From: Powellomyces hirtus
Lineage: Eukaryota > Chytridiomycota > Chytridiomycetes > Spizellomycetales > Powellomycetaceae
Direction of reading: 5' to 3'
DNA: 64,000 nucleotides
Assembly: GCA_025526995.1 (NCBI GenBank)
Contig: JAHLKG010000010.1
Coordinates: 558,001-622,000, forward strand
The position numbers and the translations under genes were made by a program. Below the pieces are notes generated by a model. That model was not told the DNA's origin. It did not search any database and saw only the letters and a program-made list of their open reading frames with translations. Positions 1 to 64,000 of the stretch are shown in pieces (positions within the stretch are counted from its first letter, which is position 1; every line of letters starts with the position of its first letter).

Positions 1-2091
1 GAATACATTCCCGAGTATGCACAGATTGCCCTGCCACTAACGAACTTGCAATCCGGCAACCGCCCATGGCAGTGGGGTGACGAGGAAGATCGAGCGTTCA
101 ATCGCTTAAAAGAATTATGCTCCTCGGCACCCACCCTAGCGTACTTCGACCCGGCGCTCGACACCTACTTGTTCACGGACCCATCGGGCTATGGCTACGG
201 TGGATGGCTGGCACAGCCGGCCAAAGGGGATTTCCCTTATCCTCATCCACTACCAACCACCAAATCGGGCTTAGCCAACCTTCCGCAACTTCGCCCGGTG
301 ACATACTACTCCCGCAAGATGCAACCCGCCAAGACTCGATACCCCGTGCATGAACAAGAACTGCTGGGACTAGTCAAATCCATACACGCCAACCGCCATT
401 ACCTCATCGGCCGCCCATTCCGCGCGTTTGTTGACCACAAATCCCTGATCTACCTCCAGGAACAACCCCACCTGTCACGTCGCCAAGCAGGCTGGGTCGA
501 GTTCTTCCAACAGTTCGATTTCTCAGTGGAATACCTCTCCGGCACATGGAATTTGATCGCCGACTTCCTCAGTCGCGACCCGACTTACGCCCCCAAGTGT
601 GCAACCTGCCAGGCCAAGATCGACGTGGTCACTGCCATTGTGCAGACGGAGAAGCCCGTCACGACGCACATGCCGACCGATGCGGACTGGACCCAAGCGC
701 TCGCATCGGATGATTTCGGCCAAAACATCTTACTAACCATCAACAGTCCCCCGGAGAACCTATCCGGTCATGCACGCCGATTCCGGACAATGGACTCCCC
801 TCCGCACCGATTCTTGATGTACCATGACCGTCGGTACGTCCCCGACAGCTTGCGGGGGCCACTCCTTCAGATTCATCACGACTCCCTCGCGAACGGTGGC
901 CACTCCGGTGTCCAACGGATGCTCGCCAAACTTCTGGAGTTGTACTACTGGCCCCACATGGAACGTGATGTGTACCAATATGTCCGCACCTGCCCTACCT
1001 GCCAACGTCACAAGCAAACCACGCCGATCGGTTTCCTCCGCAGCTTACCGATCCCTGACGCTCGTTGGCAACAGATCGGCATGGATATATTCTTCCCCAC
1101 GTCAGGCTCTAAGGGGGGGGAACCTCGGGTAGAGCCCGACGTGACGAAAAACCCTCCGCACCACACTGGCGAGAGACTGACCAGGACGGCAGACGCCGTA
1201 CTCCTCATTGTTGACTACCTTTCATGCCGCGTGATACTCCTACTTACTAACACATGTGCTACAGCTCAGGAGACGGCTCAACTCTTTCTGGAACAGGCAT
1301 TTCGCCACACGGGGTTACCCCACACCATCGTGAGCGATCGGGACCCCAAGTGGCTATCAGAACTCTGGCGGTACCTCATGTGGGCACTTGACGTCAAGCA
1401 AGAACTCTTGTCGGCACGACACCAACAGACCGACGGCAAGGCGGAGAACGCCATGAAGACGATCAAGGGAATCATGGGGCCCTTTCTTGACTATGCCGGC
1501 TCCAACTGGAAGAGTTTACTCCCCACACTCGAGTACAACTACAACCGAACGCCACAGATGTCGACGGGACTATCCCCTTTCGAGATTGACCTAGGCCGCG
1601 TTCCCCGGGTACCGAATCAATGGGTAGCACCTAACCCCGGAGAGATGATAAGGCAATCAGCACGAACCGCCGTGGAGAGACGGGTTAAGGAATTTGCCGA
1701 CGTGAGTTGCATCGTGCAGCAATGGCTCCGAGATGCACAGGACCAGCAGGCAAAGTACTACGACCGCAAGAAGCACACGGAAGCATACCGAGAGGGTGAC
1801 AAGGTCTTACTCCATCATGAGGGTATCGCGATTACTAGCGTCACCACAAGGAACAAAAAGCTGGCTGAACAATGGATTGGGCCATTCACAGTACGCGGCA
1901 AGGGCCCGCATCCTGACACCTACGAGCTCGAACTACCCAAGGAGTTCACCGGGTTGCACCCAGTCTTTCATGTCAGCATTTTGAGACATTACCATGACCC
2001 AGGCGGTACCCCGTACAGACAGGCACCGCCCCGCCTGAGCCCGAGAAGGACAAAGACGGTCAGGAGGCCTACCAAGTGGACAAGAACCTAA
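1..2091 (+). CDS. G1a Ty3/gypsy pol, 3' part (end of RT, RNase H, integrase), cut by the window edge
   Basis: The reading frame is open from base 1. It starts at the RT/RNase H connection and continues through RNase H (ADFLSRDPTY marks its end, about residue 180), an H2C2 zinc-binding domain (HHD...GGHSG, then CPTC), and an integrase core with D (GMDIFF), D (VSDRDPKW) and E (QTDGKAEN). The protein would copy element RNA and insert the cDNA in the nucleus. A one-base deletion near 2024-2030, compared with G1b, throws the last ~20 codons and the chromodomain out of frame, so the stop at 2091 is not native. No start codon is expected because the 5' half lies outside the window. The domain order RT-RH-IN-chromodomain identifies a chromovirus. 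Confidence 0.9.
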   Translation, partial: EYIPEYAQIALPLTNLQSGNRPWQWGDEEDRAFNRLKELCSSAPTLAYFDPALDTYLFTDPSGYGYGGWLAQPAKGDFPYPHPLPTTKSGLANLPQLRPVTYYSRKMQPAKTRYPVHEQELLGLVKSIHANRHYLIGRPFRAFVDHKSLIYLQEQPHLSRRQAGWVEFFQQFDFSVEYLSGTWNLIADFLSRDPTYAPKCATCQAKIDVVTAIVQTEKPVTTHMPTDADWTQALASDDFGQNILLTINSPPENLSGHARRFRTMDSPPHRFLMYHDRRYVPDSLRGPLLQIHHDSLANGGHSGVQRMLAKLLELYYWPHMERDVYQYVRTCPTCQRHKQTTPIGFLRSLPIPDARWQQIGMDIFFPTSGSKGGEPRVEPDVTKNPPHHTGERLTRTADAVLLIVDYLSCRVILLLTNTCATAQETAQLFLEQAFRHTGLPHTIVSDRDPKWLSELWRYLMWALDVKQELLSARHQQTDGKAENAMKTIKGIMGPFLDYAGSNWKSLLPTLEYNYNRTPQMSTGLSPFEIDLGRVPRVPNQWVAPNPGEMIRQSARTAVERRVKEFADVSCIVQQWLRDAQDQQAKYYDRKKHTEAYREGDKVLLHHEGIAITSVTTRNKKLAEQWIGPFTVRGKGPHPDTYELELPKEFTGLHPVFHVSILRHYHDPGGTPYRQAPPRLSPRRTKTVRRPTKWTRT

Positions 2092-2276
2092 ATGCCAGAT
2101 GGCACAGGAACACTGAGCAGTTCTTAGTCAAGTGGACAGGTTACAACAACACCCAGAACACGTGGGAGCCGTATGCACACGTGAAGGGAACGACTGCACT
2201 GAAAGAATGGCTCCGGGAGCACCCCGGAGAGGACCACGGCCAAAGGCTAGCGGCCAGGCGACGTAAGAGAACCTAG
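2031..2276 (+). pseudogene. G1a chromodomain, displaced by a frameshift
   Basis: The normal C-terminus of G1 integrase, read one frame away from the preceding pol. It contains the chromodomain signature FLVKWTGY followed by NTWEP and a helix with EEWLREHP-like residues. In chromoviruses this domain binds modified histones and steers integration. G1c carries the same frame break; G1b keeps this part in phase with the upstream PVFHVSILR block. Confidence 0.85.
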
Positions 2277-2349
2277 ATAGCGAGCTGTACCGTAAATTAA
2301 CAAGAGAGATGCTACTTGAGGTAGAGGACATTATAGTGCGAGATTCCGG

Positions 2350-3045
2350 CATCGTTGGACGATGGTCGGAGGCTGCTGGGCAGCATACCTCGCTGGGCGA
2401 GATGCCGGCCTTGTTCGAGGATGGCCGAAGGCTGCTGGGCAGCATACCTCACTGGGTGAGATGCCGGGATCGCTGGGCAATGAGCCGACGGCTTGCCGAT
2501 GCAAGGTGACTGGCACCAGATTTGCATGGCGGTGTACCTCGAGACCCGCGAGGACCATGGCCGTGGTACATACCTACGCGAAGGGGAAGAGAAGGGCTTC
2601 GGCCAAGATACCGGCATCGTTTGACGATGGGCCGAAGGCTGCTGGGCGGCATACCTCACTGGGTGAGAAGGGTGATGCTGGGCATCGGCCGGCTGCCGAT
2701 GCAAGGTGACCGGCACCAGATTTGCATGGCAGCGTACCTCGAGACCCGCGGGGACCATGGCCGTAGTACATACCCACGCGAAGGGGAAGAGAAGGGCTTC
2801 GGCCAAGATACCAGCATTGTTTGACGATGGGCCGAAGGTCGCTGGGCGACATACCTCGCTGGGCAAGATGCCGGGATCGCTGAGCGATGAGCCGAAGACT
2901 GCGAGGCAGTAGACCTCACAAGATGAGATGCCGGCATCGTTGGACGATGGCCGAAGACTGCGAGGCAGTAGACCTCACGAGGTGAGATGCCGGCATCGTT
3001 GGACGATGGCCGGGGAACCGCTGGGCGGTCTTCCCAACGGGGAAG
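2350..3045 (+). repeat. Mini-hairpin array in the G1a 3' region
   Basis: A tandem, roughly 60-bp-period array made of short perfect palindromes of the form 5-6 bp stem, TGG/GAG/TAG loop, stem. Examples are CATCGT-tgg-ACGATG, GCTGC-tgg-GCAGC, CTCAC-tgg-GTGAG, and ACCGC-tgg-GCGGT at 3017-3029. The array lies between the pol stop and the antisense zinc-protein gene. Long open frames inside it, on both strands, are by-products of the repeat. Confidence 0.85.
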
Positions 3046-3432
3046 TGTGATGCAGGGCATCTACCATGAGCACCATGGCCGGGAGGAAGCCGAGTGACAT
3101 TGGACACAGCGGACGCATACGAAATGCTATAAGGCTCAAGGGAGCACAGCGATGAGAAGGCAAGTACAGCAATGAGATTGTGGTACTGAATTTGATTATA
3201 CGGGCCAAAGGCCAGGCCCCAAAGGAGCAACAGACAACAAGTGAAAGTATGTACAAGAAGGAGGGGGGGGGGAGAACTAATCAACCAATCTTGGTGAAGG
3301 AGAGTTGGCACCGGTTGCCATGGTACCGGTCACCCAACCCGCACCGGAGGGGGGTGTAATTTGCCACATTCATCTCGCTGCGGAGAGAGCTGAGTTAGTC
3401 AGGTAAGACAGCAGTAGGCCGAAGAGTACTAC

Positions 3433-4020
3433 TTACGCGCGGACGTGGCCCATGCAGTGGAGATGGTTGCATGGAAACATGCGGAGGTCCGCTCCGACAT
3501 GGTTGCAGCCAGCGAACTGGCACCCAGCGGGGACGGCTGCAAAGAAGAGGACCCGGTTGCAGTGGAGGGCGCCGCACATCAACTGGCCCTGAGGGCCGTC
3601 GTTCTGGAAAACAAAAGGGACAAAGGAACCACACCGTCAGGAAGGCATCAGGCCGCATCTCAGCGAAGGGGAACATACCGTGTCGTCGGCCGCCGCCACG
3701 ATGCAGGGCCGGCACACCAGATGGTGGCATTCCGACGTAAACATCTTGCCCTTGCGGAAAAGATGGCACTTCCAGCAAGTGGGCAAGTCGGCCGACCCCT
3801 CGGGGGTGGACTTTTCATGGACCGAAGGGTCCTGTAGATAACAAGGGAAGACGGGGAACATGAGACAAATCGCCACAGCCGAGGATGAGCACCGACCCCT
3901 ACTTACCCGGGCGGGCTGGGCCCGCTTGGTCGCGCCTTTTGCGAGTTGCTGGGCGGGACGGCGCTTGCCCGCGGTGGTGGTGTCGGAGGGGAGAGGAGAG
4001 TTGTTGGCGACGTCGGCCAT
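3433..4020 (-). CDS. G1a antisense three-exon gene for a Cys/His-rich (putative zinc-binding) protein
   Basis: Exons on the minus strand are 4020-3907, 3831-3679 and 3603-3433 (38, 51 and 57 codons with TAA; 145 aa). ATG begins MADVANN. Introns have GTAAGT/TTATCTACAG and GTATGT/TTTTCCAG ends, and all junctions are in phase 0. Residues 1-38 are basic and Ser/Thr-rich. The rest holds a fixed ligand pattern: C-x2-C-x12-C-H-H-x2-C-x2-C-x17-C-x4-C-x12-C-x4-C-x11-C-x-H-x2-C-x2-H. That suggests two or more structural zinc sites, RING- or treble-clef-like. I do not recognise the family. It lies between the hairpin array and the 3' LTR, opposite to pol. G1b and G1c carry orthologous copies with the same exon layout. 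Function is unknown; regulation of the element or nucleic-acid binding is only a guess. Confidence 0.75.
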
Positions 4021-4025
4021 GTTGT

Positions 4026-4073
4026 TGTGTATGTATGTATGTATGTGTGTGTGTGTGTGATGTGTGTGTGTGT
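4026..4073 (+). repeat. GTAT/GT microsatellite
   Basis: A run of GTAT units followed by GT dinucleotides with one GATG interruption. It lies just upstream, in antisense sense, of the start codon of the G1a antisense gene. G1b and G1c lack it. Confidence 0.9.
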
Positions 4074-4477
4074 CGAGCTACAAAGGAAAGAAGAGCGAGA
4101 GGGGGGAGATTCGACGGGCAGTACCTTTTAAAGGCTCGACCTGCTTGGGAACGCTCGGAAATTCAGGTGTTAGTGTTTCATCCCCTACGGAGCGCAGCAG
4201 ATGTTACTTATCGAAATCTGCATGGAGGAAGCTACTCGTGATTCATCTAGGGCCCCTGCGAAGAGAGAAATAGACTATTCGACGACTTCGCGCACCCCGA
4301 AGGGCGGAGACTACCCGCCGGAGGCTACCGCAACGTGACCCGCACCAGGGCCGCCTCCCCAGCCTCATCTTCCCACAACCACGTCAGCATCCGTTAACCT
4401 GCCGCCGTCCGGCTTAGGCAATCTTCGCCTCGCTGAAGAGATTCGAGCCTAAGAGACAGTCGCGAATCTAAGAGGGG

Positions 4478-4752
4478 TGTAATGAGGCGTGGCTCGCCAG
4501 CCTAAGCCTAGATACGCGTCGGGAAGGGTCCCGCGCGAGATGGATGCTAGCGTCAGCATCCCGAAGGGTACTAGACCTCAGGGATGGCCACGGATGGCCA
4601 TCACGTGACCGGGACCGCCCCGCGGTCCAGAAGAAAAGTAGGAATACGCCGACGAGGGCGTATTCAAGACTTAGAGATCTTACAGTAGAATTAGAGATAG
4701 GGAATTCCCGAATAGAAGACTAGACTCTGGCAACGGACCTAGTATTATTACA
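4478..4752 (+). repeat. G1 LTR (3' LTR of G1a, abutting G1b)
   Basis: 275 bp, starting TGTAATGAGG and ending TAGTATTATTACA. A polypurine tract (AGAGGGG) lies directly upstream. The same 275-bp unit recurs at 9939, 29504 (reverse), 32011 and 39633. It contains TCACGTGA at 4601-4608. Directly after it, with no primer-binding site or gag, comes G1b RT sequence, so it is the junction of a tandem pair with an internal deletion. Confidence 0.95.
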
Positions 4753-4753
4753 C

Positions 4754-5508
4754 TTACGCTGCTGCATTGATTACCGGGCACTGAACAAGATGACCCACAA
4801 GGATGCCACGCCGCTCCCGACCCTCTCGGAACTACGCGACAGGCTTGTCAACATGCGGGAATTTACCGCGATCGACATCCGCGACGCGTATCACTGCATC
4901 ATGATTCGACAGGAAGATAGGGAGAAAACAGCGTTCCGAACACGTTTTGGGCATTTCGAATACAATGTTCTACCTTTCGGCTTAACTAATGCACCTGCTA
5001 CATTCCAGCGACTAACGAACAAACTCTTGGGCGACAAGTACGACGCTTACGTGATCTCATACCTCGACGATATTCTCATATTCAGCACCGACATGAGTTC
5101 GCACATTCAGCACGTCGACGAGGTCCTCAAGACCTTGACGGAACATCGCCTCCACGTCAAACCCAGCAAATGTCAATGGGCGGTTGACGAAGTCGAGTTC
5201 TGCGGCAACCGAGTCGGCAAGGATGGCCTGAGTATCGCCCCCTCCAAGGTGACCGCGGTCCGGGAACGACCTTGCCCAACCAACTCCCTGGAGCTCCTTA
5301 GCTTCATGGGCCTCGTCAACTACGTCAAGGAATACATTCCCGAGTATGCACAGATTGCCCTGCCACTAACGAACTTGCAATCCGGCAACCGCCCATGGCA
5401 GTGGGGTGACGAGGAAGATCAAGCGTTCAATCGCTTAAAAGAATTATGCTCCTCGGCACCCACCCTAGCGTACTTCGACCCGGCGCTCGACACCTACTTG
5501 TTCCGGAC
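4754..5508 (+). pseudogene. G1b pol segment 1: reverse transcriptase
   Basis: Open in frame from the LTR edge. It starts inside RT at the CCIDYRALN motif, passes FGLTNAPATF and the catalytic YLDDILIF, and reaches the RNase H start. The leader, gag, protease and the first RT motifs are missing. A one-base loss near 5503 (ttgttccgg where G1a has ttgttcacgg) ends the correct frame; the open frame then runs on out of phase to 5602. G1c carries the identical lesion. Confidence 0.85.
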
Positions 5509-7150
5509 GCATCGGGCTACGCCTACGGTGGATGGCTGGCACAGCCGGCCAAAGGGGATTTCCCTTATCCTCATCCACTACCAACCACCAAATCGGGCTT
5601 AGCCAACCTTCCGCAACTTCGCCCGGTGACATACTACTCCCGCAAGATGCAACCCGCCAAGACTCGATACCCCGTGCATGAACAAGAACTGCTGGGACTA
5701 GTCAAATCCATACACGCCAACCGCCATTACCTCATCGGCCGCCCATTCCGCGCGTTTGTTGACCACAAATCCCTGATCTACCTCCAGGAACAACCCCACC
5801 TGTCACGTCGCCAAGCAGGCTGGGTCGAGTTCCTCCAACAGTTCGATTTCTCAGTGGAATACCTCCACGGCACATGGAATTTGATTGCCGACTTCCTCAG
5901 TCGCGACCCGACTTACGCCCCCAAGTGTGCGACCTGCCAGGCCAAGATCGACGTGGTCACCGCCATTGTGTCGACGGAGAAGCCCGTCACAACGCACATG
6001 CCGACCGATGCGGACTGGACCCAAGCGCTTGCATCGGATGATTTCGGCCAACACATCTTACTAACCATCAACAGTCCACCGGAGAACCTATCCGGCCATG
6101 CACGTCGATTCCGGACAAGGGACTCCCCTCCGCACCGATTCTTGATGTACCATGACCGTCGGTACGTCCCCGACAGCTTGCGGGGGCCACTCCTTCAGAT
6201 TCATCACGACTCCCTCGCGAACGGTGGGCACTCCGGTGTCCAACGAACGCTCGCCAAACTTCTGGAGTTGTACTATTGGCCCCACATGGAACGTGATGTG
6301 TACCAATATGTCCGCACCTGCCCTACATGCCAATGCCACAAGCGCGCCGCACCGATCGGTTTCCTCCGCAGCTTACCGATCGCTGACGCTCGTTGGCAAC
6401 AAATTGGCATGGATATATTCTTCCCCACGTCCGGCTCTAAGGGGGGGGAACCTCGGGTAGAGCCCGACGTGACGAAGAACCCTTCGCACCACACCGGCAA
6501 GAGACTGACCAAGACGGCGGATGCTGTACTCCTCATCGTTGACTACCTTTCATGCCGCATGATACTTCTACCTACTAACACACGCGCTACAGCTCAGGAG
6601 ACGGCTCAACTCTTTCTGGAACAGGCATTCCGCCACATGGGGTTACCCCACACCATTGTGAGCAATCGGGACCCCAAGTGGCTATCAGAATTCTGGCGGT
6701 ACCTTATGCGGGCACTCGACGTCAAGCAGGAACTCTCGTCGGCACGACACCAACAGACCGACAGCAAGGCGGAGAACGCCATCAAGACGGTCAAGGGAAT
6801 CATGGGCCCCTTTCTTGACTATGCCGGCTCCAACTGGAAGAGTTTACTCCCCACACTTGAGTACAACTACAACCGAATGCCGCAGACGTCGACAGGACTA
6901 TCCCCTTTCAAGATTGATCCAGGCCGCGTTTCCCGCGTACCGAACCAATGGGTAGCACCTAACCCCGGAGAGATGATAAGGCAATCGGCACGAACCGCCG
7001 TGGAGAGACGGATTAAGGAATTCGCCGACGTGAGTCGCATTGTGCAGCAACGGCTCCGAGACGCACAGGACCAGCAGGCAAAGTACTACGACCGCAAGAA
7101 GCACACGGAAGCATACCGAGAGGGTGACAAGGTCTTACTCCATCATGAGA
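5506..7150 (+). pseudogene. G1b pol segment 2: RNase H and integrase
   Basis: Continues G1b pol after the frameshift: RNase H, H2C2 zinc domain, and integrase core D-D-E. In the second motif D is replaced (VSNRDPKW instead of VSDRDPKW), and the E motif reads QTDSKAEN, so the enzyme is probably inactive as well as frame-broken. A small insertion near 7146-7150 shifts the frame again; the open frame beyond that, to 7422, is an out-of-phase reading. Confidence 0.85.
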
Positions 7151-7607
7151 GGGTATCGCGATTACCAGCGTCACCACAAGGAACAAAAACCTGGCTGAGC
7201 AATGGATTGGACCATTCACAGTACGCGGCAAGGGCCCGCAGCCTGACACCTACGAGCTCGAACTACCCAGGGAGTTCACAGGGTTGCACCCAGTCTTTCA
7301 TGTCAGCATTCTCAGACGTTACCACGACCCGGGTGGTACCCCGTACAGACAGGTCACCGCCCTGCCTGAGCCCGAGAAGGACAAAGACGGTCAGGAGACC
7401 TACCAAGTGGACAGGATCCTAAACGCTAGATGGCACAGGAACACCGAGCAGTTCCTAGTCAAGTGGACAGGTTACGACAACACTCAGAACACGTGGGAGC
7501 CGTATGCACACGTGAAGGGAACAACCGCACTGGAAGAATGGCTCCGGGAGCACCCCGGTGAGGACCGCGGCCAAAGGCTAGCAGCCAGGCGACGTAAGAG
7601 AACCTAG
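7149..7607 (+). pseudogene. G1b pol segment 3: integrase C-terminus with chromodomain
   Basis: In this frame the GPFTV...PVFHVSILR integrase C-terminal block is joined correctly to the chromodomain (YQVDRILNAR, FLVKWTGYDN, NTWEPYAHVK) and a basic tail ending RRRKRT. It shows the native protein end of the G1 family, which is lost from frame in G1a and G1c. The stop at 7605-7607 precedes the non-coding 3' region. Confidence 0.85.
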
Positions 7608-7680
7608 ATAGCGAGCTGTAATGTAAATTAACAAGCGAGATGCTACTTGAGGTAGAGGACATTATAGTGCGAGATTCCGG

Positions 7681-8556
7681 CATCGTTGGACGATGGCCGA
7701 AGGCTGCTGGGCAGCATACCTCGCTGGGCGAGATGCCGGCATCGTTGGACGATGGCCGAAGGCTGCTGGGCAGCATACCTCACTAGGTGAGATGCCGGGA
7801 TCGCTGGGCGATGAGCCGACTGCTTGCCGATGCAAGGTGACCGGCACCAGATTTGCATGGCAGCGTACCTCGAGACCCGCGGGGACCATGGCCGTGGTAC
7901 ATACCTACGCGAAGGGGAAGAGAAGGGCTTCGGCCAAGATACCGGCATCGTTTGACGATGGGCCGAAGGCTGCTGGGCGGCATACCTCATTGGGTGAGAA
8001 AGGTGATGCTGGGCATCGACCGGCTGCCAATGCAAGGTGACCGGCACCAGACTTGCATGGCAGCGTACCTCGAGACCCGTGGGGACCATGGCCGTGGTAC
8101 ATACCTACGCGAAGGGGAAGAGAAGGGCTTCGGCCAAGATACCGGCATCGTTTGACGATGGGCCGAAGGTCGCTGGGCGACATACCTCGCTGAGCGAGAT
8201 GCCGGAATCGCTGGGCGATGGGCCGAAGACTGCGAGGCAGTAGACCTCACGAGGTGAGATGCCGGCATCTTTGGACGATGGCCGAAGGCTGCTGGGCAGC
8301 ATATCTCGCTGGGCGAGATACCGGGATCGCTGGGCAATGAGCCGAAGATTGCGAGGCAGTAGACCTCACGAGGTGAGATGCCGGCATCGTTGGACGATGG
8401 CCGAAGGCTGCTGGGCAGCATATCTTGCTGGGCGAGATACCGGGATCGCTGGGCGATGAGCCGAAGCCTGCAAGGCAGTATACCTCACTAGGTGAGATAC
8501 CGGCATTGTTGGACAATGGCCGGGGAACCGCTGAGTGGTCTTCCCAACGGGGAAGT
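7681..8556 (+). repeat. Mini-hairpin array in the G1b 3' region
   Basis: About 876 bp of the same palindrome array as in G1a. Sample units: CATCGT-tgg-ACGATG at 7681-7695, GCTGC-tgg-GCAGC at 7703-7715, CTCGC-tgg-GCGAG at 7720-7732, GTCGC-tgg-GCGAC at 8169-8181, ACTGC-gag-GCAGT at 8229-8241, CTCAC-gag-GTGAG at 8246-8258. Both arms change together between units, so pairing is kept while sequence varies. Confidence 0.9.
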
Positions 8557-8945
8557 GTGATGCAGGGCATCTACCATGAGCACCATAGCCGGGAGGAAGC
8601 CAAGTGACATTGGACACAGCGGACGCATACGAAATGCTATAAGGCTCAAAGGAGCACAGCGATGAGAAGGCAAGTACAGCGATGAGATTTTGGTACTGAA
8701 TTTGATTACGGCCCGAGGGCCAGGCCCCAAGGGAGCAACAGGACGAAATTATGTACAAGAAAAAAAGGAAAAAGGGGGGGGGGAGACCAACTAGTTGATA
8801 CGGGTGAATGAGAAGAGGCATTTTGCCCCGTGGCAGCGCTCCCCCATGCCGCATCGGAGCGGAGTGAAATTCGCAATGTTCATTTCGCTATAAGAAGAAT
8901 GGATCAGCCGGTAAGGTAAGCGTATAATCGACGCGAAGAGATGAC

Positions 8946-9524
8946 TTATGCGCGAATGTGCGCCATGCAGTTGACATGGGCGCAGGGGAGCCAGCGGAGG
9001 GCCGCCACGGCGGAGGGGCAGGCGTCATGGACGCAACAGACCGGGATTGCACCGAAGTGCAGCGTCCTCCCGCACCGGTCGACACCACATACAAACTGGC
9101 CCAGAGGGCCAGTGTCCTACAGAAGGGAAGGAGAGAGAGAGGGAATGAGTACCAAACAACACCGGAAAGCCTCATAACCAGCGGGAACGTACTGTGGCGT
9201 CGGCCAAGGCCATGATACATGGCCGACAAATCATGTGGTGGCATTCCCCGAGGAACATCTTGCCACCCTTGTGCAGGCCGCATTTCCAGCAGGTGCTGGT
9301 TGCGACCACGACCTCCGGGGTCGAATTGTAGTGGACGGTCGGCTCCTGTGAGACGGCGTAAGGGGATTACCGCGACCAACGGGAACGGTCAAGACTTCAC
9401 TCACCCCGGCGAGCTGGACCTTCTTCGCGGCTGCCTTCTGCAGCTGTTGGTTGCTACGTCGTTTAGCCGTGGTGGTGGTGATGGTGGTGTCGGGGGACTG
9501 GGAGTTGTTGCGGTCGACGTCCAT
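8946..9524 (-). CDS. G1b antisense three-exon gene for a Cys/His-rich protein
   Basis: Exons are 9524-9405, 9345-9193 and 9116-8946 (40, 51 and 57 codons including TAA; 147 aa). Introns have GTGAGT/TCTCACAG and GTACGT/CTTCTGTAG ends, the second with a long pyrimidine tract, and junctions are in phase 0. ATG begins MDVDRNN. After a basic Thr-rich N-terminus come CWKC, GKMFLGECHH, CRPC, a C-x4-C, a second C-x4-C and PCAHVNCMAH, all at the same spacing as in G1a. The gene is intact although pol of the same copy is destroyed. It is antisense to the element and about 410 bp inside the 3' LTR. The family is not recognised. Confidence 0.78.
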
Positions 9525-9938
9525 TGTTGTCTCTGTTGTCAGTTACAGGAGAAAGAAAGAAGCGAGGGGGAACTTAGCGAGCAGCGCCTTTTGAAGGCTC
9601 GTCCTGGCTGGGAACGCTCGGCAATTCAGGTGTCAGTGTTTCATTCCCTACGAAGCGCAGTCGATGTTACTTATCAGATTTTGCATGGAGAAAACTAGTC
9701 GTGAGTCATTTAGGGCCCCTGCAACGAGAAAATAGACTTTTCGACGAATTCGCGCCCTACGAAGGGCGGAGACTACCTGCCGGAGACTACCGCAACGCGA
9801 CCCGCACCAGGGCCGCCTCCCCAGCCTCATCTTCCCACAACCACGTCAGCATCCGTTCAACCGCAGCCGTTTGCCTTGGCAAGCTTCGCCTCGCTGAAGA
9901 GATTTGAGCCTGAGAGATAGTCGCGAATCTAAGGGGGG

Positions 9939-10213
9939 TGTAATGAGGCGTGGCTCACCAGCCTAAGCCTAGATACGCGCCGGGAAGGGCCCCGCGCAAG
10001 ATGGATGCTAGCGTCAGCATTCCAAAGGGTACTAGACATTAGGGATGGCTATGGATGGCCATCACGTGACCGGGACCGCCCCGCGGTCCAGAAGAAAAGT
10101 AGGAATACTCCGACGAGGGCGTATTCAAGACTTAGGGATCTTACAGTAGAATTAGAGATAGGGAATTCCCGAATAGAAGACTAGACTCTGGCAACGGACC
10201 TAGTATTATTACA
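9939..10213 (+). repeat. G1 LTR (3' LTR of G1b)
   Basis: A 275-bp copy with the same TGTAATGAGG...TTATTACA ends, preceded by the polypurine run AAGGGGGG. The next five bases, TCCGA (10214-10218), are a target-site copy. Their reverse complement, TCGGA, lies beside the G1 LTR at 29778/29779. Confidence 0.95.
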
Positions 10214-10685
10214 TCCGATCCACTTGGCCGTGAGATTGGCTGGTTTAACTTGGTCGAAGTTGATTGCAAGTTGTTCGCGATTGAGATCGACGAGATCGCC
10301 TATTTCGAAGGCAATGGGGGTGCATCCTTGGTTGAAGTATTGTTCATAACGGTCTTGCTCGTCGTGGAGAGCTTGTTGGACCGTGAGATTGATTTCGGTA
10401 GCTCGTTCCTGGTACAGTCGAACAAGAGCTCGGTTTGGCGGTGTCATTTGAGCAAGTTGTTCTGGATTGGTATTCCAGCCTGGAGGGCGTGGCATTCGGT
10501 TCAACTCAATTTCGAATGGAGCAAGGCCATTGAGATGGCGTCGGGGCATCGAATTGAGGCAGAACTCGACCAATGGTAGGAATTCACGCCAGTTGGATCC
10601 GCTATAATTAAGGTATTTGCGGGTGACGAATTTGGTAACTTGGATCATTCTTTCTACTCGGCCGTCAGTTTGTTGATGTCGTGCC
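10214..10685 (-). pseudogene. G2 Ty3/gypsy integrase, middle part
   Basis: Minus-strand frame beginning at ATARHQQTDGRVERM (the integrase E motif) and running to NLTAKWIG, where the G1 LTR cuts it. Upstream, it continues across the C1 insertion into the segment at 16452-17214. Its missing C-terminus (GPFTIAAKGPHPD) is on the opposite strand at 29779. G2 differs clearly from G1 in sequence. TSD TCCGA occupies 10214-10218. Confidence 0.85.
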
Positions 10686-10690
10686 GTAGC

Positions 10691-11055
10691 TATTGGAGAT
10701 ATTGGCACTTCCAGTACTTTATCGGAATTGCAGAGGATTGGCCAAATTCGATGTGGCCTCCAGTATACTTTGTAAAGGGGGTTTACAGAGCTCTTCTGTG
10801 ATGCAGATGACGGTGTAGCGTTGTCAGATGCACGGAGATGTAATGTATGTGAATGTATTTTTGTCTTAAAGTCCTATCGGTAATGTCTCGCTTCGAGCGT
10901 TCTAATCTACTTTTTCTCCAATCACGTGATCACACGTGATCCAATTCAGCTCTTAGCATTACCGGTATGGTGGTCACGCGTTCTAGTCGGAGAATCCAAG
11001 TAAGGATCTAATGTAAGGACCAAACGTTGAGTACGCAAGTCTCAACATTCCAATA
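10691..11055 (-). repeat. C1 3' LTR
   Basis: 365 bp; in element orientation it begins TATTGGAATG and ends ATCTCCAATA. It contains two CACGTG palindromes in ATCACGTGAT-CACACGTGATC at 10921-10941. It differs from its partner at 16082-16446 by only a few substitutions by eye. Confidence 0.93.
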
Positions 11056-11088
11056 CACCCCCTGTCCGAGCAATCGATCCGCGATGAT

Positions 11089-14000
11089 GGGATTTTACTC
11101 ATTCGGGAGCTCCGTCATGGACACTTTCGTCATTGGCGTGATGGTGTTGTTGTAGTGCTTGATGCACATGCTTTCGCGATGGTATTTGAATGCCGGGGCC
11201 GGTAGAGGCTTCGTAAGTGAGTCGGCTACCATTTCAGCGGTGGGTAAGTACTCCAGGTGAATCTCCTTGTCGATGTGATCACGAATGAAGTGATGTCAAA
11301 TGTTGATGTGCTTGGTACGGGCGTGATGCACGGGATTCATTGCCAACGAGATGCATGACTGATTGTCTTCGTAGATCGTTGTAGGTCGAGCATTCTCATC
11401 GAGATATTCGGGGATTTGGAGTTCTTGCAGAAGTGAGCAAAGCCAGATTGTCTCTTGAGTGGCGAATGAAAGTGCCATGTATTCAGCTTCGGTAGATGAG
11501 AGAGCGACGGTGGGTTGGCGCTTCAAAGCCCAAGTAACAGGGCCCGCATTTCCAATGTAGAAAAGGTAGCCAGTGATTGACCGTCGATCAATGATGTTGT
11601 TTCCCCAATCGGCATCGCTGTAGCCGTGAAGGGTGACGTTATTTCCGCCAATGCAGAGGCTGTAATCTGATGTTCCCCGTAGGTAGCGAAGAACGCGCTT
11701 TGCAGCTTGCAGATGTTGAGGCAAAGGGTTGCTTGCGAAGCGAGAAAGCATACTGACTGCGACAGCGATGTCAGGACGCGTGCATATCATCAGGTACATG
11801 AGAGAACCAACGATTTCGCGATATTCTCCTTCTTGCGGGTTAGGTGAAATCTTTGTATTTTCGGCTTCGTAGGGTTCGAGCTTGGTCTGGTCCATCGGAG
11901 TGTTGACGGGCTTGCAATCTTGCATACCAAAGCGCTCGAGGATGTCATTTACATATGACTCTTGATCGAGATAGATGACGTGCCTTGAGTAATCGCGTCG
12001 AACTCTCATTCCCAGGTAGTGGTTGACTTCGCCTAGGTCTGTCATGTTGAACTCGTTGTGCAGGGATGTCTTGATTGACAAGATTTCCGATTCGGTCTTT
12101 GCGAAAATGAGGAGATCGTCGACGTCGACGGAGATGTACTGCGATGAGTCACTTTCAGGTAGAGTTCTGATGTAGACGGCATTGTCATTTGCCAGGCGCT
12201 TGAATCCCAAAGAAGTCAGTTCTTTGTGAAGCAGGGAGTATCATTCGCGCGGGGCTTGTTTCAGACCGTAAAGGGCCTTTCGGAGTCGAAGGATGGTCCC
12301 AGGCGGAAAGCCAGAGCCTTCAGGAGCATAGATTAGGATGGTCTCGGTAACAATCCCATTCAGGAATGCGGTTACTACATCCATTTGATGGCATTTCAAG
12401 CCTAGACTGGCGGCGAGAGCGAGGAGGACGCGTTGGGTAGCTATCTTGGCAACCGGAGCGTAGGTTTCGTTGTAGTCGATGCCGTAGCGTTGTTCGACGC
12501 CTTTCACTACAAGCCGGGCCTTGTATTGTTGGGGTTGACCATTCAGGTCTCGCTTAATCTTGAATACCCATTTAGTGCGGATGGGCCGTTGATTGTGCGG
12601 TAAGGATTTGGGGTTAATGACTTCCCATGTTTCATTGGTATGAAGGGACTTCAATTCAGCATTTATGGCCTCGGTCCACTTCGGTGCGTCGTCTGATGAG
12701 AGCGCTTGTTTGTAGGTTTGGGGTTCTTCGGTACTTGCAGCCGAAAGAGCGATTGCCGTCTTCTCGTTGATGTAGTCAGCGAAGACTGTCAAATGATTGA
12801 CATTTTCGAGCGGTTCCCATGTATTATCTTTGTCTTCAAATCCTAGCCATTTGCAGAGGAATTCAGGGCCTTCCGGGCCATCACGTGAGTCGAGAATCTC
12901 TTCGACTTCGTAGAGTTCTTCGGGCGGGATATAGTCTTTCGCGAGTTCGAGTGCTGAGTTTTCGTCGAACGTTACATCGCGAGAAATGACTATTTCTTGA
13001 CGGTTGTCATCCCAACAGCGGTAAGCGCCGTCAAATTCGTAACCAATGAGTTTGAGACGTGTGGTGCGCGGTGCCAACTTTGAGACTTGTTTTCTCTTGA
13101 CGAGATGCACGAAGGCATCGGCCCCAATCACACGAAGGTGAGAGAGTGAGGGCTCTTCGCCGTTGAGCCGTTCGTACGGCGAAATGTTGTTATTGGACTT
13201 GTGGGGTAGGCGATTCCGTAAGTAGACTGATGTAGCCGCTAACTCGGTCCAGAGTTGTTTCGGGATGCCGTATGAGTGTTCCAATGAACGAATGGTGTTG
13301 AACAGGGTGAGGTTGAACCTTTCAGCTACACTGTGAGACTGTGGGGAATCTGCAGCGGTGAGTTCGTGCAGAATGCCCTTTTTCGAAATGAATTCTTTCA
13401 GATCGTGATTGACAAACTCCCCCCCTCGATCGGAGTGAAGTCGTCTGACCCTTTTGTTGGTCTGTTTTTCGATGAAATTGATGAATTCAATCAATTTTGC
13501 AGTAGATTCGCTCTTCGTCTTCAAGAAGAAGATCCATGTGAAGCGTGAATAGTCATCGATCACAAAGAGGGCATATTTCTCATCGCCAACCGCGGGTATG
13601 TGCGGACCGTTTAGGTCGAAATGTAGGCGATCGAGTGGCGTCTTGGACCGTGTCATTGTACCGTTGAATGGTGAGCGCTTGTGCTTACCAAACTCGCAAC
13701 CTTTGCAGACTTCGTTGGTCATTGGGAGCTTGAGTTGCTTCATGATGTGAGTGCCAGGATGGCCCAATCGGTGATGCCAGAGGGTTCCTTTGTTGACAGG
13801 AGAAAAGGGACCAGAACAAGCCCCAGAAGAAGCCGCCGAAGCAGCGGCGGCGGCGGCATTGGCGGATGGTGCCCCCTCGGGGGCACCATCCTCGGCATCA
13901 TCCGATGCCTTTGGGGCGGCCGGCCCCCCACCACAGCACCCACAACTCCCACTCTCCAGTGGGGGGCTGGCCAGCCCCAAATTGGGGCGGCCAGCCCCCT

Positions 14001-15966
14001 CACTGGAGAGTATGGGGCCGGCTGGCCCCCCATTCGGGGCAGCCGGCCCCTCCGACGTGGCTTGGAGTGGGGTAGAATGCGTGACCGCCATACCGGTAGC
14101 GTCTGTCGACAGGTTGAGTGCTTGAATCGATGTATCGGACGCGTGTGTCGGTACATTGGACGCGTTTGTCCATTTTGACAATTCGGTAGATGTATTTTTC
14201 GACGCGTGTGTTGGTACATTGGACGCGTGTGTCCTTGAGCGAGTTTGAGTAGCAAAAGCCATCGGAGTTGGCGAGATGTGATACATTCCTCGAACGAGAG
14301 GTATGGTGATGTCGTTCGTAGTGCCATTGCAGTCTTGAATGATAGCGCTCTCATCTTCAAAGGTGACTCTCTTTCCATCTTTGGCAAGTGCGGAGACCGA
14401 GATGAGAGTCTTGGCGAGCTTCGGAACATAGAGAACATCTGTGAGGGGTACATCTCCATCGGGAAGCTTCAAGATAGCGTTCCCTTTCGCTTCGGCATCG
14501 AGAAAGGCGTTGTTTCCAAATCTGACGCACGTTGAGTGCTCTTCGTAGGATTCGAGAATGGAAATGTCATTCGTCATGTGCTGTGAGCAGCCCCAATCCA
14601 GGTATGCCAATGTAGTGGTGTTATGTGCTTCTGCAATGTTGGCATTAGCAGTGGGTTTTAAGGTTTCGACTGCCTTGGCTTTGAGGGGACAATTGAATGG
14701 GGTATGTTCATTCGAATTGCATAACCAACAGGGGAAGTTCTGTCTCTTCTTCGAGTCTGTGGTCTTCTTCGCGTCGGTCTTCTTGTGACTTGAGCCGTCT
14801 TTCTTCAAAGGTTGGGCTTCGAGCGGGATGTTTTCGCTCTTCTTGGCAAAACGATTATTGTTTTGGTTACTCTTGTTACTTCCGTTATCCAGACACTTGG
14901 CAGCTGCCATGAGGCCATGGAGATCCTTTAAACTTTGAGCTCTGACGAGCTCTGCATGATGTTCATTCATTCCGCGAAGATAGAACCACTTGTAGATTTC
15001 GAACGGCACCTTCAAGGGGATCTGACTTGTGATCTTCGTGAATGAGGTATTGTACTGCGAGATGGAATGACTTCCTTGTCGGAGTCTTTCAAGTTGAGTG
15101 AGCAGAGTTTCTTCGTGATTGGTTGGTTGGTAATGCGAGAGGAAAGGAGGCTTGAAGGATTCCCAGTCTGTGATGGGCTCCACCATCCCTTGTTCGGCAT
15201 CTTTCTGGTGATTACAATACCATTGTTTTGCTTCGCCAGAGCGCTTCGTGAAGATGAATGAGAGCTGTTCTTCTTCAGATACGGGTTTTAGGCGAAAGAC
15301 TAGAGTGAGTTGATCAATGAAGTCGGCGAGTTTTGAGAGATTTCCCGTCCCGTTGAATGTAGTTACTGCATCGATCGCAGATTTGAAGTATGCGAATGAT
15401 GTACGTTGTGCGTCACGGTCATCGCTCTTTCTGCTGCTCGTAGTTGTTGTGCTCTCCGTTGGGGAAGATGGACGAAAGTGAGGGGCAACTGGGGCTTCAA
15501 CTTTGCCGTGAGTAATGTGTTGATGTAGAAAAGGGTACTCAAGGCCCGCTTTTGGGCTTCTCATCGGTGAAACGGCCATAGGATGACCACCGATATGAGG
15601 CTTTTCGTACTTCTCGGGTTGTTGATGGGAAGTTGATGTAGCGAGAGGGTTTGAACTAGTCAATAAAGTCCTCTCCAACCTGTCCATCCGATGGTCGAGC
15701 TTTTTGTCGATTTCCATCTTGAACCTCTGCAGAATTTCCATGACAATGTCAGTCGGTACTTCGGACGGTACTATCGCCAAGTCTGCATGAATTTCTCCAT
15801 GATTCATCTCATCCACATCGGCATCTGTGTCGTGGGAATCATGGTAGATCGAGGCGTAGATATTAACGTCTTCTTCAGCATCAGGACCCCGTTGAGCTTC
15901 TCGTGTGGCTTGACGGGCTTGTTGGCGGGTCTGCACTCTTTGAATGGGAGATCTTGCAGTAGGCAT
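11089..15966 (-). pseudogene. C1 gag-pol polyprotein with an internal chromodomain, two nonsense codons
   Basis: One frame of 1626 codons from ATG at 15966 (MPTARSPIQR) to TGA at 11089. Gag has a CCHC knuckle (CWLCNSNEHTPFNC, ~residue 410). The protease site reads DWGCSQHM, where DSG is expected. After a low-complexity Ala/Gly/Pro segment come the GAG-pre-integrase motif (LWHHRLGH), integrase D-D-E (FDLNGP, HSDRGGE, VAERFN), then a chromodomain (VEEILDSRDG, FLCKWLGF, NTWEPLENVN; ~residues 1019-1060), RT and RNase H. The RT active site reads VDVDD instead of YVDD. TGA at 12241-12243 replaces Trp in QAPREW, and TGA at 11293-11295 probably replaces Arg before HHFIRDH. Both fit G:C to A:T changes. 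Confidence 0.88.
13864..14050. repeat. Cluster of GC-rich palindromes inside the C1 coding frame
   Basis: Four hairpins lie close together. 13864-13891: a perfect 13-bp stem (GGATGGTGCCCCC) with a 2-nt loop. 13894-13909: a 6-bp stem, GGCATC. 13951-14011: arms ACTCTCCAGTG plus GGGGGCTGGCC with one mismatch, enclosing GCCCCAAATTGGGGC. 14014-14050: a perfect 11-bp stem, GGGGCCGGCTG. The cluster is read through in frame as Gly/Ala/Pro-rich sequence between protease and integrase. Confidence 0.9.
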
Positions 15967-16081
15967 CTTGACGGTGTGCTCGGTACTTTCTTGGCACTTG
16001 AATTTCAACGGAAGACTTGTAGTTTACAGGTTTTACAAAGGAAGAATGATTCGAATTCGACCGGTCTCAGGGCTCATAACC

Positions 16082-16446
16082 TATTGGAGATATCGGCACT
16101 TCCAGTACTTTATCGGAATTGCAGAGGATTGGCCGAATTCGATGTGGCCTCCAGTATACTTCGTAAAGGGGGTTTACAGAGCTCTTCTGTGATGCAGATG
16201 ACGGTGTAGCGTTGTCAGATGCACAGAGATGTAATGTATGTGAATGTATTTTTGTCCCAAAGTCTTATCGGTAATGTCTCGCTTTGAGCGTTCTAATCTA
16301 CTTTTTCTCCAATCACGTGATCACACGTGATCCAATTCAGCTCTTAGCGTTACCGGTATGGTGGTCACGCGTTCTAGTCGGAGAATCCAAGTAAGGGTCT
16401 AATGTAAGGACCAAACGTTGAGTACGCAAGTCTCAACATTCCAATA
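16082..16446 (-). repeat. C1 5' LTR
   Basis: 365 bp, partner of 10691-11055, followed in element orientation by the PBS at 16081-16068. It has the same paired CACGTG motif. Right-flank TSD GTAGC is at 16447-16451. Confidence 0.93.
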
Positions 16447-16451
16447 GTAGC

Positions 16452-17214
16452 GAATTCGTGTTTGACGCCGGTTAACTTGGCAAAGGCGGAGAAAAGGTCT
16501 GCTAATAACCTGGGTTCTCGGTCCGATATTATGAGGAGAGGTATGCCGGTATGTTTCCAAACTTGGCTTAGGATGAGCGTCATTAACTCGTTTGTAGAGA
16601 GAGTGCTTTCCGCAGGGACAAGGTGTGTTCGGCTGGATAAGTAGTCGACAATGCAGATGATAAAGGGACGCTCGAGACTTCCTCGAGGTCTTGGTAACTC
16701 GAATAGGTCGAATCCATGAGTATGGTTAACTGTGGATGGTATTGGGAGTGGTCTTAGGAGGCCATTGCGTGGTGGGCGCAAAAACGAGCGGCATTTGGCA
16801 GAGGTTCGGACGAAAGAGCGAGCGAATGTCTTGCTGCATCTTGGGCCAGAAGTATCGATGCAACATTTTAGCATAAGTGACTAATGGCCCTTGATATCCG
16901 CCGTTAGGAAGCTCATCGTGGAACTCTCGGAGAACGTGTGGTCGGATTGTATACGGGACGTAAAGCCGTTCGCCTTCGTATGTGATGATTCCATCGGGTC
17001 GTATGGCGAATCTGCGATAACAACCGGGGCGCTCATGCTCTGGTTTTTCGAGCATTTCAATGATGTGGAGCGCATATTCATCTTGAAGCAATTCATGTTT
17101 CCATTGTTCGAATCCAAATGTAGTCGGAAATGGGTGCTTGTTGGTATTCATATACGCTGTAACCTGTTGAGATTGGACTTTTGAGATAAACCTGTCAAAT
17201 CGACAGCGCTCCAA
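16452..17214 (-). pseudogene. G2 Ty3/gypsy pol: H2C2 domain and first half of the integrase core
   Basis: From 17214 leftwards the frame carries a linker, then an H2C2-like region (FHDELPNGGY, with HRYFWPKM), then after a frameshift near 16760 the integrase core: GFDLFELPRP (first D), CIVDYLSSRTHL, and ISDREPRLLADLF (second D), ending GVKHEFAT where C1 inserted. The sequence resumes at 10685. The right border with C4 lies just beyond 17214. RT and gag of this G2 copy are not in the window. Confidence 0.82.
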
Positions 17215-17220
17215 GACTCC

Positions 17221-17436
17221 ACGTGACCCCCGCTGCGCAATGGTGCTTCATCTGACCGCGAATGCTTAGATAGCTTGCACAGCCACCTTTCTTCTTCGTA
17301 GTGTAGCTCTCCTTCACCCATCGTTTACACAAAAACAACAACACAATCATTCCATTGTCATCGAGAGTGTCGAGCTAGCTTTTCTCTGTTGCACTACCCC
17401 TTAACCGGACCTACGCACAACAGGTTATGAGCCCTG
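17221..17436 (+). repeat. C4 5' LTR (3' portion) and primer-binding site
   Basis: The LTR ends CACAACA at 17422 and is followed by GGTTATGAGCCCTG (17423-17436), the same half-tRNA-Met PBS used by C1, C2 and C3. The left edge of the LTR cannot be fixed, because the 3' LTR is missing and the flank is degenerate G2. CACGTGAC occurs at 17220-17227, near the presumed edge. Confidence 0.6.
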
Positions 17437-17503
17437 TCAGCCCGCTCAATGCTTAAAACGACAAACATCCTGCATCCTTCTTCACGTTGTTCAATACTCA
17501 ATC

Positions 17504-19177
17504 ATGCCATTGTCCCGTAGCCCCATTCGGACCAGGTCCGGAACAAACACTGCCCCTGCGCCGACGCAGGATTCTGCAGATGAGGGTCCTCACAGTGAGG
17601 ACGACAAGAGTCGAGCCGCTCGACCTGACGACGAGATCGTCACCAAGGAGTATTTGGAGAAGGCGCTGTTGGAATCCCAACGCATTATCGCCGAAATGCA
17701 GGAACGCATGCTGCTGGAATTGCAGCGACTCGCCGCCGAGTCACAAAGGGAGTCTCAGCACCTTGCGGCTGAATCCCAACGAGAGATGATGGAAAAGATG
17801 ATTTCTACCTTCGCACAAATGCAAATGCAGACGGCCGCCGCTGCAAACCCTCACGTCTTCCCGGAGGACCGCCCACACTCTTGCTCATCAGAGAATTCTT
17901 CTCCCACGTCATCCTCAATGAATTCCGTTGCAAAGGAGCTCCTTAAACAAGTTCCCAACTTCGATGGCAATATGAGTAGCCCGCAATTACTTCTCGAATT
18001 CATTGCAAAACTGGACGACTTTTTCGAGGTTGCATACCTTCCGCCACTTCTCGAAGCAAAAATGGCGGTAAGCAAACTCACATCTACCGCTCACATCTGG
18101 TGGAGGACCCAGGAAAGCCAGGGGACCGCCCCTCGAACATGGAATCATCTCAAAACAACGCTATGCCTGAGATTCACACCACCAGCGTTCAGCTCGATGA
18201 TCCGCGATAAACTGGATGATCTTTCGCAGACCACGTCGGTTATTGCATACAACAATGCGTTCAACAAACTCGTCATGCAGATTCCCGACATGAACAAAGG
18301 AGAAATCGAGCATCGCTATCTCAAGGGACTCAAGCGTCCTATCTACTCAGCCATCATCTCAAAGGATCTCTTGGATCTGGACGCCATGCAGGAAGCCGCA
18401 ATCCGACAGGAACAGCTTACCTCAGAACGGGGCGCTTGTGTGCCCAAAACCGAGTCTCACGTTGAAGCCCATGTGATGCATGGCAATTCGGACGCCACCA
18501 CCAATGAACACGCGCCCCGAAAATCGTGGAAAAAACAACGCCGCCGCTCAGTTCCAGGATCTCCCTGCCTCCTCTGCGAACAAACCGGTCATTGGATGAA
18601 GGACTGCCCGAAAATGAAGGACGCGCGCGAGCTCCTTAAACAACATCAGCAAGAACCTGCTGCCGAAGCAAACCTCGTTTTGGCAACTAACCACAGGTCC
18701 TCGCACTCAATCGCCCTCGATTCTTGCGCAACGCACCACATTATCAAGGACGCTATTCTCCTTACTGACCTGCGACCCATCCCGGCAGTCCAAATCAGCG
18801 TCGCAAACGGCGAAAACCTTACCGCTCGCGAAGCAGGCACACTCACCATCAGCAATAACGACACGGACGAAGCCATTGTCTGCGTCGACGTGCTCTACGT
18901 ACCTGAAGCGAGCCGCAACTTGGTTTCCACATCGCCACTGAACCGGGACGGTTACAAAATCACGTTCTCAACTAACGGTTCCTCCATTTTAAAGAACGGC
19001 TGCGTTATCCTACCGCTCCGCCACAACGGAAACCTGCCATTTATCGATGGTTATGTTGAAACCACCGCCGCTGCTTTTGCGACCGAAGCTGCAAAACAAA
19101 GGACCGCAATGTCTATAAACTATGGCATCAACGCTTTGGGCACATTGGACAATGAGCGCTTCAAGCTGCGAATCTGA
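17504..19177 (+). pseudogene. C4 Ty1/copia gag and protease
   Basis: ATG at 17504 (MPLSRSPIRTR) fits the position just after the PBS leader. Gag has a heptad-like region (residues ~45-100) and a CCHC knuckle CLLCEQTGHWMKDC (~residue 354). The protease motif is LDSCATHHI, with Cys in place of the usual Gly in DSG. Near 19105-19115 a frameshift moves the GAG-pre-integrase block (LWHQRFGHIG) into another frame, so the last ~25 codons to 19177 are out of phase. Confidence 0.85.
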
Positions 19178-21544
19178 TCTACTCTCTCGATCTGCCAAAC
19201 AACGTCGAACCGGAACACGCGCTGTGCTCCGGCTGCTCCCTCGGTAAATCCACTCGGCTGCCCTTCAATGGGCAAAACTCTCAACCTGCAACCAAACCAC
19301 TTGATCGCATACACTCGGACATTCTTGACATGGGCGCCAATCTTCTCTCCCTCTCTGGTGCCCGCTACATCCTCACGTTCATTGACGAATACACACGGTA
19401 TTCCGTCATCTACCTCCTCAAGACCAAAGATCAAACCAACGATTATTGGCAAAACTATCGCGCGTACGCTGAACGCCATCTCGACTCCAAGATCAAGGAG
19501 CTGCGCTGCGATAACGGCGGTGAATACTATCCCCTACAGGCTGAGCTGCTCGCCGATGGGATCACGTTAAACCCTACTCACCCGTACTCCTCTCAGCAAA
19601 ATGGCATTGCTGAACGGTTCAACCGTACGCTCATGGACCAGGTCCGAGCGATTCTTCATGACAGCCGCGCTCCTTTCAAACTTTGGGGAGAACTCGCTAT
19701 GGCCGTCAACTACCTGCGTCAACGGACGCCATCAACGTCTCTCAACGGAGAGACCCCATACCAACGTTGGTTTGGGACCCCTGCCAATGTATCGAACCTC
19801 CGCACCATCTGGAGCGTGGCCTATATGCATCAACCTGTGCGCCGTCGCACACACCGCAAGCTCGGAGCTCGCGCTGTCGGACCGTTCCGACTAGTGGGAT
19901 ATCACCCCACTAAACAAGGCAACTATCGCCTTTACAATGCATCGACGGATTCGATCATCGACGCACGAGACGTCACAATTAACGAGGCTGATTACGTCAG
20001 CCCTGTCGCTCAGAGCGACACCACTCCTGAATATGTGGTTGAGCGCATCTTACTCTCTCGCAACGGCGAAGGGGGAGAGGAATTCCTGGTCAAGTGGCTT
20101 GGCTACAATGAACCAACATGGGAACCCCTCGACAACGTCAAGGATTCAGAGGCCCTGACGCGATTCACCGGAATCGAAGATGACGGCACACCCGTAATCG
20201 CCGAACTGCATGCCGCATGCAGCACTGACATTGACGAGCCCGCCACTTACCAGGCGGCAATCACCTCGCCGTACGCGAAAGAGTGGAAACAAGCGATCGA
20301 CGCTGAACTCTCGTCTCACCTCACTAACAAGACGTGGGACACAGACACCACGCAAACACCGTCTGGCACTCACCTTGTTGATTCCAAATGGGTCTTCAAA
20401 GTCAAACGCAACGCCGATGGTTCCATCAAGAAGTTCAAAGCCCGCCTCGTCGCCCGAGGCTTCACACAGCGTGAAGGCATTGACTTCAACGAAACATATG
20501 CGCCCCTCGTCAAGTTTAACACCTTGTGGGCGCTACTCGTGCTTGCTGCTAAGCTCGACCTTCACGTCCATCAGATGGATGTCATCACCGCATTTCTCAA
20601 CGGAGATCTCGACGTAGAAATCTGGATGCGGCTCCCAGCCGGCGTCGCTGACGACGTCGTCAAACTACGCCGTTCCCTTTACGGCCTTAAACAATCGCCG
20701 CGCCTATGGAACAAGGTTCTCGACTCCTTTCTTCAACAGCTCGGGTTCTCAGTATCAGAACTCGACACCGTGCTCTACATTAAGGGGACTGACAACACAA
20801 GGATCCTGATTGTTGCCGTCTACATGGATGATCTCACGATTCTCGCATCAAACCTCAATGACCTGCTCGCTCTCAAATCCGTGCTTACCGAACGCTTCAA
20901 GATGGAGGACATGGGGGAGATCTCTTTCCTTCTCGGTCTTCAGATTACGCGCGACCGGTCAAAGCGATGCATTACCATCGGCCAACAGAAGTACATCAAA
21001 GACATGATCGACAAGTTTAACCTTAACGGCATGCGGCCGCATCACATCCCGATGGACCCGACCTTACATCTAAACGCGCACGATGGAGCCGACGCCCTCG
21101 ACGCATCAGGAATCAAGGAATATCAGTCGATCATTGGAACACTAATGTATCTGATGTTAGGGACTCGCCCTGACCTGGCCTACTCAGTTTCCCGTTTATC
21201 TCAGTTTCCGGCAGCACTGACGGCCGCACACATGACGGCCGCAAAGAAAGTTTGCGCGTACGCAAACACAACCAGTGATCTCTCTCTTGTCTTCCAAGAT
21301 GGGGGAGATATTGTCGGATATTCGGATGCCGACTATGCACGCTGTACGGACACGCGTCGCTCAACCTCCGGCTATGTATTCATGCTCAACGGAGCTGCTA
21401 TTTCATAGAAATCTCAACGTCAAAAATCAACGGCGCTATCCACAGCAGAAGCAGAATACATTGCACTCGCGGAATGTGCAAAGGAAGCACTCTGGATCCA
21501 GGGTCTCCTATCCGAACTGTCAGCAACGGAGCAGACAGCAGTTC
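19156..21544 (+). pseudogene. C4 integrase, chromodomain, RT and truncated RNase H
   Basis: Follows an in-frame TGA at 19153-19155. The order is CSGCSLGKS zinc residues, integrase D (HSDILDMG), D (RCDNGGEY), E (GIAERFNR), then a chromodomain (EYVVERILLSRN, FLVKWLGY, PTWEPLDNVK; 20023-20150), RT (VFKVKRN, YMDD at 20822-20833) and RNase H. TAG at 21406-21408 replaces Trp before KSQRQKST. The frame resumes to about 21541, where the C3a LTR replaces the rest of RNase H and the 3' LTR. Confidence 0.87.
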
Positions 21545-21784
21545 TGTTGGTCTGAGAGTATCTGAGTAGATAGTTGAGGAAGCTTTAGGGTAGTTGGCTG
21601 AGCAGAACAACGAAGTATCTTAATCCCGCTCTACTGGAGAAAAAGAGAAAAGTCCCCACCGATATATTAAGTATGGAAGGAAAACTACTTATATTGGAGT
21701 TGATCACGTGGGTTCACGTGATCGCGTAATACGCCCTGCGATGGCGCAGTTGTGACTCGATGACAGAGTCTGTACGTGCTAACA
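21545..21784 (-). repeat. C3a 3' LTR
   Basis: 240 bp; in element orientation TGTTAGCACG...CAGACCAACA. It carries the perfect inverted repeat GATCACGTG-ggtt-CACGTGATC at 21702-21723 and a TATATTAAG-like AT-rich stretch. Confidence 0.93.
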
Positions 21785-21901
21785 CCCCCACTCAGACCTG
21801 TCAGTCTGTCTGTGAGAGAGTTACTCTATCTACTTTTACTACACAGCCCCGCGCACACACCCCACATACCCCCATTTATTACATTTTGAAGAATACGAGG
21901 A

Positions 21902-22591
21902 ATGGCTAGGGTACGTCTATGAGATCCGCGCAAATGAGGCGTAAGCTCTAACTATGTGCCAGTGTAGTTGTCAGGTTCGGGCAAAGCGAAGCAGACGGCG
22001 AGAAAGACGGGACCGCCGGTAACTGCTCCTGCGACGACCACAGCTCCTGCTGTGCCGTCGTCAGTGGTGCCCTCTGCGCCACAGGGAGGCGCACCCGCTG
22101 CGGGGTTGTCCCGAGCGGAGATTCGAACGATGTCGGCAGCGCATGCCCGACAGTTCCACCGCAAGGACCGTCAAGGGGTCCTGGAACGTCACATTGAGCA
22201 GGCGAAAGACCGGGTGAAGGACCGGGCGAGGTCTGGTACGCCTCTGGGTCGCGCACGGGCGACCGGGACGCTTGATGGACTGAGGTCCATACTAGAGGAC
22301 CGGCGGAGCCGGAAGCTGGCGGTTGGGAAGGGCGAGGATGCGGCCCAGGCGAAGAAGAGGGCTGCGGACAAGAAGTCTGTAGCGGAGGTGAAAAGGATGT
22401 GGGACATCCTGGAGCGTGAAGCTCCATATAATGATGAGGAAGAGGAGGAGGAGGAGGGGGCAGCCGAGGAGTTGGAGGGACCATCGGGTTCTTCAAGCCG
22501 ACGCTCACCCTCAAGCGATGAGGATGATGGAGGAGGGGCAGGCCCATCCTCCTTGGGAGGCATTGCTTCGGGTTCCGCAATTGCGGTGTAG
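21902..22591 (+). CDS. C3a antisense two-exon gene, 210 codons, charged/acidic protein
   Basis: Exon 1 codes only M-A-R (21902-21910). The intron is 21911-21967 (GTACGT, branch-like CTCTAAC, acceptor GTAG; 57 nt), and exon 2 is 21968-22591. The junction is phase 0 and the start context is GAGGAATGG. The protein has a Pro/Ala/Thr N-terminus, a basic helical middle (AHARQFHRKDRQ, RRSRKLAVGKG, VKRMWDILERE), then an acidic run of eight or more Glu/Asp and a Ser/Gly tail. It lies antisense to the last ~210 codons of the polyprotein. C3b retains the gene with one nonsense codon. The family is unknown. The sense frame over the same bases is Pro/Ser-rich and looks less like a folded protein. Confidence 0.62.
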
Positions 22592-25500
22592 TAGCCAAGG
22601 TAAGCCAGTGTTGTGAGTAGTTCTCCTGACATTCAGCGAGTAACACTTGAGCTCGGTGTGCTTCCGTAGACGCGCCCTCATTGCGTATCCTTTCATCAAA
22701 TATAAGAGTCCCATTCGTAATCCTCAGGACAGTGTCCTTATGTTTCACAGTGGGAAAAGGCTTTGTAAAGATGTCCGCCAGTTGATCGTCCGTATTGGTG
22801 TCGATGATTTTGATAATTTGCTTCGCGAACGAATCGCGTATAGCATGGTACCGAACGTCGATGTGTTTGGTGCGTTGGTTGATAGCCTTGGACTGAATTA
22901 AGGCCCCAGCGCTCTGATTATCGACATGGAGAGGGACCGGTCGAGATTTGTAATCCGGTTGAGGTCCCAAAACTTCCGCCAAGAGTTGGCGTAGCCATTT
23001 GGCTTCGTTGTGGCCGGTGCTGGCAGCTATATACTCCGCTTCGGTCGTACTTTGGGCGGTGCACTTCTGCTTGCTGCTTTTCCACAGAACAGGAAACCCA
23101 TTGTAAAGGGCCAAAATACCTGTAGTGGACGTCCGGTTGGTGAGTTCTCCTGCATAATCCGCATCCGTGAATACGCGTAAGCCACGCGGATCATTTCTTT
23201 CGGATGTAAACTTGAGGGCATAACCACGAGTACCCTTCAAATAGCGGAAAATGCGTTTAACGTTGTTCCAGTCGGAGTTGGTAGGTGCGGCAACGCGGCG
23301 CGCAACGTAACCGACTGCAGTGGCGATATCCCATCGCCATGTAATGGAGGCCCAAGTGAGGACCCCCACTGCTTCCTGATACATTTTCAGATTCGTGAAT
23401 GGGGTCGAATCCTCCGGTTGTTTGTTACGCGCTGACACGGCGTACGGACTGGAGACAGGATGGCAGTTGCTCATGCCGAATTGTTCGAGAGCATCGTCGA
23501 TGTACTTGACATTTGAGATTTTGAGGGTACAAACCGGAGACTCGAAGTCATACTTGTAGACGAGACCAAGGTGACTAGTGACGCGACCTTGTTCTGTAAA
23601 CTTGAACTTCGAATGTAGCTCCATTTTGCTGTTCGCCAGAATCTCCTGATCCTTCGCTGCAATCAGCAGGTCGTCGACAAAGACCATAATAAGGACCAAG
23701 TTGTTGTTCGACGGAGGTGTACGGTCGTCTGTCGCGTACTTGAAAAAGATACACGGGCATACGGAAACCGCTTCGTAGCCGAGCTTCAACAGTGCAGTCT
23801 TCAAGGTCTCATACCAAAGAAGAGGTGATTGCTTCAGGCCATAGAGAGCTTTCAGTAGCTTCAGGACCCAATTGCCTTTGGGGTGATCCGGATCTTCGAA
23901 TCCCTCAAACTGCTCGATATAGATATCCTTATCAATATCACTGTTAAGGAAGGCGGTGACAGCGTCCATACTGTGGATGTCCAGCCCGTGCTGAACACAA
24001 TACGCCAAGAAGAGGCGTAGCGCTGTGAATGGTAGCGTCGGTGAGTATGTATCACCAAAGTCGCAACCGGGTTGTTGAGAGAAGCCTTGAGCCACTGCTC
24101 TGGCTTTGAACTTGGTAAAGGTGCCATTGGGATTGACCTTCGTTCGAAAAACCCATGTTGTGCCGATCACGCGCTTGTTACGTGGACGCTTGGTGAGCTC
24201 CCATGTGCCGTTGTCGACCAGGGATTGGTACTCGATGCGTGCAGCCTTGAGAAATTCCTCCTTCTGAGGGGTTTTCATTGCTTGCTTCCATGTCATGGCG
24301 TCTTCGTTGATTGTTGCTTGAGTCCGCGCGCGGGCGGCGTATGCAGCGATGGGGTCATTTCGTCGTGTGCCGACATCGTACGCGGCGACTCGATTCTCCC
24401 AGTCATCCAATGCGGTAGTATCGAGTAGTGAAAGTCGGGACTCCCACGTAGGTTCTTGATATCCCTCCCACTTAACCAAGTACTCTTTTGTGTGCACCTT
24501 ACTGCGGCGCTCGACGATAATTGCCTCCACGGCGTATTCGACGTCATCCTCCTGACCCACCTCATCTAGGAGGTCAAGATGTGCTGGATCCTGCTGATAT
24601 TTGGGTTCGAGTCCCAAGTCTTCTTTGAAGATCACGTCTCGTGACACTTCGACCTTGTCAGTGATAGGATCCCAAACCAGATACCCCTTGGTACCTGAGG
24701 GTTGAGCATAGCCTACCAAGTAAGCCTTCTTCGCTCGATTCCCCATTTTATCACGTCCTTTGCTCGTTAGGACGGAATACGCCACGCAACCGATACGCCG
24801 GAGATGGGCGACATCAGGACGCCGGCCAAACAGTATTTCATGCGGCGTCTTCTTGTTGATGCGGTTGTACGTGAGGGAATAGATGTATCCAGCTGCTACC
24901 AGTAAAGCAGGCCGGAATCTTCGAGGTAGTTTTGTATCCGCAAAGGTGGCGCGGACCCTGTCCAGCGCCGTGCGATGCCATCGTTCGGCAATTCCGTTTT
25001 GCTGACTCGAATAGGCCGCGGACTTCTGATGAGTGATACCATTTTCCAATAGGTACTCTAGAACCTCGCCAAAGTATTCGGTGCCTCGATCCGTACGTAG
25101 AATCTTGATTTGTCGGTCAGTCTGTTTCTCAATCCAAGCCTTGTAGATGAGAAACTTGTCGAGTATGACTGCCGAATCCTTTGAAGGAATAGGGAAAACA
25201 GTCACGTATCTGGATGTGTGTTCAATGAACTCCAGCGAATAGCGTGATCCTTCGTAACCAGGGAGACGAAATGGTCCCTGTAGGTCTGAATGAATCAGCT
25301 CACAGATCTCCCTGGCTTCAGCGTTACCAAGGGAGAATGGAAGACGAGCGGCTTTTCCTAGCACGCAGGCTTCACAATCTTTGAAGTTGCTTAGATCCCC
25401 CACTACGGACCAACCGTCCGTAACCGATGCCATCTTCTCCAGGACGTGTTTGCCAACGTGTCCAAGACGAGCATGAGCGAGTGTAGGAGAGACTTCAACA

Positions 25501-27479
25501 GTGCATGCTTCTGAATCTGACCATAGACTTTCAGACAGCAGCGTACCTTGCAGGTAATACGCGTTGTTGCGGCGTACGCCTTTGGCGATTTCTTTGCCGT
25601 CTCGCGTGAAAATGACGTCTCCATTCGACTTGAAGAGCACGTCAACGCCTTGATCGTTGCATTTTGCTACCGATACAAGATCTCGTCGTAATCCTGGCAC
25701 ATGCAGGACTCCGCCCAACTCGAGCGGATTCGGATAGTCGTTTACTTCTACTCGTACTGTACCTCGAACTGTAGAGGGTAGTGATGTTTTGTCAGCAAGC
25801 ATAACAGCTCTGACATCACTGTACACGGTTGAGTGATCTAAGGTCGCTTTGTGAGGTGTCATGTGGTCCGTAGCGCCAGAGTCGATGAGGGCTTCATACG
25901 GTTGTTCTTGGCGGACCCAGACGTGTAATGCTTCCACAGCATTTGTGCTAACAGCACCATCAGACGACTGCTTCGTCTTGTTCTTCTCCATCTTGGATTT
26001 GAACTTCTTTAACACTTCGCACTCCTGTGTCCGGTGTTTAGGGTCTCCACAGGCCCAACAACTTGACTTTTGGGTTTGTCCTTTGTTTGATGGAGTAGAT
26101 TCCTTGTTCTTCTTGCCGTTTGTTGACTTCTCCCCGTGGTTCTTGCCACCCTTTTGTTTCTTAGAGGCGTCAGTGTGTGCGGCACCTGGTCGCGTATCCG
26201 TTGAGGTCCTGCTAGGCTTCTTAGCCATGTTGGCGGCGATCCTGGATGCAGCGGCCTGTAAACTGCTCAAATCAGTTATGTTTTCTTCATTAGCCTGAAC
26301 CAAGGCCGCAAGGTCTGGTGTTAGCGCGTTGATGAAGTAATCCTGAAGGACGTAATCCGGTGTTTTCGGCAGAGAGAATGCCAGCATATTAAACTGAGTG
26401 ATGTACTCATCCATGCGGCCTTTGGGACGCAATTCCCGTAGTTTCGGCAGCAAATCCCTAGTGTGGTTTTGTGGCGCGAACCGCGCCAGAAGGGCGGACC
26501 AGAGACCGGTGTTGGTTCTTCCTGAATCAACGTCTTCAAAGTCATGCCACGTCGTAATTGCGTTCCTTTTATTTGGTGAGAGCGACTGCCACCAAGTGTA
26601 TGCCCATCCTGTGAGTTTCGTAGCCACAAAATCCACGAGAAACTCGGGCGGAACCATTTCGTACTTCACAACTGTCTCGATCTTGTCGATGAACGTTCGA
26701 AGTTTGACCATATTGGCTTCCCAGTTGTAAGATCCAATATCTTTCAGCGTTCCATCCACGAAAGCCTTCGCACCTCGACTGTCGACGATTTTGGTCGTCA
26801 TGCTGTGTATGCTCGATGTCGGTGATGTAGGGCGGCGTTCAAATGGAGAACGTTGGTAGTCCTGTTGAGCTCCAATCTCCTGATTGTACTCTGTCCACGG
26901 TGCAGCAAACCCGTCGTTGCGAGTGGGTGATGGTGTGCGTACGCGCCATTGCGCCGTACGTACTTGAGGGTTGGCCGGGATATTCACATCCTGATCCATG
27001 CGCCATTTCATTTGGAGCATTTCCGTTAGTTGGGCTAGAGAATTCTCAAGCCTATCTATCCTATCCACGTCCGCCTCATGCGGGCGGACATGCACGGTGT
27101 TCGCTGATTCCCCACTTGGGAATGCCGCTGGAGTACTGTAGTTGATCGTTCTGTGATCATCTGTACTGCTTGATAGGGGACGGGTATTGACCTTGCCATT
27201 GCGTCGGTCAATGTTTCGGGTACGCCCTCCCAATGCGTCGTTGCCCTCGTTGGTGTCGACGCTCAAAGGCGTTGGCTCTGCCGGTGTATCGTTACCGGCA
27301 GATTTCCCTCCATTGTCTGGTGATGTCCATTCACCAGGCACTTGTGCGCTCTTTTTAGCGGCACGTTCTACGGCTCGTTGTAGCGTATTGGACCCTGGGG
27401 TCTGCCGACCCGTTAGGCGTCTTAACATACTACAAGTGTACCGGGGGCTCGTTTCGTTGCCTACCATTTCAGGGCTCAT
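21948..27479 (-). CDS. C3a gag-pol polyprotein (1843 aa) with a chromodomain between IN and RT
   Basis: Single uninterrupted frame. The first ATG (27479) lies inside the PBS; the next is at 27467. Gag ~1-460; CCHC CWACGDPKHRTQEC (~473); protease IDSGATDHM (~531); GAG-pre-integrase HARLGHVGKH; integrase D (IHSDLQGP, ~728), D (RTDRGTEYF), E (GIAERWHR); chromodomain VEAIIVERR...YLVKWEGYQEPTWE (~978-1026); RT from TTWVFRTKV with FVDDLL; RNase H with TEAEYIAAS and DNQSAG; then ~200 Pro/Ser-rich residues beyond the usual copia end, overlapping the antisense gene. It is the only retroelement in the window with a complete open pol. Confidence 0.9.
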   Translation of the reverse strand: MSPEMVGNETSPRYTCSMLRRLTGRQTPGSNTLQRAVERAAKKSAQVPGEWTSPDNGGKSAGNDTPAEPTPLSVDTNEGNDALGGRTRNIDRRNGKVNTRPLSSSTDDHRTINYSTPAAFPSGESANTVHVRPHEADVDRIDRLENSLAQLTEMLQMKWRMDQDVNIPANPQVRTAQWRVRTPSPTRNDGFAAPWTEYNQEIGAQQDYQRSPFERRPTSPTSSIHSMTTKIVDSRGAKAFVDGTLKDIGSYNWEANMVKLRTFIDKIETVVKYEMVPPEFLVDFVATKLTGWAYTWWQSLSPNKRNAITTWHDFEDVDSGRTNTGLWSALLARFAPQNHTRDLLPKLRELRPKGRMDEYITQFNMLAFSLPKTPDYVLQDYFINALTPDLAALVQANEENITDLSSLQAAASRIAANMAKKPSRTSTDTRPGAAHTDASKKQKGGKNHGEKSTNGKKNKESTPSNKGQTQKSSCWACGDPKHRTQECEVLKKFKSKMEKNKTKQSSDGAVSTNAVEALHVWVRQEQPYEALIDSGATDHMTPHKATLDHSTVYSDVRAVMLADKTSLPSTVRGTVRVEVNDYPNPLELGGVLHVPGLRRDLVSVAKCNDQGVDVLFKSNGDVIFTRDGKEIAKGVRRNNAYYLQGTLLSESLWSDSEACTVEVSPTLAHARLGHVGKHVLEKMASVTDGWSVVGDLSNFKDCEACVLGKAARLPFSLGNAEAREICELIHSDLQGPFRLPGYEGSRYSLEFIEHTSRYVTVFPIPSKDSAVILDKFLIYKAWIEKQTDRQIKILRTDRGTEYFGEVLEYLLENGITHQKSAAYSSQQNGIAERWHRTALDRVRATFADTKLPRRFRPALLVAAGYIYSLTYNRINKKTPHEILFGRRPDVAHLRRIGCVAYSVLTSKGRDKMGNRAKKAYLVGYAQPSGTKGYLVWDPITDKVEVSRDVIFKEDLGLEPKYQQDPAHLDLLDEVGQEDDVEYAVEAIIVERRSKVHTKEYLVKWEGYQEPTWESRLSLLDTTALDDWENRVAAYDVGTRRNDPIAAYAARARTQATINEDAMTWKQAMKTPQKEEFLKAARIEYQSLVDNGTWELTKRPRNKRVIGTTWVFRTKVNPNGTFTKFKARAVAQGFSQQPGCDFGDTYSPTLPFTALRLFLAYCVQHGLDIHSMDAVTAFLNSDIDKDIYIEQFEGFEDPDHPKGNWVLKLLKALYGLKQSPLLWYETLKTALLKLGYEAVSVCPCIFFKYATDDRTPPSNNNLVLIMVFVDDLLIAAKDQEILANSKMELHSKFKFTEQGRVTSHLGLVYKYDFESPVCTLKISNVKYIDDALEQFGMSNCHPVSSPYAVSARNKQPEDSTPFTNLKMYQEAVGVLTWASITWRWDIATAVGYVARRVAAPTNSDWNNVKRIFRYLKGTRGYALKFTSERNDPRGLRVFTDADYAGELTNRTSTTGILALYNGFPVLWKSSKQKCTAQSTTEAEYIAASTGHNEAKWLRQLLAEVLGPQPDYKSRPVPLHVDNQSAGALIQSKAINQRTKHIDVRYHAIRDSFAKQIIKIIDTNTDDQLADIFTKPFPTVKHKDTVLRITNGTLIFDERIRNEGASTEAHRAQVLLAECQENYSQHWLTLATTPQLRNPKQCLPRRMGLPLLHHPHRLRVSVGLKNPMVPPTPRLPPPPPPLPHHYMELHAPGCPTSFSPPLQTSCPQPSSSPGPHPRPSQPPASGSAGPLVWTSVHQASRSPVRDPEAYQTSPGPSPGLSPAQCDVPGPLDGPCGGTVGHALPTSFESPLGTTPQRVRLPVAQRAPLTTAQQELWSSQEQLPAVPSFSPSASLCPNLTTTLAHS

Positions 27480-27483
27480 AACC

Positions 27484-27723
27484 TGTTGGTCTGAGAGTAT
27501 CTGAGTAGATAGTTGAGGAAGCTTTAGGGTAGTTGACTGAGCAGAACAACGAAGTATCTTAATCCCGCTCTACTGGAGAAAAAGAGAAAAAGTCCCACCG
27601 ATATATTAAGTATGGAAGGAAAACTACTTATATCGGAGTTGATCACGTGGGCTCACGTGATCACGTAATACGCCCTGTGATGGCGCAGTTGTGACTCGAT
27701 GACAGAGTCTGTACGTGCTAACA
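27484..27723 (-). repeat. C3a 5' LTR
   Basis: 240 bp, partner of 21545-21784; the same CACGTG inverted repeat is present, with the loop GGCT instead of GGTT. Confidence 0.93.
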
Positions 27724-28262
27724 GTATCTCTCGTGGAGAGAGCAGGCGGGCTACGCACGCGGACGGTGCTTCCCAATGGCGATTAGTCGATTTTGCTCGA
27801 AGGCTGAGGGTCTGGCCATCGTGGTAGAACGTCATCGTTGGGAAGCCCTCTTGGTCGAAAAGCCCTCGGACGTCTAATCCCAATATGAATGGTAAACCGA
27901 GTATGACATCGACCCTGATCGGTGCGACCATGAACGGTACGGTGTCTTCCCGGTAGGTAATCTTCTCCTCGGTGAACACCGCAAGGTCCCCACAGGTCAT
28001 CTTTGTTGCACCGTAGTTTCCCGCCCTGTCACCCCACCGGACCTCCAGTGGAGTTGGAGAGGTGTAGGTCCGGAGGCCGTGCTTGGCTGCTCAAGTGTGG
28101 CTGATGATCAGGGTGTTACACCCTGTATCGATTAGGATGCGGGCAAAGTGCCCTTGTATCTTCCCGTGAACCACAAATGTCTTCCTGTGGATGCGGGGTC
28201 CCGGCCTGTCCGTGGGGATCTTGTCTTGCATCCGGGGTTGGGGTACTGAGACGGTGCAAACG
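27724..28262 (-). pseudogene. G1d protease region (truncated by C3a)
   Basis: Matches the G1c pol start: RKTFVVHGKIQGHFARILID, with DTGCNTLIIS, the aspartic protease site, then a TGA where G1c has Trp before AAKHG. The frame resumes with TYTSPTPLEVRW and the retropepsin second half (VILGLPFILGLDVRG) to SPREI, where the C3a LTR replaces it. Confidence 0.82.
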
Positions 28263-28263
28263 T

Positions 28264-29475
28264 TCAGCACCCGGAGCGAAAATCCGAGCTGTTGACGGAG
28301 CCCCCGTCGCTGACCGTGTTGTCCCCGGGCTCTTTGGTGATCTCTACAGGGGCAGCGAACGTTCTATGCTCACCGGTCTTACCTCTACCTGCTGAGCACC
28401 CACGGGCATAGTGCCCCTTGCCTCCGCAGTTGAAACATTCGTTGCGTTCACGACGTTCGTTATAGGTGATACGCTCATGGTCTGAGATCCCTTGGTGGTT
28501 GTCCGTGCCGCGCATGGGACGACCTGAGCCATAGGGGGTGTGGCGTCCCCTTTCTCGTGCTTGGTAGTTCCCTTGATGTACCTGAGCCGGCTGGACTGCA
28601 GCGTACTGGCGTCTCCTTCCGTCGGGGGTTACCCACGCGACATCGTCCGCATAGCCTCGAATCCTGTAGCATAGTAGGGCTTCGTTCTGTAGTTCGGTGA
28701 TCGGGATCTTGGTGCCATTATTCCTCATGATTGCGGCATAGCAGTGGTCCCGAATGTGCTGGCCGACATGGTTGGTCAAGAATCCCGTCAAGAAATAGTC
28801 ACACTCTTGCCTTGGGGTAAGCCGCTCCTTGTCGTCGAGCGTCGCGATCTGGGCCCGGAGGGTATTGAACTTGGCGATATACTCCGATATGCTATTAGTG
28901 AAAACCAGCCGCTTCATCTTTGCTTCTGCGGTGTTTCGTAAGTTGGCGGGGTAGAAGCGGACGCGGAGGATCCTTGTGAATTCTTTCAATGTCGTGGGCT
29001 GGTTGCCGGCATCTCTGAGCATTTGCCACCACTCGTTGGCGGTTTCCTTGAGGTACCCCGAGATGTGGTCGACGTCCCGGTGGTCCGTCCTGAAGTCGGT
29101 TGCCTCAAGGTAGCGCGTGTGGACCTTCAAGAACTCATCGACCTTCGACACCATTTCTTCACTGTTCCCTTTTCCATCGAAGTGTGTCAGCTGCTTGCGA
29201 AGGTTCTCGTGGCGTTCCTTCTCGGCTTGTATTCGTGCGCGGTTTTCTTCCGCCAGGATGATGTCGACGTGCGGTGTTGCAACCGCTGGTTGGACTGGAG
29301 TCGGAATCCTTGAGAGAAGGGCTTCGAAGCGGGCCTCTCCCATTGCGATCTGTTCCTGCAGTAGGCGTTGGGTCTCCGCCAATTGTGCAGCCAACATTGC
29401 GACGGGGTTGTCGGTCGGTGTGTCGACTTCGGCTTCTCCTACTGCCATTGGGCTGTTCCTGGTGCTACGTGCCAT
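28264..29475 (-). CDS. G1d gag (403 aa), intact
   Basis: ATG at 29475 is 28 nt downstream of the LTR. The frame covers a glutamine-rich N-terminus, a retrotransposon gag domain (EWWQMLRDAG ... IRDHCYA, ~residues 140-255) and a CCHC knuckle CFNCGGKGHYARGC (~residue 350). It would form the virus-like particle. It ends TGA four bases before the pol frame opens, in another phase, so pol must be expressed by frameshift, re-initiation or splicing. It is the only complete G1 gag here and shows what G1c lost at its 5' end. Confidence 0.9.
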   Translation of the reverse strand: MARSTRNSPMAVGEAEVDTPTDNPVAMLAAQLAETQRLLQEQIAMGEARFEALLSRIPTPVQPAVATPHVDIILAEENRARIQAEKERHENLRKQLTHFDGKGNSEEMVSKVDEFLKVHTRYLEATDFRTDHRDVDHISGYLKETANEWWQMLRDAGNQPTTLKEFTRILRVRFYPANLRNTAEAKMKRLVFTNSISEYIAKFNTLRAQIATLDDKERLTPRQECDYFLTGFLTNHVGQHIRDHCYAAIMRNNGTKIPITELQNEALLCYRIRGYADDVAWVTPDGRRRQYAAVQPAQVHQGNYQARERGRHTPYGSGRPMRGTDNHQGISDHERITYNERRERNECFNCGGKGHYARGCSAGRGKTGEHRTFAAPVEITKEPGDNTVSDGGSVNSSDFRSGC

Positions 29476-29503
29476 TGTTGTCGTCTACGGGGTGGTGCTA
29501 CCA

Positions 29504-29778
29504 TGTAATAATACTAGGTCCGTTGCCAGAGTCTAGTCTTCTATTCGGGAATTCCCTATCTCTAATTCTACTGTAAGATCCCTAAGTCTTGAATATGCCC
29601 TCGTCGGAGTATTCCTACTTTTCTTCTGGACCGCGGGGCGGTCCCGGTCACGTGATGGCCATCCGGGGCCATCCCTAATGTCTAGTACCCTTCGGGATGC
29701 TGACGCTAGCATCCATCTCGCGCGGGGCCCTTCCCAACGCGTATCTAGGCTTAGGTTGGCGAGCCACGCCTCATTACA
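29504..29778 (-). repeat. G1d 5' LTR with adjacent PBS
   Basis: 275 bp in reverse orientation. The PBS at 29503-29486 reads TGGTAGCACCACCCCGTA, complementary to a tRNA 3' end finishing ...GGTGCTACCA; the tRNA identity is not known to me. The right-flank TSD TCGGA occupies 29779-29783. Confidence 0.92.
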
Positions 29779-30152
29779 TCGGACCGTTTACCATTGCAGC
29801 CAAAGGACCTCATCCAGACACATATTGCTTAGACCTTTCCCAAAAGGTTCTCAAGGCGATCTGGCCCTATTTCCATGTTAACATACTGCGGAAGCATGTG
29901 CCCCCTATGCATCCGCTCCGCGACCAAACGCCACCTCCGCCAGAGCCGGTCCTCATCGAAGAGGAACTCGAGTACCCAGTCGAGGCAATCCTCGACGAAA
30001 CGGTAACCGGCCGAGGCCGAGTCCGCCGCCGAATGTTCCTAACCAAATACATGTGCTGGCCCGAACCCTCCTGGCAGCCCGAAGCCAATCTCAAAGACAC
30101 GGAGGCATTCGAGATATGGCGAGTCAACAATCCCCCTCTCCCGCTTAGATAG
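29778..30152 (+). pseudogene. G2 integrase C-terminus and chromodomain
   Basis: Frame continues from ATCGGA into GPFTIAAKGPHPDTY, the YFHVNILRKHVPP integrase end and a chromodomain (EYPVEAILDETV, FLTKYMCWPEPSWQPEANLKD). It ends at a stop at 30150-30152. It is the native continuation of the minus-strand integrase ending at 10214. The earlier part of the same open frame (from 29697) is only LTR sequence. Confidence 0.85.
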
Positions 30153-30434
30153 AGAACAAAGCATTAGCTCCCTGTTCAAAGGATGAAAGCCGCTAAGGAG
30201 CCGCTCCCTGTCCTGGCTATAAGCCGAACTTTACCGAGCCCGACGGGGTTTCGATGTACCAATCTACTCGACGGAGAGATTGAAGCCAGTGTAAGCCTAA
30301 GCGCTGCACCAGGAGCTGACACCATATGGGAGCTCATCCTATGGCAAGCCAGCAGCTGACGACCGCATGGGAGCTCGACCTGCGGCTCAGCAACTTCATG
30401 CCTCCTGCACTAAAGCCCAAGAGGCAAAGGGGGG

Positions 30435-31312
30435 TGTGAGATGGCCATAATGGCATATTTATACTTTACTTATTTTTCGGCTAGTAAAAAGCCATATCCC
30501 AAGTTAAGGCAGACGCGCCTCATAAGCGATTTCCCAATCCCTCATAAGCAGAACTCCCCACAAGTTTACCCCGCGGTCTCAGTACTGCGCAGCTACACTG
30601 TCATCGCTGCACTGCCATAGTCCCTAGATGATCTCCCCGTTCTCCACAAGTTAGTTAGAGACTAAGAACCCGAGAACCTCATATTTAAACGAGAAGGAAA
30701 GAACCCCCCGTAGAGGTCATCATCCATCAACACGTCAACCTCCCATCCATCTCCCTTCAATCGAAAATCACTCCTCTTTACCTTTCAATCCTCTCATTCC
30801 TCTTCCATTGCTCGAACTACAAAAAGCCTCTTCCGCCTTGAGACATAGGCTCCTCACATTGCGCATCCCATTCAACGAGGTTGTCAAAATCCGCAAAACA
30901 GTTCCTGCCGACACCAGCCAGGTGTTCTTTAACACTACAAACTGCACACCATCTCCCAAAATTGCCCCCAGCATGATCCTAGCATGACCAACTACAAAAA
31001 CGGGGGAGGGTGCCGCAGACGCAGTTACACAACAAGGAAACAGAAAGAAAGATCGGTTTCGATGCACCAGAAACCTGCTTGCGTCCAATGGACAAGGAAG
31101 GGATCCCCAACGCGGCATGGTGACTAAGAGGAACCGACGAACTACCCCTAACCTCACTATTCTACACTGACACTCCTGTCACGGGATGTTTCCTCAACCG
31201 ATCACTAGCATACGAGAATGGACAAAGAGAGCTGTTTGGCCACCGTCCACATGGATGCCACAAACGTTACGACAAGACCACATGAATTGCAGAGGTCAAG
31301 GAGGATCCCGCA
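30435..31312 (+). repeat. G2 3' LTR and following sequence; right edge not determined
   Basis: After a polypurine tract (GGCAAAGGGGGG) the sequence TGTGAGATGGCC starts the likely 3' LTR of G2. The same start, degenerate and reversed, is at about 53275. An LTR end is not visible because no intact second copy exists. I see no gene here; short open frames are not supported. At about 31313 it is abutted by C2 sequence. Confidence 0.55.
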
Positions 31313-31414
31313 TGGACATGGTTGCAGACATCTTTACAAAACCACTGGCTAGGGATCAGTTCTTGAAACTGAGGGACACCTGTGGGATCACAAAACATGT
31401 TTTGTGAGTGGGAG
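31313..31414 (+). pseudogene. 3' end of an upstream C2 copy (last RNase H codons)
   Basis: Nearly identical to 50366-50468: DMVADIFTKPLARDQFLKLRDTC, stop, polypurine tract GAGTGGGAG. It is attached to the C2 LTR at 31415, so that LTR is shared by a truncated upstream copy and the downstream element. Confidence 0.85.
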
Positions 31415-31911
31415 TGTTGGAATCTACCTGTGGGCGCCTCTGGGAGGACTTAGAGCACACAGGACATGTGGGAGGACATCAACTTGTGTCTAGAGGGGTC
31501 TGGAATGATCCAGAATGGTCTAGAACAATCCAGAATAGCTGGAAAGGGCCTGGGAAGGCCTAGAACACGTCTGGAGCGCTGATATAAGCGCCAAGAAAAG
31601 GCAAAAAGACACCCTATGATTGGGAACAATACTAGGCCAGGCCAGGGCCGTCCTGGCCAAGCTAGGGCACAGTTAGATTGTCACTACACATGTACTATGA
31701 TCCAAATTGTTATAAAAGGACGCCCTCTGGGCATCCCCAACCAATACAATAACAGTCCAACACAATCTACTTGTCTAGTACACTCTGCCAAACACTACAG
31801 GCGACCTTCCCTACCTTGGGAAGCACCTTCAGACCCTCTGCAAGTCTTGACAACAACCTAGCAACCTATCTATGCTGAGTTCCTGTTTGTAGATGTCAAG
31901 ACGTCTCAACA
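31415..31911 (+). repeat. C2 5' LTR
   Basis: 497 bp; contains TTATAAAAGG near 31711 as a likely TATA box, followed by a short CA-rich leader. It differs from the 3' LTR by scattered substitutions and a small indel near its end. Confidence 0.92.
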
Positions 31912-32010
31912 GGTTATGAGCCCTGACACAGCTGTCTGAACATTACTGACTCCACCTCTATCCCTCGAAGGGAAACACGTCACTGTGCCTATCACTGGTA
32001 CTGCTGAGGA

Positions 32011-32285
32011 TGTAATGAGGCGTGGCTTGCCAGCCTAAGCCTAGATACGCGCCGGGAAGGGCCCCGCGCAAGATGGATGCTAGCGTCAGCATCCCGAAGG
32101 GTACTAGACATTAGAGATGGCCACGGATGGCCATCACGTGACCGGGACCGCCCCGCGGTCCAGAAGAAAAGTAGGAATACTCCGACGAGGACGTATTCAA
32201 GACTTAGAGATCTTACAGTAGAATTAGAGATAGGGAATTCCCAAATAGAAGACTAGACTCTGGCAACGGACCTAGTATTATTACA
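32011..32285 (+). repeat. G1c 5' LTR
   Basis: 275 bp TGTAATGAGG...TATTATTACA, followed by the 12-nt PBS remnant TGGTAGCACCAC (32286-32297). Confidence 0.95.
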
Positions 32286-32297
32286 TGGTAGCACCAC

Positions 32298-32504
32298 AAG
32301 ATTTGAACTTGACTTATACCGCTTCTTGCACCATAGCACAGACAGCGTGGTGACCAGTGGTTATTTATACTCTGGAGGCTCTACCTCTTCCCCTCCCCCA
32401 GCCTCCAGCTCGCAAGGAAAGGAGTTTTTGTTCCGCCCCAGGGTTTGAACCCTGGGTCTTTTTATTCAGAGTGCCACGCTTTAACCACTAAGCCAAGAGG
32501 TGGC
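32298..32504 (-). repeat. tRNA-Gln-derived, SINE-like insert replacing the gag 5' end
   Basis: Read on the minus strand from 32504 it begins GCCACCTCTTGG and carries an RNA polymerase III A box (TGGCTTAGTGG, 32495-32485), a CTG anticodon-loop position (32469-32467) and a B box (GGGTTCAAACCC, 32452-32441). A ~130-nt tRNA-unrelated body follows, with a 9-bp hairpin CTGGAGGCT/AGCCTCCAG. The 3' half of the anticodon stem is degenerate, so it is not a working tRNA. Compared with intact gag in G1d, ~450 bp of leader and gag are missing. Confidence 0.65.
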
Positions 32505-32506
32505 AT

Positions 32507-33265
32507 ATGCTCAGAGATGCCGGCGACCAGCCCACAACATTGGAAGAATTCACGAGGATCCTCCGCGTCCGCTTCTACCCCGCCAACTTACGAAACACCG
32601 CAGAAGCAAAGATGAAGCGGCTGGTTTTCACTAATAGCATATCGGAGTATATCGCCAAGTTCAATACCCTTCGGGCCCAGATCACGACGCTCGACGACAA
32701 GGAGCGGCTCACCCCAAGGCAAGAGCGTGACTATTTCTTGACGGGATTCTTGATCAACCATGTCGGCCAGCGCATTCGGGACCACTGCTATGCCGCAATC
32801 ATGAGGAATAATGGCGCCGAGATCCCGATCACCGAGCTACAGAACAAAGCTCTACTATGCTACAGGATTCGAGGCTATGCGGACGATGTCACGCGGGTAA
32901 CTCCCGACGGAAGGAGACGTCAGTACGCTGCAGTCCAGCCGGCTCAGGGACATCGAGGGAACTACCAAGCACGAGAAAGGGGACGCCACACCCTCTATGG
33001 CTCAGGTCGTCCCACACGCGGCACGGACAACCACCAAGGGATCTCAGACCGTGAGCGTATCACCTATAACAAACGTCGTGAACGCAACGAATGTTTCAAC
33101 TGCGGAGGCAAGGGGCACTATGCCCGTGGGTGCTCAGCAGGTAGAGGTAAGACCGGTGAGCATAGAACGTTCGCCGCCCCTGTAGAGATCACCAAAGAGC
33201 CCGGGGACAACACGGTCAGCGACGGGGGCTCCGTCAACAGCTCGGATTTTCGCTCCGGGTGCTGA
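32507..33265 (+). pseudogene. G1c gag, 5'-truncated
   Basis: Begins at the MLRDAGDQPTT position (residue ~148 of G1d gag) and continues to the CCHC knuckle CFNCGGKGHYARGC and the same C-terminus FRSGC, stop at 33265. The first 147 residues were lost with the SINE-like insertion; the ATG used here is an internal Met. Confidence 0.88.
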
Positions 33266-33269
33266 ACGT

Positions 33270-34490
33270 TTGCACCGTCTCAGTACTCAACCCCGGATGC
33301 AAGACAAGATCCCCACAGACAGGCCGGGACCCCGCATTCACAGGAAGACATTTGTGATTCACGGGAAGATACAAGGGCACTTTGCCCGCATCCTAATCGA
33401 TACCGGGTGTAACACCCTGATCATCAGCGACACTTGGGCAGCCAAGCACGGCCTCCGGACCTACACCTCTCCAACCCCGCTGGAGGTCCGATGGGGCGAT
33501 AGAGCCGGAAACTACGGTGCAACGAAGATGACCTGTGGGGACCTCGCGGTGTTCACCAAGGAGAAGATTACCTATCGGGAAGACACCGTACCGTTCGTGG
33601 TTGCACCGATCAGGGTCGATGTCATACTCGGCTTACCATTCATATTGGGATTGGACGTCCGAGGGCTCTTCGACCAAGAGGGCTTCCCAACGATGACGTT
33701 CTACCACGACGGCCAGACCCTCAGCCTTCGAGCCAAATTGACTAATCGCCATTGGGAAGCACCGTCCGCGTGCGTAGCCCGCCTGCTCTCCCCACGAGAG
33801 ATATGGCCCCGCAGATTCCAGCCGGCGAAGCCAGCACTCAATGCAGAAGGAATCTACACGGCCAAGCAATGGAAACGTTTGATGAAGAAGGGCGAGATCA
33901 CTGGAGTCTTTGAGGTACACATCGTAGATGCAATCCCAGCCGTAGAGGCTCAATTCGTACGGACGGTCGACGCCAAGAAAAGGGCAATCTTGGAGGAACG
34001 CCGCCACACCAACGCCGAAGCCAAGACGGCAGATCAAGAGGACCCGCTAGAGGCACTGCTGGCCGACCATCCACTCCGACCGACCCTAGAGAAATACGTC
34101 ACGACGCTATTCACCGAACAGTCAGGCATGCCTCCGGACCGAGGCGAAGACAATTTCACCATTCGGCTCAAACCTGGCTCGAAGCCCGTGATGCAGCCAC
34201 TCCAGCATTTGAGCCCTGACAAATTGGACGAGCTCGGCCAACAGATGCAGCGCTTAATGGACAAGGGTTGGATCTCACACTCTTGCAGCCCGTGGGGTGC
34301 GCCCGTCCTATTTGCCCCAAAGAAGGACGGCGGCTTATGCTGCTGCATTGACTATTGGGCACTGAACAAGATGACCCACAAGGATGCCACGCCACTTCCG
34401 AACCTCTCGGAACTGCACGACAGGCTTGTCAACATGCGGGTATTCACCGCGATTGACATCCGCGACGAGTATCACTGCATCATGATTTGA
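33270..34490 (+). pseudogene. G1c pol segment 1: protease and N-terminal RT
   Basis: Opens five bases after the gag stop in another phase. It carries the retropepsin site LIDTGCNTLI, then the LGLPFILGLD strand, a linker, and RT motifs up to DIRDEYHCIMI. TGA at 34488-34490 replaces CGA (Arg in G1b), a C-to-T change. No convincing own start codon is seen, as expected for a frameshifted pol. Confidence 0.88.
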
Positions 34491-35088
34491 CCGGAAGATA
34501 GGGAGAAAACAGCGTTCCGAACACGTTTCGGGCAGTTCGAATACAATGTTCTACCTTTCGGCTTAACTAATGCACCTGCTACATTCCAGCGACTAACCAA
34601 CAAACTCCTGGGCGACAAGTACAACGCTTACGTGATCTCATACCTCGACAACATTCTCATATCCAGCACTGACATGAGTTTGCACATTCAGCATGTCGAC
34701 GAGATCCTCAAGACCCTGGCGGAACATCGCCTTCACGTCAAACCCAGCAAATGTCAATGGGCGGTTGACAAAGTCGAGTTCTGCGGCCACCAAGTCGGCA
34801 AGGATGGCCCGAGTATCGCCCCTTCCAAGGTGACCGCGGTTCCGGAACGACCTCACCCGACCAACTCCCTGGAGCTCCTTAGCTTCATGGGCCTCGTCAA
34901 CTATGTCAAGGAATACATCCCCGAGTATGCACAGATTGCCCTACCACTAACAAATCTGCAATCCGGCAACCGCCCATGGCAGTGGGGTGACGAGGAAGAT
35001 CAAGCGTTCAATCGCTTAAAAGAATTATGCTCCTCGGCACCCACCCTAGCGTACTTCGACCCGGCGCTCGACACCTACTTGTTCCGGA
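34491..35088 (+). pseudogene. G1c pol segment 2: RT with altered active site
   Basis: Continues the same frame after the nonsense codon: FGLTNAPATF, then YLDN at 34641-34652 where G1b has the catalytic YLDD, so the polymerase would be dead even without the stop. It ends at the one-base loss near 35085 shared with G1b; the open frame past that point, to 35183, is out of phase. Confidence 0.86.
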
Positions 35089-36930
35089 CGCATCGGGCTA
35101 CGCCTACGGTGGATGGCTGGCACAGCCGGCCAAAGGGGATTTCCCTTATCCTCATCCACTACCAACCACCAAATCGGGCTTAGCCAACCTTCCGCAACTT
35201 CGCCCGGTGACATACTACTCCCGCAAGATGCAACCCGCCAAGACTCGATACCCCGTGCATGAACAAGAACTGCTGGGACTAGTCAAATCCATACACGCCA
35301 ACCGCCATTACCTCATCGGCCGCCCATTCCGCGCGTTTGTTGACCACAAATCCCTGATCTACCTCCAGGAACAACCCCACCTGTCACGTCGCCAAGCAGG
35401 CTGGGTCGAGTTCCTCCAACAGTTCGATTTCTCAGTGGAATACCTCCACGGCACATGGAATTTGATTGCCGACTTCCTCAGTCGCGACCCGACTTACGCC
35501 CCCAAGTGTGCGACCTGCCAGGCCAAGATCGACGTGGTCACCGCCATTGTGTCGACGGAGAAGCCCGTCACAACGCACATGCCGACCGATGCGGACTGGA
35601 CCCAAGCGCTTGCATCGGATGATTTCGGCCAACACATCTTACTAACCATCAACAGTCCACCGGAGAACCTATCCGGCCATGCACGTCGATTCCGGACAAG
35701 GGACTCCCCTCCGCACCGATTCTTGATGTACCATGACCGTCGGTACGTCCCCGACAGCTTGCGGGGGCCACTCCTTCAGATTCATCACGACTCCCTCGCG
35801 AACGGTGGGCACTCCGGTGTCCAACGAACGCTCGCCAAACTTCTGGAGTTGTACTATTGGCCCCACATGGAACGTGATGTGTACCAATATGTCCGCACCT
35901 GCCCTACATGCCAATGCCACAAGCGCGCCGCACCGATCGGTTTCCTCCGCAGCTTACCGATCGCTGACGCTCGTTGGCAACAAATTGGCATGGATATATT
36001 CTTCCCCACGTCCGGCTCTAAGGGGGGGGAACCTCGGGTAGAGCCCGACGTGACGAAAAACCCTCCGCACCACACTGGCGAGAGACTGACCAGGACGGCA
36101 GACGCCGTACTCCTCATCGTTGACTACCTTTCATGCCGCGTGATACTCCTACTTACTAACACACGTGCTACAGCTCAGGAGACGGCTCAACTCTTTCTGG
36201 AACAGGCATTTCGCCACACGGGGTTACCCCACACCATCGTGAGCGATCGGGACCCCAAGTGGCTATCAGAACTCTGGCGGTACCTCATGTGGGCACTCGA
36301 CGTCAAGCAAGAACTCTTGTCGGCACGACACCAACAGACCGACGGCAAGGCGGAGAACGCCATCAAGACGATCAAGGGAATCATGGGGCCCTTTCTTGAC
36401 TATGCCGGCTCCAACTGGAAGGGTTTACTCCCCACACTCGAGTACAACTACAACCGAACGCCGCAGATGTCGACGGGACTATCCCCTTTCGAGATTGACC
36501 TAGGCCGCGTTCCCCGGGTACCGAATCAATGGGTAGCACCTAACCCCGGAGAGATGATAAGGCAATCAGCACGAACCGCCGTGGAGAGACGGGTTAAGGA
36601 ATTCGCCGACGTGAGTTGCATCGTGCAGCAATGGCTCCGAGATGCACAGGACCAGCAGGCAAAGTACTACGACCGCAAGAAGCACACGGAAGCATACCGA
36701 GAGGGTGACAAGGTCTTACTCCATCATGAGGGTATCGCGATTACTAGCGTCACCACAAGGAACAAAAAGCTGGCTGAACAATGGATTGGGCCATTCACAG
36801 TACGCGGCAAGGGCCCGCATCCTGACACCTACGAGCTCGAACTACCCAAGGAGTTCACCGGGTTGCACCCAGTCTTTCATGTCAGCATTTTGAGACATTA
36901 CCATGACCCAGGCGGTACCCCGTACAGACA
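35087..36930 (+). pseudogene. G1c pol segment 3: RNase H and integrase
   Basis: RNase H, H2C2 and integrase core with all three acidic residues in place (GMDIFF, VSDRDPKW, QTDGKAEN). Up to ~36030 it is essentially identical to G1b; from ~36055 it carries the G1a variants (NPPHHTGERLTRT). The one-base deletion near 36930 shared with G1a breaks the frame before the chromodomain. Confidence 0.87.
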
Positions 36931-36939
36931 GGCACCGCC

Positions 36940-37185
36940 CCGCCTGAGCCCGAGAAGGACAAAGACGGTCAGGAGGCCTACCAAGTGGACAAGATCCTAA
37001 ATGCCAGATGGCACAGGAACACCGAGCAGTTCTTAGTCAAGTGGACAGGTTACGACAACACCCAGAACACGTGGGAGCCGTATGCACACGTGAAGGGAAC
37101 GACTGCACTGGAAGAATGGCTCCGGGAGCACCCCGGAGAGGACCGCAGCCAAAGGCTAGCGGCCAGGCGATGTAAGAGAACCTAG
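36940..37185 (+). pseudogene. G1c chromodomain, out of frame
   Basis: Same domain as in G1b (LNARWHRN, FLVKWTGYDN, NTWEPYAH) but displaced by the upstream deletion. It ends at the stop at 37183-37185. Confidence 0.83.
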
Positions 37186-37258
37186 ATAGCGAGCTGTACC
37201 GTAAATTAACAAGAGATATGCTACTTGAGGTAGAGGACATTATAGTGCGAGATTCCGG

Positions 37259-38252
37259 CATCGTTGGACGATGGCCGAAGGCTGCTGGGCAGCATACCTC
37301 GCTGGGCGAGATGCCGGCATCGTTGGACGATGGCCGAAGGCTGCTGGGCAGCATACCTCACTAGGTGAGATGCCGGGATCGCTGGGCGATGAGCCGACGG
37401 CTTGCCGATGCAAGGTGACCGGCACCAGATTTGCATGGCAGCGTACCTCGAGACCCGCGGGGACCATGGCCGTGGTACATACCTACGCGAAGGGGAAGAG
37501 AAGGGCTTCGGCCAAGATACCGGCATCGTTTGACGATGGGCCGAAGGCCGCTGGATGGCATACCTCACTGGGTGAGAAGGGTGATGCTGGGCATCGACCG
37601 GCTGCCGATGCAAGGTGACCAGCACCAGATTTGCATGGCAGCGTACCTCGAGACCCGCGGGGACCATGGCCGTGGTACATACCTATGCAAAGGGGAAAGG
37701 AAGGGCTTCGGCCAAGATACCGGCATCGTTTGACGATGGGCCGAAGGTCGCTGGGCGACATACCTCGCTGAGCGAGATGCCGGAATCGCTGGGCGATGGG
37801 CCGAAGACTGCGAGGCAGTAGACCTCACGAGGTGAGATGCCGGCATCTTTGGACGATGGCCGAAGGCTGCTGGGCAGCATATCTCGCTGGGCGAGATACC
37901 GGGATCGCTGGGCAATGAGCCGAAGACTGCGAGGCAGTAGACCTCACGAGGTGAGATGCCGGCATCGTTGGACGATGGCCGAAGGCTGCTGGGCAGCATA
38001 TCTTGCTGGGCGAGATACCGGGATCGCTGGGCAATGAGCCGAAGATTGCGAGGCAGTAGACCTCACGAGGTGAGATGCCGGCATCGTTGGACGATGGCCG
38101 AAGGCTGCTGGGCAGCATATCTTGCTGGGCGAGATACCGGGATCGCTGGGCGATGAGCCGAAGCCTGCAAGGCAGTATACCTCACTAGGTGAGATACCGG
38201 CATTGTTGGACAATGGCCGGGGAACCGCTGAGTGGTCTCCCCAACGGGGAAG
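37259..38252 (+). repeat. Mini-hairpin array in the G1c 3' region
   Basis: Nearly 1 kb of the same covarying palindromes as 7681-8556. It has one extra ~119-bp unit (the block near 37956-38074), which shows that the array changes copy number. Confidence 0.9.
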
Positions 38253-38638
38253 TGTGATGCAGGGCATCTACCATGAGCACCATAGCCGGGAGGAAGCCGA
38301 GTGACATTGGACACAGCGGACGCATACGGAATGCTACAAGGCTCAAAGGAGCACAGCGATGAGAAGGCAAGTACAGCTATGAGATTCTGGTACTGAATTT
38401 GATTACGGCCCGAGGGCCAGGCCCCAAGGGAGCAACAGGACGAAATTATGTACAAGAAAAAAGGAAAAAGGGGGGGGGAACCAACTAGTTGATACAGGTG
38501 AATGAGAAGAGGCATTTTGCCCGTGGCAGCGCTCCCCCATGCCGCATTGGAGCGGAGTGAAATTCGCAATGTTCATTTTGCTATAAGAAGAATGGATCAG
38601 CCGGTAAGGTAAGCGTATAATCGACGCGAAAAGATGAC

Positions 38639-39217
38639 TTACGCGCGAATGTGCGCCATGCAGTTGACATGGGCGCAGGGGAGCCAGCGGAGGGCCGCCA
38701 CGGCGGAGGGGCAGGCGTCATGGACGCAACAGACCAGGATTGCACCGAAGTGCAGCGTCCTCCTGCACCGGTCGACACCACACACAAACTGGCCCAGAGG
38801 GCCAGTGTCCTACAGAAGGGAAGAAGAGAGAGAGGTAATGAGTACCAAACGACACCGGGAAGCCTCATAACCAGCGGGAACGTACTGTGGCGTCGGCCAA
38901 GGCCACGATACATGGCCGACAAATCATGTGGTGGCATTCCCCAAGGAACATCTTGCCACCCTTGTGCAGGCCGCATTTCCAGCAGGTGCTGGTTGCGACC
39001 GCGACCTCCGGGGTCGAATTGTAGTGGACGGTCGGCTCCTGTGAGACAGCGTAAGGGGATTACCGTGACCAACGGGAACAGTCAAGACTTCACTCACCCC
39101 GGCAAGCTGGATTTTCTTAGCGGCTGCCTTCTGCAGCTGTTGGTTGCTACGGCGTTTAGCCGTGGTGGTGGTGGTGGTGGTGTCGGGGGACGGGGAGTTG
39201 TTGTGGTCGACCTCCAT
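38639..39217 (-). CDS. G1c antisense three-exon gene for a Cys/His-rich protein
   Basis: Exons are 39217-39098, 39038-38886 and 38809-38639 (40, 51 and 57 codons with TAA; 147 aa). Splice ends match those of G1b. ATG begins MEVDHNN. The ligand residues are unchanged: CWKC, GKMF, ECHH, CRPC, two C-x4-C pairs and the terminal C-x-H-x2-C-x2-H. It remains open although gag, RT and pol frames of G1c are all broken. It is very close to the G1b copy and far from G1a. Confidence 0.78.
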
Positions 39218-39632
39218 TGTTGTTTCTGTTGTTAGTTACAGAAGAAAGAAAGAAGCGAGGGGGAACTTAGCGGGCAGCGCCTTTTGAAGGCTCGTCCTGG
39301 CTGGGAACGCTCGGCAATTCAGGTGTCAGTGTTTCATTCCCTACAAAGCGCAGCAGATGTTACTTATCAGATTTTGCATGGAGAAAACTAGTCGTGAGTC
39401 ATTTAGGGCCCCTGCGACGAGAAAATAGACTTTTCGACGAATTTGCGCCCTACGAAGGGCGGAGACTACCCGCCGGAGACTACCGCAACGCGACCCGCAC
39501 CAGGGCCGCCTCCCCAGCCTCATCTTCCCACAACCACATCAGCATCCGTTCAACCGCAGCCGTTCGGCTTAGGCAAGCTTCGCCTCGCTGAAGAGATTTG
39601 AGCCTGAGAGATAGTCACGAATCTAAGGGGGG

Positions 39633-39907
39633 TGTAATGAGGCGTGGCTCACCAGCCTAAGCCTAGATACGCGCCGGGAAGGGCCCCGCGCAAGATGGAT
39701 GCTAGCGTCAGCATTCCAAAGGGTACTAGACATTAGGGATGGCCATGGATGGCCCTCACGTGACCCGGACTGCCCCGCGGTCCAGAAGAAAAGTAGGAAT
39801 ACTCCAACGAGGGTGTATTCAAGACTTAGAGATCTTACAGTAGAATCAGAAATAGGGAATTCCCGAATAGAAGACTAGACTCTGGCAACGGACCTAGTAT
39901 TATTACA
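39633..39907 (+). repeat. G1c 3' LTR
   Basis: 275 bp preceded by AAGGGGGG and followed by the TSD GAGGA at 39908-39912. Confidence 0.95.
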
Positions 39908-40091
39908 GAGGACTTGGAGAACTGTTTGAGCACTTGAGAGCCTAGATAGCAGGCATAGGACACCTGCATCTGACCATTGAACGAGCTATTGTCTGGACTG
40001 GACTGGACTGAAGTGGATTTTCTGGAGCAGGTTTTGACCACTTGCGGTTGAACACCGGGACTATTCCATTTTGCCACACTCTTTGCACAAG

Positions 40092-41644
40092 ATGGCTGGC
40101 AACTTTGACATTCGAGTGTCCATTGAGAGGTTCACTGGAGAGAACTTTCACCTTTGGAAGTTGAAAATGAAGATGCTGTTGATTGAGAAGGGACTTTGGG
40201 ATGCCATTGACATCAAGGACGGCTCTGGAACTGCCAAGGCCACCAACACAGCATCAGACAACTGGATACGTCGAGATGAGAGAGCTCTGGCTCTGCTGAT
40301 CATGTCTTTGAATGATGAGCAATTGATGCATGTTCATGAGGCCGAATCTGCCCTTGAAGCATGGGAGAAGCTCAGGGAGGTGCATGAGAAGAAGGGGGTT
40401 GCCAACAGACACTTCCTGAGATGTCGGTTCCTCACTGTGACAATGGACCCGACTGATTCCATGACCATCCACATCAACAAGATCAAGAGGATGACCCAGG
40501 AACTTGCTGCCATTGGAGCTCCTGTTTCTGAGGAGGACCATGTGTTCTCCTTGCTCTCTTCCCTTCCTGAAGCCTTTGACACCCTTGTGATGACTCTGGA
40601 GTCGACCAGTGAGAAGCTGGACTTGGCTTTTGTGACATCCAGGCTGTTGCAGGAGGAAATGAGGTGTGCAGATGGAAAGAAGAACTCTGGAAAGGCAGCA
40701 AAAGCCTTCTCCACACAAGCTGATGCCAAAGGGAATGCTCAGAGGACCAACAAGGCTGGGGGAAAGCCAGATTGGAAGAAGGAGGCGGTCTGTCACTACT
40801 GCAACAAGAAGGGCCACATCAAGAAGGAATGCCACAAGAGGGCAGCAGACGAGAGGAAGGGCCTAAACCAGGCCAACTCGATTCAACAGACACCTGGAGG
40901 CTTTGCTTTCACCACCATTGGGACTCAGATGCCATCCCTGACATCCAACACTTGGATTTTGGACTCAGGAGCCTCTCAGCACATGACTGGCCGTAGAGAG
41001 CTGTTTGGGGACTATGAGAAGATGTCTCCTGTCGCCATTGAGATGGCAGACAATCACACATTGGAAGCTGTGGGGCATGGAATGCTTCACACATGGGTGA
41101 TCAACACAGAGGGGAAGACAGTGCCCCTGCAAATCCAGAACTGCTGGAACGTCCCCAAGATGACCAAGAACCTCCTATCACTGGCTCGCCTTGCCAAAGC
41201 TGGAGCTTGTTTTGAAGTGGGACCACAGGCTGCTCGGATCATTGCAAAGGATGGGACAGCTTTCCTTGCCAAAGAGAACCAATTTGTCTACACATTCGAG
41301 ACAACACATGGGCAGGCAAATGCTGGGATTGCCCACAACGTTGGAAGGGACACATCAAGTCAGGACTTGTCCCTATGGCATCAGAGCCTCGGCCATTTGA
41401 CCGTTGCAGACATTGGAAGGCTCACCAAGCTTGCCAAGGGCATTCAAACCAGTGGGAGCTTGAGCATTTGTGACACTTGTGCACCCAGCAAAGCAAGCAG
41501 AGCGCCATTCCCAAAGGCACAGGCCTCCAGTGCATCAGAGAAGCTGGGATTGATCCACACAGATGTCCGGGGACCAGTTGAACCACCCACAATCACTGGA
41601 TATTGCTATTTCGTCACATTCATTGATGACAAAACAAGATATTT
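40092..41644 (+). pseudogene. C2 gag, protease and start of integrase
   Basis: ATG at 40092 (MAGNFDIRVSIERF) opens a UBN2-type copia gag with FHLWKLKMK and a long helical region (1-200). A CCHC knuckle CHYCNKKGHIKKEC follows (~234), then protease LDSGASQHMT (~289), GAG-pre-integrase SLWHQSLGHL (~427), C-DTC zinc residues and the first integrase D (IHTDVRGP), up to FIDDKTRYF where the solo C3 LTR inserted. The coding part is intact up to that insertion. The leader before it was split by G1c. Confidence 0.88.
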
Positions 41645-41883
41645 TGTTAGCACGTACAGACTCTGTCATCGAGTCACAACTGCGCCATCGCAGGGCGTAT
41701 CACGCGATCACGTGAACCCACGTGATCAACGCCGATATAAGTAGTTTTCCTTCCATACTTAATATATCGGTGGGACTTTTCTCTTTTTCTCCAATAGAGC
41801 GGGATTAAGTTACTTCGTTGTTCTGCTCAGTCAACTACCCTAAAGCTTCCTCAATCATCTACCCAGATACTCTCAGACCAACA
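41645..41883 (+). mobile_element. Solo C3 LTR inserted in C2 integrase
   Basis: 239 bp, TGTTAGCACG...CAGACCAACA, with TSD TATTT at 41640-41644 and 41884-41888. It contains the GATCACGTG...CACGTGATC inverted repeat. A solo LTR flanked by a TSD is the product of LTR-LTR recombination deleting a former full C3. Confidence 0.95.
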
Positions 41884-41888
41884 TATTT

Positions 41889-43654
41889 CCATGTTTGCCT
41901 TATGAAGACCAAGGGAGAAGTTGCTAGGCACTATCAGGAGCTGGAAGCAGCACTCGTCCCCCTACATGGAAAGCAGATCAAAGCCGTCAGATCGGACCCA
42001 GGAGGCGAGTACATGAGCAACTTGCTAAGGGACCACTTCAAGGAGAAGGGCACACAGCATCAGAGAAGTTCAGTAAATACTCCACAGCAAAATGGTGTTG
42101 CTGAACGAGCCAACCGTACCCTTGTGGAGATGGGGAGATGTTTGTTCAAGCAGTCAGGCTTGGACAAGTGTTTCTGGGGAGAAGCAATCATGACAGCAGT
42201 CTATCTGAGGAACAGATCTCCCACTGTTGCATGCCCCAAGATGCCTTATGAGATGTTCCATGGTATCCCACCATCTCTGGGACATTTGAGGACATTTGGA
42301 TGCACTGCCTATGCCTACATTCAACCCAACAAGCGCCAGAAGCTGGATGATGCTGCCGTCAAGTGCATCATGCTGGGATATAGCTCCCACAGCAAGGAAT
42401 ACCGGCTTATGGACGTACAGACTAAGAGGATCCTGTTCTCCAGCAGTGTCAAATTCGATGAGAAGAGCTTCATTCCATCCCTCCAGTCTGCTCAGACGCC
42501 CCAAGTGCCTGCTGAGAGCCTGGAAGTGGGAATTGGGCCTGAAATGAAGCTGCAGGATGTCAGTGACAAGCTGCAGGATGTCAGTGACAAGCTGCAGGAT
42601 GTCAGTGACGACTCTGACGACACAGACATGTCAGAGGAAGAGGAGAACGTGAGGGAATGGACCCCTGAGCTGTACTCTGACTATGGGAGTGCTGCAGAGC
42701 CTTCTCCAACTCCCAAAAGACTCAGGAAGCCGCCAGGAGAATGGTGGAAGGCTTCAAGCAATGCTGCAAATGTTGCTGCAGTTGCCTATGCTGTCTCCTT
42801 TGTCACAAACAAGCCCACTAGCTACAAGGAGAGCCAGACCATGCCAGATGCTTCACAATGGCGTCAGGCTGCTCAGGAAGAGATGGATGCTCTTGCCAAG
42901 AATGAGACATGGCAACTTGTGGATCTGCCAACGGGCAGAAAAGCTATTGGATGCAAGTGGGTCTTCAAACAAAAGCTGAAGGACACAGGGGAGCTTGACA
43001 GATACAAGGCACAACTAGTTGCCAAAGGATTCTCCCAAAGAGAGGGATTGGACTATCAGGAGACATTTGCTCCCATTGCCAAGTTTGGCCCCATGAGACT
43101 GCTGTTCATCATGATTGCCAAAGACGACTTGGAGGCACATCAGATGGATGTGAAGACAGCATTCTTGCAAGGGGATCTGGACTATGTGATCTACATGCGC
43201 CAACTGGAGGGCTTTGAGGATTCCAAGCATCCAGGACGGGTCTGCAAGCTTGGGAGACCCCTCTACGGCCTCAAGCAATCAGCAAGGCGTTTCAACCACA
43301 AGATTGACCACAAACTGAAATCTATGGGCTTTGTGCAGTTGACTGCAGAGCCTTGCATGTACTACAGGAGCCAGAATGGGACTACAGAGTACATTCTGAT
43401 CTATGTGGATGACCTCATTGTGGCCTCATCAAGCAAGGAACAGCTGGGGGATGTCAAGAAGGAGCTGAGGCGAGCTTTTGAGATGACAGACCTTGGAGAG
43501 CTGAATTAGTTCCTTGGGATTCACATCAGACGGAGCAGAAGCACCTGCACCACCTGGTTGTCTCAGAAGAAGTATGTTGAAGAGGTTGTTTCGAAATTCA
43601 ACATGGGAGATGCCAAGGTTCATGCCACGCCTATGGAACATGGACTGCACCTCA
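41889..43654 (+). pseudogene. C2 integrase (rest) and RT
   Basis: Resumes at FHVCLMKTKGEV. Integrase D (RSDPGGEYM) and E (GVAERANRT), RT (KWVFKQKLKD, YVDD at 43402-43413) follow. A 21-bp unit encoding KLQDVSD is repeated three times at about 42550-42610. TAG at 43507-43509 replaces Trp in GELNWFLG. The frame then continues to HGLHLRN at 43654, where C3b inserted. Confidence 0.87.
42550..42610 (+). repeat. Three tandem copies of a 21-bp coding repeat in C2
   Basis: The unit AAGCTGCAGGATGTCAGTGA plus C occurs three times, giving the heptapeptide KLQDVSD in tandem in the integrase-RT linker, just before an acidic stretch. Confidence 0.9.
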
Positions 43655-43659
43655 GAAAC

Positions 43660-43899
43660 TGTTACCGTGTACAGACTCTGTCATCGAGTCACGACTGCGC
43701 CATCGCAGGGCGTATCACGCGATCACGTGAACCCACGTGATCAACTCCGATATAAGTAGTTTTCCTTCCATACTTAATATATCGGTGGGACTTTTCTCTT
43801 TTTCTCCAAATAGAGCGGGATTAAGTTACTTCGTTGTTCTGCTCAGTCAACTACCCTAAAGCTTCCTCAACTATCTACTCAGATACTCTCAGACCAACA
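43660..43899 (+). repeat. C3b 5' LTR
   Basis: 240 bp TGTTACCGTG...GACCAACA, with the CACGTG inverted repeat near 43724-43743. Confidence 0.93.
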
Positions 43900-43903
43900 G
43901 GTT

Positions 43904-46249
43904 ATGAGCCCTGAAATGGTAGGCAACGAAACGAGCCCCCGGTACACTCGTAGTATGTTAAGACGCCTAACAGGTCGACAGACCCCAGGGTCCAATACGC
44001 TACAACGAGCCGTAGAACGTGCCGCAAAGAAAAGCGCACAAGTGCCTGGTGAATGGACATCACCAAGCAATGGAGGGAAATCTGCCGGTAACGATACACT
44101 GGCAGAGCCAACGCCTTTGAGTGTCGACGCCAACAAGGGCGACGACGCATTGGAAGGGCTGCCCCAAAACATCGACCGACGCGATGGCAAGGTCGATACC
44201 CGTCCCCTATCAAGCAGTACGGATGATCACAAAACGATCAACTACAGTACTCCAGCGGCATTCCCAAGTGGGGAATCAGCGAACACCGTGCACGTCTGCC
44301 TGCGCGAGGCGGACGTGGATAGGATAGATCGGCTTGAGAATTCTCTAGCCCAACTAACGCAAATGCTCCAAATGAAATGGCGCATGGATCAGGATATAAA
44401 CATCCTGGTCAACCCTCAGGTACGTACGGCGCAACGGCGCGTACGCACACCATCACCCACTTGCAACGACGGGTTCGCTGTACCGTGGACAGAGTACAAT
44501 CAGGAGATTGGAGCTCAACAGGAATACCAACGTTCACCAATCGAACACCGCCCTACATCACCGACATCGAGCATACACAGCGTGACGACCAAAATCGTCG
44601 ACAGTCGAGGTGCGAAGGCTTTCGTGGATGGAACGCTGAAAGATATTGGATCTTACAACGGGGAAGCCAATATGGTCAAACTTCGAACGTTCATCGACAA
44701 GATTGAGACAGTTGTGAAGTACGAAATGGTTCCGCCCGAGTTTCTCGTAGATTTTGCGGCTACGAAACTCACAGGATGGGCATACACTTGGTGGCAGTCG
44801 CTCTCACCAAGTAAAAGGAACGAAATTACGATATGGCATGACTTTGAAGACGTTGATTCAGGAAGAACCAACACCAGTCTTAGGTCCGCCCTCCTGGCGC
44901 GGTTTGCGCCACGAAACCACACTAGGGATTCGCTGCAGAAATTACGGGAATTGCGTCCCAAAGGCCGCATGGATGAGTACATCACTCAGTTTAACATGCT
45001 GGCATTTTCTCTGCCGAAAACACCGGATTACGTCCTTCAGGATTACTTCATCAACGCTCTAACACCAGACCTTGCGGCCTTGGTTCAGGCTAATGAAGAA
45101 AACATAACTGATTTGAGCAGTTTACAGGCCGCTGCATCCAGGATCGCCGCCAACATGGCTAAGAAACCTAGCGGGACCTCAACGGATACGCGACCAGGTG
45201 CCGCACACACTGACGCCTCTAAGAAACAAAAGGGTGGCAAGAACCACGGGGAGAAGTCAATGAACGGCAAGAAGGACAAGGAATCTACTCCATCAAACAA
45301 AGGCCAAACCCAAAAGTCGGGTTGTTGGGCCTGTGGAGACCCTAAACACCGAACACAGGAGTGCGAAGTGTTAAAGAAGTTCAAATCCGAGATGGAGAAG
45401 AACACGACGAAGCAGTCGTCTGATGGTGCTGTTAGCACAAATGCTGTGGAAGCATTACACGTCTGGGTCCACCAGGAACAACCGTATGAAGCCCTCATCA
45501 ACTCTGGCGCTACAGACCACATGACACCTCACAAAGCGACCTTGGATCACTCAACCGTGTACAGCGATGTCAGAGCTGTTATGCTTGCTGACAAAACATC
45601 ACTACCCTCTACAGTTCGAGGTACGGTACGAGTAGAAGTTAACGACTATCCGAATCCGCTCGAGTTGGGCGGAGTCCTGCATGTGCCAGGACTACGACAA
45701 GATCTTGTATCGGTAGCGAAATGCAACAATCAAGGCGTTGACGTGCTCTTCAAGTCGAATGGAGACGTCATTTTCACGCGAGACGGCAAAGAAATCGCCA
45801 AAGGCGTACGCCGCAACAACGCGTATTACCTGCAAGGTACGCTGCTGTCTGAAAGTCTATGGTCAGATTCAGAAGCATGCACTGTTGAAGTCTCTCCTAC
45901 ACTCGCTCATGCTCGTCTTGGACACTTTGGCAAACACGTCCTGGAAAAGATGGCATCGGTTATGGACGGTTGGTCCGTAGTGGGGGATCTACGTGACTTC
46001 AAAGATTGTGAAGCCTGCATGCTAGGAAAAGCCGCCCGTCTTCCATTCTCCCTTGGTAACGTTGAAACCAGGGAGATCTGTGAGCTGATTCATTCAGACC
46101 TACAAGGACCATTTCGCATCCCTGGTTACGAAGGATCACGCTATTTGCTGGAGTTCATTGAACACACATCCAGATACGTGACTGTTTTCCCTATTCCTTC
46201 AAAAGACTCAGCATTCATACTCGACAAGTTTCTCATCTACAAGGCTTGA
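43904..46249 (+). pseudogene. C3b gag, protease and first half of integrase
   Basis: Homologous to the first ~780 residues of C3a: CCHC CWACGDPKHRTQEC, a protease site reading INSGATDHM (Asn for the catalytic Asp), GAG-pre-integrase and the first integrase D. TGA at 46247-46249 replaces Trp. ATG at 43904 overlaps the PBS, as in C3a. Confidence 0.88.
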
Positions 46250-47160
46250 ATCGAGAAACAGACTGACCGACAAATCAAGATTCTACAAACGGATCGAGGC
46301 ACCAAATCCTTTGGCAAGGTTCTAGAGTACCTATTGGAAAATGGTATCACTCATCAAAAGTCCGCGGCCTATTCGAGTCAGCAAAACGGGATTGCCAAAC
46401 GATGGCATCGCACGGCGCTGGACAGGGTCCGCGCCACCTTCGCAGATACGAAACTACCCCAAAGATTCTGGCCTGCTTTACTGGTAGCGGCTGGATACAC
46501 CTATTCCCTTACGTACAACCGCATCAACAAGAAGACGCCGCATGAAATACTGTTTGGCCGGCGTCCTGATGTCGCCCATCTTAGGTGTATCGGTTCCGTG
46601 GCGTATTCCGTTCTAACAAGCAAAGGACGAGATAAAATGGGGAATCGAGCAAAGAAGGCTTACTTGGTAGGCTATGCTCAACCCAAATATCAGCAGGATC
46701 CAGCACATCTTGACCTTCTAGATGAGGAGAATCAGGAGGATGACGTCGAATACACCGTGGAGGCGATTATCGACAAGCGCCGCAGTAAGGTGCACACGAA
46801 AGAGTACTAAGTTGGAGGGATATCAAGAACCAACGTGGGAGTCCCGACTTTCACTACTCGATACTACCGCATTGGAGAATCGAGTCGCCGCGTACGATGT
46901 TGGCACACGACGCAATGACCCCATCGCTGCATACGCCGCCCGCGCGCGGACTCAAGCAACGATCAACGAAGACGCCATGACATGGAAGCAAGCGATGAAA
47001 ACCCCTCAGAAGGAGGAATTTCTCAAGGCTGCACGCATTGAGTACCAATCCCTGGTCGACAACGGTACATGGGAACTCACCAAGCGTCCACGTAACAAGC
47101 GCGTGATCAGCACAACATGGGTCTTTCGAACGAAAGGTCAATCCCGACGGCACCTTTAAC
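46250..47160 (+). pseudogene. C3b integrase end, chromodomain remnant and RT start
   Basis: Broken frames: integrase E motif (GIAKRWHR, Glu changed to Lys), then a deletion removes LVKW from the chromodomain (KVHTKEY then stop, resuming EGYQEPTWESRL in another frame), then RT start VISTTWVFRTK with a one-base insertion. About 30 codons present in C3a before the chromodomain are also missing near 46685. Confidence 0.82.
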
Positions 47161-49326
47161 AAGTTCAAAGCCAGAGCAGTGGCTCAAGGCTTCTCTCAAC
47201 AACCCGGTCGCGATTTTGGTGATACATATTCACCTACGCTACCATTCACAGCGCTACGCCTTTTCTTGGCGTATTGTGTCCAGCGCGGGCTGGACATCCA
47301 TAGCATGGACGCTGTCACCGCCTTCCTTAACAGCGACATTGATAAGGATATCTATATCAAGCAGTTTGAGGGATTCGAAGATCTGGATCACCCCAAAGGC
47401 GATTGGGTCCTGAAGCTACTGAAAGCTCTCTACGGCCTGAAGCAATCACCTCTTCTTTGGTATGAGACCTTGAAGACTGCACTGTTGAAGCTCGGCTACG
47501 AAGCGGTTTCTGTATGCCCGTGTATCTTTTTCAAGTACGCGACAGATGACCGTACACCTCCGTCGAACGACAATTTGGTCCTTATTCTCATCTTCGTCAA
47601 CGACCTGCTGATTGCAACGAAGGATCCAGAAATTCTGGCGAACAGCAAAATGGAGTTACATTCGAAGTTCAAGTTTACGGAACAAGGTCGCGTAACCAGT
47701 CACCTTGGTCTCGTCTACAAATACGACTTTGACTCTCCTGTTCTTACCCTTGAAATCTCAAATGTCAAGTACATCGACGACGCTCTTGCACAATTCGGCA
47801 TGAGCGACTGCCATCCTGTCTCCACTCCGTACGCCGTGTCAGCGCGTAACCAACAACCGGAGGATTCGACACCATTCACGAATCTCAAAATGTATCAGGA
47901 AGCAGTGGGGGTCCTCACTTGGGCCTCCATCACATGGCGATGGGATATCGCCACTGCAGTCGGTTATGTTGCGCGCCGCGTCGCCGCACCTACCAACTCC
48001 GACTGGAACAATGTTAAGCGCATTTTCCGCTATTTGAAGGGTACCCGCAATTATGCCCTCAAGTTTACATCCGAACGAAATGATCCACGTGGCCTACGCA
48101 TATTCACGGATGCGGATTATGCAGGAGAACTCACCGACCGGACGTCCACTACAGGTATTTTGGCCCTTTACAGTGGGTTTCCTGTTCTGTGGAAAAGCAG
48201 CAAGCAGAAGTGCACCGCCCAAAGTACAGCCGAAGCGGAGTATATAGCTGCCAGTACCGGCCACAACGAAGCCAAATGGCTATGCCAACTCTTGGCGGAA
48301 GTTTTGGGACCTCAACTGGATTACAAATCTCGACCGGTCCCTCTCCATGTCAATAATCAGAGGGCCGGGGCCTTGATTCAGTCTAAAGCTATCAACCAAC
48401 GCACCAAACACATCGACGTTTGGTACCACGCTATACGCGATTCATTCGCGCAGCAAATTATTGAAATCATTGACACCAATACGGACGATCAACTGGCGGA
48501 CATCTTTACGAAGCCTTTCCCAACTGTGAAACATAAGGACACTGTCCTGAGGATTACGAATGGGACTCATATATTTGATGAGAGAATACGCAATGAGGGC
48601 GCGCCTACGGAAGCACACCGAGCTCAAGTGTTACTCGCTGAATGTCAGGAGAATTACTCACAACACTGGCTTACCTTGGCATCTACACCGCAATTGCAGA
48701 ACCCAAAGCAATGCCCCCCAAGGAGGATGGGCCTGCCCTTCCTCCATCATCCTCATCGCTTGAGGATGAGCGTCGGCTTGGAGAACCCGATGGTCCCTCC
48801 AACTCCTCGGCTGCCTCCTCCTCCTCCTTCTCTTCCTCATCATTATATGGAGCCTCCCGCTCCAGGATGTCCCACATCCTCTTCACCTCCGCTGCAGACT
48901 TCTTGTCCGCAGTCCTCTTCTTCGCCTGGGCTGTACCTTTGCCCTTCCCAACCGCCAGCTTCCGGCTCCGCCGGTCCTCTAGTATGGACCTCAGTCCATC
49001 AAGCGTCCCGGTTGCCCGTGCGCGACCAAGAGGCGTACCAGATCTCGCCCAGTCCTTTATCCGGTCTTTCACCTGCTCAATGTGATGTTCAAGGACCCCT
49101 TGACGGTCCTTGCGGTGGAACTGTCGGGCATGCGCCGCCGACATCGTTCGAATCTCCACTCGGGACAACCCCGCAGCGGGTGCGCCTCCCTGTGGTGCAG
49201 AGGGCACCACTGACGACGGCACAGCGGGCGCTGTGGTCGTCGCTGGAGCAGTTACCGGCGGTCCCGTCTATCTCGCCGTCTGCTTCGCTTTGCCCGAACC
49301 TGACAACTACACCGGCACATAGTTAG
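47161..49326 (+). pseudogene. C3b RT, RNase H and Pro/Ser-rich C-terminus
   Basis: Continuous frame from KARAVAQGFSQQ to the end, matching C3a. The RT active site reads FVND instead of FVDD. RNase H and the ~200-residue Pro/Ser-rich extension are open, as in C3a. Confidence 0.85.
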
Positions 49327-49372
49327 AGCTTACGCCTCATTTGCGCGGATCTCATAGACGTACCCTAGCCAT
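48683..49372 (-). pseudogene. C3b copy of the C3 antisense two-exon gene, one nonsense codon
   Basis: Exon 1 (M-A-R) is 49372-49364, the intron 49363-49307 (GTACGT...CTCTAAC...GTGTAG), and exon 2 49306-48683, 208 codons exactly as in C3a. Codon 13 of exon 2 is TAG (49270-49268) where C3a has AAG. The rest is open, with about 15 amino-acid differences from C3a, including changes within the acidic run that keep its charge. Confidence 0.6.
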
Positions 49373-49487
49373 TCCTCGTATTCTTCAAATGTAATAAATG
49401 GGAGTGTTTGGGGGTTTGCGCGGGGCTGTGTAGTAAACGTAGATAGAGCAACTTTCTCACTACCAGACTGACAGGTCTGAGTGGGGG

Positions 49488-49727
49488 TGTTAGCGTGTAC
49501 AGACTCTGTCATCGAGTCACCACTGCGCCATCGCAGGGCATATCACACGATCACGTGAACCCACGTGATCAACTCCGATATAAGTAGTTTTCCTTCCATA
49601 CTTAATATATCGGTGGGACTTTTCTCTTTTTCTCCAAATAGAGCGGGATTAAGTTACTTCGTTGTTCTGCTCAGTCAACTACCCTAAAGCTTCCTCAACT
49701 ATCTACTCAGATACTCTCAGACCAACA
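49488..49727 (+). repeat. C3b 3' LTR
   Basis: 240 bp, preceded by the polypurine tract GAGTGGGGG and followed by TSD GAAAC. Confidence 0.93.
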
Positions 49728-49732
49728 GAAAC

Positions 49733-50461
49733 AACATGGCACCTCAGAACGAGACAGACAAGCTGGAGATGAGCTCTGTGCCATACAGGAATGCAGTGGG
49801 CAGTTTGATCTATGCCATGCTAGGAACACGCCCTGACATTGCTGCTGCAGTTGGAATTGTGTCCAAGTACCTTGCAAAGCCTGGAAAGCAGCATTGGAGT
49901 GCTGCCAAGCGGATCATCAGATACCTGAAGGGCACAAGCAAACTTGGAATCCTTCTGGGAGGCAAAGAGAATGCCTCTGAGCCTAGGAACCTGGTTGGAT
50001 ACTCGGATTCCGACTATGCTGGATGTTTGGACACAAGAAGATCAACCACTGGATTCATCTTCATGTTCAACGGGCCTATCACCTGGCAATCCAAGCGGCA
50101 GACCACTGTAGCTCTTTCAAGCACGAAAGCAGAGTACATGGCACTAGCCCAGTGCACCAAGGAAGCTGTTTGGCTTTGTCTGCTTGCAAGGGAGCTCGGA
50201 TTCAAGCAGGATGGACCCACAATACTCTTTGAGGACAACCAGGGTGCCATTGCTCTTGCTAAGAACCCGACACTGCATGCCAGCACCAAACACATTGAAG
50301 TGAGGTACCACTTTATCAGAGAAGCACTGGGACGCTTGGAGATTGCATTAGAGTATCTCTTGACTCAGGACATGGTTGCAGACATCTTGACAAAACCACT
50401 GGCTAGGGATCAGTTCTTGAAACTGAGGGACACCTGTGGGATCACAAAACATGTTTCGTGA
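49733..50461 (+). pseudogene. C2 RT end and RNase H
   Basis: Resumes after C3b at NMAPQNETDK and covers the RT thumb (YRNAVGSLIYAMLGTRPDI) and copia RNase H (GYSDSDYAG, ALSSTKAEYMAL, EDNQGAIALAKNP, STKHIEVRYHFIRE, DILTKPLARDQF), stop at 50459-50461. This part is undamaged. Confidence 0.9.
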
Positions 50462-50468
50462 GTGGGAG

Positions 50469-50968
50469 TGTTGGAATCTACCTGTGGGCGCCTCTGGGAG
50501 GACTTAGAGCACACAGGACATGTGGGAGGACATCCACTTGTGTCTAGAATGGTCTGGAATGATCCAGAATGGTCTAGAACAATCCAGAATAGCTGGAAAG
50601 AGCCTGGGAAGGCCTAGAACACGTCTGAAGCGCTGATATAAGCGCCAAGAAAAGGCAAAAAGACACCTTATGATTGGAAACAATACTAGGCCAGGCCAGG
50701 GCCGTCTTGGCCAAGCTAGGGCACAGTTAGATTGTCACTACACATGTACTATGATCCAAATTGTTATAAAAGGTTGCCTTCTGGGCATCCCCAACCAATA
50801 CAATAACAGTCCAACACACTCTACTTGTCTAGTACACTCTGGCAAACACTACAGGCAACCTTCCCTATCTTGGGAAGCACCTTCAGACCCTCTGCAAGTC
50901 GTGACAACAAGCTAGCAACCTATCTGGTATGCTGAGTTCCTGTTTGAAGATGTCAAGACATCTCAACA
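50469..50968 (+). repeat. C2 3' LTR
   Basis: 500 bp TGTTGGAATC...TCTCAACA after the polypurine tract GAGTGGGAG; TATA-like TTATAAAAGG near 50763. Confidence 0.93.
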
Positions 50969-52371
50969 CTCATTCCCTTGCCTGCAGGCCGTCAGTCCAT
51001 CAAGTGCAAGTAGGTCTTCAAGATCAACCGAGCAGCAGACGGTTTGCTCCAGTGCTACAAGGCCTGTCTGGTTGCCAAAGGCTTCTCTCAAAGAGAGGGA
51101 GTTGATTATGGGGAGACCTTCACTCCTGTGGCCAAGTTTTGCTCTGTCAGGACAGTTCTGGCTATTGGAGCCATTGAGGACATGGAACTGGAGCAGATGG
51201 ATGCGGTGACAGCATTCCTTAACCCCAACATTGAGGAAGAGATCTATATGGAGCAGCCTGAGGGCTTTGCCATTGCTGGGCAGGAGGATCTGGTTTGCAG
51301 ACTTTGTAGCAGCCTGTATGGTCTCAAGCAGTCATCTCCCAACCTGCCAATTGCATCAACACCCTGCATGCTCAAGACCCCAAGAGCGCCCTCTATCTGC
51401 TGGTCTATGTGGATGACATGATTCTGGCATCCAAATCCATGGTGAAGATCAACCATATCAATACTGAGCTCTCCAAGCATTTCAAGATGACATACATGGG
51501 CGCTCTGGGCCTGTTTCTCGGAGTCAAGATTACCAAGGACCGTCCCAGCTGTCGCATGTGGCTCTCTCAGAAGCACTATCTCCAGAAGATGCTTGCCAGC
51601 TTTGGCATGGACAACTGCAAACCAGTCAGCACACCAATAAAGACCTCCCCTCGCTTGATCAAGACCCTGGAGCCCCAAAGCGATGAGGAGAGGGCCCAGA
51701 TGGCAAGCAAACCCCACCGGAGTGCTGTTGGCAGCCTAATCTTTGGCATGGTTGGCACTAGGCTCGATCTTGCAACTTCTGCAGGCAGTGTGAGCCAGTT
51801 CATGGCCAACCCTGGGCCTGGACACTGGCAAGTTGTAAAGCGCATTCTGCACTATGTGTCAGGCACCCTGGACACTCTTCTCAACCTGGAAGGATCCTTC
51901 AGCACAACCCCAGACTTGGAAGGGTACTCTGACTTGGACTGGGCTCCACCACTGGCTTTGTCTTCATGTTTGGAGGCCCTGTAGCCTGGCAAAGCAAGCG
52001 CCAGCCCACTGTGGCTCTGTCCAGCACTGAGGCAGAGTACATGGCACTCACTCAGGCCTGCAAAGAGGCAATTTGGCTCAGGTCGCTACTGATTGAGCTA
52101 GGCTATCCCCAGGGATTGCCTTGCAAAATCTATGAGGACAACCAGGGCTGCATAGCACTTGCCAGAAACCCCACAGGCCATGCCAGGACCAAGCACATTG
52201 ACATCAGGCACCACTTCATCTGTGAGGCCATTGCCAATCAACATGTGGACCTAGAGTATTGCCCTACCAAGGACATGGCAGCTGATCTGCTCACCAAGCC
52301 GTTGCCCAGCCCCCAGTTTGCAAAGCTGCGTAAGAAGCTGGGCCTAGTAATCAAGTCTGTTGTTTGAGTGG
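50969..52371 (+). pseudogene. C5 Ty1/copia RT and RNase H fragment
   Basis: Starts mid-RT against the C2 LTR (GRQSIKCK, a TAG for Trp, then VFKINRAADG), with QMDAVTAFLN and YGLKQS. About 30 codons before the YVDD motif are deleted (frame change near 51340). It continues with LVYVDDMILASKS, the RT thumb, and after another small deletion near 51945 with RNase H (ALSSTEAEYMALTQ, EDNQGCIALARNP, DLLTKPLP), stop at 52365-52367. No 5' half is found nearby. Confidence 0.85.
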
Positions 52372-52374
52372 GAG

Positions 52375-52794
52375 TGCTGGAGTCTGTATCTCTGCCTATA
52401 GATGCCCGGTCCCCAGACTGTGGGCGGCGTTGAATAGCTCGGGTTGTGTGGCAGCCAAAGAGCCTTATTAGAGTTAGATGGAGCCACAGCTGACCCAGTT
52501 GTAGCAGGTTACATCCTGAGGCTGGGTTGTTTGAGCTGAGCCTCTGCCAAGGATTTTGGCAATGCTCAGAACAGCCTCAGAGCGCCAACAGAGAACTCAG
52601 CATTGCTTAACACTGCTCAGCCAGGGTGTTCCAAGACCAGGCACAGCCATGTCAAGGGACTTGGCATCTTTGGCGGTGTACAAATAGTCTCCTATAAAAG
52701 GCCAGTGATTTCCGGCCCCTCCCTCTAAAGTAATAAGACAGTTTCCACACACAATCAACACATTGCAGAGCTTCCTGATCATACCTATTCAACA
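52375..52794 (+). repeat. Probable C5 3' LTR
   Basis: Begins TGCTGGAGTC after the polypurine tract GAGTGGGAG; a plausible end is TTCAACA at 52794. It contains CTATAAAAGG near 52693 as a TATA box. There is no second copy to confirm the right edge. Confidence 0.6.
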
Positions 52795-52899
52795 CCCCAC
52801 GCTGTCTTCAAGATGCACAAGGTCAAGCAGAACAATATTACTCTTCTCGAGCTGGCATCTGAGAAGATGCAGTGTAAGATGCCTGTAATTCCAGACAGG

Positions 52900-53822
52900 A
52901 GGATTGGACTAATAGTTTGATTCAAGTAACAGCAAGAGAAAGAAAGATCCAAAGTTGGATGTGTGAAGGTAAGCGAAGAGAGTAAGAAGGGTTTTTTTTT
53001 TGGAGGGGAACATCAACTGTGAAGTTGATGATCTAGCTTTTCAAGGGGGGAGTTTTCCCTCACTTATATATAAGATTCTTTCTATGTATAATAACAAAGA
53101 AATGATTTTTTGGCAGTTCTGAAACTGCTGAGTAGTCTTACGGAGCTCACACTTGTGGGGTTGTTTATAAAGGATTATGGTAATTGCTTATGAGGCACAT
53201 CTGTCTTAATGTAGGATATGGCTTGTTTCCTAGCCAAAAGAGAGATAATGTATATATGCCTTTATAGCCATTTCACACCCCCCTTTGCCTCTTGGGCCTT
53301 AGAACAGAAGGCATAAGGTTATTTGGTTGCAGGACGAGCTACCATGCAGCGTCAGTTGCTGGCTTACCATAGGACAAGCTCCTATATGGTGTCAGCTCCT
53401 GGTGCAGCACTTAGGGTTACACTGGCTTCAATCTCTCCATTGAGTAGATTGGTACCCTGAGACCCCGTTAGGCCTGGTATAGAGTTAGGCCTGGTATAAA
53501 GTTCAGCTTGTAGCCTGGACAGGGAGCGGCTCTTAAACAGCTTTATCCGTTCAAACTGGGAGCTAATGCTTTGTTCACCTATCTAAGTTTAAGTGGAGGG
53601 TTTTTTACTCTTCAGATTTCAAATGCTTCAGTGTCTTTAACATTGGCCTCGGGCTGCCACAAATGTTCTGGCCAGCTGATGTACTTAGTAAAAAACATTC
53701 AGTAGCGGTTGCAGCGTTGACTGGTGACTGCTTCATCAAGAATGGCTTTGATGGGGTACTCAAGCTCTTCTACAATCAGGACCAGCTCAGAATCTCCCGG
53801 ATGCAAGAACAGAAATCCATTG
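52900..53822 (-). repeat. Degenerate G2-like 3' end, reverse orientation
   Basis: Reverse complement resembles 29930-30800: it has the chromodomain-end codons, the UTR (ACAGGGAGCGGCTC, GGTGTCAGCTCCTGGTGCAG), the polypurine tract and an LTR start at about 53275 (CCATTTCACACCCCCCTTTG). It is far more diverged and A/T-shifted than the copy at 30 kb, so it is an old relic. Confidence 0.7.
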
Positions 53823-53824
53823 AT

Positions 53825-53965
53825 ACCTGATGCTCGAAAATCACTATCTCTTCTTTTGCCTCCCTTTTCAACTCCTCTCGCTTAGTTACCAACACCATCC
53901 TTTCTCTTCAAATTCAACCATTGAGTCTTACTACTCCCGCCTTGAAACATAGACATCTCACATAT
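53825..53965 (+). repeat. Degenerate piece of G2 LTR, forward orientation
   Basis: Resembles 30763-30870 (TCGAAAATCACT..., CCGCCTTGA.ACATAG). It lies head-to-head with the reverse relic beside it. Between it and 54166 I see only unassigned 3' flank. Confidence 0.5.
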
Positions 53966-54166
53966 ACAGTATTTAAAAATTATGGAATGCCTGAGATTTC
54001 TCAAAGATGACTTTCTACTTTATGAACTTCAGTGATATCTGGGTAAGGACTTACATTTCCCGCTGACATTTGGCAATTAACCATCCAGAAATATGAAAAT
54101 CCAGTGACTGCTGATTCTAAGGGATTTTGCTCTGTCCCATACAATGTGGTCTATGACTGCAACGGA

Positions 54167-55257
54167 TCAGAAATTGGCCAGGACCCGCTGTGCTATATAT
54201 TCTGCTGCGGTAACTTGCTCTGCACTAGCCCCCAACTTGACAGCTCCCCTTTTTGTAGCAAAGGACGGAAAGTTAACAGAAAGAAGGGACATCAGCGTGC
54301 ATCGAGACGGTTACCTTCTGTGGCTTTCAACCTGCTTTGCCACAGGCCCGCCTTGCACCTTTTGCGGAATATTCGATCAGTACATCTTAATCATCAAGTT
54401 GCTGACGTTTTGTACCTCTAATGCCCCCACCATGACCAATTCGGTCTCGAGAGCGGGCAAGACACGCTCATCAGATAAGATCCGGCCATATGCATCGTTG
54501 ATAATGACGTGCAGCAGCTCTGGATGTAGTCCCGAAAGAATTGCACTCAATCGTGGGGCTGTGCGGCCATAAACTTGGTTGAAAAACATCTGGCCGCGCT
54601 CCGCCACTGGGGAGGCGACTGTATCCGGGTGTTCCAGGGATGCCGCTTCTGACAATGCGACAGACAGAGCAGCGTATTCTTGTGGAAAATTTGAAAGTGC
54701 ACCAGCTCGGAATTCGCTCAGCGCGTTGATCGTCTGCAAGAACGACAAGAGCGGTTACTAGTTGTCGAACGGCTTGGTGCCGGAACTCAAGCTTGCATCG
54801 AGGAAAGACATACCCTCGGCATTCCGCTGATGGGGTATGTCTATTGACGCGAAACTTTTGTTTAAGAACAGGACGATCCAATTGAGCTTCTCATAACTGT
54901 GCTTCCCAGAACCTTATATATCGCTTCTCGGCCAAGTTTCACGAATGCCGCGCGTTCCTTTGGGTCAGGTAAGCTCTCAGCAAGGACCTCCATTGCGGGT
55001 CCGATAACATACGGCAGGTTGGCACTAGCCAGACTGCCACACTACAGTGAATAGAGAGTCTTCAGCTCGGCTGCGGGAGGAGTCGGTTGAGTAAATTCTC
55101 ATACCAAGACTGCCCACGCACATGGTTTCGAAAGTGAAGCGACGACCCGAGGTTCGTTCAGAATGAGTCGAATATGTGATTTGGACACTGTTGGCGACGG
55201 AGGCTGCATTTTCGAGAATGAGCGTGCGGTAGATAAGGCCCGTGCCATGCGATGCAT
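54167..55257 (-). CDS. CMD/AhpD-like (carboxymuconolactone decarboxylase family) protein, six exons
   Basis: Exons on the minus strand: 55257-55105, 55041-54913, 54840-54814, 54733-54416, 54331-54315, 54248-54167 (241 aa). All junctions are GT-AG and keep frame; two exons are only 27 and 17 nt. The reconstructed protein aligns with the CMD-like fold: GREAIYK|TYPISGMPR|TINALSEF matches the ...TYLFAGFPRAINAL block of the family, and ERGQMFFNQVYG, LHPELLHVIINDAYGRILS and SHRRGAVKLGAS follow in order. The usual catalytic Cys-x2-Cys is not seen, so enzymatic activity is uncertain. The start (MHRMARALSTARSFSK) resembles a mitochondrial presequence; ATG at 55395 is possible but would overlap the neighbour. 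It is divergent from the SGNH gene, 125 bp apart. Confidence 0.75.
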
Positions 55258-55382
55258 TGCGCCAGGAAAGAACATCAGAAGAGTGACAGGACTGGCAGGA
55301 CCAAAACCGAGCTGACGTGAGTTCGGCGCGTCCAACAGGCGTGTTTCTTTGCGCTTTCTCATCCTCCACATAGCCCCAAGCA

Positions 55383-57057
55383 ATGCGCCTGTCACTTATC
55401 CTTGCACTCCTTGCACTCCTTGGCTGTGCGTTAAGGACATGCGAGGCCGGTTTATTTCATCAACTTCCGCTAGACGTTATGTCCGGCAACTCTGTTGATG
55501 ACGACATCGAAGCATGTCCAAATCTTCCGCCACGGGCCAAGCCCACGTCAGTTCACGACCTTCGAGTATAGAACGAGATTTCATGTGATAATGTAGATAA
55601 AGATGATGGCCTGACATAGTGTATTAGATAGACGATGTCCGGGTTATAGCGGCACTCGGAGATAGGTTCGTGTGCGCGGCGGAGGGAGCGTCTGCGCGAT
55701 AGCTGCCAAACCAACTGATACTCAAACCTCCAGCATAACCGCGGCGTTCGGCGCCAACGGTGTCCAACGCGGTGATCCTCCATCAATGCGGAACACCATG
55801 GAGGATCGCGGGGTGAACAATTGTACGTTGCTCTGATTCTGGGGAGTTCCTAACGCTCGCGCTAGATCTCGTTTTCAATGGGAGGAGATGACGGGGCATT
55901 TACACTTGCAAATTTCATCCAACGATTCGAGCCTCGGGTAAGGGGTGCTAGCATTGGGAGCCACCGGGCAGAGATATGGTACGTGTTGAGACGAGTCTTT
56001 GGGGACTGAGTGCGCCTGAAACCCCTCACCCGCTCCATTTTCAACCTTTTTGTACGCGGAGCAGCTACGGAGTGCTGTGTCCGCCAATGCAATACCACAA
56101 GAATGATAGACTGAACGCGGCACAATCAGGCGCCATGATTCCCAATCTCATCGCAGAGCTTGAGCACCTCATCCGGGCGATGAAAAGTGATTCCGACATC
56201 AATTGGGCTTCTGATTTCAAGGTGTGTGGGCAGATGTTGTTAGTGGAATTCGCGGTGTGTTTTCCGCTGGTGTTCCGGGGGAGCAGCAAACGTTTGGTTC
56301 GATTTCACTACTGTGGATACTAAGAACAGAGCCTGAAATTGGCTGCCGTTCCATCCGAACAGCTGCTTACTATCTTTATTGGCAACAACGATGCATGCCT
56401 CGGATGTGCGCCAGGGTCCGGCTCCACGTATCTTTCGCCCGCCGCTTACGAAGCAACGATGCGCTCTCTGTTGGAACGAATACAGACCGCTATTCCGCGA
56501 GTAGTGGTGAATATCATGATGGGATTTAATGTCTCGCAAGTATACGACCTCACCGTGGAAGATCCCTATTGTCAAGGCTTGCGTCGCGCTGGGACCGTGT
56601 TTGAGTGGTAAGTGGTTGTGGCGTTCTCCACATCAACGGTGGGAACAATGCAAACTGCACATCACCGACCCTGTGCTACCTCAGCGTTTGTGCATTCCTC
56701 CCTGGCCCGATGGGAGAAGCCAACCGACAGCGAATGGACGTCCTGACGCAGCAATACAACGCGCGACTACAGAGCCTGGCGCGTTTTTACAACACGCATC
56801 CGAGGCCTGATTCATTTGCGGTGATAGTGGACCCGCTGCTAAGCAATGTGCGCGTAAAGGAGTGGAACCTTAAGTTTCTCAGCAATAGCGATTGCTTCCA
56901 TCCTGCGGCTGAGGCTCATGCACTGATGGCAAAGGGAGTGTGGTGGAATCTCTTCCGACCACCTACAAGGAAACGCACAAAGCTGGTTCCAGATGAAGGG
57001 ATCCCAGTATGGTGTCCTGGCCGGGCGGATCGGATTGCTACGCAACCGCCCGAATGA
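55383..57057 (+). CDS. Secreted SGNH/GDSL hydrolase, phospholipase B1-like, seven exons
   Basis: Exons 55383-55565, 55628-55665, 55734-55812, 55866-55978, 56065-56221, 56363-56607, 56685-57057; total 1188 nt, 395 aa. A signal peptide (MRLSLILALLALLGCALRTCEA) precedes the hydrolase domain. Block I is AALGDSITAAF, and the catalytic Ser codon is split by intron 2. NTMEDRGISFSMGGD (Gly block), LTIFIGNNDAC (Asn block) and DCFHP (catalytic Asp and His) follow. LCPPMQYHKNDRLNAAQSGAM and the C-terminal WWNLF...IPVWCPG are typical of PLB1-type lipases. It should cleave acyl esters of lipids outside the cell or in a vacuole. The frame is intact; it converges on glyoxalase I. Confidence 0.88.
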
Positions 57058-57287
57058 GTGGGACCCACAATCAGTTCTCCAGTCTCTTTCCCATTCACTT
57101 CCGACTTATGCACACAACACGTCATTGAGCTAATCAACTTGGATTCTCAAAACATTGTGCCAGATCTCGTGAACGGTAAAATTTTCCAGAAGACAAAAGA
57201 TCCGATGCAATTCGATATTGAAGGCCATGCGTGGGGTGTGTTGAGGAGACGTTACAGAAAAGGCGCCGACACTCGGCTTGATTGGGC

Positions 57288-58061
57288 TCAGTAGCCCTTC
57301 GGTATCAGCTCTACGGAGTAACCATCGGGATCTGTTACAAACGCGATGTTCTTCATGCGTCCTGGACCGATGAAAAGAAGAGTCAACAGGCACCGGCAGA
57401 AAGTTTCAATATAAGGGTTTCCCGCACCTTCATTGGGCTTCTTTAAAAATCTGACTTTGTGGTCCTCCAATCGCTTGCATGCAGCTTCGAGATTGTCGAC
57501 GATCACGCCGATGTGACCATATCCTCGTGGCTCCTCATTGCCGTTGTGGTATCCTTTGAAGGATTCGTCTGACTCGGTTCCCCAGTTGCTATAGCAGAGA
57601 GAGACGAGAGTGAGCTCGATGTGAAAGGAATCTTCCCTCATGTCCCCTCTTGGTACGCACTGTGTCAGTTCCAAGACGCCTGGTCGAGAGAAGGCATATT
57701 TCTTGCGCTCCTCGAAGCTGCTGTCAAGAACGCTTTGGGGAACATTGTACCCCATGAAGATCAATGAAAATTTGGCTTCCCCAAAATCTATCTTGCAGAT
57801 AAGGCTGTCGCGTGGAAATGATCAGAGGTTGAAGCTGCACACGATGGCCCTACGTAAGTTCACATACCTCATGCCCATCAAGGTTTCGTAGAAGTGAATG
57901 GAAGCTTTCGCATCCTTCACCCTATACATAGTGTGGTTGAGCTGAGAAAGCAGGTGCGAGAAAAAGAGAAGAATAGAGCAGAAAAGGTAAGAAGCTAGTG
58001 AGGAAGTGAAAGCTGATATTTCAAGAGCAATTACCTCATAGCTCGTAGGGTTGGTAGCCAT
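57288..58061 (-). CDS. GLO1: Lactoylglutathione lyase (glyoxalase I), five exons
   Basis: Exons on the minus strand: 58061-58035, 57941-57868, 57804-57661, 57588-57428, 57361-57288; 480 nt, 159 aa. It converts the methylglyoxal-glutathione hemithioacetal to S-lactoylglutathione in the cytosol. Metal ligands are in place: His in LNHTMYRVKD (Gln33 of the human enzyme), Glu in LELTHNWG (the His codon spans an intron), His in GYGHIGV and Glu in GYSVELI. DFGEAKFSLIFMGY and KPNEGRMKNIAFVTDPDGY are diagnostic. Exon 1 codes only MATNPTSYE. It is divergent from TFIIIA with about 200 bp between start codons. Single-domain length matches human and bacterial enzymes rather than the doubled yeast form. 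Confidence 0.93.
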
Positions 58062-58258
58062 GGTGGTTTTGTAACGAGGAGAGTGCAGAGCGGGTATCAG
58101 ACCTCGTCGAAATGCCGATATTGACCAGACGGCTGCTAAACTTTTGAATACAGAGGATTATGGGTAAAGTTCAATACCACTGCTTCCCTCAAATCTCTCT
58201 AACTATGCTCTCTATAGATTGCAGGTTCTTTCAGTCCTTACTTTCTTTTGACAGCGAG

Positions 58259-59968
58259 ATGTCTGTACATGGGGAAAGTGATCAGCGTGTACAGTCGGTC
58301 AGTCACCTCAACGTGGAATTGCGCAGCACCCGTCCGCAGTTGAAGCTGAGTAAGCAATGCAAAGCAAAAGCAATTCTGAGTGCGACAAAACCCTCTACAA
58401 TATCGCAACTAACCTCTGGGCACATAATGGCCGCAAGGGTGCAGACAACTCGCCAGAACAGCTTGGCTTACATGCTTAAAGCCTCGCCGCCTGATAATGA
58501 GGATGCCCCACGAAAGCAGCCGGGCCGAGCCGCAAAACGGAAAACATTCACACTCGGCTATTTTGGAACGATATTTGCAGAGGACAACGTGGGAGAGTCG
58601 CATTCGAAAACGACAGCTACAAAGACTGGATCAAAACGCAGCCACTCAGCTCATCTCAGCTCTGCTTCAAGCGAAGACGACAGCGACGACTACGATGCGA
58701 GTCTGAAACCAGTCAAGCGTCTGCGACAGACAGGTTGTGGAGACACTGAAGATATCACCTCTCGTCAAAGAAGGGAACACAAATGCTGCTTTCCCGGCTG
58801 TGAACGAACTTTTCGTAAGTCGTCCAAGCTGCAGCGGCATGAACGGACACATTCAGACGCAGTATGTGATGGTCTTTCACATCCCGCAAAACACAACGAA
58901 ATTTTCTGACCACGGATCACCCGTTCTGTTTCTTTCCCCTTATTGTACAGCGCCCATTCAAATGCCCCAGATGTACAAAAGACTATGCTCGGCGCGAGCA
59001 TTTGGCGAGACACGCTTTGACGCATGCAGACACTGTTGAAGAACAGAAGCCATTTCGCTGTGACGAACCCGATTGCGCCAGGGGCGCCATAGGGTTTGCT
59101 AGTCAGTACCACCTCAACCGCCATCGCAAGTGGCACGAAACCCCGCGCCCATACAAAGTAGACCACTTTCTCATGAAATGTGTTTGTTCGTACTTCCATT
59201 AACCACATCGTTCCGTCCATTTAGTGCACTATTGCAAGTTGTACAGAGGCATTCGCAAAACGCACCCAGCTCCGGAATCATATGTGCGAGCACACTGGGA
59301 AGAAGCCCTTTGCATGCACCTCCTGCGAAAAGACTTTCTCGAGAGTGCAGAAACTACAGGCGCACGAGCAGACGCATAGACGCAGCTATGAATGCGGGCG
59401 TCCAGATTGCTCTGAGATGTTCAGCCGATGGTCCGCCTTGCAGGCGCATATCAAGGACGCGCATAAGCCAGCTTGCCGAGTTTGTAAAAAGAGCTTTTCT
59501 CATAAAGATACTTTGAGAGACCACATGAAAAGCCACGACGCCGAGCGAGAAACGTTTCCTTGCGAATGGGACGGTTGCGGAAAAATATTTACAAAGAAAA
59601 GGAATCGAAATGCCCACCAGCGCGCCACACACGAAGGTAGAACAGCATTCGCATGCGACCACGAGGACTGTGGACAGACTTTCCTTTACAAGCACTCTCT
59701 GGTCAACCACAACAAGCGGTCTCACGAGCAGCAGAGACAATCTTCGACCGAGGCAGCACCAAAAAAGAAGAGAGTAGACGCGATCCCGCCGCCAAATATT
59801 CTGGAAGTTATCACTGGTTTCAATTATGCCGAAGAAGGCACAGGTCGAAACTTGGAGTGTCCTGTCAACGGTTGTCGGTTTGCTTACAAGAGAAAATACG
59901 ATTTGAAGCGACACTTACATAGTTGTCATCCTGATGAAGAGCTCCCGGCGGAGGAATACTCGTTATAA
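58259..59968 (+). CDS. Transcription factor IIIA, ten C2H2 zinc fingers, three exons
   Basis: Exons 58259-58861, 58951-59157, 59225-59968 (517 aa), all phase 0. An N-terminal basic, Ser-rich region (about 170 residues, with a possible nuclear signal AAKRKT and an acidic patch SSEDDSDDYD) precedes the fingers. Finger 1 starts at CCFPGCERTF, finger 2 CPRCTKDY, 3 CDEPDC, 4 CTIASC, 5 CTSCEKTF, 6 CGRPDC, 7 CRVCKKSF, 8 CEWDGC, 9 CDHEDC; after a linker with APKKKRVD comes finger 10, CPVNGCRF. Nine fingers plus a separated last one is the fungal TFIIIA layout for 5S rRNA gene activation. The start is uncertain: ATG at 58160 is in frame, but the stretch up to 58258 looks like 5'-UTR introns (CTAAC...ATAG, pyrimidine tract then ACAG). 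Confidence 0.85.
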
Positions 59969-60369
59969 GGCGCGATATCTGCAGATATTCATCAGTATCC
60001 ACACGATACTATCGATACGAGGTTCAGATGTTCCTTCGAAACCTTTTTCGATACAATATATCATTACTTTACAAGTATGAAGACGTGCCAGGACATTCAC
60101 CATCACGCGATACGTACAACCCCGACAAGCTTGGCAAATTGAGCCATAGGACGCAATAAAAGCATGTCCGTCCGTACTCTCGACGAAGATGGAGCTGCAC
60201 TGCAGGCTTCGTGAAGCTTCGGCAGCCAGCGATATCAATGATGAGATGTTTTCTTAGTTTATTTGCATCAGGAAGGAAAGGTGGCTAAACTAGAAATAGA
60301 GCCAATTGCAAGGAATGCATATACACAAGCGTGGAGACAGGGAAAAATATATCTGGACTAATAGCGCTT
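59969..60369. other. Intergenic, convergent TFIIIA / BTG 3' ends
   Basis: About 400 bp with no supported gene; AT-rich stretches on both sides suit two facing 3' UTRs. Confidence 0.6.
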
Positions 60370-60870
60370 TCAAGAGACGAGGATCGATCGATTGACCGAT
60401 ATATCAGGCGTGGTCCTCGCACCGGAGGTATATGTGGGGCTGGCGGCGGGAGGTGGAGCCTTGATAGTGACGGTGATGGGGCTTGTGGAGCGTTTCACGG
60501 TGACTACACTTCCTTGCGCTCTACTCTCCCACACGGGAATTGGAAAACCGCGCTCTCCATTTCGATACGTAACGGTGCCTGGATCAACCCACAGGACCAG
60601 CTCTTCTGGAAACACAGAGAGTAGTATCCCTTCACTCAGACCTGTCGCACGGGCAGCATCCTTGACTATGGGATCCAGGCGCCCTCCAGAAAACGAAATC
60701 GCACGGTACCCATTTCCTTTACTTGGCGCCAAGGGGTCCCAGTGTTGCGAAAACTTGCTTGCCATATTGGACTGCAGCGCTGACTGGAACGAGGATCGGA
60801 TGGCGGGGGCAGTCGACGCGGGCAAGTGCGTTGCGAGGAAACTCGATGCGGCCGCTACTTCGGGGATCAT
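60370..60870 (-). CDS. BTG/Tob anti-proliferative family protein, 166 aa
   Basis: Single exon. Residues ~1-40 form the predicted first helices; the conserved BTG boxes follow: HWDPLAPSKGNGYRAI (box A; metazoan HWYPEKPxKGxGFRCI), DPIVKDAARATGL, then PEELVLWVDPGTVTYRNGE (box B; LPxxLxxWxDPxEVSYxxGE). In animals this fold binds the CCR4-NOT deadenylase through Caf1 and promotes mRNA deadenylation and slower growth. The C-terminal 45 residues are Pro/Thr-rich and lack a recognisable PAM2 motif. An alternative start is Met36. The family is found in animals and some early-diverging fungi, which guides my organism guess. Confidence 0.85.
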   Translation of the reverse strand: MIPEVAAASSFLATHLPASTAPAIRSSFQSALQSNMASKFSQHWDPLAPSKGNGYRAISFSGGRLDPIVKDAARATGLSEGILLSVFPEELVLWVDPGTVTYRNGERGFPIPVWESRAQGSVVTVKRSTSPITVTIKAPPPAASPTYTSGARTTPDISVNRSILVS

Positions 60871-62870
60871 GACTTTGGAGTTGTCGGCGACGCTGTAGGT
60901 AGCAGAGTAGCAGAGCGGTTGCCTGGTTGTTAATTGCGTGTGTAATTTCTTTTTACAATATTAGGAAGATATCAAGTGGTGTCCCTCTCTTAAAATCCAT
61001 TTTCCCGCTAGTTGTCCACCGGTCAGTTGCTCTCTGTTGATCCTTCTGTTTGGCGGGATACTCTACAACAATATGGTGGTGGCGAGAAGCCACCAACCAC
61101 ACCCTGGTTTGCGCCTATTCGCACTCCATGGACCGCAAGAGCGGAACAAGCATGGAGGCGCGAACCACTCAAGGCATCATAGAGCACTCCCAGGCCCAGG
61201 CGTCCCGAGATCTGCTATCTTCCAGCGGATGGCGTCGAGCACAAAGAAAGTGACCAATACCCAAAACAACATGTTGTTGAAATGGCGAACGTGCCCGCTA
61301 ATAATAGTGACGGGCGTGCGTGCACCGGAATCCGGATAGCGAGACGGGGCAAGGTGGTGTCTTTATTGCCTTTAGTTTGTTTTTCGAGACAGTTCCAGAA
61401 ATTTCATGGCGGAGCGGAGGGAGTGCCTCCATGCTTACGTGTTTCGCGTTCGTGTTTCAACTTTTTTCATGGACAACACGCGTCATCAAGTGGGGACGAA
61501 AGTCGGGCGGATCGGCTGGTAGTTTGAATCCGAGTCATGATGAGTTGATAACTTGATCAAGCTGGGTGCGACTAATTGCTACGCGTCCTACCATCGTGCC
61601 ATCTCCTTCCCTTGTCACGGTTCTGTGCACTTCATGTCAAGCCTTGCTTAGTGGAAACGGACAAATTTGAAAACGTATGCATGTTGCTCAGCGGCCTCTG
61701 GACTGCAGAGCATCTTGGCCGCGGTGATTTGTTATCCTCCAAATCTGCCAGGTGGAGCCCCATGTTCATCCGTTTGTTTTCATGTGCGGCGCAGTTTGAG
61801 AAAAAAAAAACTGGGTTTATTCTGAGTATTGTTGCTGCGAGTCTCGGCTCCGAGGATGACAAAATGGCGGCGTTGTGAGGAGAAAAGGCGAGCTAGTCTG
61901 GTGTCACGCTTTGATACACAATTCGGAGGCTGCTGACCGACATGCAATCCTTGTCGGAAAGCCTGCCACGTTGCGATTATGCAATATGGCAATCAATGCT
62001 CGCTCACTCAGTCTATTGAAAAGGGGAGGACCACATGGTGATTGCATGCCGGTGCACCGTGCACGGGCGGCCGTGGAAGATAATTGGGAGAGACTCGGAA
62101 AGAAAGGAGAACTTGAATGGAAATCGAAGAAACGGGGGAGTCGTGTGTGCGACAACGTGGTTCACGGTTCGGTTTCACTTCTCAACCATTTACGGGCAGA
62201 TTTGCGACCACGAGGCACCAGTAGTAGGCCAAGAGCTCTTAGCAAACCAAACGCGGGGACCACCCACACATCCGTGCTCCAGCGCATTCCCATATCGTCC
62301 CTTGCATTGGTTGCCATAATCTTCTGAGAAAGAGAGATGATAGGATGCTGGACGTGCCAATTAGTAGTGAGCCGTGGCATGGCAGAGTGAAAGTGAGCAA
62401 ATTGGAAGAAACGCGCGCGTTTTTGCCAACCTGACGGACCCGCCCGACGACGCGGAAAGCCATTCACTCTGCCCACCTCCGTTTCTCACACTCTCGTCCG
62501 TATCCATATCTGCCATATATACACAGAAGCACACTCTGTCTCACTTCCGCTTCTTGGCGGCTGGCAGCTTCGCACCTAACTGGGAGTGCTGGTGGGATCA
62601 CTACTGACTTTTTCTCCTTTCTTCTCGCACGGGAGCAAGCCGACGGGATACGCTTGAATCGGCTTGATTATTTTCTTGAGGTTCAAGCCTGACAGCCTCT
62701 TCTCGTCATTTTGGTTTGCCAGTTACTCGATGGCTGTCCAGACTTGCTCCTTTCCGTGAGTCTGATAGACAGCCAGATAAAACAGATAACAACTGATAGC
62801 TGGCTGCCCTCTCTCATCTCCGCATTCGTCCCTTATCTTGCCACCTAACGCGTCTGGTCATTCGCCCAGA
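60871..62870. other. 2-kb stretch without a recognised gene
   Basis: Several 60-150-codon open frames exist on both strands but show no domain and no consistent splice structure. It contains an A10 run near 61801 and a 7-bp inverted repeat GGCTTGA/TCAAGCC near 62662-62691. Likely the promoter and 5' UTR of the BTG gene (left end) and of the gene starting at 62871 (right end). Confidence 0.5.
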
Positions 62871-64000
62871 ATGTCACTCCCCGGCGCGACCTTCAGCCAC
62901 ATTTCCCCACCAGCAGCTACAGCGCCCGATGCTGCGAAAGCCCGCGCATTCCTCAATCTACATGTAGCCCCCGAACCAACCCCGTCAGACTTGTGCGGCA
63001 TCCTACACAAGCCACTATTTGATGCCACCGTTCGAGCCGGAGCTGTCGATAAAGGCGACGCTATCAACAAGACTGTTGACGCGTTGCAGCAGATCAATGC
63101 CGTATGGGTATCGGATAGCCTTGAGTGGAGCGAGTTTCTAGCTGTATTGACATGTTTGGGTAAGTGCCGACTGTTGTGGGATCAGAGTTCTGGACTTGTG
63201 AGGGTAAGATGTGGAGTGCTCACAAGGCGAATTGGGGATTTTTAGGCTTTCCGATGCCCGCCGCTCTCAACAACGACGAGCAACCGCTTTTCTCCACTCC
63301 GCCAGAATTTCCGCACAATGCGGCGTCTCTGCGGCCTGTAACCCGCAGCCCAGCCGTCGCGTTGCGCGACATTGCCGTCTATGCGCATCGCTCGACGCGG
63401 CGGCTCTCAGAACTTTTATTTGCGATGCTTTATGTCCGCGGCCGTGCTCTGACGGCGGCATACCGCTTTAGATCATTGTCCCAAGAAAGCGAAATGTCAT
63501 CGCAGACGGCGGCGTTGAAAGCCGAAGTCGAACGACTAAAGCGTAAACTCATCGAGCGGTCCAGCAAGGCTGATGATGATAGGCGACGACGCGTCATTGC
63601 TGAGAGCTATCTCAATGTTATGCACGAAAAGACGATGAATGACCGAGCGGCGGCTGCTGGACATCGGAGATTTGAAGAAACACAGCAATGGCAGGATCTG
63701 TCGCATTGCTCTGCAGATTCTGGTCGCAGTGCCCGTTGCCGACCGCTAAGTGAGGCGTACCCCAAAGAACAGTCTGCTGATCAGCAGACCACCGGCAGCA
63801 AAAGCTTTGATCTGCAGCGCGGACCCAATACGCCCAACGTAGACTTTGCAACCCGGAATCGGCTCAATGCCCACAGCAGCCAAGACATGCCCATTCCAGA
63901 ACTCCCCTCGGCTCTGCCTGCTAGACGATCCATCTTCCGCAAAAGCATAGATTACGATGCAATCAAAGCCCAACAGAATCAGCAGGGTACTAATCATAGA
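62871..64000 (+). CDS. Unidentified gene with coiled coil, two exons visible, runs off the window
   Basis: Exon 1 is 62871-63159 (ATG begins MSLPGATFSH), the intron 63160-63245 (GTAAGT...TTTTTAG), and exon 2 63246 to the edge, open throughout; at least 347 codons. Residues 20-96 form an Ala-rich helical segment (NKTVDALQQINAVW). After the intron comes a second helical region (ALRDIAVYAHRSTRRLSELLF) and then a charged heptad-like stretch (ALKAEVERLKRKLIERSS, RRRRVIAESYLNVMHEKT), a probable coiled coil. The remainder is polar and probably disordered. I do not recognise the family. Confidence 0.65.

Follow-up and report, generated by a model that had tools for sequence, protein, structure and literature searches.

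An antisense, spliced gene for a RING-like protein in Ty3/gypsy chromodomain retrotransposons of Powellomyces hirtus

Is the open frame that runs backwards through the 3' region of a gypsy retrotransposon a gene in its own right and, if so, what could its product do for the element? In the chytrid Powellomyces hirtus, this question is raised by a window of 64,000 nucleotides (the whole stretch of DNA that was analysed; contig JAHLKG010000010.1, positions 558,001 to 622,000), where three copies of a Ty3/gypsy chromodomain family, G1a, G1b and G1c, carry a gene on the antisense strand, between pol and the 3' LTR. Such genes have long been recorded in LTR retrotransposons, to our knowledge with no function known for them.

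Element layout and exon structure

The complete copy is G1c, which has both LTRs on the plus strand (5' LTR, TG...CA, 32011..32285; 3' LTR, 39633..39907), GAGGA ahead of the former and behind the latter, and the polypurine tract AAGGGGGG immediately ahead of the 3' LTR. Its antisense gene (39217-38485, minus strand) lies antisense to gag-pol, which is the position expected of an aORF-3R, an antisense accessory ORF of LTR retrotransposons. The 3' LTRs of the other copies are found, also on the plus strand, at 4478..4752 (G1a) and 9939..10214 (G1b; end good to about a base). A tandem-repeat spacer (2305..3129, spacings of 119 and 59 nt) lies between pol and the antisense gene, and in G1b the 3' part of pol (5410..7607, plus strand; RNase H, integrase, SH3-like domain and chromodomain) occupies two overlapping frames. 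An earlier note on this DNA had described pol as riddled with frameshifts; this holds for the pol fragments of the window, which are split over several frames, but some chromodomain matches in the genome fall within open frames that reach 1340 aa.

The antisense gene exists, and it has four exons, GT-AG introns and a product of ~176-178 aa. The three exons with GT-AG introns that had been placed at 4020-3433, 9524-8946 and 39217-38639 of the minus strand are present, but a fourth exon had been missed. The length of exon 2, given as 153 nt in G1a, G1b and G1c, is confirmed and is the same in 76/76 aligned copies. However, the 171 nt assigned to exon 3 comprise an exon of 167 nt and GTAA from the next intron, and the TAA taken for the end of the gene is part of the third splice donor (GC|GTAAGT). 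In G1a, all on the minus strand, exon 1 (3907..4020, 114 nt) encodes a Thr/Pro-rich and then basic (KRR...KGATKR) stretch, exon 2 (3679..3831, 153 nt) the first six ligands of a RING-like domain, and exon 3 (3437..3603, 167 nt) the last two ligands of this domain and the start of a second one; the donor GTAA previously read as a stop codon (3433..3436) follows, and exon 4 (3281..3377) completes the gene with 97 nt including the stop. Exon 4, which contributes ~31 residues and further Cys/His, measures 97 nt in G1a and G1b and 96 nt in G1c. The intron before it has 59-62 nt, and its last residues ahead of the stop are ...SFTKIG (G1a) or ...SFTRIN (G1b). Only G1a is intact among the window copies: in G1b (exons 1-3 within 8950..9524, at 9524-9405, 9345-9193 and 9116-8950; exon 4 at 8791..8887; minus strand) the third donor, upstream of exon 4, is lost by mutation of GT to AT, and in G1c (exons 1-3 within 38643..39217, at 39217-39098, 39038-38886 and 38809-38643; exon 4 at 38485..38580; minus strand) exon 4 is one base short.

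Across the genome, 90 exon-2 matches were found, which may be a lower bound, and 80 of the 90 were fetched. The 76-copy tables derive from 81 extracted gene pieces and omit three below 600 nt and two too divergent (L022, L077). Exon 3 is 167 nt long in 71/76 aligned copies and exon 4 97 nt in 65/76, and all three introns are full-length in 74/76, the remaining two being truncated. Intron lengths are 75-76/73-81/59 in copies of type a (two truncated copies excepted) and 58-59/74-76/62 in those of type b, the two types being the allele classes discussed below. Intact copies, with ATG, GT/AG at all three introns and a single terminal stop, amount to 41/76, counting L055 with its compensating exon-1 indels, L028, L059 and L060, which lack 15 nt of exon 4 in frame, and L001, which lacks 6 nt of this exon. 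With 150 of 492 chromodomain candidates scored, the gene was present downstream in 79/94 listed chromodomain copies, on the opposite strand in 78/79, which supports the proposal that the element encodes a protein from a spliced antisense gene. Since almost all of the coding region is gone from one copy, on contig C1, the gene is not strictly indispensable.

Antisense transcription would start at an internal promoter ~70-115 nt upstream of the ATG and head towards pol. A candidate is the TATA-like CCTTTAAAAGG (4124..4134, minus strand), which precedes the G1a ATG by 104-114 nt, and CCTT[TC]AAAAGG occurs in 20/33 copies with 200 nt of flank (type a 11/23, type b 9/10). The introns, reversed in the genomic RNA of the element and hence not spliced there, would persist through reverse transcription. 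In 18/59 type-a copies the frame is open across introns 1 and 2, so that these copies might yield an unspliced product that stops at donor 3; in type b the introns are out of phase.

A signature of purifying selection in the antisense frame

The substitution pattern is that of a protein gene under purifying selection, in agreement with the earlier claim that the reading frame was selected during the evolution of the element. Mean pairwise dN/dS over exons 2-4 (Nei-Gojobori, gap-free rows only) is 0.31 in both types (50 type-a and 14 type-b copies), and between the types the median dN is 0.395 and the median dS 1.255 (700 pairs). Presence in most of the listed copies together with a conserved protein, as expected of an aORF-3R, is what the family displays (79/94; dN/dS 0.31). 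In type a, where the variant counts omit two partial rows (L057, L021_7567), shared variants comprise 46 nonsynonymous (N) and 48 synonymous (S) changes against 134 N and 47 S among rare ones (p = 5e-5), and the other two frames of the same strand show no comparable drop in shared N:S; in type b the contrast is not significant (23/20 vs 88/63, p = 0.6). One opposite-strand frame of type a is also low in shared N:S (47/47 vs 140/41, p = 6e-6), as is expected where third positions coincide, and the shared/rare test alone cannot exclude that frame.

Diversity by codon position follows the order 2 < 1 < 3 in both types. Type-a copies vary less in intron 3 than at third codon positions, and diversity near splice sites is no lower than elsewhere. 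Stops in the spliced frame of exons 2-4 are limited to 4 in 8118 codons in type a and 2 in 2349 in type b, against 117 and 112 (type a) or 38 and 21 (type b) in the other two frames of the same strand, and 25, 120 and 119 (type a) or 16, 38 and 70 (type b) in the three opposite-strand frames.

The RING-like protein and known systems

The antisense product is probably a zinc-binding protein, and the Cys/His spacing claimed in the earlier note is present in all three window copies. Eight ligands stand in RING (C3HC4) order (C57, C60, C73, H75, C78, C81, C99 and C104 in copy a numbering) and are retained in 57-59/59 type-a copies (C99 in 58/58). The first six have RING spacing, and the last pair is C-x4-C, an unusual arrangement as the last pair of RING fingers is mostly C-x2-C. 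The pattern C-x-H-x-[hydrophobic]-C-x2-C-[hydrophobic/A], the PROSITE RING signature, is present in exon 2 of 71/76 copies, and in columns that are mostly C/H the residue is conserved, on average, in 98.5-98.7% of copies vs 92.7-93.7% for other columns. A second C/H set of eight or nine ligands lies downstream and was matched to no family; with 16-17 ligands in all, about four Zn would be predicted. The idea that exon 3 is an internal duplicate of exon 2 was rejected, since in four comparisons 53 to 448 of 1000 shuffles attained the alignment score.

The best weak Pfam matches are RING models (E from 0.0016), with Carla_C4 (E 0.58) as a non-RING family among them, but curated thresholds were missed (zf-RING_5, 18.1 bits vs 27.9 needed; zf-C3HC4, 15.6 vs 21) in a comparison covering the matches with listed bits, from two proteins and the first of a set of seven; the protein is for this reason called RING-like and not filed as a RING member. 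The top two PDB matches are RING proteins (PCGF5, E 0.014; RING2/BMI-1, E 0.16), and non-RING proteins make up 2/6 of the weak PDB matches. Rfam gave no match, and AlphaFold returned a mean pLDDT of 36.3 and 32.6 for two models, too low for either to be of use. With RING fingers (C3HC4; PCGF5, RING2/BMI-1), the Powellomyces protein shares ligand order and first-six spacing, and it differs from them in staying below the listed cut-offs, in its C-x4-C pair and in its extra C/H set.

The earlier note knew of no fungal Ty3/gypsy family in which a gene of this kind had been described, which does not hold if the layout is meant: Zhao et al. are said to have reported in 2011 an antisense gene, brtn, in Boty elements of Botrytis. 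As far as the relevant passages of the literature describe it, brtn is carried by Botrytis Boty elements and, in the Boty-like Ty3/gypsy elements of Botrytis cinerea and Sclerotinia sclerotiorum, is likewise an extra antisense gene, situated between pol and the 3' LTR (PMC7264820); it is named also in PMC8365987 and PMC4227169. The passages on brtn in these sources, compared by description only, mention no introns, zinc ligands or allele exchange (PMC7264820, PMC8365987, PMC4227169), and no Botrytis protein was among the one and three matches of two protein searches. The aORFs of plant Retand/Grande/RIRE2 elements (TRP28, gene23) are, in the corresponding excerpts, likewise antisense between pol and the 3' LTR, where the long internal region often contains tandem repeats; most copies have them, and a regulatory role has been proposed (PMC11963269, PMC7264820). 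Unlike these, the Powellomyces protein is Cys/His-rich and its gene is split by three introns; the words 'intron' and 'zinc' are absent from the main text of PMC11963269, and the TRP28 model PF04195 gave no match at E up to 5 (two proteins) or E up to 1 (seven proteins). HBZ of HTLV, described in parts of the same sources as an antisense regulatory gene of a retroelement (PMC11963269, PMC7264820), is compared for its layout only.

The antisense protein is already in public databases, unexplained, as DFJ77DRAFT_512327 and as the MELD virus 1 'oncoid'. The former, a public Powellomyces hirtus model, equals the four-exon prediction of one copy letter for letter; a second public model, DFJ77DRAFT_528235, from another copy, abandons the frame early in exon 3. 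The 'oncoid' is homologous, with 135/145 aligned residues identical to window copy a (gaps aside), but its deposited form is one unspliced frame that lacks exon 4, and it is assigned to a DNA virus.

Allele classes and competing readings

Two old allele classes, a and b, occur in elements of near-identical pol, and pol trees mix the classes. Within an allele cassette at 3200..4180, G1a is 36-77% identical to G1b/G1c (100-column bins; tandem-repeat spacer gapped and uncounted), while outside it pol is 90-100% and the stretch from cassette to LTR end 83-96% identical. The a-b divergence amounts to a dS of 1.255 in the antisense gene vs 0.10 in pol. Pol trees reject the b copies as a single clade and, in a short right-flank tree, the a copies form their own group; the AU tests behind the rejection came after the set of trees that includes the flank tree had been seen, and the subsets without old copies were chosen later still. 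By these alignments and trees, the a/b difference is an exchanged allele cassette and not ordinary element divergence, and classes a and b are swapped by recombination between elements, which is new here.

The explanation that we consider rather likely as a whole is that of an accessory gene of the Powellomyces hirtus Ty3/gypsy family, antisense and spliced, for a RING-like zinc regulator. Its product may be a nuclear RING-type zinc protein, with eight C3HC4 ligands followed by a second RING-like set (eight or nine), which could serve as an early, trans-acting regulator of the element. The simplest activity might be that of a ubiquitin ligase or ligase partner, whose targets could be a host silencing or restriction factor, or proteins of the element.

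A more specific role for the cassette can be hypothesized, although it is rather unlikely: the protein would bind the DNA, RNA or proteins of its own element and set copy number or superinfection control, a and b being different specificities exchanged as a unit like phage immunity regions. The sharp cassette at ~3200-4180 (36-77% identity, compared with 90-100% for pol and 83-96% towards the LTR), the gene dS of 1.255 vs 0.10 in pol, the pol trees that reject one b clade, the grouping of a copies in the right-flank tree and the basic N-terminus of the protein are all compatible with it, but neutral exchange of old alleles through template switching would look alike. Similarly tentative is the proposition that the ancient classes of the RING-like protein, two or more in number, are exchanged because each controls or protects its own kind only, or escapes a host factor tuned to the other. 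Capture of a gene of a MELD (Polinton/adintovirus-like) virus by the gypsy element, or the reverse, with gypsy copies carrying the viral oncoid, is improbable. While a single-sequence protein search (E up to 1) returned only the 'oncoid' of Powellomyces chytrid fungus MELD virus 1, the deposited oncoid represents exons 1-3 read through, with both introns translated and a stop at donor 3, and thereby matches a type-a gypsy copy. Five Pox_A32-like ATPase matches stand above cut-off, one of them ~15 kb from a gene copy on contig C26, but the model also matched 2/14 control genomes, both prokaryotes, and is thus not specific to such viruses; moreover, the gene is paired with gypsy chromodomains in 79/94 copies, and a gypsy copy inside the 21-kb MELD contig would account for the virus label. 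A search of the genome for the MELD-type polymerase PF03175 gave 0 matches, as did its control, and scanning viral contigs with the deposited oncoid yielded two pattern matches, neither confirmed.

Two further readings dispense with the antisense protein. An antisense non-coding RNA as the functional product, acting in dsRNA or small RNA control with the open frame incidental, is strongly disfavoured: such roles of antisense transcripts are discussed for other elements in a passage of PMC7264820, but the codon-position signature, the dN/dS of 0.31, the constant exons beside variable introns and the conserved C/H columns stand against it. Hardly any credence can be given to a sense-strand open frame over the cassette (e.g., 38621-39235, plus strand) as the real gene. 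Its longest stop-free stretch is 102-240 aa in type b (median 220), and one opposite frame is stop-poor (25 in 8118 codons, type a); however, that length is not retained in type a (74-244 aa, median 147), the candidate was rejected, and the GT-AG sites, exon phases and public model all fit the antisense reading.

With regard to the accessory gene, the family offers 90 exon-2 matches, 41/76 intact copies, a signature of selection and a testable biochemical guess in the form of a RING-like zinc protein, and the two allele classes exchanged between elements provide a direct handle on what the gene is selected for. In the databases the same gene carries a virus label and has its introns translated, which merits correction or explanation. 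As the introns are backwards in the element RNA, a spliced product must derive from antisense transcripts of DNA; retrotransposition assays use antisense-intron reporters, and the backward introns of this family are their natural counterpart.

Structure and integrity of the antisense gene

At each of the three minus-strand loci that the earlier note had described as three-exon genes in G1 elements, the ATG, the GT-AG introns and the Cys/His pattern are present, but the stop codon proposed there is wrong, its TAA being part of a third donor, GC/GTAAGT, and not the gene end. A fourth exon follows the third intron (59 nt in copy a, 62 nt in copies b and c), and its tail is homologous in the two allele classes, type a (G1a) and type b (G1b and G1c), reading FSFT-K/R-I-G/N-stop in most intact copies. 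The spliced protein is 176 aa long in copy a and 178 aa in type b; the third donor of copy b is mutated to AT. When 5.8 billion proteins were searched with a profile, three matched, namely two P. hirtus proteins and the oncoid of Powellomyces MELD virus 1. DFJ77DRAFT_512327 (178 aa) is an exact letter match to the spliced prediction for another genomic locus, L071, and DFJ77DRAFT_528235 agrees with exons 1 and 2 and with the first part of exon 3, beyond which it departs from the frame.

Among 76 aligned copies (59 type a and 17 type b), exon 2 measures 153 nt in all 76, exon 3 167 nt in 71 and exon 4 97 nt in 65. Intron lengths vary between types, and for intron 2 also between copies, by non-multiples of three; all three introns are full length in 74/76 copies, the remaining two being truncated. 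The gene is intact in 41/76 copies (type a 31/59, type b 10/17), and the 35 broken copies fit dead insertions, as expected. The most frequent single splice-site lesion, GT to AT at donor 3 (8/76; a CpG site in the copies inspected), leaves the shortened version of the earlier note. Twelve of the chromodomain matches listed fall within open reading frames 1250 aa or longer; in a comparison of separate tables matched by hand, the antisense gene is intact in seven of the nine such copies for which it was fetched, the other two showing a one-base exon-1 indel and the loss of donor 3.

Position within G1 and across the genome

G1 can be assigned to the Ty3/gypsy chromodomain elements because Pfam finds reverse transcriptase, RNase H, integrase, SH3-like and chromodomain matches in its copies. 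G1c is complete, with LTRs at 32011-32285 (5') and 39633-39907 (3'), both with TG...CA ends and GAGGA at the outer sides, and a purine tract just upstream of the 3' LTR. The antisense gene lies entirely within the element, between the 3' LTR and a post-pol spacer of tandem repeats (spacings 119 and 59 nt; 2305-3129, 7636-8579 and 37214-38276), whose number differs among the three copies. Within 4478-4753, the G1a 3' LTR adjoins RT-internal G1b sequence (4753 corresponds to 34334 in G1c); from the sequence, G1a appears either to have inserted into a G1b truncated at its 5' end or to have been joined to it, with the other junction beyond the window.

Across the genome there are 90 exon-2 matches and at least 97 chromodomain matches listed (150 of 492 candidates scored), which merge into 94 copies. 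In 79 of these 94, the antisense gene is found at most 3.5 kb downstream of the chromodomain (median 1463 nt), on the opposite strand in 78/79; 12 exon-2 matches have no chromodomain among those listed. Of the 15 listed chromodomain copies lacking a partner, the downstream stretch was fetched for three, one having nearly the whole coding region deleted and two showing nothing similar to the corresponding region of the element. In the first of these, locus L078 (G000:C1:128500-129900), the antisense coding region was lost near-precisely (window-equivalent 3270-3985). Chromodomain copies C1:127166 and C1:134924 lie 7.8 kb apart, the second likewise without an exon-2 match. Decayed copies of the antisense gene also sit at the equivalent position in the older relatives L022 and L077 (chromodomain identity to the query 71% and 60%, respectively), and the gene is therefore older than the G1 burst.

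Elsewhere in the window, Copia-type elements (RVT_2 reverse transcriptase and Pol_BBD by Pfam) occur at 12241-16023 (-), 17405-21408 (+) and 21948-27569 (-); they have in addition a chromodomain and a gag that matches Retrotrans_gag/Ty3_capsid. Copia pol combined with a Ty3-like gag and chromodomain looks an unusual mix. A C2H2 zinc-finger frame at 59225-59968 (+), identified by domain match, is probably a host gene.

Selection and the exchange of allele classes

In both types, nucleotide diversity is lowest at codon position 2, intermediate at position 1 and highest at position 3, where it is comparable with that of introns 1 and 2; in type a, intron 3 falls below position 3. Reduced diversity beside splice junctions was not found in the aligned copies. 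Type-a variants were split into those common to at least three copies, expected for the most part to be older than the last insertions, and rarer ones, which mostly represent post-insertion decay. The nonsynonymous/synonymous counts are 46/48 for shared variants versus 134/47 for rarer ones (Fisher p = 5e-5). In type a, this drop is absent from the other two antisense-strand frames; one opposite-strand frame has a similar drop (47/47 versus 140/41), as coinciding third positions would lead one to expect. For type b, the same comparison falls short of significance (23/20 versus 88/63, p = 0.6). The dN/dS near 1 that the earlier note had named as speaking against selection did not appear, the mean pairwise value over exons 2-4 being 0.31 within type a and likewise 0.31 within type b. 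Between types, median dN is 0.395 and median dS 1.255.

In 100-column bins, with the tandem-repeat spacer gapped, G1a is 90-100% identical to G1b/G1c over pol, 36-77% over about 3200-4180, and 83-96% thence to the LTR end. Between copies a and b, dS is 0.10 in pol (666 codons) versus 1.26 in the antisense gene. A single type-b clade is rejected by trees built from two segments of pol, each with 22 rows, at AU p = 3.6e-9 (4 type-b rows) and 6.3e-6 (3 type-b rows), or 0.005 and 0.001 once the single old copy in each is removed. These tests were run after the trees had been inspected, and pol sequence was available for few type-b copies. Template switching between co-packaged RNAs would be the simplest way to exchange such a cassette, and the exchange of the two classes is possibly neutral.

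The encoded protein, its putative action and known systems

The protein carries a complete C3HC4 ligand set (copy-a numbering: C57 C60 C73 H75 C78 C81 C99 C104) and a second set (C117 C122 C134 H136 C139 H142 C157 C163/H164 C168), residue 163 being Tyr in window copy a and Cys in 53/54 type-a copies having that residue. Mean retention over copies is 98.5-98.7% in mostly-C/H columns versus 92.7-93.7% in other columns. Pfam and PDB searches place RING proteins on top, as weak matches, with a few unrelated matches lower down, and AlphaFold gave no usable model from shallow alignments; RING-like is thus a designation argued from sequence. Thr and Pro are abundant at the N-terminus, where a basic stretch, KRR...KGATKR, may serve as a nuclear signal.

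A TATA-like CCTT[TC]AAAAGG lies 72-116 nt upstream of the ATG in 20/33 copies with sufficient flank (type a 11/23, type b 9/10). A putative internal promoter upstream of the gene would drive an antisense mRNA, which would be spliced and translated independently of the gag-pol RNA driven by the LTR. The introns would persist because the genomic RNA carries them in an unspliceable orientation. The protein would then act in trans, and its RING-like pattern suggests, as the simplest guess, a ubiquitin-related action directed either at a host factor or at proteins of the element. The main rival to ubiquitin-related action is a direct regulator with class-specific targets.

The deposited MELD oncoid (public record P0001) is a read-through of type-a exons 1-3 with two introns translated, and appears mis-modelled, exon 4 being missing; its one-frame reading may stem from copies such as the 18/59 of type a in which introns 1 and 2 are open and in phase. 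Because its best genome matches are only 95-96% identical, its source is not among the listed genome copies. Pox_A32-like ATPase matches above the cut-off, at G000:C26:295663 (with an antisense-gene copy about 15 kb away), C30:128246, C13:791515, C50:14180 and C3:300575, possibly mark MELD/Polinton-like elements; the same model also matched 2/14 control genomes.

Judged by titles and the beginnings of abstracts, none of the publications among the matches listed describes this antisense gene. As far as these partial texts go, its kind is already known, and what sets the P. hirtus gene apart from known antisense-gene cases would be its four exons, its RING-like zinc pattern and its exchanged allele classes.
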